Below the pieces are notes generated by a model, which saw only the letters and a program-made list of their open reading frames with translations, did not search any database and was not told the origin of the DNA. Source: Diphasiastrum complanatum (Eukaryota > Streptophyta > Lycopodiopsida > Lycopodiales > Lycopodiaceae). Taken from it: DNA of 64,000 bases. Position 1 is the first letter of the stretch. Each line of letters starts with the position of its first letter. Made by a program: the position numbers and the translations under genes. The DNA lies in assembly GCA_029204225.1 (NCBI GenBank), contig CM055095.1, positions 59,990,557-60,054,556 on the forward strand. The letters run 5' to 3'. Positions 1 through 64,000 of the stretch are shown here, piece by piece.

Positions 1-490
1 CCCTCTGGGATAATAGGGAGTACTAAATCTGCGTATAACAAAAAATTCTTCCAGTAAACACTTTATTGTTTGATTAACAAAGTGTGTACCCCGGTCACTG
101 ACAATTTCGATCGGACATCCAAATCTGATTATAATATTTTCATATAGAAACTTGGCCGTAGATTTCGCATCAGCCACTTTGACAGCTTTGGCTCCAACCC
201 ACTTGGTCATATAATCAGTTGTGACAATAATGTATCGGGCCTGAGATCCTTGCGCAGCATGATGAATAGGACAAACATAATCTAGTCCCCATTTTTCAAA
301 CGGTGCTTGCGATAAAACTGGATGTAAGGGTTCATAATTTTGTCGAGTAGGCCGTCGTGCTCGCTGGCAGACATCACATATCTGAATAAAATTTTCTATG
401 TCCTTATGAAGCGTAGGCCACCAACAACCGGATTGCAAAAGTTTGCGAATAGTAATATCTGTAGAGAAGTGTCCTCCACCCATGCCATCA
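1..490 (-). pseudogene. Gypsy integrase fragment (zinc finger plus start of catalytic core)
   Basis: A minus-strand frame gives a GHFSTDIT...CWWPTLHKD...CDVCQR stretch, the H2C2 zinc-binding domain of retroviral-type integrases. It is followed by GLDYVCPI and SDRGTHFVN, which match the first two acidic blocks of the DDE core. The third acidic residue would lie beyond the window edge. A frame change separates this block from the RNase H/linker part at 504-740. This domain would join element cDNA to the chromosome. Confidence 0.85.
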
Positions 491-503
491 TGTGAAAACA
501 TGA

Positions 504-1080
504 TTAAATCTGGTACTTCATGTGGTAAACACATCTTCGTAAAATATTATTTGATCCACGACTGTACAATTGTCCTGCAATAAATTGATAAGGTTGAGCC
601 TTTTGAATCAATTGTCTCTTTTGTACTTTTGTCAAGGAGTTATTTGGTTGTCCTAGCATCAGGTACTCAACAATATCTGCCGCCCACTCAGGTATTGCTT
701 CAACATAGAACAACGCAGCATCTGGCAGTTCATCATCCACTTCAGTATTAACTGGTGCGGATTCAATTCATGAAACGTGATCGGCTAGATAATGCTACTT
801 TCCCTTTCTAACCACAATTCGAAAGTCAAATTCAGTCAATAATAATAATCATCTTGCAATACGTCTAGTATCACACGTCTTGTTTATCAAGTAAAGTAAC
901 GGTTGATAATCCGTATAAAATGCAAAGTGCGTTTCCATGAGGTAGTGATGAAATTTCCGAACAAAAAAAATCATGGCTAGCGCTTCACGTTCTGTTGGTG
1001 AATAATTCTTCTTTGGATCTATAAGTTGTCTGCTTGCAAATTGTATGGGATAATCTTTCTTATAGTCACCTGGCTACATC
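504..1080 (-). pseudogene. Gypsy RNase H and RNase H-integrase linker
   Basis: On the minus strand the frame reads YPIQFASRQL, then NYSPTEREALAMIF and HFAFYTDYQPLLYL. These are the RNase H motifs of Ty3/Gypsy pol: the TERE and TDxxxL blocks of the RNase H fold. An in-frame stop sits near 767-769, upstream of the 78-residue tail that ends at 504. The domain would degrade RNA in RNA-DNA hybrids during reverse transcription. It is directly continuous with reverse transcriptase on its 5' side and integrase on its 3' side. Confidence 0.8.
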
Positions 1081-2140
1081 AAAACTGATCCAACGGGGTA
1101 TTTTGAGGCATCTGTATGAACATGAAACTCTAATGTCCAATCTGGAGAATGCAGTATTGGTGCTGACGTTTCAAAGGCTTCTGACGCCTCTACTGTCCAA
1201 ATAGGAACAATAGTTAGTTTGTATATAGGTCGTGCTAAATCTGCGAAAAAGATAATAAAAATTTGATAGTAGTTCGCATGACCCATAAACACATAAACTC
1301 CTCGAATTGTTGTTGGCGGTGGCAATTCCACAATAACTTTGATCTTAGAATAATCAGTGGCAATACCATGTCTTGATATCACATGTCCAAGCACAACTCC
1401 GTGCGAAACCCATATTTGGCATTTTTCTGGATTTAGAGAAATTTGATATTTCTGGCATCTTTCAAATATTTTCTCCTATCGATCCAGGTGGTCTGTATCT
1501 GTACTATGAACTCCCAAGTTGTCCAAGTAAATTTCAAAAAATTTCTGCAGATAATCTTTAAAAGCAAATTGCATTACTCTTTGGAATGAACTTGGTGCAT
1601 TACATAGTCCAAACGACATTACTTTGTAAGCATAGGTGCCCCATTCTGTTGCAAAATCAGTTTTGTGGCGATCGGTGCAGGTGCAATCTTAACCGGGTTA
1701 AAACCAGTAAATCCATCCAGGAAACTATAAGCTTACACTCCGGCAAGGCAATCCAAAATGATTTCAGTAAAAGATAACGGAAAGTGATCCTTCAGTGTCA
1801 CTTTATTCAATGCTTTGAGATTCACACAGATTCGCAATTTCCCATTTTTCTTAGGAATAATGACAATCGGTGAAATTCATTCTGTATGATTGATCTCATA
1901 AATGAAATCGGCGTCAAGCAATCTCTGAAGCTCTTTTTTTATCAGATCTGCCACATTAGGATTACAACGATAGAACTTTGTAATCTTTGGAACTGCATCA
2001 GGTACTAAAGGTATGGTATGTTCAATCACTGATGTCGGAATACCCTTCAAATCTTGATAAGTCCATGCAAAGCTTGTGCATATGGCAACCAATGTTAATG
2101 GAAAATGGAATTCAATGTGTTGATAGATAACAAATTCCAA
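1075..2140 (-). pseudogene. Gypsy reverse transcriptase, active-site substitution
   Basis: The minus strand begins with a typical Gypsy RT entry (IPLVPDAVPK...LDADFIYEI). It then gives a KNGKLRICVN block, SFLDGFTGF, and GLCNAPSSFQRVM at the palm/finger motifs. The catalytic box reads IYLDNLGVHS instead of the usual YxDD, so the second catalytic aspartate is asparagine (about 1515-1535). The thumb/connection part is MLGHVISRHGIATD to about residue 106 of the last open stretch. Several nonsense codons are present. The element could not make its own cDNA. Confidence 0.88.
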
Positions 2141-2147
2141 ATATATC

Positions 2148-2350
2148 GTGGTTTATACTGAGGGCCCTTTTTTTCATCAGTCTCGGTATAAAGCATGGAG
2201 GAATCATTTCATTCACATTCTATTTGGTTTTTCATGTTCTAGTTATATCGTGATGTGTAAAATTGATGTAAGGAATAGTGAAGCATCCAATTTGGATAGT
2301 ATTATCTATATCAATTATGGAACCAGTCTTTATACTTAATAAGTAATAAA
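2148..2350. repeat. Dispersed repeat, related in inverse orientation to about 44150-44330
   Basis: The segment around TGTAAAATTGATGTAAG, followed by AGTGAAGCATCC and TATCTATATCAATTATG, recurs on the opposite strand near 44206-44290 with only scattered differences. At 44 kb it lies just upstream of a Copia polypurine tract. Here it sits inside the degraded Gypsy interval between reverse transcriptase and the linker ORF. It is probably a fragment of a Copia 3' region or an unrelated small element; no ORF is convincing. Confidence 0.6.
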
Positions 2351-2643
2351 CGGAGTGCTTGATACTATTCAGGAGTAAGTTGTGATCCCACTTGTACAAT
2401 CTTTTTTGGTTCTCCTGGTTCAGCAAGATTCATTGGTTGCGTCCTAGCTAGGCCATCATAAACCTCTTTAGATTCTGGCATGTGTTCTTCAGGTTCACGA
2501 TGTGTTTTAGGTAACATGATAACCACCTCATACAGTGTATAACGTTTAAAATGCTCTGGCATATCATGCTGGACTACATTTGCCTGTTCTTTTTCAAAAG
2601 GACTTGTCTTGGATTTTCGTTTAGCCTTCTTAGCAGGAATTGA

Positions 2644-3363
2644 TCATGGAGGTGATGACTTTCGGGATGATAAATCTTTCTTCACAGGTGAAGACTTCCT
2701 AGACGATGATGTCTTGCTGGAAGTCTGACTTGAAGGATCATTCTTGACTTTTCCTTTGCCTTTATCCAATAGAGGTGGTACTTCCTTTGAATCGATCTTT
2801 TGAGGGGGATTTTCCCATTTCAGGACCGTATTATAATGTTGCTTAGCTTGTTTCTTCGTTATCGAACATGTGATCCTGCCTCCCTTCAATATAACTGCTT
2901 TGGGCGATTTGATTGTTGGTTCATCAGGAACATTACGCACTCCAAATCTGGTTGGATCCATATGATGTAGAATCTGTTCATTTATAAGTTCTGCATTGCC
3001 ATCATAAGTTAAGGCATAGACCACTGGTATGAGATCATCCTCAATTGGATCTGGTATAGGTCCTGTTGATATCCAGGCTACATTCAGCACATTTAGTGGA
3101 AACGTGATTGGTGTATCCAAAGTTCGATCTAATAAGGAAATCTCGCTCAACTCTGATTGAGTATCTTGTTGACACATATATCCTGTTGTACAATCAATTG
3201 TTGTCAGAGCTTCATTCCAATTGACAGTATCTATTTGAGAATCGTAGTGAACTCCTAATTTTTTCTCTGGTCGATCACAAGTGTGGTCTGTTGTTGATGA
3301 ATCGTCATCCACTTTTTGAACCACTGGTTTGATAGTCCAAGTCGTGGGATCAACTCTGCACAT
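2644..3363 (-). pseudogene. Gypsy protease-RT linker, Ser/Lys-rich tail
   Basis: A 239-residue open stretch lies between the aspartic protease and reverse transcriptase. Its first half is acidic and its tail is rich in serine, lysine and glycine (KGKGKVKNDPSSQTSSKTSS). No catalytic motif is visible. Its position fits the long, poorly conserved spacer many non-chromovirus Gypsy elements have between protease and RT. It overlaps the protease stretch in another frame, so at least one frameshift separates them. It may not be translated. Confidence 0.55.
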
Positions 3364-3668
3364 TCATGATTTTCAAAAGTGATTTTTCTGGTACCCCAAT
3401 TATGAATTACTTGCGCAACTCGTAACCATGGAAGTCCTAATAGAACTCGGTAGACATTTGGTGCTTCTGGTAAGTCCATCACGATGAAAGTAATGACGAA
3501 CTGTACTCCTGCAATCCTGACAGATATATCTTCCACCATTCCTCGTGGACGAACTGTCATTTGATCCTCTAGCTTAATAGCAAAAGTAGTAGGCTTAATC
3601 TTTGTAAGGCCCCATTTTGTACATAGCTTTGTAGAAATCAAGTTAACTCCTAAACCGCCATCTATCAC
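3255..3668 (-). pseudogene. Gypsy aspartic protease (retropepsin-like)
   Basis: The stretch opens MIDGGLGVNLISTKLCTKWG, in which the DGG triplet stands for the retropepsin catalytic D-S/T-G. A hydrophobic flap region and ILLGLPWLRVAQ-like ending (LLGLPWLRVAQVIHN) follow, the usual second protease motif. It would cleave the Gag-Pol polyprotein. The upstream side is not Gypsy gag: a Copia-type leader starts within about 30 bp, which marks a recombination or nested-insertion junction near 3690. Confidence 0.8.
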
Positions 3669-3690
3669 GGCTGGCTGCTTCTTTAGAAAA

Positions 3691-3866
3691 TTGTCTATGT
3701 TGTATCGGCATAGTGATCTGGCTTTTCCTCAATTGGTTCTACCCATTGCCATAGACCTTCGCCCTTCAACAAAAGTGAAGTTTTTAATTTCCAAATCAAG
3801 TAGTTTGAGCCTTCTGGGTCCAAGATTGTAGTGATCTTAGCTTGAATATTGGTGATCGATGACATC
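3691..3866 (-). pseudogene. Copia-type gag N-terminus, truncated
   Basis: Minus strand from an ATG near 3866: MSSITNIQAKITTILDPEGS then NYLIWKLKTSLLLKGEGLW. This resembles the start of plant Ty1/Copia gag, with the NYLxWKxxxxxxLxxxxLW pattern of the gag N-terminal helices. It is followed within about 60 residues by stops and then by Gypsy protease. It follows a Copia-type primer site at 3969-3980, so it belongs to the LTR at 3982-4365 and not to the Gypsy element. Confidence 0.65.
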
Positions 3867-3968
3867 TTTTGATTCTAAATAACCTCCAAATCATGGCTTA
3901 TTGATGGATGTATGAAGAATGCTGAGAGGGATGCGAAGATACCATTGTATCAACTTTAATTCCATAAG

Positions 3969-3980
3969 CTCTAATACCAC
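3969..3980 (-). other. Primer-binding site, initiator tRNA-Met type
   Basis: The minus strand reads TGGTATTAGAGC, one transition away from the standard plant Copia PBS TGGTATCAGAGC. It starts one base after the CTACA end of the adjacent LTR. Confidence 0.75.
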
Positions 3981-3981
3981 T

Positions 3982-4365
3982 GTAGGAAAATTAGTAGTTA
4001 TTCTTCCACAGAGAACACGATGCAAGTTTGAATAAATCAAACTAATATCTTGAAGAACAATCCAAAAGATTTCGTGAATTGTTCATGACATCTGAGGCTT
4101 GAACAAGAAACAGAATATTTTGCGACAAGATTCTGTTCACGAATCTTTTGAGCTTCAACAAGAAAGCCACGAGCTTCTACAAGAAACCGTTTTGTGAATC
4201 TTTCGAGTTGACAGCAAGAGAAATTTTGCGAATCCTTCATGAATTTTTCGAGTTGGTCACGAATAGAAATGTTTTGAGTTTGCGTTCATTTCTTTCTCAT
4301 CCTTTGTCAAGTAAACTATGCGCTTTGTTAGTAGAATCAAGATTTGTCTAATCAGTTATTCTACA
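3982..4365 (-). mobile_element. Copia LTR (5' LTR of the truncated element)
   Basis: On the minus strand the segment starts TGTAGAATAAC and ends TTTTCCTACA, immediately before a PBS. The terminal TGTAG/CTACA inverted repeat and the TG...CA ends fit an LTR of 384 bp. It contains several small repeats built on TTCGTGAA/TTTCGAGTT. No partner LTR is seen in the window. Confidence 0.65.
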
Positions 4366-4374
4366 TCCAAGAAT

Positions 4375-5100
4375 GGTAAACTAAATTTAGTTGGAATTCA
4401 GCAGAACTTTGTAATCCCTAGATATTGTTCTAGGTGATTGTATAAAGTTTATCTTGTTAAAGTCATGTGTATAATATGGTCTTTAATTACTTGGTTGATT
4501 GTGGAATTTGGAACTCATAATCTGGGTAAGAATCGGGTTGGAAAAATATTCTTGAAATCCTTGTGGAAAAGATTTCACAATGATTCTTATATTCCCTAAG
4601 TGTATGTTGTACATATACTCAATGATTAAGTATGGTTTTGGAATCCTGTATATTATGATTGACGAATCATAAGGATGTTTATGATTGATGGATCATAAAT
4701 TGATACTTAAAGGTGATTTGAAGATTATGAGAAAATGTGAGGATTCTTAAGATAATGACTAATTCTTGATCAATTGGGTGAGTCAAGGATTTAGATATAT
4801 TGGTTGAACTTTTAATTTCTTTACTCCACCACATAATTCAGATTGTGTGGATCTCACAGGCATTTGCATTAAGTAATTGTTTACTTATGAGGAACCAAAG
4901 GACAAAGTTTGAGGTCCGAAGGGCAAAGTCCCGAAGGCAAATCGTGTGGATCAATAGTGTCAGTCTACACTTTGGAGGATTGTAGATATGATTTATCAAC
5001 AATAACCGTTTGTTAGAATCGAACTCTATCTGGGTTTCATCAGGAATCGCAAAATCAGTCCACATAAACTGACACATCAAATTCCAACATGATGATGGCT
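4375..5100 (+). mobile_element. Old fragment of the non-coding LTR element family
   Basis: The order of landmarks (GGAATTCAGCAG, TGATTAAGTATGGTTTTGG, ATTGACGAATCATAAGG, TTTATGATTGATGGATCATAAA, CAGATTGTGTGGATCTCACAG) follows the internal sequence at about 57055-57600 of the complete element. It is considerably more diverged than the arms of the inverted duplication. The Copia LTR at 3982-4365 abuts its left end. Confidence 0.65.
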
Positions 5101-6088
5101 GTTAAGGTCAAGGTCAATACCAATTTGGTATTGAAGACCAGTCTGAAGTAATAAGCGTGGATGAGTGACACCATATATGAAGTAAAGCTTCAAGAACTAA
5201 CAACTAGATAATATGATTTAGAACTTGTAGCTTTCAATGAATAATCAGTACCAGGAATATGGTTTTTGTTGTTGTGACTGTCATCAATGAAACATACACC
5301 AACCATTTTTCAAAATCTTGAAGTTATAACTTGTGAGAGCCTTTTTCAAATTGGACCTTTTTTGGTTGTTGAATATTAAAAAATAACGACATTTCATTAG
5401 GTGCACTTGAAATCCCATAGTGGAATGAATTTCTAACATGTTATAAACTAACTAAAACAATATGGCAACAGATCTTAATCCTCCTATGAACATATTCTTC
5501 TCATATGTCCTTTGTGAATTCCATGTTTGCAATACCCATCATTGAATCCATTAACAAATTCTCCAACAAATTGACACTCCTGATTTATTACTACACCAAA
5601 TATGTTGATCATATCACACCTAGGATAACTTGATTGCTTGGAACACCCCATCAACGCCCAAAGGTACACATCAATGATTCCATAGATATTAATGGTCAAT
5701 GTCAATCTTTGTGAGATGCGTGAAGACATTTGCTTGTTGGCAACAAAATCGTCAATATCTCTTGAACAATGCATTTCTCAACAGAGGTTTTAATCCTATG
5801 TAAGAATATGCAGCAATACGTTGACCATACCTTTCCACGAGCAGCACAAGTGGCTAAAAGAGAACAATGATAATGATAGACAATGATGCCTCTACATAGT
5901 AAACTCATGGCATCCTTAAAGAAGACAATAATTGACATAAAGATGAAATTAAAATTTAAGGGTAATGGATTAGATTAAGGGTTCGTTGCAAAGGTTCCAC
6001 ATTGCTTGTTCTTTCAAGTTCTTACTTTTTGCTCTCTCCACAATGCCAAATGCATTCTGAAGCCACTTTGAGAAATGAGAATTTCATT
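5101..6088. other. Gene-free interval
   Basis: AT-rich sequence without a convincing ORF, RNA gene or repeat match inside the window. Short open stretches at 5484-5938 on the minus strand have no recognisable motif. Confidence 0.5.
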
Positions 6089-6108
6089 TCATTCTAGAAA
6101 CTTAAACC

Positions 6109-7038
6109 TTAAATCAAAAGTCTGTGTGCGTGTAACCAATGAGTGATTGATTGGTTTGATGCCTTGGACAAGCTTGTAAAATACAGAAGATCGCCTTGGC
6201 CAACAATGTGCATCGCCGTCAAATCCTCCCTCTTCTGGAAATCCTGAAGTAGTGCTGGGGGCATCCTTGCCACTTCCTCCCAATTTTGGGTTTCCAAGAT
6301 CAACTTCCATATGTAAAGCGTTGATTCTTCTGTCCCTGTTACCTCCATTTTGCTAATTGTTCCTACCATGAGTAGTTCACCTCTACGCTCAAACAGGTAA
6401 GGTTTTTTTATGTAAGCGCTCATGGAGGCAGCTGGATCCAGCCAAATGTTGCGAATGGATCATAGCTCACCAGCCTGTTTGGATTTTTGACCAGGCAGTA
6501 AAGAATTCTTCTGCAAACAGGGCGTGAAATGCTGAACTCAATCTGAGATAGCACCTGCACACTTGTGCTGGTCCAAGAATCGGTGAGGGAGTCATAAATT
6601 TCCATTTTGCTGTAGTATCCTTCCAGAAGGAGCTTGAATCCATTGGTGGTGCGGTCAATGACGAGAGCCTGAAACAGATCAGGCGCATCATCACACATAT
6701 TGGAGATCTGAAACGCATCCGCGGGTCGCAAACAGAATCCGCCAGGGCCGGGAGGGAGCAGCTTCGTCTCACCGCTCACAGGATTGCAAACCCACAGCTG
6801 ATGGGCATCAAGGAGAGCAGAACAGTTGATTTTTTTGGCAAAGCACAAGAGGGTGGCAGCTGCCGCCCAGGCCGACCGGCAGGCGCTCCCAATTGCCAGA
6901 TTCTGGATCGTAACACTTCCAAGGAGCTCTGCTGCTGGCTGCTACGAAAACAAACAGAGGCCTCCTCTTCGTGCTGCTGCTGCTTCTCTTGTCAGAATAA
7001 GCCAGCGTTAGCTTCCTTTGTGGATCATCGCGCTCCAT
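6109..7038 (-). pseudogene. F-box-associated / kelch-type protein, C-terminal part, frameshifted
   Basis: Three consecutive minus-strand stretches (7038-6808, 6848-6420, 6423-6109) form one family-like protein. First comes PWKCYDPESGNWERLP, then LWVCNPVSGETKLLPPGPGG, FQALVIDRTTNGFKLLLEGY, MEIYDSLTDSWTS, LVSYDPFATFGWIQLPP, and finally LFERRGELLMVGTISK and IWKLILETQNWEEVARMPP. Repeated W/YDP...W..LP units are typical of kelch/F-box-associated folds, which recruit substrates to SCF ubiquitin ligases. The outer two stretches share a frame and the middle one is shifted, so at least two indels are needed. No F-box is seen upstream. A relative lies inverted at 41547-42715. Confidence 0.7.
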
Positions 7039-7043
7039 CTCCT

Positions 7044-7092
7044 CCTCCTCTTTTTCTTCTTCTTCTTCTTCTTCTTCTCTTCGTCGTCGTTT
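7044..7092 (+). repeat. Trinucleotide-rich tract (TCT/CTC)n
   Basis: Irregular TCC/TTC/CGT triplets just upstream of the F-box-associated pseudogene in its reading direction. The minus strand is purine-rich GAA/GAG, consistent with a 5' leader microsatellite. Confidence 0.8.
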
Positions 7093-7211
7093 TCTTCATC
7101 ATCATCATCCAATAAACACAAAGTTATCCCTCCGCAGCCATACGTCCCCGAGGCAAAAAAAATACAAATCACAGGTGAGAGAGAGAGTGGATAGATTCTA
7201 ACGCAAACCAA

Positions 7212-7592
7212 TAGGCAGCTGCCATGCCTAACTTTAATAGTCTATGACTTTCATTGCCAGTACCCTGATGCACAATTCTCGATTCTCTGTTGACAGCTTA
7301 ATCAGCCAGAGTGTAGTACTGCTGTACTACTCTGATAACATCTCATCTGTAGAACGCGCTTCATCCAATTCGATAGAGGCCAGATTGTTGTTCTGAATTT
7401 ATTAACACTACCCATCCTAAATATAAGTAATACTAGTTACTTTTTAATGTCTGTCGACATCAGAATAACACTCAAAACCACTTGCCATAATTGTACCAAA
7501 AAACATAACTTTTTAACGCTGTCCTCTTTGGGAATGACATTATTTACTATAAAATCTACATTAACCTTGTTGGTATAGTACGACATATATCA
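7212..7592 (+). mobile_element. Probable Gypsy 5' LTR (right end defined, left end uncertain)
   Basis: The sequence ends in ATATATCA, six bases before a tRNA-Asp type primer site, which places an LTR 3' end at about 7592. A TATA-like TATTTACTATAAAATC lies near 7540-7555. The left end is not defined because no partner LTR occurs in the window. Confidence 0.45.
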
Positions 7593-7597
7593 ATTTT

Positions 7598-7614
7598 TGG
7601 CGCCGTTGCCGTGG
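7598..7614 (+). other. Primer-binding site, tRNA-Asp type
   Basis: TGGCGCCGTTGCCGTGG matches the TGGCGCCGTTGCCGGGG primer site common in plant Gypsy elements, with one difference. It lies 53 bases upstream of the zinc-knuckle ORF start. Confidence 0.85.
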
Positions 7615-7667
7615 ATAGTTCAGGAAAGTTATAAGAAATCTGACAAATCCATTTCCATCTCTAGTGT

Positions 7668-8588
7668 ATGTCAGATAGAGAATCCAGATTCAGTGATTCA
7701 TCAGAATCAGAAGCTGACAAAGGAGAGAGAAAGAATAAACGACGAATTAAACGAAAGGACAACACAAAAGTTGTCGAGGATAAGTCGTCAACTTCTAAAG
7801 TTGAAAAGATTTGGAAGAGTAATATGGCTGACCTTAATAAAAAGTTTAATGACTTGAAAGTGCGGATCTCTGAAGTTGCAGATAAAAGACCAAAAGCGTC
7901 TTCTTCCAACTCAGGAATGTGGTGTACGAAATGTGGAACTTCTGGACACACTAAGGAAGACTGCACTAGCACTACTGTGAATGTCAAATACATTGCCCAA
8001 CAGGACAGACCCAAGTTCGCACCAAGAAGGCATAATCCTCCTGAATTTGTTGGACCAGCGAAGTCTCAAACTGCGACTAAACGAGTTTCGGACAACTGCT
8101 ACAACTATGGAGAGCCTAAACATTTTTCTCCTGACCGTCCTCAACCGTGAAAGCCGATTGGTTATGTACCATTGTGTTCGAATTGCAGAGAGCTTGGCCA
8201 CAAGTATCCTGATTGCCCTCAGCCGCAGAAGCCGCGACCCAAATATCAGGATGTAGCAACACCAACTGCTGCAAACACGAAAGCGAAAGCTGCGACTGAT
8301 GCTGTTGTGCAAAGAATTGACGTTATTGAAGGAAAACTGGCAAAGATAGAAGATCAGTCCTGGCCAAGTGACGTGGAGAAATTATTCAAAGTCACAACGA
8401 GAAGCAAAAGCTCCTCGAAACCTGATCAGAAATCTTCGACAAAGCGCAGAAAATCCTCAAAGAATAAATCCTCTAGCAAAAGAACGAACAAATCTACGAC
8501 TAAGGAAGATCGCAAAGATGACCCTGACTATGACCGCGATGTTGCGAAGTTATTTGCAAATCCACATCAAACAAGTACTCAGAGATAA
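7668..8588 (+). pseudogene. Zinc-knuckle (nucleocapsid-like) ORF next to a Gypsy primer site, one nonsense codon
   Basis: A 306-residue frame is broken by a single TGA at 8148-8150. It starts MSDRESRFSDSSESEADKGE and has a very basic N-terminal stretch, then CTKCGTSGHTKEDC (a complete CX2CX4HX4C knuckle). A degenerate knuckle CYNYGEPKHF and a second complete knuckle CSNCRELGHKYPDC follow. The tail is Lys/Ser-rich (KSSTKRRKSSKNKSSSKRT). Such knuckles bind retroelement RNA. No capsid-like region precedes them, unlike a full gag. The last residues and the stop codon come from the neighbouring LTR-element sequence, so the 3' end is chimeric. It could instead be an extra ORF upstream of gag. Confidence 0.7.
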
Positions 8589-11488
8589 ACCAATTTCCAA
8601 TCGTTAATCTCGGTTCTGAAGTATAAGCTTTAGTTTGAAAAGTACACTAAGAGATGCATTTTCTCAACTGGATTACATTCAACACAAGTTAGTAACATCA
8701 CCTTCATGTAAATCACTTATATGTAACACTAAGTGAAATATTTCCTAACATAGGAGATTTAAAGTTAAAGAGAATCATAATAATTATAGTCTGAAATTAT
8801 TCACCACTTTGGCAAATACTTCATAAGCTTCCAAGTACAACTATCCTTAGAATCCAATTCTAAGATATAATAATTCATTCAACTATAATCTCTAGGAGAA
8901 TCAGTAAGATATAGAATGATTAAAACTCAACTCTGTGTATCCCAGATACTCTTTTGAGTTAAATGCTCCCATTACTGGCACCAAATACAAGAAAATAGCA
9001 TTCATTCATCTTAATAGACTTGTTTGCCTCCTATGATAACTGGAGATCCAATTAAATGAAGAATTGTACTCAAACATCTACAAACCATAAACTGTAGTAG
9101 AATACCATCCACTAGATAAATTAAATTCTCCACAAGTAAATTACTTATCTTGTGAGAATGTCTGTGAGATCCATAGGTTCTCAATAATACTAGAGTAAAG
9201 ATATTCAAAATACTGATCTGAATTCTTACTCAATGAATAGACCAAGACTTAATCGTCACACTTAAGCACCATTACAATTCCTTATAGTCCTCTGACAAAA
9301 ATTAACTATCTATTTATGATCCGTCAATCATAAATATTTAGATTCATATGATTCGTCAATTATAATTTTCTGGAAATCCAAAACCATAATCATTTATAGG
9401 ATACTGGAGTATATGTCCACATAACTCAGGAGAAGTAAGAATTATTTCAAATCTTTCCACCAAGAAAATACTTAGGAATATTCTTCAAAAAAAAATTTTT
9501 AACTAAAATGCAAGATTCAAGCTCTATAAACCACTAGTAATTAAAGTTTGAACGCATACCAAAATGACAATCATCTTCAACTACAAAAAACTTTAGATTA
9601 CAATCCAGAATCACATCTAGATACCCAAAGTCCTGCTGAATATCAATTCAGTTATTATTCTTGGATCCATTATGATTCGTTATCCAATTGAGCTCTCTGG
9701 GATACAATCACTAATGAGCTGAGTCCCTTCATTAACTAAGGAATACTCTATCCCAAGAACACTGTATATCCAATGCACACAATTTTAACTGATGAACCCA
9801 AATGATTCACTAATCATGCGTCTTACAAGCAATATAATTCAAAACCGTCAGTTCTCGATGAATCCACATCACATTGACCATTTTACCAATTAGCTTCATC
9901 TTAGAGTAATCAACTACTCAAGCTAATTGCCAGTGATTCAAAAATCTCAAATGTCTAGGTGCAGGTTTTAATTATACTAGTATGACACCACATTTAGATC
10001 CTCATCCAAACCATTTATAAGTTAATCCATAAATCTCCAATCCAAAGATTTGTTAACTCTGCAAGTATCTATCAAAACAATACTTGATCACATGTTTATG
10101 TTCACCGACTAGGTTGAGTGCACCAAATAACACTAGTAACCAGGAAGACACAGTAGATTCATACAAGATTAATCGTGTACATATGTGAATAATGTCACTA
10201 TGACCCAGTACATAAACACATTCCTATCTGGCAAATTCCACCAGAACCCACATATGTTACTCACATATCTCACTGAGATCTTGTAACTCAGCTACAAAAT
10301 AATTTCTATTTCTCATGAGTAAATAATGAGTCCGAGGAAATCTCTGAGACGAATACCATTCACTCTCAATAGTTTTCCAATCCAACTTACCTTCTAATTA
10401 CATAATTTCTTCCACTCAATCAACCCCTCTCTGATCCTAGTACTCAAACTAAGATTAGGTTGATCTAATACAGAACTCTTAGACTTAAATTCTGATCAAA
10501 CTTACTTCTATTCCAATCAAAATGGAATTAGTATCCTTTGACCTTTTACCGTACTACTAATAGATAATGATTCAAATATCAAACCTGTTCTACTTCCAAA
10601 TTGTCCACGCAATCCGTAGAAATTTTTTCTTTTTCAAAAAGTTCCAATTAGGTATCTTACTCTGAATCTATCCGAAATTACTTTCAGACCAAATCTCATT
10701 TCTATACCACAGTTGGTTCTCTTCCGAAACTATGCAATCTACAGATTTCCGAATAGAATTTTATTCCACCACTTCACCCCTCCTTTTAAAGAAATTATAA
10801 ATTTCAGTAAAAGCTAACTGGGAAGATGATATATAAAAATATCTAAATCCAAGAAAAGTCAGTAATAAGTGCATTCCAATAAAGGATTCACTCTATTATA
10901 AATAGGACTTTTCCTTCAAATATTTTCAACCCGAGTGACAGTACAATCATTCCATTGAAACTTATTTATGCAACAAAGATAATACAAGATTCAAGACATT
11001 GAACCACTTTGACTTTAGAATTTATCTGACTTCCAAGTCTATTCACACAAGTAGTAATTTATATGGCATAACAGTCTTTCATAAGAATAACTCCATGCTG
11101 GAAAGAATCATATAAATCAGTCTGATATCTTATATTTGAGAAATCACTAAGAAGTAAAGGAATAATTAATAAAGTGAGAAATATATTTGAGGGCCTCTGA
11201 TTTTGTAAATAATGAGATACCACATTGGGACCTAGATTAAACCTCAAAATTTCCCAAAATACCCCACATTTGATCGAATGGTTTTTTTTTTTCCCATATC
11301 GCGACTAGGTACTAAAACACACCATTGATCATCAGATCTTTACAGTCCTGTAATTTTCTTTCCAAAATTACTGATGTCCCATACCACCAGTTTTTCTTTC
11401 CAGAAAACCCTTATTAGAGCCAAGTTTTGATCCTGGGATCTGTGGGTTATGGGCCCACCACGCTTCCGCTGCGCAACTCTGATACCAA
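8566..11488 (-). mobile_element. Non-coding LTR element, internal region, 3'-truncated copy
   Basis: Minus-strand copy of the internal region seen complete at 55234-58264. It lacks the last ~120 bp, the polypurine tract and the 3' LTR. It is joined at about 8566 to the zinc-knuckle ORF. No ORF above about 65 residues occurs in the whole 2.9 kb. The stem-loop TTTATGAT...ATCATAAA family motif lies near 9318-9350. Confidence 0.88.
11412..11483 (-). tRNA. Initiator tRNA-Met-like sequence inside LTR element (left copy)
   Basis: Minus-strand 72-nt cloverleaf with anticodon CAT. The three G-C pairs of an initiator anticodon stem (GTGGG/CCCAC) and an A54/A60-type T loop are visible. Relative to the right copy, the 3' acceptor strand has G70 changed to A, giving an A-C mismatch opposite C3. 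The 5' acceptor strand doubles as the PBS (11477-11487). A TTTT lies just 3' of it. It probably no longer yields a functional tRNA. Confidence 0.85.
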
Positions 11489-11965
11489 TATAAAGACACT
11501 AAAAGGATAATTCCTAGGATGAGGATAAGAGAACACAATAAAAGAGACAATGGAGCCAAACCACCCAACCAATCCTAGATCAAAACTGGATCTAGCCCCC
11601 AAGACATGCCATGTGAAGGAAGAGGAGAAGAGAGAACTTGGTAACCTAAACCCAACATGTCGAAGGGAGAATCCCTACCTCATTATATAGAGAGTAGAGT
11701 CCTGTGCATGACACCATGCAACCCCCATGCAAGTCAACTATAAATAGATCACATTTCTTCATGCAGTCCTCCTGCCAATATCCATCACATAGACATGCAA
11801 TACTCCATATGTCTCAATTAGAGTGTCTGGGTCCTCTCAAGATTATTATTCACAAATAGGCCTCAGCATGGAATTAAATCTCGACATGACCAATAATCTC
11901 GAGTACTGGAGGCCGGTTTACCATATTAGGACTATTCCAGGTCCTAACCGAATATGGCCATAACA
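11489..11965 (-). mobile_element. 5' LTR of the truncated non-coding element
   Basis: On the minus strand it starts TGTTATGGCCATATTC and ends TAGTGTCTTTATA, 477 bp. It is flanked at 11966-11970 by CATGT, the reverse complement of the ACATG target duplication of the right copy. This means both copies derive from one insertion that was later duplicated with its flank. It keeps the ~37-bp block around GGGGGCTAGATCCAG that the right 5' LTR lacks. Confidence 0.88.
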
Positions 11966-12097
11966 CATGTAGTTGGGCCTGGTTCAGAGACATGGGATGA
12001 TGATATGGGATGACTTAGAAAATGGATATGATATCTCATTTCTCATGTTGATTCCTCTACAAGATCTTCCTGATCCATCATCCCTTGTGTTCGCCAC

Positions 12098-13471
<1,374 letters not shown>

Positions 13472-13472
<1 letters not shown>

Positions 13473-15029
13473 CCTTTGTCTATGTTTCTTCTCTCTCTAT
13501 GTATGTTGTATGTCTCTGTCATTTCGCTGCATTTCTTGTTTTGGTTATATCTTTCAGGTAAGCAGTAACTATGCATGAATTTTTGTAGCAAAATTAGCTT
13601 GCCAACGATCTACTATATGCTTCAATTCACCATCTTTCTATGAGTGTATGATTTTTTGATATCTTATAAGCATGAAGTATTCAGTATGTATAGGGGAAGC
13701 CCCCCCCCCCACCCCCAAAGGGGCTTCCGGTAGGGGAGGCACCCGAGGGCGGCAACCCAAGCATACCTCCTTGGCGCGGAAGACCCCCAAGGGCCTTCCC
13801 AGGCATAACAACCACCAAAGCTTTTTTTTCATCATAACAATTTTTTAAAATTAGAAGGCTAGGGCCTATTCGCGGCTCACATTTTTTTAAATAGTAAATA
13901 TGTAGCTCTTTGCCTTTTCAAAAAGAGGAAGTCTCATATTTATGCTCATTATCAATTTTTTTTAAATAGTAATCGTGCAAATATATGCAAGTTTTCAAAT
14001 ATAGTAATTGTACCTTATAGATTGTAAGTTGTTTATGCAACTCTTCAAAAATAGTAACTATAGTTTACAGATTGTAAGGTATTTGTTACACAATCGAATG
14101 GAATCACTAAAAAAAAATACCATTCTTAGTGTTTGGTTTATGCCAAAGTTCCTGAGTAATAAAGTACATGTTGAAAAATGAAAAAACGTCTATCTTGACT
14201 TTAGGTTTTGGAAAAGTTTTTTTCTATGTGTATGGAATGTTTCATATTGTAAATGTCAAATTTGGCCTAGAAGAAACTTGAGCTACATGTTTTCTTGAGT
14301 CTAGTTTGTCATATACAACATGCATATAGAATGTAGACATAGAAATGCCAATTATGGGCTTGTAGAAACTCGTGGCATATCACATGCAATAATTGTAAGT
14401 GATCCAAAGTGACATGCAAGGCATGCACAAAGTGAATTGAACACATGCATAGTGATTTGGACAATTCTAGTTTTGAATTTGACACTTGGTAAAAGTAGGT
14501 AGAAATGCATGCATGTAAAGTGACAAATGTCACTACTTTGCTAGTTATCACTTTTAGATGTGTATGGAAATAGGAGAGAGATGGTTCTACCTCTACTCCA
14601 ATCTCCATAAATATGTGTAAGCTCTCTCATAATTTTTGATGAAGAACCAAGCTTTGAAACTATTCCATGTCAATTTGGATCTATGATATTGTTTGCTTGA
14701 ATTTTGCTCTCTCTTTCTCTCTCTAACTCAAGTAGAAGGTTATGTTAATGCATTAAATTCTTGTACTTCTTCTCTTTTGATATTGCAAGCAATCATTCTT
14801 TGATTATTATCATGCTAGATTGTGCTTTGGTCATAAAGTCTAGAACTAGATCTTGATACTCAATCTAGAATCAGTTTATGTGCGAAAGACAAAGCTTAAC
14901 AAGATCATTCACACTTGAGGATTGTTTCCCACACATGTGAACTTGCTAGCCATCATAGCCATACTGCTAATTTCACATCCATTTGATGGATCTTCATATG
15001 GGTGATATTAGTTCTCATCTTGTCTTACC
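13472..15029. other. Gene-free interval with a short GC-rich island
   Basis: A GC-rich block at about 13692-13810 has GGGGAAGCCCC pairing with GGGGCTTCC, and C-runs, inside AT-rich DNA. The rest (13811-15029) is AT-rich without a supported gene. Identical content, inverted, is present near 51720-53100. Confidence 0.6.
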
Positions 15030-15900
15030 CCACTTTGAATGCTAAATCTACTCAATTATTTCTCATTGAAGATATAAGAGAGTCCCAAATTCTTTATAAT
15101 AAACAAAAAAATAGTCCCAACTTAATCCATCAAAAGCCTTTTCCAGGTCTAGTTGATGAATAGCTCGTTAAAAAAAAAAAAAATCCAATTCCACCATAAA
15201 TCAAAAACACTATCCAAAGTACTCAGTCTTCCTACTTGAAACCACCTTGTTTGTTTTTTAAATGAAAAAGCAAAAAATCCAACTTCCTAGCAATGAACTT
15301 CAAGGGTATTCTATAATGAGTATTGAGCATCATTCAAGATTTTTAATCTTCGTTAAAAAACTGAATCAAAATTCTTGGAAACAAGTACATTATATCCTTC
15401 ATAATACTTTTTGAGATATGATAGTTTTCTTAAATGATAAGCAATGGCTTCATCGTTTCTCCTTTAAAGTCATTCCAAAAAGTTCTATACATTTCCATTG
15501 AAGATTTTATCTATTCATGGATTTTGTCTCCTTTAAGAATGGAAAGAGTTTCATGAAATTATTTCTCTTTTAGTAAATCTTTCAATTTGCTAATTTTGCA
15601 GCATCCAGCTTCTTATCCATAAAATAGTAGTTGTCCACCAACATACATTTATCAATAATCTCAATTCATCATAAGACGACACAAACTTCCTTTTGATGAT
15701 GTTGGGATCTATCAAAATTCTTCTTCCATCTAACAAGCCTTTATAATCTTATAGTTTTGACCTCTTCAAGAAAATCTAGTGATGAGTTCACCATTCTTTA
15801 GTAAGTTGACTCTACATCTTTTTCTAAAGTTGTTTGTTCTACACATATTTTTTTAACAACTTTTGACGTCCATAGCTCTTCCTTTTTTGGCCTTTTCTTT
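15030..15900 (-). pseudogene. LINE (plant L1) reverse-transcriptase remnant, left arm
   Basis: The minus strand contains, across broken frames, blocks of a plant L1 reverse transcriptase. One resembles the FIxGRQ fingers region (NKQGGFKLGR), followed by STLDNVFDLW, and the palm motif LDLEKAFDGLSWDYF lies near 15080-15150. Stops and indels are frequent. It is the inverse of the copy at 50820-51700. Confidence 0.75.
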
Positions 15901-16231
15901 TTCCCATTCTCCCAAAAAGTTCTTAAAGTTTGTGTTGGAATACAAAAAAGATGTTGTATGAACAGAGTAAATTGAGACTATTCATGTTCTCAATCAAGAA
16001 ATGTCAAAGTTATATTTTGAAATCAAAAACTATATCAGTAATAAAACAACTCTTATTTATAAGTGAAATTGAATTTTAATGTGTCAATCAATGTGTGAAT
16101 ATATAACTCATGTCATTAACTTCGTATTATTAATGTTTGAATTCAAATGTTTTTGAAACCTTCTATGTTTCAATTTGTATTAAAGCCAAATCTCAATGAC
16201 ATTCATAAATTTTTTTATATAAAAGACTTTT

Positions 16232-16880
16232 TTATTGAATAGTCACAGAGTCTATTTTTTCAACGTACTTCTCCATCATAGATGTATTTTCTAAAGTCAC
16301 ACTCCTCGTTGTGGATACCATGAATGGAGAAATCGATAACTTGCAAAGTGGAAATAAATGATCACTGTGTTGGATCAACTCTGTGTAGTCACAAGTGTTA
16401 CTCAATGGTTCTTGCCCCAACCGATTTCTTTCAATATAACATGGTATGTTTGGAACATCTTTGAGACTTAATAGATATGGACACAAAACTTCATTCAAAA
16501 AATCCTCCTCTAAACAGCCATCAAATGTACCAACAAAAATACCATTGCCAGGTGGATTCATGCAACCTTTGTAAGGGGCATCATCAATCAACAGTGTATT
16601 GATCGGTAACGGTCCACATCATGTGCTCCATAGATAAGTCAATGGCTTAGAAAAAGCTCGAACTCGTCGATTACCAGGCATCCTATACTTTGGGGCACTG
16701 TAACATTTTGTTCGATCCCAAATGATATGAAATCTATATTGTCAATTTCCAGTTATGTTGAAGTATTCAACACAGTGTTAAATACTCCATATTCCAACCT
16801 TAAAACTATTGAAGATATTATCCAGAAACTTGGCTCCTCCATTCCGCAATTGAATGGCCTAATCTCCATGCTTGATGTAC
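16232..16880 (-). pseudogene. NIF/FCP1-like HAD phosphatase, C-terminal domain, left arm
   Basis: Minus-strand frames give KVGIWS, IIWDRTKCYSAPKYRMPGNR, FSKPLTYLW, then NTLLIDDAPYKGCMNPPGNG, EEDFLNEVLCPYLLSL and YIERNRLGQEPLSN. This is the order of the catalytic domain of plant NIF-type (SCP/FCP1-like) phosphatases: the IWS motif, the K-P-L-x-x-L/Y-W block, the LLIDD(S)PYK motif III and the C-terminal FGQ block. The N-terminal DxDx(T/V) catalytic motif is not seen. An in-frame TGA lies between YLW and NTLLIDD, present in both arms. Its natural substrate would be a phosphoprotein such as the polymerase II tail. Confidence 0.72.
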
Positions 16881-17117
16881 CCAACCTTATCACTTGTTTT
16901 TCCTTCCCATTTTTTCACAAGTAACCATTCAAGTTAAGTATTATGTATTTAAAAGGACAACAACTCGACAAGTATTCCAATCCTGTAATACAATAATGGT
17001 CCAAATTAACGTGAAGAAAGTGAATTCAAAAGTTTAAAATATATATACAATATCACATCCTAATATGTTAACAAAAAAATCATTGAATTTTTATGCATTG
17101 TAAACAAGCCAAAAACT

Positions 17118-17708
17118 TTATTCTATAAAAGTTCCAAATTCATTAACAGACATGCAATCCATTTCGTCAAAAATCTGTTGAAGCTCTGCAATAGTTTTAG
17201 AATATGCATATGGTCTATGTAATATTTGTCCAATAGGTGGTCTAAATCTATAACAAATGCCAATCCTAGCTTTATCATCATAATTATTCAACGTGTCTTG
17301 TATTTTTCTGCTCAAAAATTGAATAGCATAATCACATTGAACTGTTGAATTACTTGGACAATCGCATAGAACATCTTTTTCAATCTCCAATGTAGAACAT
17401 GAATCAACAATTGAACATTTAGCTAACTGTATTTGCTGAAAATCATCGCCAATACATTGAAGGTTCACTTTGATGCATGAACCACCATCCACAATTTCAC
17501 AAACATCCACGCTTTTCTGTACTTTTGTAATGTCAATATCACTTTGATGACATGTTTCAACATTGTTTTCCATGAGAGAACCACTTTTTGAGAAGCCCAA
17601 ATGATCTTCGACACAAACTTGAAAGTTACAAAAATCTGAAGTCTCCAATTCAATTTCATCCATACTTGAACGTTGGCAGGTGTGCAATGATGCTGTCAAA
17701 TAACACAA
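17118..17708 (-). CDS. Hypothetical protein, 196 residues
   Basis: An open frame of 196 residues without a recognised domain. It is rich in Cys and acidic residues in its first two thirds (DVCEIVDGGSCIKVNLQC, CSIVDSCSTLEIEKDVLCDC) and ends QQIFDEMDCMSVNEFGTFIE. It lies directly upstream, on the same strand, of the phosphatase remnant, so it may be the N-terminal region of that gene. The inner breakpoint of the inverted duplication falls within it, after about residue 45 (17571). Whether the start at 17708 is native is unknown. Confidence 0.45.
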   Translation of the reverse strand: MCYLTASLHTCQRSSMDEIELETSDFCNFQVCVEDHLGFSKSGSLMENNVETCHQSDIDITKVQKSVDVCEIVDGGSCIKVNLQCIGDDFQQIQLAKCSIVDSCSTLEIEKDVLCDCPSNSTVQCDYAIQFLSRKIQDTLNNYDDKARIGICYRFRPPIGQILHRPYAYSKTIAELQQIFDEMDCMSVNEFGTFIE

Positions 17709-18460
17709 TCATACAAATTTGAAATCAAAATTTCTAATATAAACTTTTTTTCCAAAGAAAAAAGGCCTATACAAAAAACAATTCATCTAAGTCAAACTTT
17801 TGAAAGCAACACTAATACTTGATACATGTGATTCCAAAACATTTCAAAAGCAAATATTAGTTTATCATAAATTGTAATGTGAACAAACAACATCATCTTA
17901 TAACAATTAAAAGCATTTGAACAATTAAAAGCAAAACATTGTATATTATATTAAAGGTTTAGCTTCAACTTGAACCAAGTTCGAGTTGACGTTGATTTAA
18001 AAATCTTTCCAACTCAAACGTCATTCAAATAAAAGCTAAAATCCTTCAAGAGTATATGCACAAATAATGCTAATATCTAGTGAAACTATGTGCCTCTATG
18101 CTTTCTAATATATTAAAAGCATTGATATATTTATGGTGCCTATATGCATGGTAGGGTTGTGGTTTAGGTTGAGGCTAAACCCTAAATGTGCACAAACCCA
18201 TACAAACTTAAACATATTTTGCATTGGTCTAAACTAAAGAAAATGTTCTATGTTTCAACTGCAACTTCATAGATGTCGCATTGTAAATATAGTTACGAAC
18301 ATGCAACTTGGAATGCTCAAAAATCATAGAGTAATATGTGCTCTTCTTCGGTATTTGAAATTTAAATTTGGAAAGTCTTTGTACCCAAGATGATCTGTCT
18401 ACTAATGAGATCTGCACTGAAAATGTTGGGAATTAATAGTGGCAGATTTTTTCTATGCAG
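17709..18460. other. Gene-free interval
   Basis: AT-rich, no supported gene. The last part ends in a pyrimidine-rich TTTTTTCTATGCAG, a plausible 3' splice site for the bZIP exon that follows. Confidence 0.5.
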
Positions 18461-18542
18461 AACAGGAGGCTCTATTGGGAATGTTGTTGGCCAGGCAGCT
18501 AATACTGTTACAATTCAAACCATTATGTCGTCAAGTACTGTG

Positions 18543-18547
18543 ACTAG
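18543..18547 (+). other. Target-site duplication ACTAG (left), repeated at 20701-20705
   Basis: Five-base direct repeat ACTAG immediately outside both LTRs of the Copia element, as expected for its integrase. Confidence 0.85.
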
Positions 18548-18789
18548 TGTGGATAAAGGGTTAGTTGTCGTTTAGCACTACTCACGTTTCTTGGCATACA
18601 CTAGTCGTTGTTTAAGCTCTTGAAATGTACCCTGCCCTTTTTAATATATGCAAGAGAAATGCGTGGGGTGTAGTAACCCTGTTGCTTTTGCGATCAAAAT
18701 TCTTCTTGCGTTGTGTTTGTCGTGTGCCAGTACTGACTCTGTGCGATAGGTGTTGCTGCGTTTCTTTATTGCTAATCGACAAGTTATCA

Positions 18790-18805
18790 AAGGTTATGGG
18801 CCCAC
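18790..18805 (+). other. Primer-binding site complementary to initiator tRNA anticodon arm (half-tRNA type)
   Basis: Immediately after the LTR the sequence AAGGTTATGGGCCCAC contains 14 bases (GGTTATGGGCCCAC) complementary to the anticodon stem-loop of plant initiator tRNA-Met. The usual 3' end is not used. Drosophila copia and yeast Ty5 use this kind of internal primer. The tRNA-like sequence at 55239-55310 in this same window shows the exact complementary stretch. Confidence 0.78.
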
Positions 18806-19054
18806 TATCCACGCACAGACACTCCATCGCGTGAAGCTGATTCTCTGGCTACGGTTTCTGTACAGGGTCGAATAGACGTTTCTTTGATCAGGTTAGAGTG
18901 AGCAAATCGATTGCGTTCTGCTGCGAGGCTGCAAAGCGAGATGGCGGGAGAAATTGCAAATGTGATTGAAGCAAGAATGCTGGAGAAACTTGACTGACCT
19001 ACCACACGGAAGGAGAGCTATAGGTTGCAGATGGGTATTTAAGGTCAATACCAA

Positions 19055-20443
19055 ATGGATGGAACGGTGGAAAGGTATAAGGCAAGATTAGTAGCAAAAG
19101 CGTGTAGCCAAGTTGAAGGTGTTGACTACATTGAGACTTTTGCCCCAGTAATGAAAATGACTTCCTTCAGATTATTGTTGGCATGGGCAACAAGATGGGA
19201 CATGGAAATAGAACAAATGGATGTGAAGACGGCGTTTTTGCATGGGAACTTGCAGGAAGAAGTCTACATGAAGCAGCCCCCAGGTTTTGAGACAGATGGA
19301 CACCAAGTTTGCAAACTGAAGAAAGCCCTCTACGGGTTGAAGCAATCGTCAAAAACTCGGTATCAAAAAATTGACAAGTTCTTTCTTGAAAATGGCTTCA
19401 GTAGATGCTATTCTGACCCAAGCTTGTACATGAAAATATCAGGATCATTGTTCTTTGTTATAGCCGTTTATGTCGATGATTTAATTCTCGTTTGCAATGA
19501 CAAAATTGCACTGAATGACTGTAAAAGGAGACTCAGTCAGGAATTTGATATGAAAGACCTAGGGGCAATCCATTACTACTTAGGAATCCAATTACACAGG
19601 GACAGAAATAGAGGCTTAACCTGGATTACAAAAGAAAACTATGTGGAACAGCTGTTGGACACTTTTCAGATGCATGATTGCTGCAGTGTTTCAACGCCCC
19701 TGGAAGTCGGTCTAAAGCTAAGCAAAGATATGAGTCCCGCATCTGAGCAAGAGAGGGAAATGATGACCAATAAACCTTACAGAAATCTAGTAGGATCCTT
19801 GATGTACACAATGGTGTGTACACGCCCAGACATTGCAGTTGCCGTAACGAAATTGAGCCAATTCCTAACAGATCCTGGCCAGGAACATTGGCTAGCTGCA
19901 AAAAGAGTCCTCAAATATCTAAAGGGAAGTTCAAGCTATGGGATCATTTTCCAAAACAACAATGAAAGCATGAAGGGATTTGCTGACTCAGACTGGGGGG
20001 GCGATTCAGATGACAGGAAATCCACATGTGGTTACATTTTTATGCTAGCAGGATCAGCCATCAGCTGGAGCAGCCGGAAACAGAACTCAGTAGCACTTTC
20101 TTCTACAGATGCAGAATACATGGGATTATGTCATGCGAGTAAAGAGTACCTGTGGTTAAAAAGCTTGCTGCAAGAATTTCAGATTGAACAAACAATAACC
20201 TTGTTCACTGATAATCAGGGCTGTTTGTTTCGTACTAAGAATTCTGGTTTTCACAAAAGAAGCAAACACATAAGCATTCAATATCATTTTGTGCGTGATC
20301 TAGTTCAGGAAGGACAGCTATTGGTTCAATTCTGTCCCACAGCCAGAATGGCAGCTGATATTATGACTAAAGGGTTGTTAAAGTCACACTTTAATTTCTT
20401 AAGAAGCATGATAGGCACAGAAACTATAGATAAATACAAATGA
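19055..20443 (+). CDS. Copia reverse transcriptase-RNase H
   Basis: The uninterrupted 462-residue frame begins MDGTVERYKARLVAK. It shows the Copia RT blocks FAPVMKMTSFRLLLA, MDVKTAFLHGNLQEEVYM and LKKALYGLKQSS, the active site VYVDDLILV, and DLGAIHYYLGIQ, followed by VGSLMYTMVCTRPDIA. The RNase H part has GFADSDWGGDSDDRKSTCGY, NSVALSSTDAEYMGL and TDNQGC, and ends ADIMTKGLL. Catalytic residues look intact. A frame change just upstream (RRAIGCRWVFKVNTK is in another frame) shows one small indel at the domain start. The domain copies element RNA into cDNA. Confidence 0.92.
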   Translation: MDGTVERYKARLVAKACSQVEGVDYIETFAPVMKMTSFRLLLAWATRWDMEIEQMDVKTAFLHGNLQEEVYMKQPPGFETDGHQVCKLKKALYGLKQSSKTRYQKIDKFFLENGFSRCYSDPSLYMKISGSLFFVIAVYVDDLILVCNDKIALNDCKRRLSQEFDMKDLGAIHYYLGIQLHRDRNRGLTWITKENYVEQLLDTFQMHDCCSVSTPLEVGLKLSKDMSPASEQEREMMTNKPYRNLVGSLMYTMVCTRPDIAVAVTKLSQFLTDPGQEHWLAAKRVLKYLKGSSSYGIIFQNNNESMKGFADSDWGGDSDDRKSTCGYIFMLAGSAISWSSRKQNSVALSSTDAEYMGLCHASKEYLWLKSLLQEFQIEQTITLFTDNQGCLFRTKNSGFHKRSKHISIQYHFVRDLVQEGQLLVQFCPTARMAADIMTKGLLKSHFNFLRSMIGTETIDKYK

Positions 20444-21216
20444 GTAGTGAGAGAGGGTTTGTGGATAAAAAGTTAGTTGTCGTTTAGCACTACTCACGTT
20501 TCTTGGCATACACTAGTCGTTGTTTAAGTTCTTGAAATGTACCCAGCCCTTTTTAATATATGAAAGAGAAATGCGTGGGGTGTAGTAACCTGTTGCTTTT
20601 GCGATCAGAATTCTTCTTGCGTTGTGTTTGTCGTGTGCCAGTACTGACTCTGTGCGATAGGTGTTGCTGCGTTTCTTTATTGCTAATCGACAGGCTATCA
20701 ACTAGGAGACCAGCTGGACTTGCTCCTACAACCAACCTGAATGTAGGGCTTGATTACTGGAGTGTTGCACCTCCAAGAGCTGCGAAAGAGAGAAAAGACA
20801 AACGGAACCCAACTGTCACGCAAGCTCTGGTTCCAGGTTACCCAACAAATCCACTTTTGGGAGTAGCTGGTCGAGAAGGGGCCACTTCAGATTTTTGGTT
20901 ACAGGTTTGTCATTACTTTTAAATTTTCCGACATCAAATGACTATAGAAAGAATACTCAATAGCAACATGGAAGGACTTCTAAGTGAAGCACTTTCAAGT
21001 TTTTTTTAAAGTTCAAGACAAGCCATTCTCTCGTGGAAATGCATTCCTTCAACTGGCTGTGTGAACTGTCGCAGACTCAGTAACGAATCGCCAATCTGTC
21101 TATGATCAATGAATTTGTGCCACTGCGTGATTGGAACGAGTAACAAATAGCTATGTTGAAAGATGAATTCTACTAGCACAACTTTTCATATTAGAGAAGG
21201 TACAGAGATGCACAAG

Positions 21217-21292
21217 TTGAACGGGAGCTGAAACGACAGAGAAGAAAGCAATCAAAAGAGAATCTGCCAGGCTCTCTCAGCTACGTAAGCAG
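21217..21292 (+). pseudogene. bZIP basic-region exon of the same gene, one-base frameshift
   Basis: The plus strand gives ERELKRQRRKQS and then, after a one-base change of frame, KRESARLSQLRKQ. This is the GBF-type basic region (N-R-E-S-A-R-x-S-x-L-R-K-Q) that contacts ACGTG boxes. It lies about 310 bp after the WLQ-ending exon, with the same domain order as GBF genes, where the two blocks are adjacent in the protein. A leucine zipper exon was not found downstream. The frameshift marks it as a decayed gene. Confidence 0.75.
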
Positions 21293-21732
21293 GTCGACAG
21301 ATTTCATGTGAATTATAGTGGGCAGTACTGGCTTTTCTGCCATGATGTCTAGGACTATCCGTGTTTTTGCAAAGCATCATTACTTTCCAAATCGAGTTCA
21401 AAGCCACTGTGAACGGCAACTCCACTTATCAACTCTTATCTTGCAACTACCTAAACACAATAAGGCTTGGTATATGCAAGTCCCTTAGAATATATGAATT
21501 CAGGTCTCGATTAAACTCAAAACCATAGATATATAGCTTATGCATAACTTGAACATTAATGCAATGTATCCATAAATGTGTGTACAACCCATTGCAAATA
21601 GAACAATACAATGATTTTTTCAAAAATTATTAGAACTCGTTAACTATAAACAAGCTGCAATTCAGATTGTTTTTAAGGCTGAAGTTATTTATGAGCACCT
21701 ATACACACATTAAGAATTGTTCTAAATTATAT
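21293..21732. other. Gene-free interval
   Basis: No supported gene; AT-rich with no recognised repeat. Confidence 0.5.
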
Positions 21733-24260
21733 TTAAGTACCCCCAGGATCCTCATCAACTTCGGTTTCATTCACATTTGTTTTTTGCACATCATTGGAAA
21801 ATTCTTCATGCGCCTCATAATCATCACCAAACCCATCCTTTTCAATCTGCACATCTTGCATAAGCTCCAAAGTTGCTTCCTCTGACAAGCCAATGTTTTC
21901 TGCGATATCTTCATCTTGATTATCATTGTGGTTTGAACTCAAAAGTTTTTGAGGTTTTGTTATCTTTGAAATGTGGACTATAAGTTAGAACCTCATTATA
22001 AAACGCTTTTAGAAATTCTTCCTTCTTGAACAACTCAATTAAAGAAATCAAATATCTTTGTTTCAAAAGACGTATCTCCCCAAAGTTCCGTATGTAAAAC
22101 CGTCCAAGATATAATCTGACTCAACTGCATGAAAAAAAAAATATAAGTCCTACATATATAAAAATGAGCTCACCATCCAAGATATAATCTGAATTGACTG
22201 CATGAAAAGAAAATATATATAAGTCCTACGCATATAAAAATGAGCTCACAAAGTATATGTAAATGTCACTAATATTTTTCATTGTACAAAAGAAGAAACT
22301 ATTCAAACCTGTCAATATATCAATCAAATAATTCCATAGTCCATCACATTTGGTCCTTGGATGAATAGCTCTACCTGAGATCATGACCGTACTATACTGT
22401 GGAATATTGCAAAGAACATGATAGCGTCGAAGTGCTTTCTCCAATGTGCTAGAGACTTCTTTGTTTTTTTTTTTGGTAAACTCGGACTTGACAGTTCATC
22501 AAAGAGGTATTTCAAGCCTTTTTGCTTCATCATATCTTTGGGATATGGATTGTCAATTTTTTTTGATATAAACATAAATAATGAAATGTCAAAATTCTCT
22601 GATATTGACGACTCATCTTCATTCTCAATGAACTTATAAATCCCAACAGCTATTTGCACATGGCCAATACGCTTTTGTATACCTTTGAAATTATACAATA
22701 ATGGGTTGATGTAGTTCTAATATTGACAAGGCGAAAAATTTTGTAGAAAGAGTCTTATGTACAGTTTGAAAAGGAAGTGGAATCAAACACAGCCAGTGTA
22801 ATTCGAGTTGAGGGAATTGAAACATGAAAAGGACCAAGAACATGAAGGTCGTCAATTCTGTGAACGGTCCAAGGCTCCAAAGTCTGGGTGTTACAATTTT
22901 TATGCACACAATCAAACTTGTACTTAATTGATTTGATTGCTGCAGTTGGTAGTCGTTCAGTCTTTTTATTTATATGCCGAGCTATTTCAAGCCAGCTTTT
23001 ACATTTGATAGACAAATGATTTAAAAACTCTGAATTAAAATCATATTTTTCTTCCAAATGAGCCCATTTTGCTTGAGGTTTATAGAGCTCTTTGACAAAG
23101 TCTTAATTGCCTTTCTTAGCAATCTCTAATCTTTAATTCTTGTGCAAAAATGCTCCAATGGCATTGCTTTGTGGACATCTTCTGGTGAATTTGTTTTCTC
23201 TTTTGAGTTAAAAAAACAAACAGATCCACCAATAAGAGAATCCACCAAAATTGTCATGTCTTTTTCTTTTAGCCCTTGCACGGGTCGCGAAAGATGACCT
23301 GATTATTTGAAAAACAAAATATCAAATTTGTTTCACACAATGTTTAATATAAATTTGTGAATATAAGCATATAATATTAACATATTTATCTGACAAATAA
23401 ATACCTGATATAGCTATAATTTCAGTAGCACTGTTTGTAATTTCTCCACGACCATTTCTTAGCTTCCCTGTTTTCAACATTTGACAAACTTTTTTCCATT
23501 TCTTGCAAAAAGATCCAATTATATACTTCTTTTGGATCACTTTTTGTTGCTATGTTCGTTAACATGCTTTTGAATTTCTGCAAAACACATACAAAATAGA
23601 TCACTTTAATATCTAAGCATTTTAGAATATCAATACTAACATAATAAAAAATTTCAAAAATAGAATTACCTTCCATTCTTTTGGTGCATGTCCACTCTTT
23701 TCGTGTCGTTTGGGTCGTCCCAATGACTCCCAGTAGTAAGAGCTCCTTGTAAGAGCTTCTCAAGTGGTACTTTTCATTTATTTCATTAAGTGCCCGAGAA
23801 AAAGCAATATAGTCTACTGGCAAAATCAAATGGCTCAAAATTCGACACTTTCTTGTTTCATAATACTTCCAGAGTCTGTGCACATTTTCAATTTTTCCAA
23901 CTTTGGGCAGTCTCAATGGTATGCTGGCCATTAACTACATAGAAACGAACGTCTTTTTGTGTACATCTTCAATGCATTTAATCTCAACCAGCTCAAATTC
24001 CCCAGCTTCATTTGTTCGAAAGGGCATAACATCGGTCAGTGTGGGCACAATCCCTGGTGTAGCGAGAAACGAGTGCACAAGTTTGCCACAATATGTGGGA
24101 TTAAATGGGCGACAATTATACAATGGAGGAGGCAAAACACATTTTACAACAGAGATATTTTCGGTCGCTTTTACACCCAATGGATAACAATTTTCGTACT
24201 TTTGCGATTTCAAAACAGATTCCTTTTGATTCTACAACTACCCACTCTAAAAATGAACTG
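21733..24260 (-). pseudogene. Unrecognised intron-containing gene or element remnant
   Basis: Several minus-strand coding-like blocks line up. 24213-23935 (PPPLYNCRPFNPTYCGKLVH) continues in frame, after one TAG, into 23931-23670 (KVGKIENVHRLWKYYETRK). Intron-like segments follow at 23669-23578 (GTAATT...TTTGCAG) and 23404-23299 (GTATTT...AATCAG), with the KFKSMLTNIATKSDPKEVYN block between them. Further blocks lie at 23057-22755 (FLNHLSIKCKSWLEIARHIN), 22698-22381 (KSLAHWRKHFDAIMFF) and 21942-21733 (acidic). Frames shift between blocks. I do not recognise the family. It could be a host gene remnant or a transposon accessory gene. Confidence 0.45.
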
Positions 24261-26330
24261 AGTCAAATCCTACACTTTACTAAAACTGAGCTACACTTGC
24301 ATTAATCCACAAAGCTGAAACAAGAACTAATCTACAGCATTTTAGAAGTCCAAGAATCAATTATTACATTTGCCTAGAAATACTAGTTCCTACATGGTCA
24401 TTCCATCTTTCGGGATTCACCATGATGCTTACACAGTTCTTGCTTGTCATTCCTAACTAGCATTTCTCGGCTCTCATACTCGTCTCTCAGTCTTAGTTAG
24501 TCTCGTCTTCTCAGAGACCTCCTCGGTCTAAAGTGAGAGGTGCTCTTGAGTTGCTCTGTCCGAGTATCTTTGGGAATTCGTCAGAATCAGCCAACATCAT
24601 CCCACCCCTAATGTGTTGCAGGACCCATTGCAACTCATATTGGATGATGTCGATCCGCTTCCACATTGGCATCTTCGAATGGTACTTGGAAAAGCGTAGA
24701 TGCTCATTCACTTACATAAAACCAAATGCTTATTGTCGCCAATCTGTATCACAAAAATTGTTTTTCACAAATTGCCGCAAGTGGATCAAGATGTCTTATT
24801 GCTATAGGTGGTTGACATTCTCAAAATTGGAGAGCTCTCAACAACAATTTGCATGCTTGAATGCTTTCCTCGTGTCTCTTTCTTTCGTTGCATCTGCCAT
24901 GGATGATTTCACTTCTAGTTTCTTGTAGATTCTAACTTCTGGGAGGTCTGTATTTTCCATTTGCTTTTGGGCTTTTCTGCAATTCTTTTCTCAGTTTAAG
25001 TTCCAGTCTTGTCGATGCTCTTTCCTGATAGGTAGCACAAATCTTGGTTATCAGTCTTCAAGAGAATGGGCTCATTCACACATTGGTGGTAGAAACAAAT
25101 TGGATGAATGGTTGATGACGGCAAGGAAACATGATGAAGGCCTGGTGGAAGGGTAAAGGAACTGATAGTTCTACAGTTGCAGCCTTGGACCCTTGCAATG
25201 CCGAGCTTCGACCACCACTTGCTGGGTGAGGAGCTCACTTTATTTTGCAGGTTCATGGTTGTCTTCCTCTTTCTTTTTCTGCAGCTCTTTCTTTTGATCC
25301 ATTACTTTTGGATCTCTTTGGGCTTCATAGGAGGGGATTCAAGTATCATTGCTTTAGAGAGTTTCTTTTGATCAAGATTGACCCGACCCATCTGTTGCTT
25401 AAGTTTTGTCCTTTCTTCCTCAGCTTCGTTGCTCAATTTCTCTATGTCTTCTAGCTGCTTTGCCTGCTTCTTAGATCTTCGTTTGGCTGATCAACCATTG
25501 TAGGTGGTAGTTGGTCTCCGCAGGACATTTGCAACGATCTATCAGCTGCTTCAGTAAGACTATTAAAAGTTGGGGATTTCTCAGAAGAACAATGAAATGA
25601 TGATAAACAAACAGATGAAAGGTAGGGTGGAGGTGGTGTCATTGGTGGATGGTGTGAACGATAGGCATGAGAATGGGCGCAGAAGTATGGCAAGAGATCG
25701 GTTAAAGGACACTAATTTCCCAATGCTTGTGCTTCCCTTTCTGAAGGATCCTCGTCATGACTGGGGTACTTCTTCTGATTGAGTCTCTTTGGATTGTCCA
25801 TCTGCCTTCTTTAGCCTCGTCTTTGTCATATTTGACTTGTGACTTTGGCTATCGATCTTGTTGATGTTGTTGCTGGTAATGTAACTACTTAGGTGGATCC
25901 AAGCATATCCACTTTCTCCCACCCACCAAAATTTGTTGGTGGGGATGTTGTTGCTGGTTACTGTTCATGCTCAGGATTGGATCGACATGTGGAACACGTG
26001 GTTGAAACACGTTGAACATGTGACTGGACTAAATATTGAACAGATTTTAACTAAATTTGTTTCAATCTTGTTGTAGTTTACTCAAAAATGAATATGATGA
26101 TGAGATTCAGGAATCACCTCTAACGTGACAAAGATTTCTCAAATTTTCAGGATGTTCAAAGATTGTAAACTCTCTACAAGGTGATTTGAAGGTGGATATA
26201 TGAATGAAAATGTATTCTTAAGATGCTTTACGGAAGACTCTCGTGCAGTAGGTATTTCTTATGCAAAAATCAATCACACACTAGGAATGAAGAGCAACAA
26301 CGAAATAAACAAATTGTACAAAGAGTGAGA
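24261..26330. other. Interval without a supported gene
   Basis: Open stretches here (24511-24711 minus, 24533-24928 plus, 25177-25782 plus) have no recognisable domain and mostly mirror each other. Repeated TTGTTGGTGGGG-like and GATGTTGTTGCTGG pieces occur near 25865-25955. Nothing can be assigned. Confidence 0.45.
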
Positions 26331-26339
26331 ACTGTATAG

Positions 26340-27935
26340 CACTTGTCGAAAGGGCTTAAAAGGCTTGTTGTTTGCGGCTGGTGTGCGGTTGAATGTGGTG
26401 TGCTACGATTCAAGGGCAGATGTAGGTGGAAGGTGATCTAGTTGCGATCGAATGCGGTATGGTGCGGCTCAAAGGCAGATGTAGTTAGAAGGTGGTCTGT
26501 GTGCAGATGAATGCGGTTTGTTTGTGACTACGGATGAATGCGGTATGTTTGTGGTTCAAGAAGGATGCAATTAGAAGGTTATCCGTGTGTGGATGAATGC
26601 GGTGTGCTGCGATTCAAGGGTAGATGTAGGTGGAAGGTGGTAGTTTGCGGTGGAATGCGGTTTAATGCGGTTCAAGGCAGATGCGGTGGGAGTGTAGTCG
26701 TAAGGTGATGGTTGCGGTCGAATGCGGCCTGAGTGCAGTCGTAAGGTGGTGCGAGTGTGGTCTGTTGTGACTGTGGATGAATGCGGCTGTTTGCGATGGA
26801 ATGGAATAATTGGAGGCTCATTGCAGTTGCTATAGTCTATGGGGATCGTCAAATATAACTCCGAACAACGTCTAATATAGATCGTCCATTCAAGTTGTTG
26901 GATGTACTATCGATTCTAGGCCATCGAATGTAAATGGGATGCAGATGGGTGTCAGTTGAAAATAGGTGTAGAGGCATTGGAGGCAAATAGAGTCAGGGGA
27001 CATCGGATGCAAATGGAGATAGACAAAGTCAGATGCAAACAAAGATAGAGGGCATTGGATGCAAACCAAATGCAATTTCGATGCAAGGTGTGGGATCTGA
27101 TGTCTGTTGTACTCGTCATTTGTGATCATCATTTGAAAGTTCTGTGGTCTGGCATGGATTGGTCCGGCTGAGATGGTGAGGGACCCATTCGGTCGAGATT
27201 GGACCTAGAACCTTCGGTCGGATTGAATACAGTCTGTCATTTGAGATTTGACACAGGCCATCGGTTGAGATGTGGCACAGGCCGTCGGTTGAGATTTGAC
27301 ATAGGCCATCGGATGAGATTTGACACAAGCCGTCAGTTGAGATTTGAGACAGGCCATCAGTTGAGATTTGACACTGGCCGTCGGTTGAGATTTAACACTG
27401 GCCGTCGGTTGAGATTTGAAGGGAATGGAGCGTGAAGGGCTGCTGAAACAGTGTGATGCTTTAGGGGGTGAGCGTGGAGGTTTGTCTGGGAGGAATACAG
27501 GGTTATAGTTGAATGCGGTCGGTTGGGATGGAATGCGGTCGCAACGGGTGAATGTGGATGGTTGTGATGGAATGCGGTCGAGATAGGTGAATGCAGATGG
27601 AGGTGGAAGGTGGTCCGTTTGCGATGGAATGTGGCTGTTGCGATGGAATGCGGTCGCCATGAGTGAATGCGAATGGAGGTGGAAGGTGGTTTGGTTGCGA
27701 TGGTGAGGACACCCATCGGTTGAGAAGTGATAGAATCTCTTCGGTAGAGATTTGAACAAGCGCTCTGGTTAAGAATTGAGCAATGGGCTCCGGTTGAGAT
27801 TTAACAGAGTGCGTCGGTTGAGATTTGACACTTGCTGTTGGTTGAAGTTTGATAGAGTGTGCCGGTTGAGATTTGATACAGGTGCTTCGATTGAGATTTC
27901 ACTAAGGTGCTCTGGTTGAGAATGGAAGCGTGAGG
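26340..27935. repeat. Minisatellite-like region built on GAATGCGGT and GAGATTTGA units
   Basis: From 26340 to 26830 and again from 27500 to 27710, units with GATGGAATGCGGTC, GGTGGAAGGTGGT and GATTCAAGGGCAGATG recur irregularly. At 27190-27420 and 27730-27930 the unit changes to CGGTTGAGATTTGACAC. Open frames on both strands here are by-products of the repeat. Such arrays expand by unequal exchange or slippage. Confidence 0.8.
27236..27420. repeat. 24-bp tandem array, about eight copies
   Basis: The unit is CGGTTGAGATTTGACACAGG plus CCAT or CCGT, with substitutions between copies. Because 24 is a multiple of three, both strands stay open: plus encodes a GHRLRFDT octapeptide series and minus a TACVKSQP-like series. 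Further looser copies lie at 27770-27915. Confidence 0.88.
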
Positions 27936-29130
27936 GGATGGGAGGAGCGTGAGCTTGTGTTGAAGGAAATCTAGCTTTGTTAGTGTGTTTGCTGACAATG
28001 AGGAAGCCAACGGATTTGCGAGTGTATCGGTTAGTGGATATGGGCAATGATGTAGCCATATATGTGGCTCTGTCCAGTTTGTAGAAACTCAAATTTGTCG
28101 AGAGATTGGGAGTTTGTTTGCAGGGATCTGAGCGTGGACAATGTTGCAGTTCTTCTGGATGTATACAGAATGCATTGGAGTTCAAGTGGCAACGGTGTCA
28201 AATATTGACAGATCTCCTGCTCCAGAGGATCTTTGATTTACTCTTTGCTTCTTCAGAACTGTTTCTGCCTGTTACCAGACTTCATGGCATTTATTAGATG
28301 TGTTCTTGATATTGCAATGCCCAAGCTAGGCAGAATGGACGGACTGATATTGTTGGAATGGTTTTTATGCCGATCTACGGGTAGCTTTTCCAGAAATTGA
28401 GTGTGGCACTTAGCTAATGGACAATCAAAACTGTCTGGTTGATTAGTAGTTAACGGTACTATAGATTCTAAATTGGTCTTTTGCCTAGCCAAATTTGGGG
28501 CTTTCACAGCCTGAACCACATTTGGAAAGGGAGGAAAAGAGATGAAGCCTGAGGGTTAGATGATTGGTTGACCAAGTGATCCAATAATTAAATTTATTTT
28601 CAATTCCTGAAGTATAAGTGATAGCAAGTGAGAATACAATTGGGAATCTAGCTTTTGGTAGTCAGATAATCCATTTATGGAACCATCTTTGTTTTGCAAT
28701 TGGATTTGGATCACTTCCCTAGGAATTGCAAGTGAAAGAAGATGGAAGGTATTCCATACAAGAATTCAGTAAGTTGGATTCTTTTTGTGACATTTTAGAG
28801 TGTTCTTTATAATGACTAAGACAACCAAGAGAACTTCTAACATGTAAAAGAAGTAAGTTCTTTTTATCGATTCCGAAATACTTATTGGATATCTATGATA
28901 GTATGGTTTTCGGTTAGATTATGATTCTAAATGTTCCTTTTGGTTCATTGAATATTCATGAGGCATTTCAGACAGTATTCTATGCGGATTGGTATTCTTT
29001 GAAATGCTTAAGGGGCATGAGAGAATTCAATGGCTACAAGTACATCTTGGAATGGTTGTGATTCTGATCTTATATTTGGTATAGGATAGCCAAATAGTCT
29101 TTTTGACTATTTGGAAAACAGATCTAGAAG
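27936..29130. other. Gene-free interval
   Basis: No supported gene. The 28253-28519 minus open stretch has no recognisable motif. The right part grades into the non-coding LTR element family. Confidence 0.45.
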
Positions 29131-29134
29131 TAGA

Positions 29135-30320
29135 GAATTCTTGGAGGGAAAGCTGGTGGTATGGGACATCAGTGATTCCAAAGGGAATTCTTGTGCTAGA
29201 GTGATCTGTAGACCGATGGTTAGCGCTTACTGTAATGGTAATACTAACAAAGAAGTCCATTGGTTTTCTGTTCAGGGTATTTTGGGAAATACTGAGATAT
29301 AGATCTAGATCCCAAATGGTATCTCATTATTTATAAAATTTGGAGGCCCTTAAATCTATTTTTTTTTTTAAAACCTCTACTATTTAGAAATTTCTTAATA
29401 CGAGACAATTGGATTGAGATTCATTTAATTCCTTCCTGTGTAGAACTATGTTTTGAAGGATTGATTATAGTTATCTGAGACAATACTTCCATTTAAGTTT
29501 TGTGAATATGGCTCAAAATCTATTGATGTTTCAATTGATTCAATGGAATTCCAACTTCCTAGACCCAAATGATTATCTCTATTTGGTAGTTCAGTATTAC
29601 AAAGTAGTATTTCTATCACTCGGGATAAGATATTCTATGATTTTGATGAAAGTCCAGTTTGTTATAGTATTGGATACTCATTACTGACTTTTTCAAATCT
29701 TTGATATCTTATACGTTGTCTCTTGAGATCTTTTTATTGGAAATTATGGAAAAAAATTTAAAGGGGGAGAAGAAAAGATAGGAATAAGACTTTTGATGAA
29801 TTAGCCAATTGCATAGATTTTTTGTGAGAAATCCAATATGTGTGCAAAGATTAAACTATTCAATTGAAATAGAGGAACTCTCTAGGGATTGTTTTGAATA
29901 ATCTGGAACCAAAGGGGTTTTGGGGTATTGAGCTATGAGATATTCATGATTATGGATAGTGGTGGTAATGATTAAAATTTATGTTCCACTGATTGGATTT
30001 GCCAAGTACCATTTTGTTATGGATTGGATCAGAACGAATAAAGCTTTAATGTTAACCTTATGTCCAAAGATGTCTGTATAAGTCAACCTAATCTTGGTTT
30101 GAATACTAGGATATGTGGTAGGTTGATTGGTTGAAATTTTTTTTTTAGTAAAAGTATGATGGTTGAAAAACTTGTGATGTGGAATCATTTCACTTCAAAG
30201 ATTTCCCAAATATGTTATTTACTCATGAGAATTAGAGTTCTTTTGTAGCTGAGTTGCAAGATTCTCGGTGAGTTATGTGAGTAACATATGCAGATTGTAA
30301 GATTTTGGTGAAAAGCATGG
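29135..30320 (+). mobile_element. Diverged fragment of the non-coding LTR element
   Basis: Shared landmarks with 55320-56460 in the same order: CTGGTGGTATGGGACATCAG, GGTATTTTGGGAAAT, GGTATCTCATTATTTA followed by GGAGGCCCT, CAACCTAATCTTGGTTTGA, ATTTACTCATGA, TGTAGCTGAGTTGCAAGAT and GAGTAACATATG. The tRNA segment and LTR are not recognisable here. No coding capacity. Confidence 0.72.
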
Positions 30321-30960
30321 TGAGCAGATGGTGATGAATCGGTAGCGCGACAGTTACCAGCAAAACAATTCAAGATGAATCAGATATTACAATGCGCAAT
30401 GGAACAAAATAGTAGAATGATGCACTCTGATTAGATTATAGGAAAAATTGAGTACAATGCTTGAAGCTGGGCGCAAAACAATAGGTGTTCAAAAACCGCT
30501 TCAGCTGAAAATTGTTCATGATAAAAAACTGGAATAATGGAATGCTAAGTAACTGATTCTACAAAACCTACTTAATAACTGATCCTCGTTACAGAATAAT
30601 ACCAGAATCATTGTTACAAAAGATGCCTATCAGGGCGTTGACTCCATCATTGATGATTGGATGTCAATCGATCAGTGCATTGACGGCCTTTGTAGATCTT
30701 CTTACAGTACCACAAAAAGTAGTCGTTATTTTAACTATATGTGAGTTTGATTTTTAATTACAAAGGGTCGGAGTTTATACATTGGGTCAGATTTATACAA
30801 AGGGTCGTGCGATTTTAATGTGGACTATGCATGACTATCCAGGATTGGGCGATTGTTCAGGTGACTATAAAATGAAATCACTTGTAATGTTTGTATATTT
30901 ATTTTTTATGCATGCAATATTTATTCTTTAAAAGAATTCTATTTATAGCACGAATAAGAT
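30321..30960. other. Gene-free interval
   Basis: No supported gene. A short direct repeat AAGGGTCG/TGGGTCAGATTTATAC occurs near 30765-30808. Confidence 0.45.
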
Positions 30961-31395
30961 TTGATTCTTTTAGGTTTTACAACTTCTGGATATCACGCGT
31001 GTCTCATTTGTGGACCAAATATTGATGCTCGCCATCACGTCATTTAAACAAAGTTGTGTATGAAAATCATCGCACGTACTTGCATGATGAAAATCATCCA
31101 TTTAGAAATGCTCATAGAAGAGGCTTTGGAGGAAGATCAGAAACAAGAATGCCTCCAAAGAGAATGTTCGTGGTAGATTGGCACAAACTTTGGATTGAAT
31201 CCGAGACTAAGTCAATCAATGGTATGAAAAGACTATCCATCTTTCATTGTTTACCATATTGGAATAACCTTTTGATCAATCACTTGCTTGATCCTATGCA
31301 CATATTCAAAAATGTGGGTGAATCAATATGGAAACACTTGGTGGGCAACAAAGACAATATTTTTGCCAGACATGATCTACAATAATGAAAAACAA
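30961..31395 (+). pseudogene. CACTA (En/Spm) transposase fragment, tnp2 type
   Basis: The frame SGYHACLICGPNIDARHH continues, after a stop and frame change, into NKVVYENHRTYLHDENHPFR and RRGFGGRSETR, then LSIFHCLPYWNNLLINHLLD with PMHIFKNVGESIWKHLVG. The LPYWxxLLxxHxLDxMHIxKNV block is the signature of tnp2 transposases, which cut CACTA transposons. The fragment covers roughly 140 residues of a protein normally several times longer, and it carries a frameshift. A DUF4216-type gene, often found in the same transposons, lies at 47818-49226 on the other strand. Confidence 0.85.
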
Positions 31396-31541
31396 AAAAA
31401 GAGTATTGGCCAAAATTATGTACTGATGGAAATACCTATAGTATTCTTGATGATATCGAGTAAATATGGGGTAAAAATACAATGTATCATATAGAAAGCA
31501 AAAATATCTAGCGTGCCTCACTTTTCACGAACCAACGAGCT

Positions 31542-32015
31542 TTGGATCACTCGTTTGTTGAGAAGTTATTTGTTGATTTGAGCAAGCCCAATAGTCCACC
31601 ACCCGCATCAATCAATGTCACTTTAAGGCCAATTTCATTCAAGAAAGGTGATGAGGAAGAAATTCTTTTTGAAGGCCCAATAATGTTTGAAAAGATGTAT
31701 TGCGAATTCATGCGTGTTGATAGAGCAGAGAATGAGCAGGTCTACACAGAGACTTACCCAAAGGAGGTGGATCTCAATCCTGGATCTAGATTGGATGGAT
31801 TGTGTAAAATCACTTTTTGTCATATTGTATTTTTGAGCCTATCAGATGCTCAACATTTTGGTTATGCATGTAATGAATTCGCGAAGGATGCATTAAATCA
31901 AAATAGGATACATCCTCGGATATTTGATGCCACTTTTAGGTTTGTGCATGCCAAGATATGTATCTTTAAGAATGCATCTTGTTACATTCTTGAATCTGAC
32001 AGACTCAATCATTAG
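31542..32015 (+). CDS. Hypothetical protein, 157 residues
   Basis: Open frame starting MDHSFVEKLFVDLSKPNSPP, with no domain that I recognise. It lies just after the tnp2 fragment and in the same direction, so it may be part of a CACTA element or captured sequence. It has a mixed, protein-like composition (GPIMFEKMYCEFMRVDRAEN, QHFGYACNEFAKDAL) and no stop. The true start may lie a little upstream, because the frame is open back toward 31510. Confidence 0.4.
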   Translation: MDHSFVEKLFVDLSKPNSPPPASINVTLRPISFKKGDEEEILFEGPIMFEKMYCEFMRVDRAENEQVYTETYPKEVDLNPGSRLDGLCKITFCHIVFLSLSDAQHFGYACNEFAKDALNQNRIHPRIFDATFRFVHAKICIFKNASCYILESDRLNH

Positions 32016-32059
32016 AGAAAATTTTAGTTTGAAAAGAGCCCTATAAGGATTGCCACGTA

Positions 32060-32087
32060 GGCTGCCCGAGTTGTAACTCGGGCAGCC
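32060..32087. other. Perfect 13-bp hairpin
   Basis: GGCTGCCCGAGTT and AACTCGGGCAGCC are perfect complements separated by only GT. The GC-rich stem stands in AT-rich sequence. It is not followed by a T-run. No gene lies directly beside it. Confidence 0.9.
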
Positions 32088-32289
32088 AAGTATAGTAAAA
32101 TTACAAAAAAAATCAAATCATTAATGCGTAAAAAATAGAAAATAACAAGTGTGAGAAATTGCTTGAAAAAATTCAAATTTAATGAGAGGGGGTGGTGCAA
32201 ATTTATTGTTGTTAATGCTATATTAGATTAAAAAAAAATTAAGTTATAGTGAAAAGAGAGAGAAAAAAAAAATTAACTTATATTGCATG

Positions 32290-32292
<3 letters not shown>

Positions 32293-32322
<30 letters not shown>
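32293..32322. repeat. (GA)n, 30 bp
   Basis: Short GA tract abutting the GC-rich foldback. Confidence 0.95.
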
Positions 32323-32325
<3 letters not shown>

Positions 32326-32337
32326 GTCGCGCTCTCT

Positions 32338-32785
32338 TCGAGATGCTGACCCCATTCGGGGCGCGGCCCCAGATATCGAGCACCTGGCCCAGCCGGCCAG
32401 GTGACCCCACCCCCCACCCACAGTTGTCCACGAGGGATGCGCCAGCACCAGTGGGCCCCCACCAACTATGTTGTTTCCGAGTGGGGAGAGAGGAGCGCAG
32501 GTCAGGCTGGCCGTGCACATCAAGTGGAGAGAGGAGGAGCGCGTGCCAGGCTGGCCCCAATTAATGCAACTTGAAGACCTTTCCCCAATGCATCGGGGCC
32601 CGGGCTGCACGGCCAGCCTGGCCCTCGGTGCTCTCCTCTCACTTGGAAACAACAGAACTGGTGGGGGCGCACTTGTGCCAGAGCCCCCCCTGTGGACAAG
32701 TGTGGTGGGCATGGGGCCACTGGCCGCCTGGGCCAGGTGCTCGATATCAGGTGGCGCGCCCCCACATGGGGCCAGAGTTTCAAAG
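32338..32785. repeat. GC-rich foldback with ~180-bp inverted arms
   Basis: Left arm 32338-32520 and right arm 32603-32785 are imperfect reverse complements. Landmarks are GATATCGAGCACCTGGCCCA, the inverse of TGGGCCAGGTGCTCGATATC, and GTTGTTTCC near GTGGGGAGAGAGGAGCGC, whose inverse is on the right. The ~80-bp loop holds a third, direct copy of GAGAGAGGAGGAGCGC...CAGGCTGGCC. The composition is very GC-rich against AT-rich flanks. Open frames through it are structural by-products. Confidence 0.85.
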
Positions 32786-32848
32786 GGGACGCATTCCTTT
32801 TTCCAAGTGCGTGGCCTCCCCCCCCATTCCCTCATTTATATCTCAACA

Positions 32849-32869
32849 CCCCCCCCCCCCCCCCCCCCC
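32849..32869 (+). repeat. Poly-C run, ~21 bp
   Basis: Homopolymer C directly after the foldback. The exact length in the assembly is doubtful. Confidence 0.85.
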
Positions 32870-33179
32870 GTTCTCGAATTTCAAGGTTTTTACTTTAAAA
32901 AAAAAATTCTTCTTCAACATGGTATTTGTTCATTTAAAAAAAAATTGCCCTAGTTTTTTTTAGCAGATTTTCTACGTTACGTAGAAGTACACGTATACTT
33001 TTATTATTGGTCTAGAGACTGCTTTAAAAGATGAAAAATAAATAAAAAGCATTTTTTTAAAGGGCCATTTTCAAGCTCAGACTTTCTCTAATGCATGATC
33101 CGGAAGAGTAAAGAAAAAAAAGCAGTCTTTTAGAAACCATGGAGCGTGCACGTGATCTATGGATCTCATTGAGTCGACC

Positions 33180-34070
33180 ACACTTTTTTAAAGGAGTGAA
33201 GCTAAATCCTGAGCAACTGAAACAAATGAGAGCATTTTATCTCGGTTTGTGCGATGTCCTTGGCAGTAGTAATGTTGGATCTTTGTCAGGATAACACACA
33301 ATTACATCTTTGTATGAAAAATTTGAGGAGTACACAATAATAATCTTTCGTTTAGATGAAACATTGAATAATTATATGCAAGTCATGAAATTGTATGTAA
33401 ATGATCAAATTTGCTATGACGAACCTGCATTGGGATCGAGGAAGACAAAAAACAAACCGATATCTATTTGGTTGTTCAGATGTTTGAGGCATATGTCGAA
33501 CGCCATGTGCGATCGTATCCTAAAGAAGCTTGTAAATGGAAAATTGTATTTTGGAAGAAAAAAATAGAGAAAAACACATTGATGAAGGAGTTCTTCTTAT
33601 GGTTCATGAGATGGCTGCACGAAGTGTTGTACAGTATTTGCTTACTACAAAAGAAGACTTGCCTTCAGATGTGGACTACAATAAAGAGAGCATGAAACAA
33701 CTCTCAAAAATCATTGACCCAACTTTTTGTCGGAATTGGGTTAGAGCGCACTATGGAAAAGGCAAGGTATAACCTCAAAATTGATTGGTGTTATACCTAT
33801 TCCCTTGAGAGTAGCTACAGAAAATAACAAAATATCTTGCCGTCCACAATACTGAGCATGAAACTGGGACCTCTAGTAGCACTGAATGGAAGCTTCTTTT
33901 ACAAAGTAAAAACTTCAAAAAATGAGGAGGCCATCTGTTGTGGAGCTGAAGAACCAAGTTTCATGACACTTAATGGAAGTAGTAGTATATCTAGCATCCC
34001 TCAGTGTATTACAAAGAAGAAGAAGGAAGATTGCGCCCAGCTTAACACATGTTTTTTTACTATTTAAAAA
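33180..34070 (+). pseudogene. Degenerate copy of the DUF4216-gene downstream region
   Basis: From 33468 the sequence is closely related to the minus-strand gene at 47818-49226. Shared blocks are LRxMxNAMCDRI, KKLVNGxLY, a RNWVRAHYGKGK block and FFYKVKTSKNEEAICCGAE. Frames shift at least three times. Upstream (33180-33467) the frame LNPEQLKQMRAFYLGLCDVL and FRLDETLNNYMQVMKLYV is not found in the partner. The function of this domain is unknown to me. The two copies are in opposite orientation. Confidence 0.65.
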
Positions 34071-34680
34071 AACGTTCTGACCCAGTACGTTCTGACCCAA
34101 AAGGGTCGAAACGGATTTCTAAGGGACACATATATAACAAACTTATTAATACTTTATAAACTAAATAATGTCCACAACTTATATGCGACATCAAACCACA
34201 TATTTACATTTGTCATTTTAAATCACAAAATTCTCTTAAACATATGGTTTTTGTACCAACCATATCAAATCATCTACTTGTCTTATATCAAATCAAAATA
34301 TAATTAATACTCATTTGTCCTTTTTAAAAAATCATCAAAATCTTCAAAGAAAACATGGTCCTCTTGTACCCAAAATATGTCATATCAATCACATGCTTTT
34401 GTCCTTAAATATTCATGCTTAAAAATATGTCATATCACCCACATGCTTTTGTGCTCAAAAAAAATTATAAAATAAGAGTCAAATCACTTTTTTAGTTCCA
34501 TAATTTGTCTCTTTGACAAACCACTCGCTATATGACACCTTCCAAGACGTAATCACATATTTCTAGGCAAAAACAAATTGCGTGGCAGAGCCACATGACA
34601 CTTGAAATCTGAAAACTATATATAAATGCCCTCATTCAATATTTCTCCATGCTTTCTTATGGATTTCTTGAGGCTCACTA
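34071..34680. other. Gene-free AT-rich interval
   Basis: No supported gene. Short direct repeats such as ATGTCATATCAxxCACATGCTTTTGT occur near 34376-34455. Confidence 0.5.
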
Positions 34681-34689
34681 TCACACTCA

Positions 34690-35125
<436 letters not shown>

Positions 35126-35190
35126 TTCATTTTTCACATTTGATATCTTTCCAAGTTCTTTTCACAACTTCATATCTTTCTCTCAATAGT

Positions 35191-35460
35191 CATGTCTACT
35201 AGTGGTAGCGGAGCATCAAGGAGGAGGCCAAGATTCTCTTTCGGTGGAAGAGGACAAGCCTCGGTATCAGATTCTGATCGAGTGCGAGATTTTTATACTA
35301 TGCTATCTCCCGAGGAAAGGCAAAGGATGAAAGCCCTTTGTCTTTCCTAAGGAGAATCCAATCAACAAGATCGTGGATTAGTTTTGACGGAGATGTCGTC
35401 GAAGGAATCCACGAATATTTTCTATGACCTTGATGAGGACTGTTCCATCATCATGGACAT
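35191..35460 (+). pseudogene. Hypothetical ORF start, one in-frame stop, truncated by a Copia element
   Basis: The plus frame starts MSTSGSGASRRRPRFSFGG, continues VRDFYTMLSPEERQRMKALC and has a TAA at 35347-35349, after which the same frame continues GESNQQDRGL to IFYDLDEDC. The sequence then runs into antisense Copia reverse transcriptase near 35430. The CT-rich leader and good start context suggest a true gene start. I recognise no domain. Confidence 0.5.
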
Positions 35461-36654
35461 TAGGGGTAAGGTACATATGAAATCTTTCTAAAATGTCTTT
35501 TACATATGTTTGTTGCCTAAGATAGATCTTCTTATGAAGTCTATTTCTAGTAATGTAAATTCCTAGCAAAGAATGGACAGGTCCTAAATCAGTCATGTCA
35601 AATTTCTTTTACAAATCACTCTTAGTAGTGTGTAGAAGAGAAGTGTCGTTAGACAAAATAAACGCATCATCTATATAAAGACCTATTTGAACTGAAGTGG
35701 TGTCTATATGCTTCGAATAAACATTACAGTTAGCTGAATTGTTTGAAAATCCCAATTGAATGAGATAAGAGTTGATTCTATCGAACCATGCTCTTGCGAC
35801 CTATTTCAGACTGTAGATTTCTTTGTGCAGCTTGCACACTTTGTGCACTTGGCCTTTGACTTCGAATCCTTCTGGTTGGAAGGTTTACAGCTCCTCTTCG
35901 ACGTTGTCATTGAGAATGTTGTCTTGACATCCATTTTGTGCATTTAGAGATCTAATGCAATTAGAGTCCTGATTGACTGCATCTTGATGATAGGACTGAA
36001 AAGTTCTTGATAATCCAATCCTTGGACTTGAGTGAATCATTTAGCCACTAGCCACGCTTTCCATTTACCAATGGAATCATCAGAGTTGATCTTCTTCTCG
36101 AAGATTCACTTGTTGTCAATAACTCTCTTGTGAGTGGGGAAGTCGACCAATGTCCAGGTCTGGTTTGTGAAAAGTGAGTTGTACTCGCTTTCCATAGCTT
36201 CTTGCCACTTCATAGCATCCTTGGAGTTAATTTCTTTGGCTAGGCTCTTTGGTTCTTTTGATGAAGTCCAGAATGATTGAGGTGTGTACCTCTCAAGAAC
36301 TGTCCGAGTCTGTGAGGATCTGTGAACGTTTGGCTGACCACGATGTGATGATGCTTCTTCTTGAAGTTCTCCAGATCTGCTCAAGCTGGCTTGGTCTAGT
36401 TTGATGACAAGTATTGTCAGCTGCTCGGCTTCTGTAGCTATAGCTACAAGTTCTATAGAAGGAACATCAACGTTGGAAGAATCCATGCTACATAAAATAG
36501 GATGAAATGACATAACATTGTTTATCGATGGTTGTTTGAAATCATAGTATGTATGTTCTTGAAATATTACGTCCCTAGAGACAAATACTACATTGGTGAA
36601 TGGATCATAAACTTTGTAAGCTTTATGTTTATCATGATAGCCAATGAAATACAT
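35378..36654 (-). pseudogene. Copia integrase C-terminus and reverse transcriptase fragments
   Basis: 36654-36106 reads MYFIGYHDKHKAYKVYDPFT then VFVSRDVIFQE, the integrase C-terminal block, and closes with KWQEAMESEYNSLFTNQTW, the start of the Copia RT domain. 35596-35378 resumes with MTDLGPVHSLLGIYITRNR and VKDILERFHM, the RT thumb region. The intervening palm blocks are present only in broken frames. The end is fused to unrelated sequence near 35410. Confidence 0.8.
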
Positions 36655-36931
36655 TTATTTGTCTTATGATCCAGCTTCTTTCTAAGCTATTTAGAAATGT
36701 GAACAAAACATATACAACCAAAGATTTTTAAATGGCTGACACTAGGCTTGTGTCCATGACAGTCTTCATATAAGGAGTTTTGTTGTTGACGACGTTGGTG
36801 CTGGATCTGTTCTGTAAGTAACAGGCTAAGGCAGTAGCTTCTGTCCAGAACTTCACAGGTAGATGTGATTGATGTAGCATGAATCTGGCTGAGTTGAAAA
36901 AAGTTTGGTTCTTCCTTTCTGCAATCTCATT

Positions 36932-38390
36932 CTATTGATGCGAATAGGAAGTGGTGAATTGTATTCTAATACCATGTTCAGCAATGTAGTCGGGCATCTC
37001 GCTAGAGAGGTATTCATCACCACCATTAGTTTGGAGTGCTTTCACTTTCGTAGACATTTGTGTCTCAGCCATGGCCTTGAATCTCTTGAAGCATTCAAAG
37101 GCTTCAGATTTGTGCTTAATGAGCATGATTGTAGACCATCTAGAATAATCATCTATGAAAGTGATAAAGATTTCCGACTCTAGTGCATGTAGTCAGAGTA
37201 GTATCTTCATCGAAGATTATACATTACTCAGATGAGAAAGTAACAGTGTATCCCTCATTAGTTATCTTAGAGCTTGGTAACAGGTTCTTTGATAGTTGAG
37301 GAATGTCAAGGACGTTGGAAACACAAATAGATAGATCTTTGTTGAATGTGATCTTGACTATCTCTTTGCCTTCAACGCATATGGTAGAGGAATTGATCTC
37401 TGCTGTAAGCTTCATACTCGGTAAGCCATTCCTTGCAAGAGGTCATGTGTTGAGTAGCAGCGCTGTCCAGGTACCAGCTATCGTGGTCTTTGTTGCCACT
37501 ATTGCGAGCCATTAACAGGTGTGTATCTTGCTCCTTGAATTCCATCGCATTGGAAGAATCTGGCTGCTGTTGTTGTTGCTTCTTTGTCTTGTTGTAGATG
37601 CAGATATGACACTCTTTGATGTCGTGATTGCCTCTCTTGCAATATCTGCAGAAAAGCTTTTTGCCCGATCCACTATTCTTTCCTTGAGTGCGAGGCTTCT
37701 ACTGTTGCTGCTGCACTTGATTCTTTTCCTTGGAGTAGTCTTTCTTCTTGGTATACAGGGCCATCGATTTGTCTTTGATGAATAGGTCGATGGTCTTTCT
37801 CCACATTTCTTCTTGAAGAAGATGACCGACCACCTTTTGAAGAGTGAGGTCGGGTTGTGTGGAGATCATCACCACAAAGTGTTCATACAACTTTACAAGA
37901 GAAGAAAGCAAAGTCATAACAACATCATCATCTTGAATAGCACATCCTACAACTGATAACTGATCCATTAAAGATTTGAAGCTGCTGATGTGAGAAGTGA
38001 TGGTAGTAGAATTCGACATGCTAAGTGTAAAGAACTTCCTTCTAAGATGTTATCTAGTTGTTACATCATGAGTCTCATAGAGATTTGATAACAATCTAGT
38101 GCATCCTTAGAGGTTTTGCATGTGGTAACATGGGATATTTGGAAGTCGACCAGATTGAGTGTGATACATGCTAAGGCCTTCTGATCTTTGATCTTCCATG
38201 TCTTTGCTTGATCACTATCTTTTGGATTTAGGTCAGCACCTTCTACTACATCCCAAAGATCTCTATCTATCATCATCATCTGGAGTTCTAACTTTCAGAT
38301 ATAGAAATTAGAGCCATTGAACTTGTCAATAATTCTAGCCTCGTTGGATGATGAAGACGAAGAGTTACCAATATGAGACATGTTAACAAT
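36932..38390 (-). pseudogene. Copia gag, protease, pre-integrase and integrase core fragments
   Basis: 38279-38061 and 38019-37699 give the gag (UBN2-type) blocks: IDRDLWDVVEG, WKIKDQKALACITL, MSNSTTITSHISSFKSLMDQ and MTLLSSLVKLYEHFV. A zinc-knuckle-like Cys/His cluster follows near 37600-37660. 37415-37224 is the pre-integrase region (VSNVLDIPQLSKNLLPSSKI). 37126-36932 is the integrase core with KALQTNGGDEYLSSE and HGIRIQFTTSYSHQ, whose motif resembles the usual TDNGGEY with changes. Confidence 0.82.
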
Positions 38391-38435
38391 AATAGAAATA
38401 GAACAAACTTAGTCTTTCAATTTATATGAGTCTAT

Positions 38436-38447
38436 GCTCTGATACCA
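38436..38447 (-). other. Primer-binding site, initiator tRNA-Met 3' end
   Basis: The minus strand reads TGGTATCAGAGC, the standard plant Copia PBS, three bases after the LTR end. Confidence 0.85.
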
Positions 38448-38450
38448 ATC

Positions 38451-38608
38451 TGATGGGACAATGTAAGGATGGAAAAAATGAACGGAGAAGAGAGCAAGAA
38501 TATTTGTGAAACAGCTCTCCCACTAGAATGGGCTTCTAGATGCAAAAACAGTCTAATAGAATATTTATGCTAAGTATAATCACAACTTAAGTGTTCTATT
38601 GCCCAACA
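38451..38608 (-). mobile_element. Copia 5' LTR, ~158 bp
   Basis: The minus strand begins TGTTGGGCAATAGAACAC and ends TTGTCCCATCA before the PBS. Ends are TG...CA. It is short for a Copia LTR and no partner is present, so the left boundary is provisional. Confidence 0.6.
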
Positions 38609-38839
38609 GGATCTTATAAATTAATTCATACTCACAAGAGATGGTTTGTGTGTGATATTACTAAAAAATGAATTTAGTCAGAAGTTTAGTTCTGAAATAG
38701 ATTGAAAGAGCAGTGTGATAACGCGAGTTCCTCAGGCGTCAGAGACAACCATCGTCTAATCAGAAACTAAGTCATAGACGTCCGTGTTCTAATTAGAGTG
38801 AGTAAACAAATGTTATCAAAGAACAATGAAGATAGAAAT

Positions 38840-40505
38840 TATTTACTCATGAGGAATAGAAATTATTTTGTAGCCAAGTTACAAGATCTCAGTAAGATAT
38901 GTGAGTAACATATGTGGGTTCTGGTGGAATCTGCCAGATAAAAATGTGTTTATGTACTGGGTCATAGTGAGATTATTCACATATGTGCACGATTAATCTT
39001 GTATGAATCTACTGTGTATTCCTAGTTACTAGTGTTATTTGGTGCACTTAACCTAGTCGGTGAACATAAATATGTGATCAAGTATTGTTTTGATAGATAC
39101 ATGCAGAGTTAACAAATCTTTGGATTGAAGATTTATGGATTAACTTATAAATGGTTTGAATGAGGATCTAAATGTGGTGTCATACTAGTATAATTAAGAT
39201 CTGAACCTAGACATTTGAGATTTCTGAATCATTGGCAATTAACTTGAGTAGTTGATTACTCCAGGATAAAGTTAATTGGTAAAACAATCAGTGTGATGTG
39301 GATTCACCGGAAACTAATGGTTTTGAATTATATTGCTTGTAAGACGCATGATTAGTGAATCATTTGGGTTCATCAGTTAAAATTGTGTGCATTGGATATA
39401 CAGTATTCTTGGGATAGAGTATTCTTTAGTTAAGGAAGGGACTTAGCTCATTAGTGATTGTATCCCAGAGAGCTCAATTGGATAACGAATCATAATGGAT
39501 CCAAGAATAATAACTGAATTGATATTCAGCAAGACTTTGGGTATCTAGATGTGATTCTGGATTGTAATCTAAAGTTTTTTGTAGTTGAAGATGATTGTCA
39601 TTTTGGTATGCGTTCAGTCTTTAATTATTAGTGGTTTATAGAGCTTGAATCTTTCACTTCAGTTAAAGAATCCTATTTGAAGAATATTCCTAACTCCAGT
39701 ATTTTCTTAGTGGAAAGATTTTGGAATAATTCTTATTTTTCCTGGGTTAAGTGGACATATACCCCAGTATCCTATCAATGATTAAGTATGGTTTTGGGAT
39801 TCCAGAAAACTATGATTGACGAATCATAACTATCTATTTATGATCCGTCAATCATAAATATGAATCTAAATATTTATGATTGACGGATCATAAATAGATA
39901 GTTAATTATTGTCAGAGGACTATAAGGAATTGTAATGGTTCTTAAGTGTGACGATTAAATCTTGGTCTATTAATTGAGTAAGAATTCATATCAGTATTTT
40001 GAATATCTTTACTCCAGTATTATTGAGAACCTATGGATCTCACAGACATTCTCACAAGATAAGTATTTTACTTGTGGAGAATTTAATTTATCTAGTGGAT
40101 GCTATTCTACTATAGTTTATGGTCTGCAGATGCTTGAGTACAGTTCTTCATTTGATTAGATCTCCAGTTATCATAGGAGGCAAACAAGCTATTGAGATGA
40201 ATGAATGCTATTTTCTTGTATTTGGTGCTATGAATAGGAGCATTTAACTCAAAAGAGTATCTGGGATACATAGAGTTGAGTTTTAATCATTCTATATCTT
40301 ACTGATTCTCCTAGAGATTCTAGTTGAGTGAATTATCATATCCTAGAATTGGATTCTAAGGATAGTTGCATTTGGAAGCTTATGAAGTATCTGCCAAAGT
40401 GGTGAATAATTTCAGACTATAATTATTATTATTCTCTTGAACTTTAAATCTCCTATGTTAGGAAATATTTCACTCAGTGGTCCATGTAAGTGATTTACAT
40501 GAAAG
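38840..40505 (+). mobile_element. Fragment of the non-coding LTR element family
   Basis: Closely parallels 56385-58010 of the complete element: TACAAGATCTCAGTAAGATA, GTGGGTTCTGGTGGAATCTG, TTTGGTGCACTTAACCTAGT, CATGATTAGTGAATCATTTG and TATCCTAGAATTGGATTCTA. It stops abruptly at the CT tract at 40513, where the complete copy continues to its polypurine tract. At about 39844-39905 it contains a long near-perfect palindrome built from TTTATGATTGACGGATCATA. No coding capacity. Confidence 0.88.
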
Positions 40506-40510
40506 TGAAG

Positions 40511-40512
<2 letters not shown>

Positions 40513-40586
<74 letters not shown>
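40513..40586. repeat. (CT)n, ~74 bp
   Basis: Pure CT repeat at the truncation point of the non-coding LTR element copy. Confidence 0.97.
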
Positions 40587-40588
<2 letters not shown>

Positions 40589-41087
40589 ATGCGTATCAAA
40601 ATCTCTTGCACGGACGAGCTCTCTTTGTCTCTGTCTCTCTCTCTCTTCCTCCATCGGGTGGCAAAATCTCTCTCTCTCTCACAAAAGTGTAAAACATGTT
40701 CATTCACTGAAATTTGTTTCAAATTTTTGCTATAAATCTCAGATTAGATGTAGCTAAAATCAAAGAGGAAATCAGATATGAAAACTAGATCTAGAATTCT
40801 TATCGTTGTGAGAGATTGTTTGAGAGCACCCGTACATAATTATAGATTGTAAGAACAATGATTCTTTTATTATTACAAGATTTGCTGCTAGAGCATACTG
40901 CAGGGTTCACTAGTTTGCTGCAAAATTAATGATGTTGGTTGCTGAAGACAGATTGCAGATTGCAAGAGACAGGTCACTTGAAATTCATTGTTTGTAGGAT
41001 AGATATCAGAAGTCAGATTGTTGAAAGAGGGATAGTTTTGCATAACAGATCTCAAAAGATAGGATCTGAAACAAAACTATTTGCTTT

Positions 41088-41090
<3 letters not shown>

Positions 41091-41167
<77 letters not shown>

Positions 41168-41260
41168 GGCGCGCGCCTCTTGTAACAAAGCTTTGGTTCT
41201 CTCTCTCTCGCTCTCATGCACGTGCGCCCCATTCAGCAAAGCTCCGGTTCTCTCTCTCAC
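41091..41260. repeat. (CT)n with duplicated 3' flank
   Basis: CT at 41091-41164. Then two related ~57-bp units follow, each with a GCGC-rich start, an AACAAAGCT or CAGCAAAGCT block and GGTTCTCTCTCTC. Confidence 0.9.
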
Positions 41261-41361
41261 ACGCTCACGACCCAAAATTGAGAAAAAAATTTGGCTCTAT
41301 ATTACGCAAAATAATATGCGATGCAAAAAGTGAAATCCAGTGAAAGTCAATTATCTAGTAG

Positions 41362-41483
41362 GTAATGGCCATTGGGACAACCATTACCATAAATAATCCG
41401 GGACCCGGCAGCAAGTGGCGGAGGCCATGAGGCGTCCAGGGACTGGATTATTTGTGGTAATGGTCCGACCAATGGACCATTAC
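41362..41483. mobile_element. 122-bp hairpin, MITE-like
   Basis: Left arm GTAATGGCCATTGGGACAAC then CATTACCATAAATAATCC. Right arm GGATTATTTGTGGTAATGGT then ...ACCAATGGACCATTAC. The ~38-bp arms pair with about six mismatches around a GC-rich loop. It sits just upstream of the second F-box-associated pseudogene. Confidence 0.75.
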
Positions 41484-41546
41484 ATTACATAATGGCAGTT
41501 CGCCAGATTTATTTGGACTCTCCTCATTATTCTCTCCATCCCCTTT

Positions 41547-42715
41547 GTGCTCTATCCTCTCTGCGGTGACTCTCTCTTAACCTCTCTCCGCTCTCTCCTC
41601 CCTCGGCCATGCTCTGGTGTCCCATGGGCTTACGATCCTATCAGCAACAGGTGGTATAAATTTCCGCTTCCTCTTATGCGTTTAAGGGATCAGCAGAACT
41701 GTATAATGTGGCACAAAATTGCCTCCGCAGATGGATTGGTGTGTGTAACAAGCTATTCGCAAGTTCTGGATTATGCGACGTACGAGCTGGAACTGTTTGA
41801 TCCGTATACCCAAAGATTTAGAACTCTACCGAAGTTCGAGTGCAAAACACTTGATCCGTCTACACAAAGTTATATAGCTCAACCCGCCGATGAAGGATAC
41901 ACCATCACGGGGACTTTCAGACTCAATTTCTCCGTCAGTATTTGGATGATTAATCCAGCACGTGCGAATACAAAGTAATCGTAGCGAGATGCATGACCAG
42001 TATTGCAGAAAACTAATCATGTGTTTGTTGATTCATATGACCAAACCCATATGCGCTGGAAAAAGATCCTGCGGACTGCTTGCGGGATGTCCCCGGGCTG
42101 GGAGATGCAAGGCGGCACCACCATTTGCAACGATATTTTGTACAGTATCTTCTATAATACAAGACTTCTCCTAGCGCAACGCGAAACAGCTGTAGGATAC
42201 CAGCTTTTTTTGCACCAATTTGATCTGAAATCTCGGCAATATTCCTCAGATCTACATCCAATGCCAGAAACTTTCTGCTTTCCAGGAGCAGCTGTGTTAT
42301 TGAATTGCAACAATAATCTCATCCTGGTGGGAACAACTCGAGGAGACCTAATAGCAACGAGCGTCAAGGTTTGGAAATTCAATCCTCGCCCAGCGCCGGG
42401 ATGGCTTAGGCTTGGCGTAATGCCAGATCCGTTACTCCTTATGTGAGAGCACCTAGCCGTTATGCTAACTTAGATCGGTACAGCTCGGGAGGAGGCAATT
42501 TCATCTATTTTCGCAACGATGTTGGACATAGAGTGGTGGTGCTGGATCTATCCATGACCGATGAGGATGGGTTGCGGTTGCGTGTGGACGCTTGGAAGGA
42601 AGCACCAGAATGTCCTAAAATTTTGAAGAGTGGTGCAGGTGGTAGCAGGGAATTTCCCATGTTGTGCCTAAACTTTTGCTATGAACCTCCACTTTTGATG
42701 GGTGTCTCAATATGA
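41547..42715 (+). pseudogene. F-box-associated / kelch-type protein, frameshifted
   Basis: Three stretches make one protein. 41547-41978 has PWAYDPISNRWYKFPLPL, ASADGLVCVTSY and LELFDPYTQRFRTLP. 42003-42446 has PGWEMQGGTTICNDILYS, LLNCNNNLILVGTTRG and VWKFNPRPAPGWLRLGVMP. 42443-42715 has YSSGGGNFIYFRNDVGHRVV and VLDLSMTDEDGL. YDP...W..FP and LILVG blocks mark the F-box-associated/kelch class. A short region near 41965-42000 reads well only in another frame (KVIVARCMTSIAE), so compensating indels are present, and a further shift lies at about 42445. No F-box precedes it. Confidence 0.72.
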
Positions 42716-42825
42716 TACACACACACTCTTCTCCTTTGTTTATATTTCAAGTTATTATTCCAAAAGATTTGCTTTGCAATATGTGCTAAACTGCATTTTA
42801 TTAAAGTTTTTTGAAATTTGTTTTA

Positions 42826-43192
42826 TAGTTGATATAATAACATTATTGGTTTTTGCTAATTACACATGTACTAATATATTGGTGAATGATTTGACCAATA
42901 AGCATATTTAGATCCATATAAATTTCTTGAATTTTTGTACGTTTTTCTAGACATGATCCAATTGTGTGCCATATATAGTTGTTAATAGATTACATGTTAA
43001 GTTTAGTATTTGATAAAACAGAGTTTATAGCTGGGAGTTGATATGATAACATTATTGGTTTTTGTTGATCACACATGTACTAATATATTGGTGAATGATT
43101 TGACTAGTAAGCGTATGTAGATCCAGATAAATTTCTTGAATTTTTATATGTTTTTTCTAGACATGATCTGTGTGCCATATATAGTTGTTACT
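42826..43192 (+). repeat. Direct duplication, two ~160-bp units about 207 bp apart
   Basis: GATATAATAACATTATTGG to GCCATATATAGTTGTTA (42829-42991) recurs at 43036-43192 with few differences (TGTACTAATATATTGGTGAA in both). It lies in the 3' flank of the F-box-associated pseudogene. No coding content. Confidence 0.88.
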
Positions 43193-43599
43193 TGTTGGAA
43201 GGAGGATAGTTGTATATCATGTTGACACGAGCGATTCAAGTTTTTGATTTTTTTTTTTTATATGCTCAAATTATGCATCAATATTCATATTGTTGAGTAT
43301 AACAACTTTAAGCACAATATTGTTAGATATTTGTTTGTATTTGTCTTGGAAAGAAAGAAATCTCAACAAAACAGTGAAAAGCATACGAAGAGCAAAAAGT
43401 GAAGAAAGTATAATAAAAAAATTGATGTTTATGAAAAAAGTGGATCTTGAATGGATCCAAACTCCCAAAATACTTGGCTAAGATCTTTGCACAACAAGCT
43501 ACAAAAGCTAGAAATGGCAAAGCATCCTAATGCTACCTTTGATATACATGAACTTGACAAAGCATTCAAGAGACAAAAGAAACTAATAAAAGGTATTGA

Positions 43600-44082
43600 T
43601 GGCAGCCAAAAACAACATCATACCAGCCCTAAAACAGCAGCCTACCACTTTTGGAAACCTCTTAAGATCATACACAAAACTTGAAGACAATACACAAAGC
43701 AATGCTCTCAATGTAGGAAGAAACTGTGACAATGATCTATTGATCTCTCTCAACAATGCAATAAGTTTCTCCAACCTGTTCTCCCCGACTTTCAGCCTAA
43801 TATAGGTGAGAGAGATGACTCTCTCTTCTCTCTCTAGAAGTTAGGACCCAAATTTAGGGCACCAGTAGCCTAAAATAGCCAATTTTGGCTTATATGTCCA
43901 AATAATATGATTTTGGTGTCATTCGAAGGTCTTGAAGTTTGAGACCTCTTCAACAAGAAATATATACTAAAATAAAAGTATATAGGCCTCTTTCACATCC
44001 GTGAAATTCTAGATCCAAAACTATGTACAAAACTTGCCAATTTAGGCCTCAAACTAGCTAGGAAATGTTGACAATTTTCACA
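43600..44082 (-). mobile_element. Copia 3' LTR (start defined, end provisional)
   Basis: On the minus strand a purine tract AAGGTGAAGAGGGAG (44097-44083) is followed by TGTGAAAATTGTCAACA, the TG start of an LTR. The LTR contains CT-poor sequence with GAGAGAGAAGAGAGAG and continues to somewhere near 43600. The matching 5' LTR is not in the window. Confidence 0.6.
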
Positions 44083-44097
44083 CTCCCTCTTCACCTT
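44083..44097 (-). other. Polypurine tract of Copia element
   Basis: AAGGTGAAGAGGGAG on the minus strand directly before the LTR start; primer site for plus-strand DNA. Confidence 0.7.
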
Positions 44098-44100
44098 AAC

Positions 44101-45282
44101 TTGCTAGTTTTACAACAATACTTTGCTCCAACCTAAGAATGATCTCCATCATGATAATAGATCTCTTCTCAAGTGTTCTAATATGTACAATATGAAGTAC
44201 AACATAATTGATATAGATAATAGTGTCCATATAGGATGCTTCACTATGTCTTACATCAATTTTACATAGAATGGTGAACAAGATACATGTAAAAGAACAT
44301 AGAATCATAATGAAAGGATTCCTCCATATATCCACCTTTGAATTCTCTATAAAACAGCAGCAAACAAGTTGTAAGTGAAAGTAACCAACAAGTGTTTGCA
44401 TGTCTCCTCCACATTCCACAGCCCATTTGAGCTCAAACCAAACGTCAATGAGCTCACCAATGAGATCTTCCTTGCCTTGGAGAAATTGCCACTTGAGTTG
44501 CTCCATGTAGTCTTATTCATCCAACCTTTTGCCATCTTGATCATGCATGAACACTCCACCACAATCATAGCAACCTTTGAGTTGATGAAGAGCTGTAAGA
44601 TCCATGCCTTGAATCTTTCCAAGACTCACTCTTCCTTTGCCCTTTCCTTCACAAGACTCCGTCTTAATGATCACACCACAAAAGTTAGCAATCTCCCTCT
44701 TGATAGTTGCATAATAAGAAATGGAAGAATCTTGAACATTATAAGCCATGAAAAGAATACATAGTTCCTTCAACATAAGAATGATTGAAGTACATTTTCC
44801 TGTCAAACCTGGACTTCTAATCAATGATATAGGTAATGATAATGAATCCTCACTATCATTCACAAAAGCATCATTCAAAGTACATCCTACTTTGAACACT
44901 TCACATTCATCTCTCCCTTTTGACTTGAGATCTTCCTCACCAAGTCTCACGATAGAACCTTTTGATCTACTTTCTTTATGAATACATGTGACACCACTTG
45001 TTTCACAAATGACTTTTTTGGACTCATCACATAAAGATACAAAAGAAACTTTTTCACAATCATGCTCAAAGCACCATCTCTTTCCAAATGAGTAAATAAG
45101 TCATTAGCAACAACCATTTCCAAAGAAGAGTTTTCATCACCTCCATTGATGAAGTTAGCTCTCTTCTTACCTTTTTCATTTTTGCACTTGCCATGTAGTT
45201 CCATTGAAGAGCCACCAAGACTTGGAAATCTATGAGTAGAAGAGTTCAAACATGATATTAATTTAGCACCAAATGACTCCAT
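44101..45282 (-). other. Region between Copia integrase part and polypurine tract, no RT recognised
   Basis: In a complete Copia element this interval would encode integrase core, RT and RNase H. None of their motifs is visible. Open stretches exist (45282-44947, 44950-44513, 44506-44101), for example KGRDECEVFKVGCTLNDAFV and GCYDCGGVFMHDQDGK, without recognised domains. The segment near 44150-44330 is the dispersed repeat also seen at 2148-2350. It may be replaced or captured sequence. Confidence 0.45.
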
Positions 45283-45397
45283 TTGACTAGTACTAGTCCA
45301 TCTTCAAGATCCAATGGATCCAAAACGTTGATCATAGATTCACCAAAAGTTGCCAAATTTGCACAGCAATAACTATCTCCAAGAAGCTCATTAGATC

Positions 45398-46605
45398 TCA
45401 ACCTACATCTAGCATAAGGAAGTTCTTTAGACTTTGCATAAGATCTACCAATCTTATTGATGCTAGGAATTGACTTTTAAAGTTGAGAGAACCACCAACA
45501 TCCATTTCATTCCTCTTGTTAGACATAACAAATGCATCAAACTTGTAAAGTCTACCTTGTTTATTGCCCCTAACAGTCAAGACATCTCCCTTAGTAATGA
45601 AGCAGACATCCCCAACAAACTTTGTCTTGTACCCTTTTTTTAACATTTGACCAACACTTAGCAAATTCCTTGAAAGTGAAGGAATGTAAAGAACACCAAG
45701 CCTTAAATTCCTATTAGTGGAAAGGCAAATAGGAATTGAGCCAATACCTTTGATCATACACTCACCACCATTTGGCATGTGAACGACTTTCTTGGTTCCA
45801 ACATAAGAGATCAAAGAAGTAAAGAACTCCTTGTGACTAGTCATGTGTGAACTAGATCCACTATCTATCCACCATGAATCCTTGTCACTTCCACTTGACA
45901 TTATACTTGAAGAACACATCATGAGAGAATCGCAAGAATCTAGATCCTCATTAAAAGTACTTGAACTTTGACTTGTCTTTATTTCTAAAAGAAGTAGAAG
46001 AGGAGGAGGAAGAGTGATCATCATGATCCGAGTTACCACCTTTGGACCATTTCCCTTTGCCTTTACCTTTGCCTTTGACTTTGCCTTTTGTGAAGAAAGA
46101 CTCTTCACCTCCACCTTGCAAGGTTGCACCATCAAGCTTTGATTGCAACTTATGTTCTTCAGCCAATAAGATTTCTTGCAAGTCAACCACACTTGGCAAG
46201 ACTCTTTGAATGGCAAAACTTTGCATGTTCATCTAGCAAGCCATTCAACATAACCTGGACTATTTCACCATCTTTTATGCTTTCATCAATGCGTGCTAGA
46301 TCATCACTTAAGGACTTAACCCTCAAGACAAATGCATGAGCAATTTCACCCTCTCTTTATCTACTAGAAAATATTTGCCTCAGGGTCAATACCCTAGATG
46401 TGGACTTTGATTCGAAGAGCTTCTTGAAGGCATTCCATGCCTCACTTGCACTTTGACTATTACCACCTTCCTTCAGAAGTTCATTGGTCACATTCATTTT
46501 AATGATATGAAGAGCTCTTTTGGCCTTCTTATCAAACCTTTGTTGCTCTTGAACTGTGGGTGGTCTCTCTTCAGTTCCTGCAACTATGTCCATGAGTTCA
46601 TTCAA
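45398..46605 (-). pseudogene. Copia gag and protease / pre-integrase region
   Basis: 46605-46357 is UBN2-type gag: RFDKKAKRALHIIKMNVTNE, SASEAWNAFKKLFESKSTSR and LTLRQIFSSR. After frame changes, 46216-45398 holds a basic Lys/Gly linker, then SWWIDSGSSSHMTSHKEFF, the Copia protease motif (D-S-G), VVHMPNGGECMIKGIGSI and YIPSLSRNLLSVGQMLKKGY. It ends in GRLYKFDAFV, the pre-integrase motif. The 5' end and LTR are lost at a CT microsatellite near 46660. Confidence 0.85.
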
Positions 46606-46613
46606 CTCAAGTG

Positions 46614-46656
46614 CTCAGAAGAGAGCTCTCACTTTGTCTCGTGCGTGCAATTCACA

Positions 46657-46745
<89 letters not shown>
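46614..46745 (+). repeat. (CT)n with a conserved 5' flank shared with 59733-59823
   Basis: CT repeat at 46662-46745 preceded by CAGAAGAGAGCTCTCACTTT and GTCTCGTGCGTGCAATTCAC. Almost the same flank precedes the CT tract at 59779. Confidence 0.9.
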
Positions 46746-46749
<4 letters not shown>

Positions 46750-47239
46750 AGTCATGACTACATGATTCTAGTCTAAGCATAACAATCAAAGCTACAACAC
46801 AAGGGAACGAGTGGTGGATAGACTAACCCAACTAAACCTAGATGGTACGGATCTAGCCCCCAAGCTACGGATCAATTAGAATCATAGAAAGAGGAATCAC
46901 ACTTGTAGCATGTAGCTACCAATACCAGAATCAAGCTTATACTAGTGAGAGCCCAAAAGGTATACTTCTACCCTCCAAGGATCATGCACCACTAGTAGTG
47001 CACTGTGACACCTCACTACACACCTCTGCAGCCTATTTGGGCCAGTTATCTAGTTCGCTAATGACTCACTGATAGACCCATACCAGCTCCACCACCAAGT
47101 GTTTAGGCCTACAACCATTAATTATGACCATGTACACATAAGGGCCCCAATTCCCTTATAGTCGCAATTAACTTACGAGTTGTTGGTCTACCGGTCCCTA
47201 GAGTGGACACGCTACCCGAGACCAGTCATAAGCATGACA
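46750..47239. other. Gene-free interval
   Basis: No ORF with a recognised domain. The strand and position suggest it is the continuation of the degraded Gypsy piece at 47240-47540, but no motif supports this. Confidence 0.4.
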
Positions 47240-47540
47240 TTATTCCCCTCTTATTCAAGTTCTATCCTCAGAATTTAAAAGTGAGAAAGTTCCTCCTTCA
47301 TGAAATCCATGGAAATACTATCCCATCTCTTATTTGGGATATCCAATGGATGCAACAATCTTCCGGCCTTATGGCATTCAACTTTATTCAACTGGCATTG
47401 GTCACACTTGACCACAAGATTCTACAAAGGGCTTGAGTTTCGGCCAATAAAAGTCCCTTCATACCAAATATAATGTACGATGTATGTCGGGATGTCCTGC
47501 GCATGGTGAGTCATGACATTCAACATTGTATCAATTAATT
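47240..47540 (-). pseudogene. Gypsy integrase zinc finger and core start, degenerate
   Basis: The minus strand gives, over several frames, HPDIHRTLYLVRRDFYWPKL then a CDQCQLNK block, LLHPLDIPNKRWDSISMDFM. This is the GH-P...YWP...C..CQ..K and PLxIPxxxWxxISMDF signature of Ty3/Gypsy integrases, closer in wording to chromoviruses than the element at 1-3690. Stops and indels are frequent. Confidence 0.75.
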
Positions 47541-47817
47541 TTGGACTTTGGCAATTTTTTCGAAAATGGATTTGAGAATTTTGAGACAATGTTCATCTAC
47601 AAAAATTCGATAATTTAGCAGTATGTGGACCACGTTTGAACAGGGTATAACATGATTGTGTTCTGTAAAACCCATGCATACACAAATATTATAAAACTTC
47701 TCATAAACATATCATATGTCAAAAACCTTTTCAAATCAATTAAAAAGTATATAACATTCATAAAAAAATGACACATTAATAGTATATTGATAGTCACAAT
47801 AGTGCGACCGATGTTGT

Positions 47818-49226
47818 TCATGAGCTCTGCCACACACTATGACATTCTATATAAGCACACAAACCAACTTGGAGCACAAAAGGATTCAATAATGCTGCTA
47901 ACACCTCACCAATGCTTTGCTTTCTTTTTGTGATTGGCTTACGTGACACAAAATGTTTTGCCGATTTTTCACTATCTCTGAAACACAATCTTAGGAGTTT
48001 AAATTTGTCTTGCACACACTGGCTGACATCATCCGAGGACTCACCATTGTAAAGAACAAACAGAACAGGCTGCAAGTTTGGAATAGTTATATTATTCTCT
48101 TTCAATGGAGGTGTCAGCTCGTAGTAATCCTCAAAAACAGAACAACATACATCATGCATTGCTTTGATGCTTGATTTGATACCGTCTTTTCTATTGTGAT
48201 CCAGAAAGAGAACAATCACACAGACATTGTGTTGTGGTTTAGGGTTGTCAAACAATGGCAGACAATTGACAAAATGTAATTGAAGTCTAAAGACTCAAAG
48301 TTATCAAATATATACAATGTGGGATGCTCCCACAGCGAAGAAGGAAGTGTCATGAAACTTGAGTCTTCAGCTCCACAACAGATGGCCTCCTCATTTTTTG
48401 AAGTTTTTACTTTGTAGAAGAACCTCCATTTGGTGCTACTAGAGGTCCCACCTTTATGCTTAGTATTGTGGACGACAAGATATTTTTGTTTAATATTTTC
48501 TGCAGCTACTCTCAAGGGAATAGGTATAACACCAATCAATTTTGAAGTTATACCTTTGCCTTTTCCATAGTGCGCTCTAACCCAATTCCGACAAAAAGTC
48601 GGGTCGCTGATTTTTGAGAGTTGTGTCATGCTCTCTTTATTGTAGTCACATCTGAAGGCAAGTCTTCTTCTGTAGTGCAAATTCTGTACAACACTTTGTG
48701 CAACCATCTCACGAACCATAAGAAGAACTCCTTCATCAATGTATTTTTCTCTATTTTTTCTTCTAGAATACAATTCTCCATTTACTAGTTTCTTTTGGAT
48801 ACGATCGCACATGGCGTTCGGCATATACCTCAAACATCTGAGCTTCAAATCTTCCATTTCATTTTCAACATATGCATTTTCAAATACATGTCTTGAGCGT
48901 GGCTTAATTTGAACAACATACCACCAATCTTTGTTTAGTCGATCTGGTTGAAAAAATACCTACACATTTACCAATGTTAGGATTAGATATTTGTTATGCT
49001 CACATTTTAATTCACAATAAATAGATGTAATGAAAAAGTAGTGTAGATGACTAATATAACATTGATCACAATTGACAAAAAGAAATAATGTGAAATTCAT
49101 GCACACCTATTCACAATGACGAGGCAACACCAATGTGTCTGAAAAATCCAAGCTTAATGTCTTGGTTGAATCGATAGCAAAAAATCCACTACGATCTTTT
49201 TTTACAGTTGCATTTGACACTCTATT
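47818..49226 (-). pseudogene. DUF4216-type gene with intron, 5'-truncated at the duplication breakpoint
   Basis: Exon 49226-49110 encodes KKDRSGFFAIDSTKTLSLDF then LVLPRHCE. An intron-like segment GTGTGC...AATGTGTAG follows, and the next exon begins VFFQPDRLNKDWWYVVQIKP. The pattern (xxFxxVD...DxxVLxxxxxQVFFxxDxxxxxWxVVxxxKPR) matches DUF4216, found in plant CACTA transposon proteins. The exon ends in TAG where a CAG (Gln) would be expected. The downstream parts 48857-48216 and 48255-47818 are open but in different frames and of unknown function. An inverted relative is at 33180-34070. Confidence 0.7.
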
Positions 49227-49641
49227 GGAAAACAATGTTGAAACATGTCATCAAAGTGATATTGACATTACAAAAGTACAGAAAAGCGTGGATGTTTGTG
49301 AAATTGTGGATGGTGGTTCATGCATCAAAGTGAACCTTCAATGTATTGGCGATGATTTTCAGCAAATACAGTTAGCTAAATGTTCAATTGTTGATTCATG
49401 TTCTACATTGGAGATTGAAAAAGATGTTCTATGCGATTGTCCAAGTAATTCAACAGTTCAATGTGATTATGCTATTCAATTTTTGAGCAAAAAAATACAA
49501 GACACGTTGAATAATTATGATGATAAAGCTAGGATTGGCATTTGTTATAGATTTAGACCACCTATTGGACAAATATTACATAGACCATATGCATATTCTA
49601 AAACTATTGCAGAGCAAAAAAATACAAGACACGTTGAATAA
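49227..49641 (+). pseudogene. Right-arm copy of the hypothetical ORF, truncated both ends
   Basis: Encodes the NNVETCHQSDIDITKVQKSV to YAYSKTIAE part of the left-arm protein. Upstream residues derive from antisense DUF4216-gene sequence, and the C-terminus is altered by a tandem duplication. The frame is otherwise open. It is useful mainly as a marker of the breakpoint at 49227. Confidence 0.75.
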
Positions 49642-49734
49642 TTATGATGATAAAGCTAGGATTGGCATTTGTTATAGATTTAGACCACCTATTGGACAAA
49701 TATTACATAGACCATATGCATATTCTAAAACTAT
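49485..49734 (+). repeat. 127-bp tandem duplication, two units
   Basis: GAGCAAAAAAATACAAGACA at 49485 recurs at 49612 with the whole intervening sequence repeated. It is absent from the left arm. It is followed by a deletion, relative to the left arm, of roughly 220 bp. Confidence 0.95.
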
Positions 49735-49889
49735 GCATATTCACTTTCTTCACGTTAATTTGGACCATTATTGTATTACAGGATTGGAATACTTGTCGAG
49801 TTGTTGTCCTTTTAAATACATAATACTTAACTTGAATGGTTACTTGTGAAAAAATGGGAAGGAAAAACAAGTGATAAGGTTGGGTACAT

Positions 49890-50532
49890 CAAGCATGGAG
49901 ATTAGGCCATTCAATTGCGGAATGGAGGAACCAAGTTTCTGGATAATATCTTCAATAGTTTTAAGGTTGGAATATGGAGTATTCAACACTGTGTTGAATA
50001 CTTCAACATAACTGGAAATTGACAATATAGATTTCATATCATTTGGGATCGAACAAAATGTTACAGTGCCCCAAAGTATAGGATGCCTGGTAATCGACGA
50101 GTTCGAGCTTTTTCTAAGCCATTGACTTATCTATGGAGCACATGATGTGGACCGTTACCGATCAATACACTGTTGATTGATGATGCCCCTTACAAAGGTT
50201 GCATGAATCCACCTGGCAATGGTATTCTTGTTGGTACATTTGATGGCTGTTTAGAGGAGGATTTTTTGAATGAAGTTTTGTGTCCATATCTATTAAGTCT
50301 CAAAGATGTTCCAAACATACCATGTTATATTGAAAGAAATCGGTTGGGGCAAGAACCATTGAGTAACACTTGTGACTACACAGAGTTGATCCAACACAGT
50401 GATCATTTATTTCCACTTTGCAAGTTATCGATTTCTCCATTCATGGTATCCACAACGAGGAGTGTGACTTTAGAAAATACATCTATGATGGAGAAGTACG
50501 TTGAAAAAATAGACTCTGTGACTATTCAATAA
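49890..50532 (+). pseudogene. NIF/FCP1-like HAD phosphatase remnant, right arm
   Basis: Same blocks as at 16232-16880, here on plus: KVGIWS, WDRTKCYSAPKYRMPGNR, FSKPLTYLWST, an in-frame TGA, then LLIDDAPYKGCMNPPGNG and YIERNRLGQEPLSN. The last open stretch (50173-50532) differs from the left arm by one residue (IL versus IF). Stops upstream match the left arm, so inactivation predates the duplication. The catalytic DxDx(T/V) segment is absent. Confidence 0.72.
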
Positions 50533-50819
50533 AAAAGTCTTTTATATAAAAAAATTTATGAATGTCATTGAGATTTGGCTTTAATACAAATTGAAACATA
50601 GAAGGTTTCAAAAACATTTGAATTCAAACATTAATAATACGAAGTTAATGACATGAGTTATATATTCACACATTGATTGACACATTAAAATTCCATTTCA
50701 CTTATAAATAAGAGTTGTTTTATTACTAATATAGTTTTTGATTTCAAAATATAGCTTTGACATTTCTTAATTGAGAACATGAATAGTCTCAATTTACTCT
50801 GTTCTATATACAACATCTT

Positions 50820-51700
50820 TTTTGTATTCCGACACAAACTTTAAGAACTTTTTGGGAGAATGGGAAAAAGAAAAGGCCAAAAAAGGAAGAGCTATGGACG
50901 TCAAAAGTTGTTAAAAAAATATGTGTAGAACAAACAACTTTAGAAAAAGATGTAGAGTCAACTTACTAAAGAATGGTGAACTCATCACTAGATTTTCTTG
51001 AAGAGGTCAAAACTAAAAGATTATAAAGGCTTGTTAGATGGAAGAAAAATTTTGATAGATCCCAACATCATCAAAAGGAAGTTTGTGTCGTCTTATGATG
51101 AATTGAGATTATTGATAAATGTATGTTGGTGGACAACTACTATTTTATGGATAAGAAGCTGGATGTTGCAAAATTAGCAAATTGAAAGATTTACTAAAAG
51201 AGAAATAATTTTATGAAACTCTTTCCATTCTTAAAGGAGACAAAATCCATGAATAGATAAAATCTTCAATGGAAATGTATAGAACTTTTTGGAATGACTT
51301 TAAAGGAGAAACGATGAAGCCATTGCTTATCATTTAAGAAAACTATCATATCTCAAAAAGTATTATGAAGGATATAATGTACTTGTTTCCAAGAATTTTG
51401 ATTCAGTTTTTTAACGAAGATTAAAAATCTTGAATGATGCTCAATACTCATTATAGAATAACCTTGAAGTTCATTGCTAGGAAGTTGGATTTTTTGCTTT
51501 TTCATTTAAAAAACAAACAAGGTGGTTTCAAGTAGGAAGACTGAGTACTTTGGATAATGTTTTCGATTTATGGTGGAATTGGATGTTTTTTTTTTTTTAA
51601 CGAGCTATTCATCAACTAGACCTGGAAAAGGCTTTTGATGGATTAAGTTGGGACTATTTTTTTGTTTATTATAAAGAATTTGGGACTCTCTTATATCTTC
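50820..51700 (+). pseudogene. LINE reverse-transcriptase remnant, right arm
   Basis: Broken frames hold LKFIARKLDFLLFHLKNKQG, GRLSTLDNVFDLW and LDLEKAFDGLSWDYF, the fingers/palm motifs of plant L1-type RT. Many stops. Inverse of 15030-15900. Confidence 0.75.
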
Positions 51701-54655
<2,955 letters not shown>

Positions 54656-54781
54656 GTGGCGAACACAAGGGATGATGGATCAGGAAGATCTTGTAGAGGA
54701 ATCAACATGAGAAATGAGATATCATATCATTTTTCTAAGTCATCCCATATAATCATCCCATGTCTCTGAACCAGGCCAACT

Positions 54782-54786
54782 ACATG
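54782..54786 (+). other. Target-site duplication ACATG (left), repeated at 58749-58753
   Basis: Direct 5-base repeat outside the two LTRs of the complete non-coding element. Confidence 0.88.
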
Positions 54787-55233
54787 TGTTATGGCCATAT
54801 TCGATTAGGACCTGGAATAGTCCTAATATGGTAAACCGGCCTCCAGTACTCAAGATTATTGGTCATGCCGAGATTTAATTCCATGTTGAGACCTATTTGT
54901 GAATAATAATCTTCAGAGGACCCACACTCTAATTGAGACATATGGAGTATTGCATGTCTATGTGATGGATATTGGCAGGAGGACTGCATCAAGAAATGTG
55001 ATCTATTTATAGTTGACTTGCATGGGGGTTGCATGGTGTCATGCACAGGACTCTACTCTCTATATAATGAGGTGGGGATTCTCCCTTCGACATGTTGGGT
55101 TTAGGTTACCAAGTTCTCTCTTCTCCTCTTCCTTCACATGGATCTAGGATTGGTTGGGTGGTTTGGCTCCATTGTCTCTTTTATTATGTTCTCTTATCCT
55201 CATCCTAGGAGTTATCCTTTTAGTGTCTTTATA
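54787..55233 (+). mobile_element. 5' LTR of the complete non-coding element
   Basis: Starts TGTTATGGCCATATTC and ends GTGTCTTTATA. A TATA-like CTATATAATGAGGT near 55057-55071 may be the promoter. Relative to the 3' LTR and to the left-arm LTR it lacks about 37 bp around GGGGGCTAGATCCAG. Confidence 0.9.
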
Positions 55234-55238
55234 TTGGT

Positions 55239-55310
55239 ATCAGAGTTGCGCAGCGGAAGCGTGGTGGGCCCATAACCCACAGATCCCAGGATCAAAACTT
55301 GGCTCTGATA
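55239..55310 (+). tRNA. Initiator tRNA-Met-like gene occupying the PBS position
   Basis: A 72-nt cloverleaf: acceptor ATCAGAG pairs perfectly with CTCTGAT plus discriminator A. The anticodon arm GTGGG-CCCATAA-CCCAC reads CAT, and the T arm CCAGG-ATCAAAA-CTTGG has the A54/A60 loop typical of eukaryotic initiators. As I recall plant initiator tRNA-Met, it differs at about four positions. The A box reads TTGCGCAGCGG and the B box GGATCAAAACT, both slightly off consensus. A TTTT lies five bases downstream (55315-55318). The first seven bases with preceding TGGT make an 11-nt PBS; beyond that the sequence is not PBS-like. Confidence 0.88.
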
Positions 55311-58251
55311 AGGGTTTTCTGGAAAGAAAAACTGGTGGTATGGGACATCAGTAATCTGGAAAGAAAATTATAGGACTGTAAAGATCTGATGATCAATGGT
55401 GTGTTTTAGTACCTAGTCGCGATATGGGAAAAAAAAAACCATTCGATCAAATGTGGGGTATTTTGGGAAATTTTGAGGTTTAATCTAGGTCCCAATGTGG
55501 TATCTCATTATTTACAAAATCAGAGGCCCTCAAATATATTTCTCACTTTATTAATTAATCCTCTACTTCTTAGTGATTTCTCAAATATAAGATATCAGAC
55601 TGATTTATATGATTCTTTCCAGCATGGAGTTATTCTTATGAAAGACTGTTATGTCATATAAATTACTACTTGTGTGAATAGACTTGGAAGTCAGATAAAT
55701 TCTAAAGTCAAAGTGGTTCAATGTCTTGAATCTTGTATTATCTTTGTTGCATAAATAGGTTTCAATGGAATGATTGTACTGTCACTCGGGTTGAAAATAT
55801 TTGAAGGAAAAGTCCTATTTATAATAGAGTGAATCCTTTATTGGAATGCACTTATTACTGACTTTTCTTGGATTTAGATATTTTTATATATCATCTTCCC
55901 AGTTAGCTTTTACTGAATTTATAATTTCTTTAAAAGGAGAGGTGAAAATTCTATTTGGAAATCTGTAGATTGCATAGTTTCGGAAGAGAACCAACTGTGG
56001 TATAGAAATGAGATTTGGTCTGAAAGTAATTTCGGATAGATTCAGAGTAAGATACCTAATTGAAACTTTTCGAAAAAGAAAAAATTTCTAGGGATTGCGT
56101 GGACAATTTGGAAGTAGAACAGGTTTTGATATTTGAATCATTATCTATAAGTAGTATGGTAAAAGGTCAAAGGATAGTCATTCCATTTTGATTGAAATAG
56201 AAGTAAGTTTGATCAGAATTTAAGTCTAAGAGTTATGTATTAGATCAACCTAATCTTAGTTTGAGTACTAGGATCAGAGAGAGGTTGATTGAGTGGAAGA
56301 AATTATGTGATTAGAAGGTAAGTTGGATTGGAAAACTATTGAGAGTGAATGGTATTCGTCTCAGAGATTTTCTCGGACTCATTATTTACTCATGACGAAT
56401 AGAAATTATTTTGTAGCTGAGTTACAAGATCTCAGTGAGATATGTAAGTAACATATGTGGGTTCTGGTGGAATTTTCCAGATAGAAATGTGTTTATGTAG
56501 TGGGTCATAGTGACATTATTCACATATGTACACGATTAATCTTGTATGAATCTACTGTGTATTCCTGGTTACTAGTGTTATTTGGTGCACTCAACCTAGT
56601 CGGGGAACATAAACATGTGATCAAGTATTGTTTTGATAGATACTTGCAGGGTTAACAAATCTTTGGATTGGAGATTTATGGATTAACTTATAAATGGTTT
56701 GGATGAGGATCTAAATGTGGTGTCATACTAGTATAATTAAGATCTGCACCTAGACATTTGAGATTTTTGAATCACTGGCAATTAGCTTGAGCAGTTGATT
56801 ACTCTAAGATGAAGCTAATTGGTAAAATGGTCAATGTGATGTGGATTCATCGGGAACTGACGGTTTTGAATTATATTGCTTGTAAGACGCATGATTAGTG
56901 AATCATTTGGGTTCATCAGTTAAAATTGTGTGCATTGGATATACAGTGTTCTTGGGATAGAGTATTCCTTAGTTAAGGAAGGGACTCAGCTCATTAGTGA
57001 TTATATCCCAGAGAGCTCAATTGGATAACAAATCATAATGGATCCAAGAATAATAAGAGAATTGATATTCAGCAGGATTTTGGGTATCTAGATGTGATTC
57101 TGGATTGTAATCTAAAGTTTTTTGTAGTTGAAGATGATTGTCATTTTGGTATGCGTTCAGACTTTAATTACTAGTGGTTTATAGAGCTTGAATCTTGCAT
57201 TTTAGTTAAAGAATCCTATTTGAAGAATATTCCTAAGCATTTTCTTGGTGGAAAGATTTGAAATAATTCTTACTTTTCCTGAGTTATGTGGACATATACT
57301 CCAGTATCCTATAAATGATTATGATTTTGGAATTCCAGAAAATTATAATTGACGAATCATATGAATCTAAATATTTATGATTGACGGATCATAAATAGAT
57401 AGTTAATTTTTGTCAGAGGACTATAAGGAATTGTAATGGTGCTTAAGTGTGACGATTAAGTCTTGGTCTATTAATTGAGTAAGAATTCAGACCAGTATTT
57501 TGAATATCTTTACTCCAGTATTATTGAGAACCTATGGATCTCACAGACATTCTCACAAGATAAGTAATTAACTAGTGGAGAATTTAATTTTTCTAGTGGA
57601 TGGTATTCTACTACAGTTTATGGTTTGTAGATGTTTGAGTACAATTCTTCATTTAATTGGATCTCCAACTATCATAGGAGGCAAACAAGTCTATTAAGAT
57701 AAATGAATGCTATTTTCTTGTATTTGGTGCCAGTAATGGGAGCATTTAACTCAAAAGAGTATCTGGGATACACAGAGTTGAGTTTTAATCATTCTATATC
57801 TTATTGATTCTCCTAGAGATTATAGTTGAATGAATTATTATATCTTAAAATTGGATTCTAAGGATAGTTGTACTTGGAAGCTTATGAAGTATTTGCCAAA
57901 GTGGTGAATAATTTCAGACTATAATTATTATTATTCTCTTTAGCTTTAAATCTCATATGTTAGGAAATATTTCACTTAGTGGTACATATAAGTGATTTAC
58001 ATGAAGGTGATGTTACTAACTTGTGTTGAATGTAACCCAGTTGAGAAAATGCATCTCTTAGTGTACTTTTCAAACTAAAGCTTATACTTCAGAATAGAGA
58101 TTAACGATTGGAAATTGGTTTATCTCTGAGTACTTGTTTGATATGGAAGTCAGACTAAGGACAATGATTTTCTCGGTTAATATTTAAAGTCAAAGGAACT
58201 ATTCTTGTAATTCCTTCATGTTTGAGGAGCTTCTAAGGATACAAGCAGTTT

Positions 58252-58264
58252 AAGGGAGGCGGAA
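58252..58264 (+). other. Polypurine tract
   Basis: AAGGGAGGCGGAA directly before the TG start of the 3' LTR; one pyrimidine interrupts it. Confidence 0.8.
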
Positions 58265-58748
58265 TGTTATGGCCATATTCGGTTAAGGACCTGGAATAGT
58301 CCTAATATGGTAGATTGGCCCTCCAATACTCGAGATTATTGGTCATGCCGAGATTTAATTCCATGTTGAGGCCTGTTTGTGAGTAATTACCTTGAGAGGA
58401 CCCAGACACTCTAATTGAGACATACTGAGTATTGCATGTTTGTGTGATGGATATAGGCAACAAGATTGCATGAAGAGATGTGATTTATTTATAGTTGACC
58501 TGCATGTGATGGGGTTTGCATGGTTTCATGCACAGGACTCTACTCTCTATATAACGAGGTAGGGATTCTCTCGTCCACATATTGGGTTTAGGTTACTAGG
58601 TTCTCTCTTCTCCTCTTGCTTCACATGGCATGGCTTGGGGGCTAGATCCAGTTTTGATCTAGGATTGGTTGGGTGGTTTGGCTCCATTGTCTACCTTATT
58701 GTGTTCTCCTATCCTCATCTTAGGAGTTATCCTTTTAGTGTCTTTAAA
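58265..58748 (+). mobile_element. 3' LTR of the complete non-coding element
   Basis: 484 bp, starts TGTTATGGCCATATTC and ends GTGTCTTTAAA before ACATG. It has a TATATAACGAGG TATA-like site. Sequence differences from the 5' LTR are numerous enough to suggest an insertion that is not recent. Confidence 0.9.
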
Positions 58749-59142
58749 ACATGAATTGGAATAGGTGATTCAACATAGCTGGAATTTTGTTGTAAACAAT
58801 GTTTGAAGAAATTGTGTCCATGCTTTCATTGCTGGTCAAACCATCTGCAACTTCCAAGTTCTGGATGGAGAGTTCACTTTGAGTTAGCAAACTGGTAGAT
58901 GTTGTAGTAGGAGTGGGCTCCGGGGAGGTCCCAGTGTGGTGACCTATAGGCTGGGATGTTAGGAAAAGCCTAACTGCCTTATTTTCAAAATCTAGCAGAT
59001 CATTGTTTTGTTTCCCAAAAGACATGCTTATCATTCTTGCTACAATGCCTACTTCAAAAGCCATAGCTATGATTTCCATTCCTATTAAGATTCCAATCAT
59101 AGGGGTTGTCAAGAAAGGATCCATTGAAAACCTTTTGATCAT
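58744..59142 (-). CDS. Hypothetical protein, 132 residues
   Basis: Open minus-strand frame beginning MIKRFSMDPFLTTPMIGILI. It has a hydrophobic, Met-rich N-terminal segment that could span a membrane and a Thr/Ser/Pro stretch (TSPEPTPTTTSTSLLTQ). It ends in the flank and end of the non-coding element, so its C-terminus may be artificial. I recognise no family, and the start could be an internal Met of a longer, interrupted frame. It may not be a gene. Confidence 0.25.
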   Translation of the reverse strand: MIKRFSMDPFLTTPMIGILIGMEIIAMAFEVGIVARMISMSFGKQNNDLLDFENKAVRLFLTSQPIGHHTGTSPEPTPTTTSTSLLTQSELSIQNLEVADGLTSNESMDTISSNIVYNKIPAMLNHLFQFMF

Positions 59143-59545
59143 TCAAAAGCTGAGTGGTCTAAAAGGCTTCATCATTCGCATGATCAGAAGCCTGCCCAGG
59201 ATTTCAATCCTCCAAAAACATTCCAATGATTAGGAGTTGATTATCATATGTTTCTGCACAATCTTCTTTTCTTCTGTTCTTATCCACTCATCTTCCTCTG
59301 TTTCTTATTTGTCTATATCTGCATTATGCCCCAGTCACATAGGCTTTTCTCGTGCTACTAGATGCTTGCAATCTACCTAGCATTTTTCCATGTGACGCCT
59401 GCAGAGCTCTGTTAAAATGTCCCACCATTCTTCATCGCCATCATCATACACAATCAAGTGACTATTCGTCAAACTATCATACTCTTTCACTAAACCATAA
59501 TTGCATGATCCATTCTGTAACTTAATTTCAGGACAACAAAAACAT

Positions 59546-59829
<284 letters not shown>

Positions 59830-59885
59830 CCAACAATATCCCCCACCAAAACTGGTGGCAGTCCCATGACACCTACAAGATGCAA

Positions 59886-62835
59886 TTATTGGGGACTTTT
59901 ATTGGCTTCGCGGCGAATCTTAATTAAATGACAATGCACCTTCTCCATAAAGTCGAGGCGTGCAGTATTGAAATTTAAATTGTGTGGCAGGAAACAACGG
60001 TGGGCTCCGGTAATCCATTTGGAAGTTGTCCATGAGGTGAAGCGGGATTCCCAAGAGCCTCCCATCATAGCCGCACGAAAATAGAGATGAGCAATCGCCA
60101 GCTGATCTTTGATTTGCTCTGAGGCCATCGGCTTATTTGGATCGAATGCCAGGGGAGGAAGACCATCGGCTTATTTGGATCGAATGCCATTTGATTGCCA
60201 CTGACGCCAACAGAGTTAGATCTTTAGCAAACATTGTCGATTGTTGAATCGTTGGATCCGGAGAGTGGACATACTCTCTCTGATATGCTTGTAAAGCACG
60301 GTGGAAGTCCACTGAGATGGTCCAACTGTAAGGCTGATGGATGATTGGCCAATTGGGCATATGGATGGTGATTTTGTCCATAGCCAACCCCAAATCTTTC
60401 CATTTATTTCTTCGCGGCATTGGCACGTAATAGGGATCTACCTGCAACTGGCGAGGGCTGGCGACGTAACTCCTAATTGATTCCGGAGTTTTCTCAAAAA
60501 CTGTGATTTTCCATGCCGGCTGCTCTTCCAGTGCAGGTATTTTGTCCAACTCTTTGTTGGCCTCGATCTCGGAGGTCTTAAATTTTAGAACTCATCCACC
60601 ACGCAAGGACTCATGCGGATGTTGCTTTAAGAAGGTCTAGATCTGGTCCTCGACGCTGATGGGCCTTCTGAATAGAGGTCTTGTCCTTGATGAGGACGGA
60701 CCCACTTGTACTGCCGGCATGGTTGGTGGCTGATCTTCTATATCTAGAGCTCCCCCCTGGTCCATGCTCGAATCAATCCTTGTATCCATTGGTACAGCTT
60801 CTTGGCGCAAAGGGTAGAATTTTGGCATGGCCGGGACAGGGATTTGTGGTCCGGCTTCCAACACTTGAGCGGCTACCTTTTCATAGGCAGTGATGGTCTC
60901 TTTTGCCTTTGCCAACTCGGTTGAAGCTGCTCCTTTGAACCTATCAAAGCGGCCTTGGAATCCCTGAAGGGCCACTTTGTATGTCTCCACTTTTTTGAAT
61001 AAATACGCAATCTCCGTCGGTGTGACCAGATGATCGGGTATTTGCATTTGCAGATAGTCATCACGCTCAAGAGTGGTTGCATCCAATTCATCTTGAAGCC
61101 GTGTGCGATCTTGTTCGGCCATCTGTAATTGCCCCTTCAGCAGCTGCATCCGTTGCTTGGCATCTTGCACTACTTTATCTACCTGATCATGTGCGGTTGT
61201 CAGGGCATTTTGTAGGGAGCTGATGTAGGTTTCCAAGTAATCCGCTTGTTGCTGGGCCAACTTCTTTTCGCTTTCAATCTTATCTTCATGTTGTTTGGCT
61301 ATCTTCAACTCTCGATCCAACTGGACAATTTTCTGGCTGATCAAAGTGTTTTCGAATCCTAGATTGGAGATCCTTTGCTCCATTTCCTTCTTCTTATCCC
61401 GCATAGACTGGATCACTTGCCCAAGGCTTGAAACCAACCCTAGAGCATCACCAGAATCGATGGTCATGGCAGCGGCAGCAACAGGAGGACCTGATGGTAC
61501 TATCCTTGGTTGGCATGGAATAGGTACGACGGTCTCTTCTTCTTCAAAAATATCCTCCTCTTCAAACCCTTCAGGCACTATGGCGTCGAATTGTTTTGGT
61601 GATTTTAATGCTGTGTCGACCTGAAGTGTGGCTGGGATACCTTGTGTGTGAGGTTGTTGGCTGACATCTTCGACACCAACGGTAGATTCATGGATATGTC
61701 CGAATCCTCTTCCAAGGGATTGGGGTCCAAAGGGCTCTGGGCTCTGGGTCATTGTAAAGATTTTAGTGGCCCCAAGGGGGTCGGAATCATCGAACATATC
61801 CATAAAGAACTGTGTGTTGGGTGAGGTGGCTTCGGTGTGTGGGGGTGAGGTGGCCTGGGCAGTTGTGATGGGAATGGTAGGCCCAATGGTCACAGACTAT
61901 CCTTGTATGAGAGCAGAGGCGGGGGAAGCATCAGAGGCTAGGGGGGTGGGAAGTTCAGTGCGAACAACAGTAGGGGGTGGAAGCGCAGCTGACAAGGTAT
62001 GCCTAGTGCGACGTCGTGACGAGGAAGGCGAGTCAAGAATTATGATCTCGTTGCGTGGACGACGACGACTATGAGAGCTTGAGGCCTGATGGGATGATTC
62101 TGTCAGTGCTTCTTTGTAAACCGAAAGCACAAAATCCAGGTGGAAGCCATGGATTCTATTTTCTAAGTGAGAAGCGGCTAAGAGAGACAATAAAGAGCCA
62201 GCAGCGAACTGCTATTTAGTATTGGCCTTAATAGCTCATTTGAGCTCACCAGAAAGAGTCTTGAATCAATTATATGGTTCAAGAGGGGCTTTGGCCAACT
62301 TAGTGTGGGATTCCACTATCCTATGAAGGATTTAAGATGTGATGCGGTCTTTCCTGAGGTTGCCAACCATCAAGAAATTATTCAATAGTTGGGCAGCTGC
62401 GTGGATGGAAGGCTCAATGATGGCTTCCAAAAGGTAGCCATCATTGGTCCAGTGCAGATTGTTCGTGAGGTCAATAAATGGCTTGATGGCCTGTTTGGCG
62501 TGCTTGTGATTGGGTGAGGCCTGCGTACAAGATGATATTCCTATAGCTGCAAGTGCGGCCTCAGTGACGCGCACTTTGTGTGTGGCTCCCTGGAAAGTGA
62601 CATAGAATTTGGATTTCTCTTCCTTCCACGTACTGAAGGCAAGAGTGATGAAATCCATATTGATATGATCCAAAAAGGCTCTCTCATGAATACCCATTGC
62701 AGTGAGTAGAGGCTCCGCAAGGGTCATCCACTGAGTGACCATGCTTGTGCTAGGAAGAATCATGATGTCCGTTGTAGATGAGACATCACGATGGATAGTA
62801 TAGCGCGGAGACTGGGAAGTATCGGTAGAAGACAT
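59886..62835 (-). pseudogene. Long frame of unknown function 3' of Gypsy pol, interrupted by nonsense codons
   Basis: From ATG at 62835 (MSSTDTSQSPRYTIHRDVSS) the same minus frame runs to 60133, about 900 residues, broken only by stop codons (near 62332, 62268, 62240, 62209, 61900, 60637 and 60600). It has an N-terminal block (WMTLAEPLLTAMGIHERAFL, RVTEAALAAIGIS) that looks like plant-transposon ORF domains. An Arg/Ser-rich stretch (HSRRRPRNEI), an acidic segment, and a long coiled coil (about 61450-60870, KKEMEQRISNLGFENTLISQ) follow. A conserved-looking tail is DKIPALEEQPAWKITVFEKT. A 38-bp duplication shifts the last 80 residues into another frame. Its position 3' of integrase suggests an accessory ORF. 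Confidence 0.6.
60125..60200. repeat. 38-bp tandem duplication
   Basis: CCATCGGCTTATTTGGATCG at 60125 recurs at 60163. Because 38 is not a multiple of three it shifts the reading frame of the long minus-strand gene. Confidence 0.93.
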
Positions 62836-62952
62836 GATGATCAGAAAGGAATTATAAACACGTGAAAGTGTATCAGAAGGCAATGTAGGAAATTTGAAAG
62901 GCAAAATTCGCGAGAGCTTCACTAGCACACGTGAGGAATGAATCAAAGGATG

Positions 62953-63174
62953 AACCTTCGCCCAGGAGGGTCCTTCGCCCAGGTACTGTCATAAATGTAT
63001 TTTTTCACAATGTGAACCTATGGACAACCTAATTTTGACATTTTAAGATCATCTAGCAGGTCGGCGAAGGTTCATAATGAGGTTATGATGCTCGGCGAAG
63101 GTTCCCAAAATGGCATATCACTGAACATTCTCCTGACTCAAAAATTGGATTTTCTCTTGTCAAGAACCTTCGCC
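62953..63174. repeat. Cluster of five AACCTTCGCC / GGCGAAGGTT motifs
   Basis: AACCTTCGCC at 62953 and 63165, TCCTTCGCCC at 62971, and the inverse GGCGAAGGTT at 63063 and 63094. They lie in the intergenic stretch upstream of the long minus-strand frame. Confidence 0.9.
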
Positions 63175-63475
63175 CACCTCAATTTAGATAAATCAAGGGT
63201 GGATGTACAGTCTGAGAGCTCAACAAAGGTTTTTGATACTGTATTGGTCAAATCCATCCCAATCAGTAATTTTCTAAGTCATTTTCCATAAAAAATATTG
63301 TGCTTCCTTTTCCTTATGCTGATGACTTCTTGACTTTTGCTCATCAGTCTTTCCTTATTTATTTATTTATTTTTATTTTTTATTCTTTTTTAACTGTCTT
63401 TTTTCAAAAAAGTCAACAAATTAAAGATTGAAAACAAAAAATTGAAAAACAAATAAAATTAAAAATATATTGAGA
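63175..63475. other. Gene-free AT-rich interval
   Basis: Contains a TATTTATTTATTTATTT tract near 63355-63372. No supported gene. Confidence 0.6.
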
Positions 63476-64000
63476 TCAGGCTTGCTGAACTGGCGGAGCA
63501 GGCTGCCAAAATTTGCGTAATCGGCTGCCATTTACCGGAGTATCAAATCGTTTTTCATCCAAGCGCTCAAGAATTACTGCGCCATAGTTCAGGATTTCCT
63601 TCACTTTATACGGACCTTCCCCGATAAACTTCAACTTACTCCTTGATCAGCTTGGTTTTGTACATCAATGCAAGATCTCCTGCTTTCAGATCTTTTTTGT
63701 GCAATCGACGATCGTGCCATGCCTTGAGACGGGCTTTCTCTGCCGTTAAGGCATGATCTGCCATCAATCGGGTTTCACATAATTTGTGCAACACTTCATG
63801 ACGGAGTTGTAAAGACATATCATCATTTAATCTTTCTATTGCTGCTATGCATAAAGATGGGATTAAAAATTCAATTGACATAACAACATCTTGACCATAA
63901 ACCAGTTGAAAAGGTGTTTGATTTGTACTATTTTTGTAAGCGATTCTGAATGCCCATAATGTTGCATACAGTTTATGTTCCCAATCGGACCGACTAGCTT
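63476..64000 (-). pseudogene. Gypsy integrase C-terminal part, cut by the window edge
   Basis: The minus strand, entering from the right edge, reads YATLWAFRIAYKNSTNQTPF and LVYGQDVVMSIEFLIPSL, then WHDRRLHKKDLKAGDLALMY. After a one-base frame change it continues KFIGEGPYKVKEILNYGAV and NGSRLRKFWQP, ending at a stop at 63476. These are the last blocks of a Ty3/Gypsy integrase (LWAxRTAxKxSTxxTPFxLVYG, the DLVL-like block and GPYxV). No chromodomain follows, in agreement with a Tat/Athila-like lineage. The nearest 3' neighbour on this strand is the long frame at 62835. Confidence 0.88.

Follow-up and report, generated by a model that had tools for sequence, protein, structure and literature searches.

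Within the window, the whole 64-kb stretch of DNA analysed here, a 3,962-bp LTR element that is non-coding by open reading frame length (54787–58748, forward strand; LTRs of 447 and 484 bp) carries a complete initiator tRNA-Met in sense orientation at its primer-binding site (PBS). This arrangement is real and amounts to more than a chance likeness. Our preferred reading, a tentative one at slightly under an even chance, is that this LTR retrotransposon copy, either non-autonomous or decayed, captured its own primer, the initiator tRNA-Met, as a template during its final round of replication or not long beforehand. Such a capture was most likely a one-off.

Anatomy of the element

The features of the element and its immediate flanks are as follows, with a single spacer base, T, at 55234 between the 5' LTR and TGGTATCAGAG:

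54782–54786, forward strand: left target-site duplication, ACATG, identical to the 5 bp at 58749–58753
54787–55233, forward strand: 5' LTR, 447 bp, TGTTATGGCC...TGTCTTTATA, with a 28-bp gap relative to both the 3' LTR and the duplicate of the element (copy B, below)
55235–55245, forward strand: PBS, TGGTATCAGAG, 11 nt, of which the last 7 coincide with the tRNA's 5' acceptor strand
55239–55310, forward strand: sense initiator tRNA-Met(CAT), 72 nt, with four differences from a reference plant initiator tRNA-Met (iMet), some of which the host gene may already carry
55311–58264, forward strand: non-coding internal region, ~3 kb, to which a distant relative starting at 29138 is homologous from 55317 on
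55315–55318, forward strand: TTTT, four bases past the tRNA, a possible Pol III terminator or chance
58250–58264, forward strand: purine-rich tract, TTAAGGGAGGCGGAA, abutting the 3' LTR and interrupted by one C and two T
58265–58748, forward strand: 3' LTR, 484 bp, without the tRNA by LTR comparison, ARAGORN and the iMet alignment scan
58749–58753, forward strand: right target-site duplication, ACATG, equal to the left copy

The structural criteria for an LTR retrotransposon are thus all present: two LTRs, a target-site duplication of 4–6 bp, a PBS and a polypurine tract. By open reading frame length, no gag-pol coding is apparent in the internal region, where the longest stop-to-stop piece measures 83 aa against a mean of 85 in 100 base shuffles, in agreement with the initial annotation, which had called the element non-coding. 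The 5' and 3' LTRs differ by a K2P distance of 0.107, or 0.090 when the 5' LTR of copy B is used instead. The PBS is an 11-nt perfect match that begins one base after the LTR and falls below the 12-nt criterion used in PMC6317226.

Since ACATG stands at both outer ends, the tRNA lies inside the element. This bears on one of the two origins first suggested for the arrangement, in which an LTR element landed next to a tRNA gene already in place, and that tRNA has since been mistaken for part of the element. Ty3, which integrates beside tRNA genes, offers a precedent; here, however, the tRNA sits between the LTRs, ACATG occurs at both outer flanks, and the tRNA is preceded by TGGT. On the strength of the common target-site duplication, we rejected this origin as extremely improbable.

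Identity and orientation of the tRNA

ARAGORN reported a single tRNA in the 64-kb window, tRNA-Met(cat) at 55238–55311 on the forward strand, and the Rfam tRNA model RF00005 matched 55239–55310 with 46.7 bits (gathering threshold, 29; E = 4.5e-9 in a 351-base search), spanning the full model (1–71) with no non-standard pair marked. Together, these results bear out the 72-nt sense initiator tRNA-Met with a CAT anticodon described behind the 5' LTR, and its cloverleaf withstood the covariance check that had been proposed for it. A whole-window Rfam run at gathering thresholds with fast filters did not list the tRNA at 55239–55310. All seven acceptor pairs are standard, as first read. Two points speak against the tRNA: the T stem contains one G-U pair, and plain folding of the 74 nt alone (z-score of -2.77, with 3 of 200 shuffles folding equally well) formed the acceptor, D and anticodon stems but replaced the T arm by another hairpin. 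A1:U72, three G-C pairs by the anticodon loop, and A54 with A60, which we take to be the initiator hallmarks, can all be read in the sequence. Each Pol III box region (A and B) carries one change relative to the reference tRNA and the box consensus.

A local-alignment scan of the window against the reference plant iMet scored 136 at the element, 132 at its inverted duplicate and at most 32 elsewhere, so that no iMet-like stretch was found in the window outside these two places. With up to three mismatches, GCGCAGCGGAAGCGTG occurs twice in the window (0.01 expected). One further tRNA-like place, at 7340 on the reverse strand, was similar over 20 nt with nothing further over 270 bases, and we took it as chance.

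The left junction is continuous: TGGTATCAGAG runs directly into the tRNA, which confirms that the same 11 nt double as PBS and tRNA 5' end. The tRNA is preceded by TGGT, which is complementary to the ACCA terminus of a mature tRNA, with a chance probability of ~0.006 given the base composition of the element. On the right, the tRNA ends at the discriminator A and has no CCA. The two acceptor arms, ATCAGAG and CTCTGAT, are exact inverted repeats.

A tRNA in sense orientation calls for a minus strand copied from a tRNA, or for a tRNA gene to have been joined in, because plus-strand copying of the primer would give an antisense tRNA; the earlier argument that simple read-through of the primer would produce the antisense form is therefore upheld. 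A sense tRNA could also have arisen in two stages: an initial read-through copy of the primer in antisense, followed by a flip of the stretch enclosed by the inverted acceptor arms that left the arms unchanged. The exact inverted repeats would explain why no scar is seen, and CCA would not be expected on the right side. Two rare steps would be required, however, and the discriminator A after CTCTGAT would be there by chance (A makes up 0.30 of the element); we consider a flip very unlikely.

A duplicated copy of a single insertion

The second tRNA place in the window belongs to a duplicate of the element:

8561–11965, reverse strand: copy B, comprising 5' LTR, PBS, tRNA (11483–11412) and internal region, with no 3' LTR

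Copy B is part of a long inverted segmental duplication (8561–17578, reverse strand; 49220–58147, forward strand) whose pieces are 95–99% alike and whose arms are ~31.6 kb apart. It lacks a 3' LTR because the outer end of the duplication falls within the LTR element, at 8561, and it has the 5' flank, LTR, tRNA and internal region in common with the main element. Both copies carry the same four tRNA differences; copy B has a fifth, which breaks an acceptor pair, and its tRNA was found by ARAGORN only at a relaxed threshold. The 5' LTRs of the two copies differ by a K2P distance of 0.023, against 0.090–0.107 between 5' and 3' LTRs, which makes the duplication younger than the insertion and leaves one independent insertion. 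We therefore rejected copy B, a segmental duplicate, as a second tRNA capture in the window.

Relatives of the element

Three further places in the window match the internal region:

38838–40508, forward strand: internal fragment of the element's family, 91% identical to the element, without PBS, tRNA or LTR
29138–30290, forward strand: stretch distantly related to the internal region, 64% across ~1.1 kb; no iMet tRNA is recognisable at the corresponding position
4528–4864, forward strand: distant fragment matching the internal region, 69%

The fragment at 38838 contains an inverted 35-nt copy (39827–39861) adjoining its direct copy (to 39895), of which the main element has only the direct one.

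The region upstream of the distant relative resembled the element no better than shuffled sequence. In a comparison of its upstream 200 nt with the tRNA region, the score was reached by 116 of 300 shuffles (0 of 300 in a downstream control), and the best match there, an LTR end followed by TTGGTAT, was within the shuffle range. An LTR match that 12 of 200 shuffles reached was not upheld on retesting (58 of 200 for the 5' LTR; 165 of 200 for the 3' LTR). We accordingly rejected the distant relative as a guide to the ancestral PBS. In the surrounding 1 kb, ARAGORN at a relaxed threshold gave four weak hits, all to tRNA types other than iMet, which we did not count as tRNAs.

The window also contains copia-type sequence, including RVT_2, the copia-type reverse transcriptase. 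A PBS-like 12-nt run, TGGTATCAGAGC, lies at 38447 on the reverse strand; downstream of it, towards 36106, a reading frame contains a retroviral SH3-like domain. This locus is probably a copia-type element with an ordinary PBS. Direct repeats of ~243 bp (96–97%) at 18548–20701 surround an open RVT_2 reading frame (19043–20443) and are perhaps the LTRs of a short copia-type element. A tandem repeat with a 24-nt period at 27189–27443 overlaps long open reading frames of the minus strand, and the window is rich in GA/TC microsatellites. Together with the copia-type reverse transcriptase and the PBSs for initiator tRNA, these microsatellites suggest that the window is plant DNA.

In public collections, TGGTATCAGAGTNGCGCAGCGG had no match in viral_contigs or genome_contigs, which hold viral and prokaryote sequence and may omit the window's own genome; ATCAGAGTNGCGCAGCGGAAGCGTG likewise had none in viral_contigs, which hold viral sequence with the same possible omission. 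These negatives therefore carry little weight.

Age and decay of the tRNA

Half of the LTR divergence (K2P 0.090–0.107) predicts 3.2–3.8 changes per 72 nt of tRNA, and four are observed; the tRNA was thus near the canonical reference sequence at insertion. The sequence comparison suggests that it was nearly intact when the element inserted and afterwards decayed as if neutral, having been either captured in the last cycle or shortly before, or conserved up to insertion. With an extra pre-insertion divergence of 0.02, 0.05 or 0.10, the probability of four or fewer changes is 0.45, 0.16 or 0.018, respectively, and the first two values leave room for a modest earlier history of the tRNA. One independent insertion was examined, and an older origin of the tRNA with conservation is possible.

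Between the two duplicates, differences number 1/76 in the PBS and tRNA, 10/447 in the LTR, 68/2,836 in the internal region and 3/87 in the flank. This comparison, a weak test at one difference in 76 nt, gave no sign of selection on the tRNA after insertion, and the tRNA seems to have been a passenger since then.

Proposed primer capture by template switching

We propose that synthesis of minus-strand DNA on the element RNA had progressed to the leader, immediately 3' of the PBS, when it switched to a co-packaged initiator tRNA near its 3' end, copying it to its 5' end. The minus strand would then have terminated in an antisense tRNA with CTCTGAT at its 3' terminus. This end would have annealed to ATCAGAG in the PBS copy on the plus-strand strong-stop DNA, replacing the PBS in second-strand transfer, which is conceivable given that the PBS and the tRNA's 5' acceptor strand have the same sequence. 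Completion of both strands would give the order LTR, T, TGGT, sense tRNA, internal region, and integrase would have inserted the product with a 5-bp duplication.

The model builds on directly observed features: how the element is laid out, the sense orientation of the tRNA and its LTR-like divergence, the 11 nt of identity, and the duplicated target site. A template switch would account for the orientation, species and place of the tRNA, for the single TGGT and for the lack of a repeated PBS. The left junction is an ordinary one (LTR, one base, TGGTATCAGAG), and the tRNA captured is the species that the PBS selects. PMC4974528 describes Ty1 and Ty3 particles as containing tRNAiMet together with cellular RNAs, and according to PMC4997597, packaged host RNAs such as 7SL are patched into retroviral products, with template switching as the cause. 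Of the two origins first suggested, template switching is our best account, and it was insertion beside a tRNA gene that the common ACATG and the TGGT spoke against.

Several observations argue against this model. Because CCA is absent, a mature donor requires that the switch occurred just inside its end, which a gene or precursor donor does not. Mature tRNA carries m1A58, a modified base that copying has to pass, and A58 is kept in the captured tRNA although copying a mature tRNA must pass modified bases. Annealing in the transfer step would involve just 7 nt, and a flap would be left if the plus-strand strong-stop DNA had continued into CCAGG. Finally, according to PMC5371799, new Ty1 and Ty3 copies do not take their PBS from the primer tRNA, and their plus-strand transfer is described as proceeding via R and U5, so the annealing step would misfit an element that transfers in the same manner.

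The nearest rival to primer capture, although rather unlikely, is a donor in the form of a tRNA-iMet gene or an unprocessed Pol III transcript, joined by microhomology at the acceptor strand through reverse transcription or DNA repair, with AGGGTTTT (55311–55318) as its trailer and terminator. The absence of CCA fits such a donor, as does TTTT at +5 to +8 past the tRNA; moreover, the distant relative is homologous only from 55317 onwards, which means that 55311–55316 may be foreign. TTTT is, however, present in 9% of the 12-nt windows of the internal region. A gene donor acting at the DNA level would also require two breakpoints within the element, and the exact fit to the PBS would be luck.

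Predicted effect on priming

In a predicted fold of a 230-nt local RNA, the PBS has a mean paired probability of 0.88, compared with 0.61 (sd 0.12) when the rest of the tRNA was base-shuffled 50 times, and the predicted duplex energy of the 11-nt PBS is -16.5 kcal/mol, against -37.1 kcal/mol for an ordinary 20-nt one. On these predictions, with the PBS buried and the duplex weaker, an element that has captured the tRNA should prime less well, unless some other benefit comes from the tRNA fold. By analogy, 11 nt may nonetheless be a sufficient PBS: that of Ty1 has 10 nt (PMC4974528), and in HIV-1 six nt of the PBS sufficed if other contacts compensated (PMC7472051).

These predictions bear on another explanation, in which an active family, with this copy as one member, maintains the tRNA. 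There it might serve, for instance, as a tRNA mimic acting in cis to recruit or release the primer, or provide a Pol III promoter. The near intactness of the tRNA at insertion agrees with this, the acceptor stem is predicted within the 230-nt element RNA with pair probabilities of 0.97–1.0, and elements with tRNA-like sequence in their LTRs are known (Helenus, PMC10886601). Set against these points, no iMet tRNA could be recognised at the corresponding position in the distant relative, where no PBS was recognised either; the changes in the 72 nt (four, and five in copy B) approximate neutral post-insertion decay; and the predicted burial of the PBS and the weak 11-nt duplex should hurt priming. 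On balance, we regard a maintained feature as unlikely.

Comparison with known systems

The tRNA-like element near the PBS of HIV-1 resembles our case as tRNA mimicry close to the PBS, but it is a structural mimic and is not known to contain a full tRNA sequence.

A close comparison is Helenus/TRIMp3, described in Kojima 2024 (PMC10886601): these are also non-coding LTR elements with tRNA-derived sequence, those of plants and fungi have a PBS, a PPT and a 5-bp TSD, as does the element here, and one plant case comes from Selaginella moellendorffii. In Helenus, however, the tRNA-like sequence is within the LTRs, whereas our element has its tRNA in the internal part, joined to the PBS, and this tRNA is of the cognate primer species. 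Helenus elements are also short (screened at <1000 bp, the longest reported being 1,263 bp), in contrast to the 3,962 bp found here. The same paper states that complementarity of the tRNA-like sequence to the PBS was sought and none was found; in our element, such complementarity is built in, since the PBS pairs with the tRNA's 3' acceptor strand. ARAGORN found no tRNA in either LTR, and the position of the tRNA outside the LTRs together with the 4-kb length rule out an identity with Helenus. Cassandra, as summarised in the same paper (PMC10886601), is another non-autonomous plant LTR element with the sequence of a Pol III small-RNA gene, but that gene is 5S rRNA, located in the LTRs and serving as a promoter.

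The host-RNA patches of retroviruses, such as 7SL, are alike in that a packaged host RNA is copied into the product (PMC4997597), and they differ in that the patch here is the primer species, placed exactly at the PBS. Self-priming LTR elements, predicted in PMC6317226 to make up 12% of the plant elements surveyed, would be comparable only if our element supplied its own priming sequence; what primes them is a piece of the transcript's 5' LTR that is set free, not a tRNA. Among the matches listed in a limited search of open-licence papers, none described a sense tRNA fused to a PBS, and the terms 'tRNA' and 'PBS' are absent from Gao 2016 (PMC4717578).

Implications

The initial annotation had wondered whether the element might bring along a gene for its own primer. 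One independent insertion, decay-like divergence and a change in each of the Pol III boxes lend this idea no support. It appears decidedly unlikely that a family of plant LTR elements retains the whole primer tRNA in sense at the PBS, whether as a mimic acting in cis or as a primer gene transcribed by Pol III. If such a family did exist, its members would supply or position their own primer, with the acceptor strand doubling as the PBS. In mammals, 3' tRNA fragments of 17–19 and 22 nt target the PBS (PMC7472051), and a complementarity of 11 nt might partly evade silencing by such fragments. Should sister copies also carry the tRNA, the own-primer-gene idea would become testable. A search rule of an LTR followed by TGGN and then a sense tRNA would gauge both the frequency of primer capture and retention within families. 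If the capture reading is true, the element is a genomic record of a reverse transcriptase using its primer species as a template, and it suggests that, for a tRNA with a perfect acceptor stem, the PBS and the tRNA 5' end are interchangeable in second-strand transfer.
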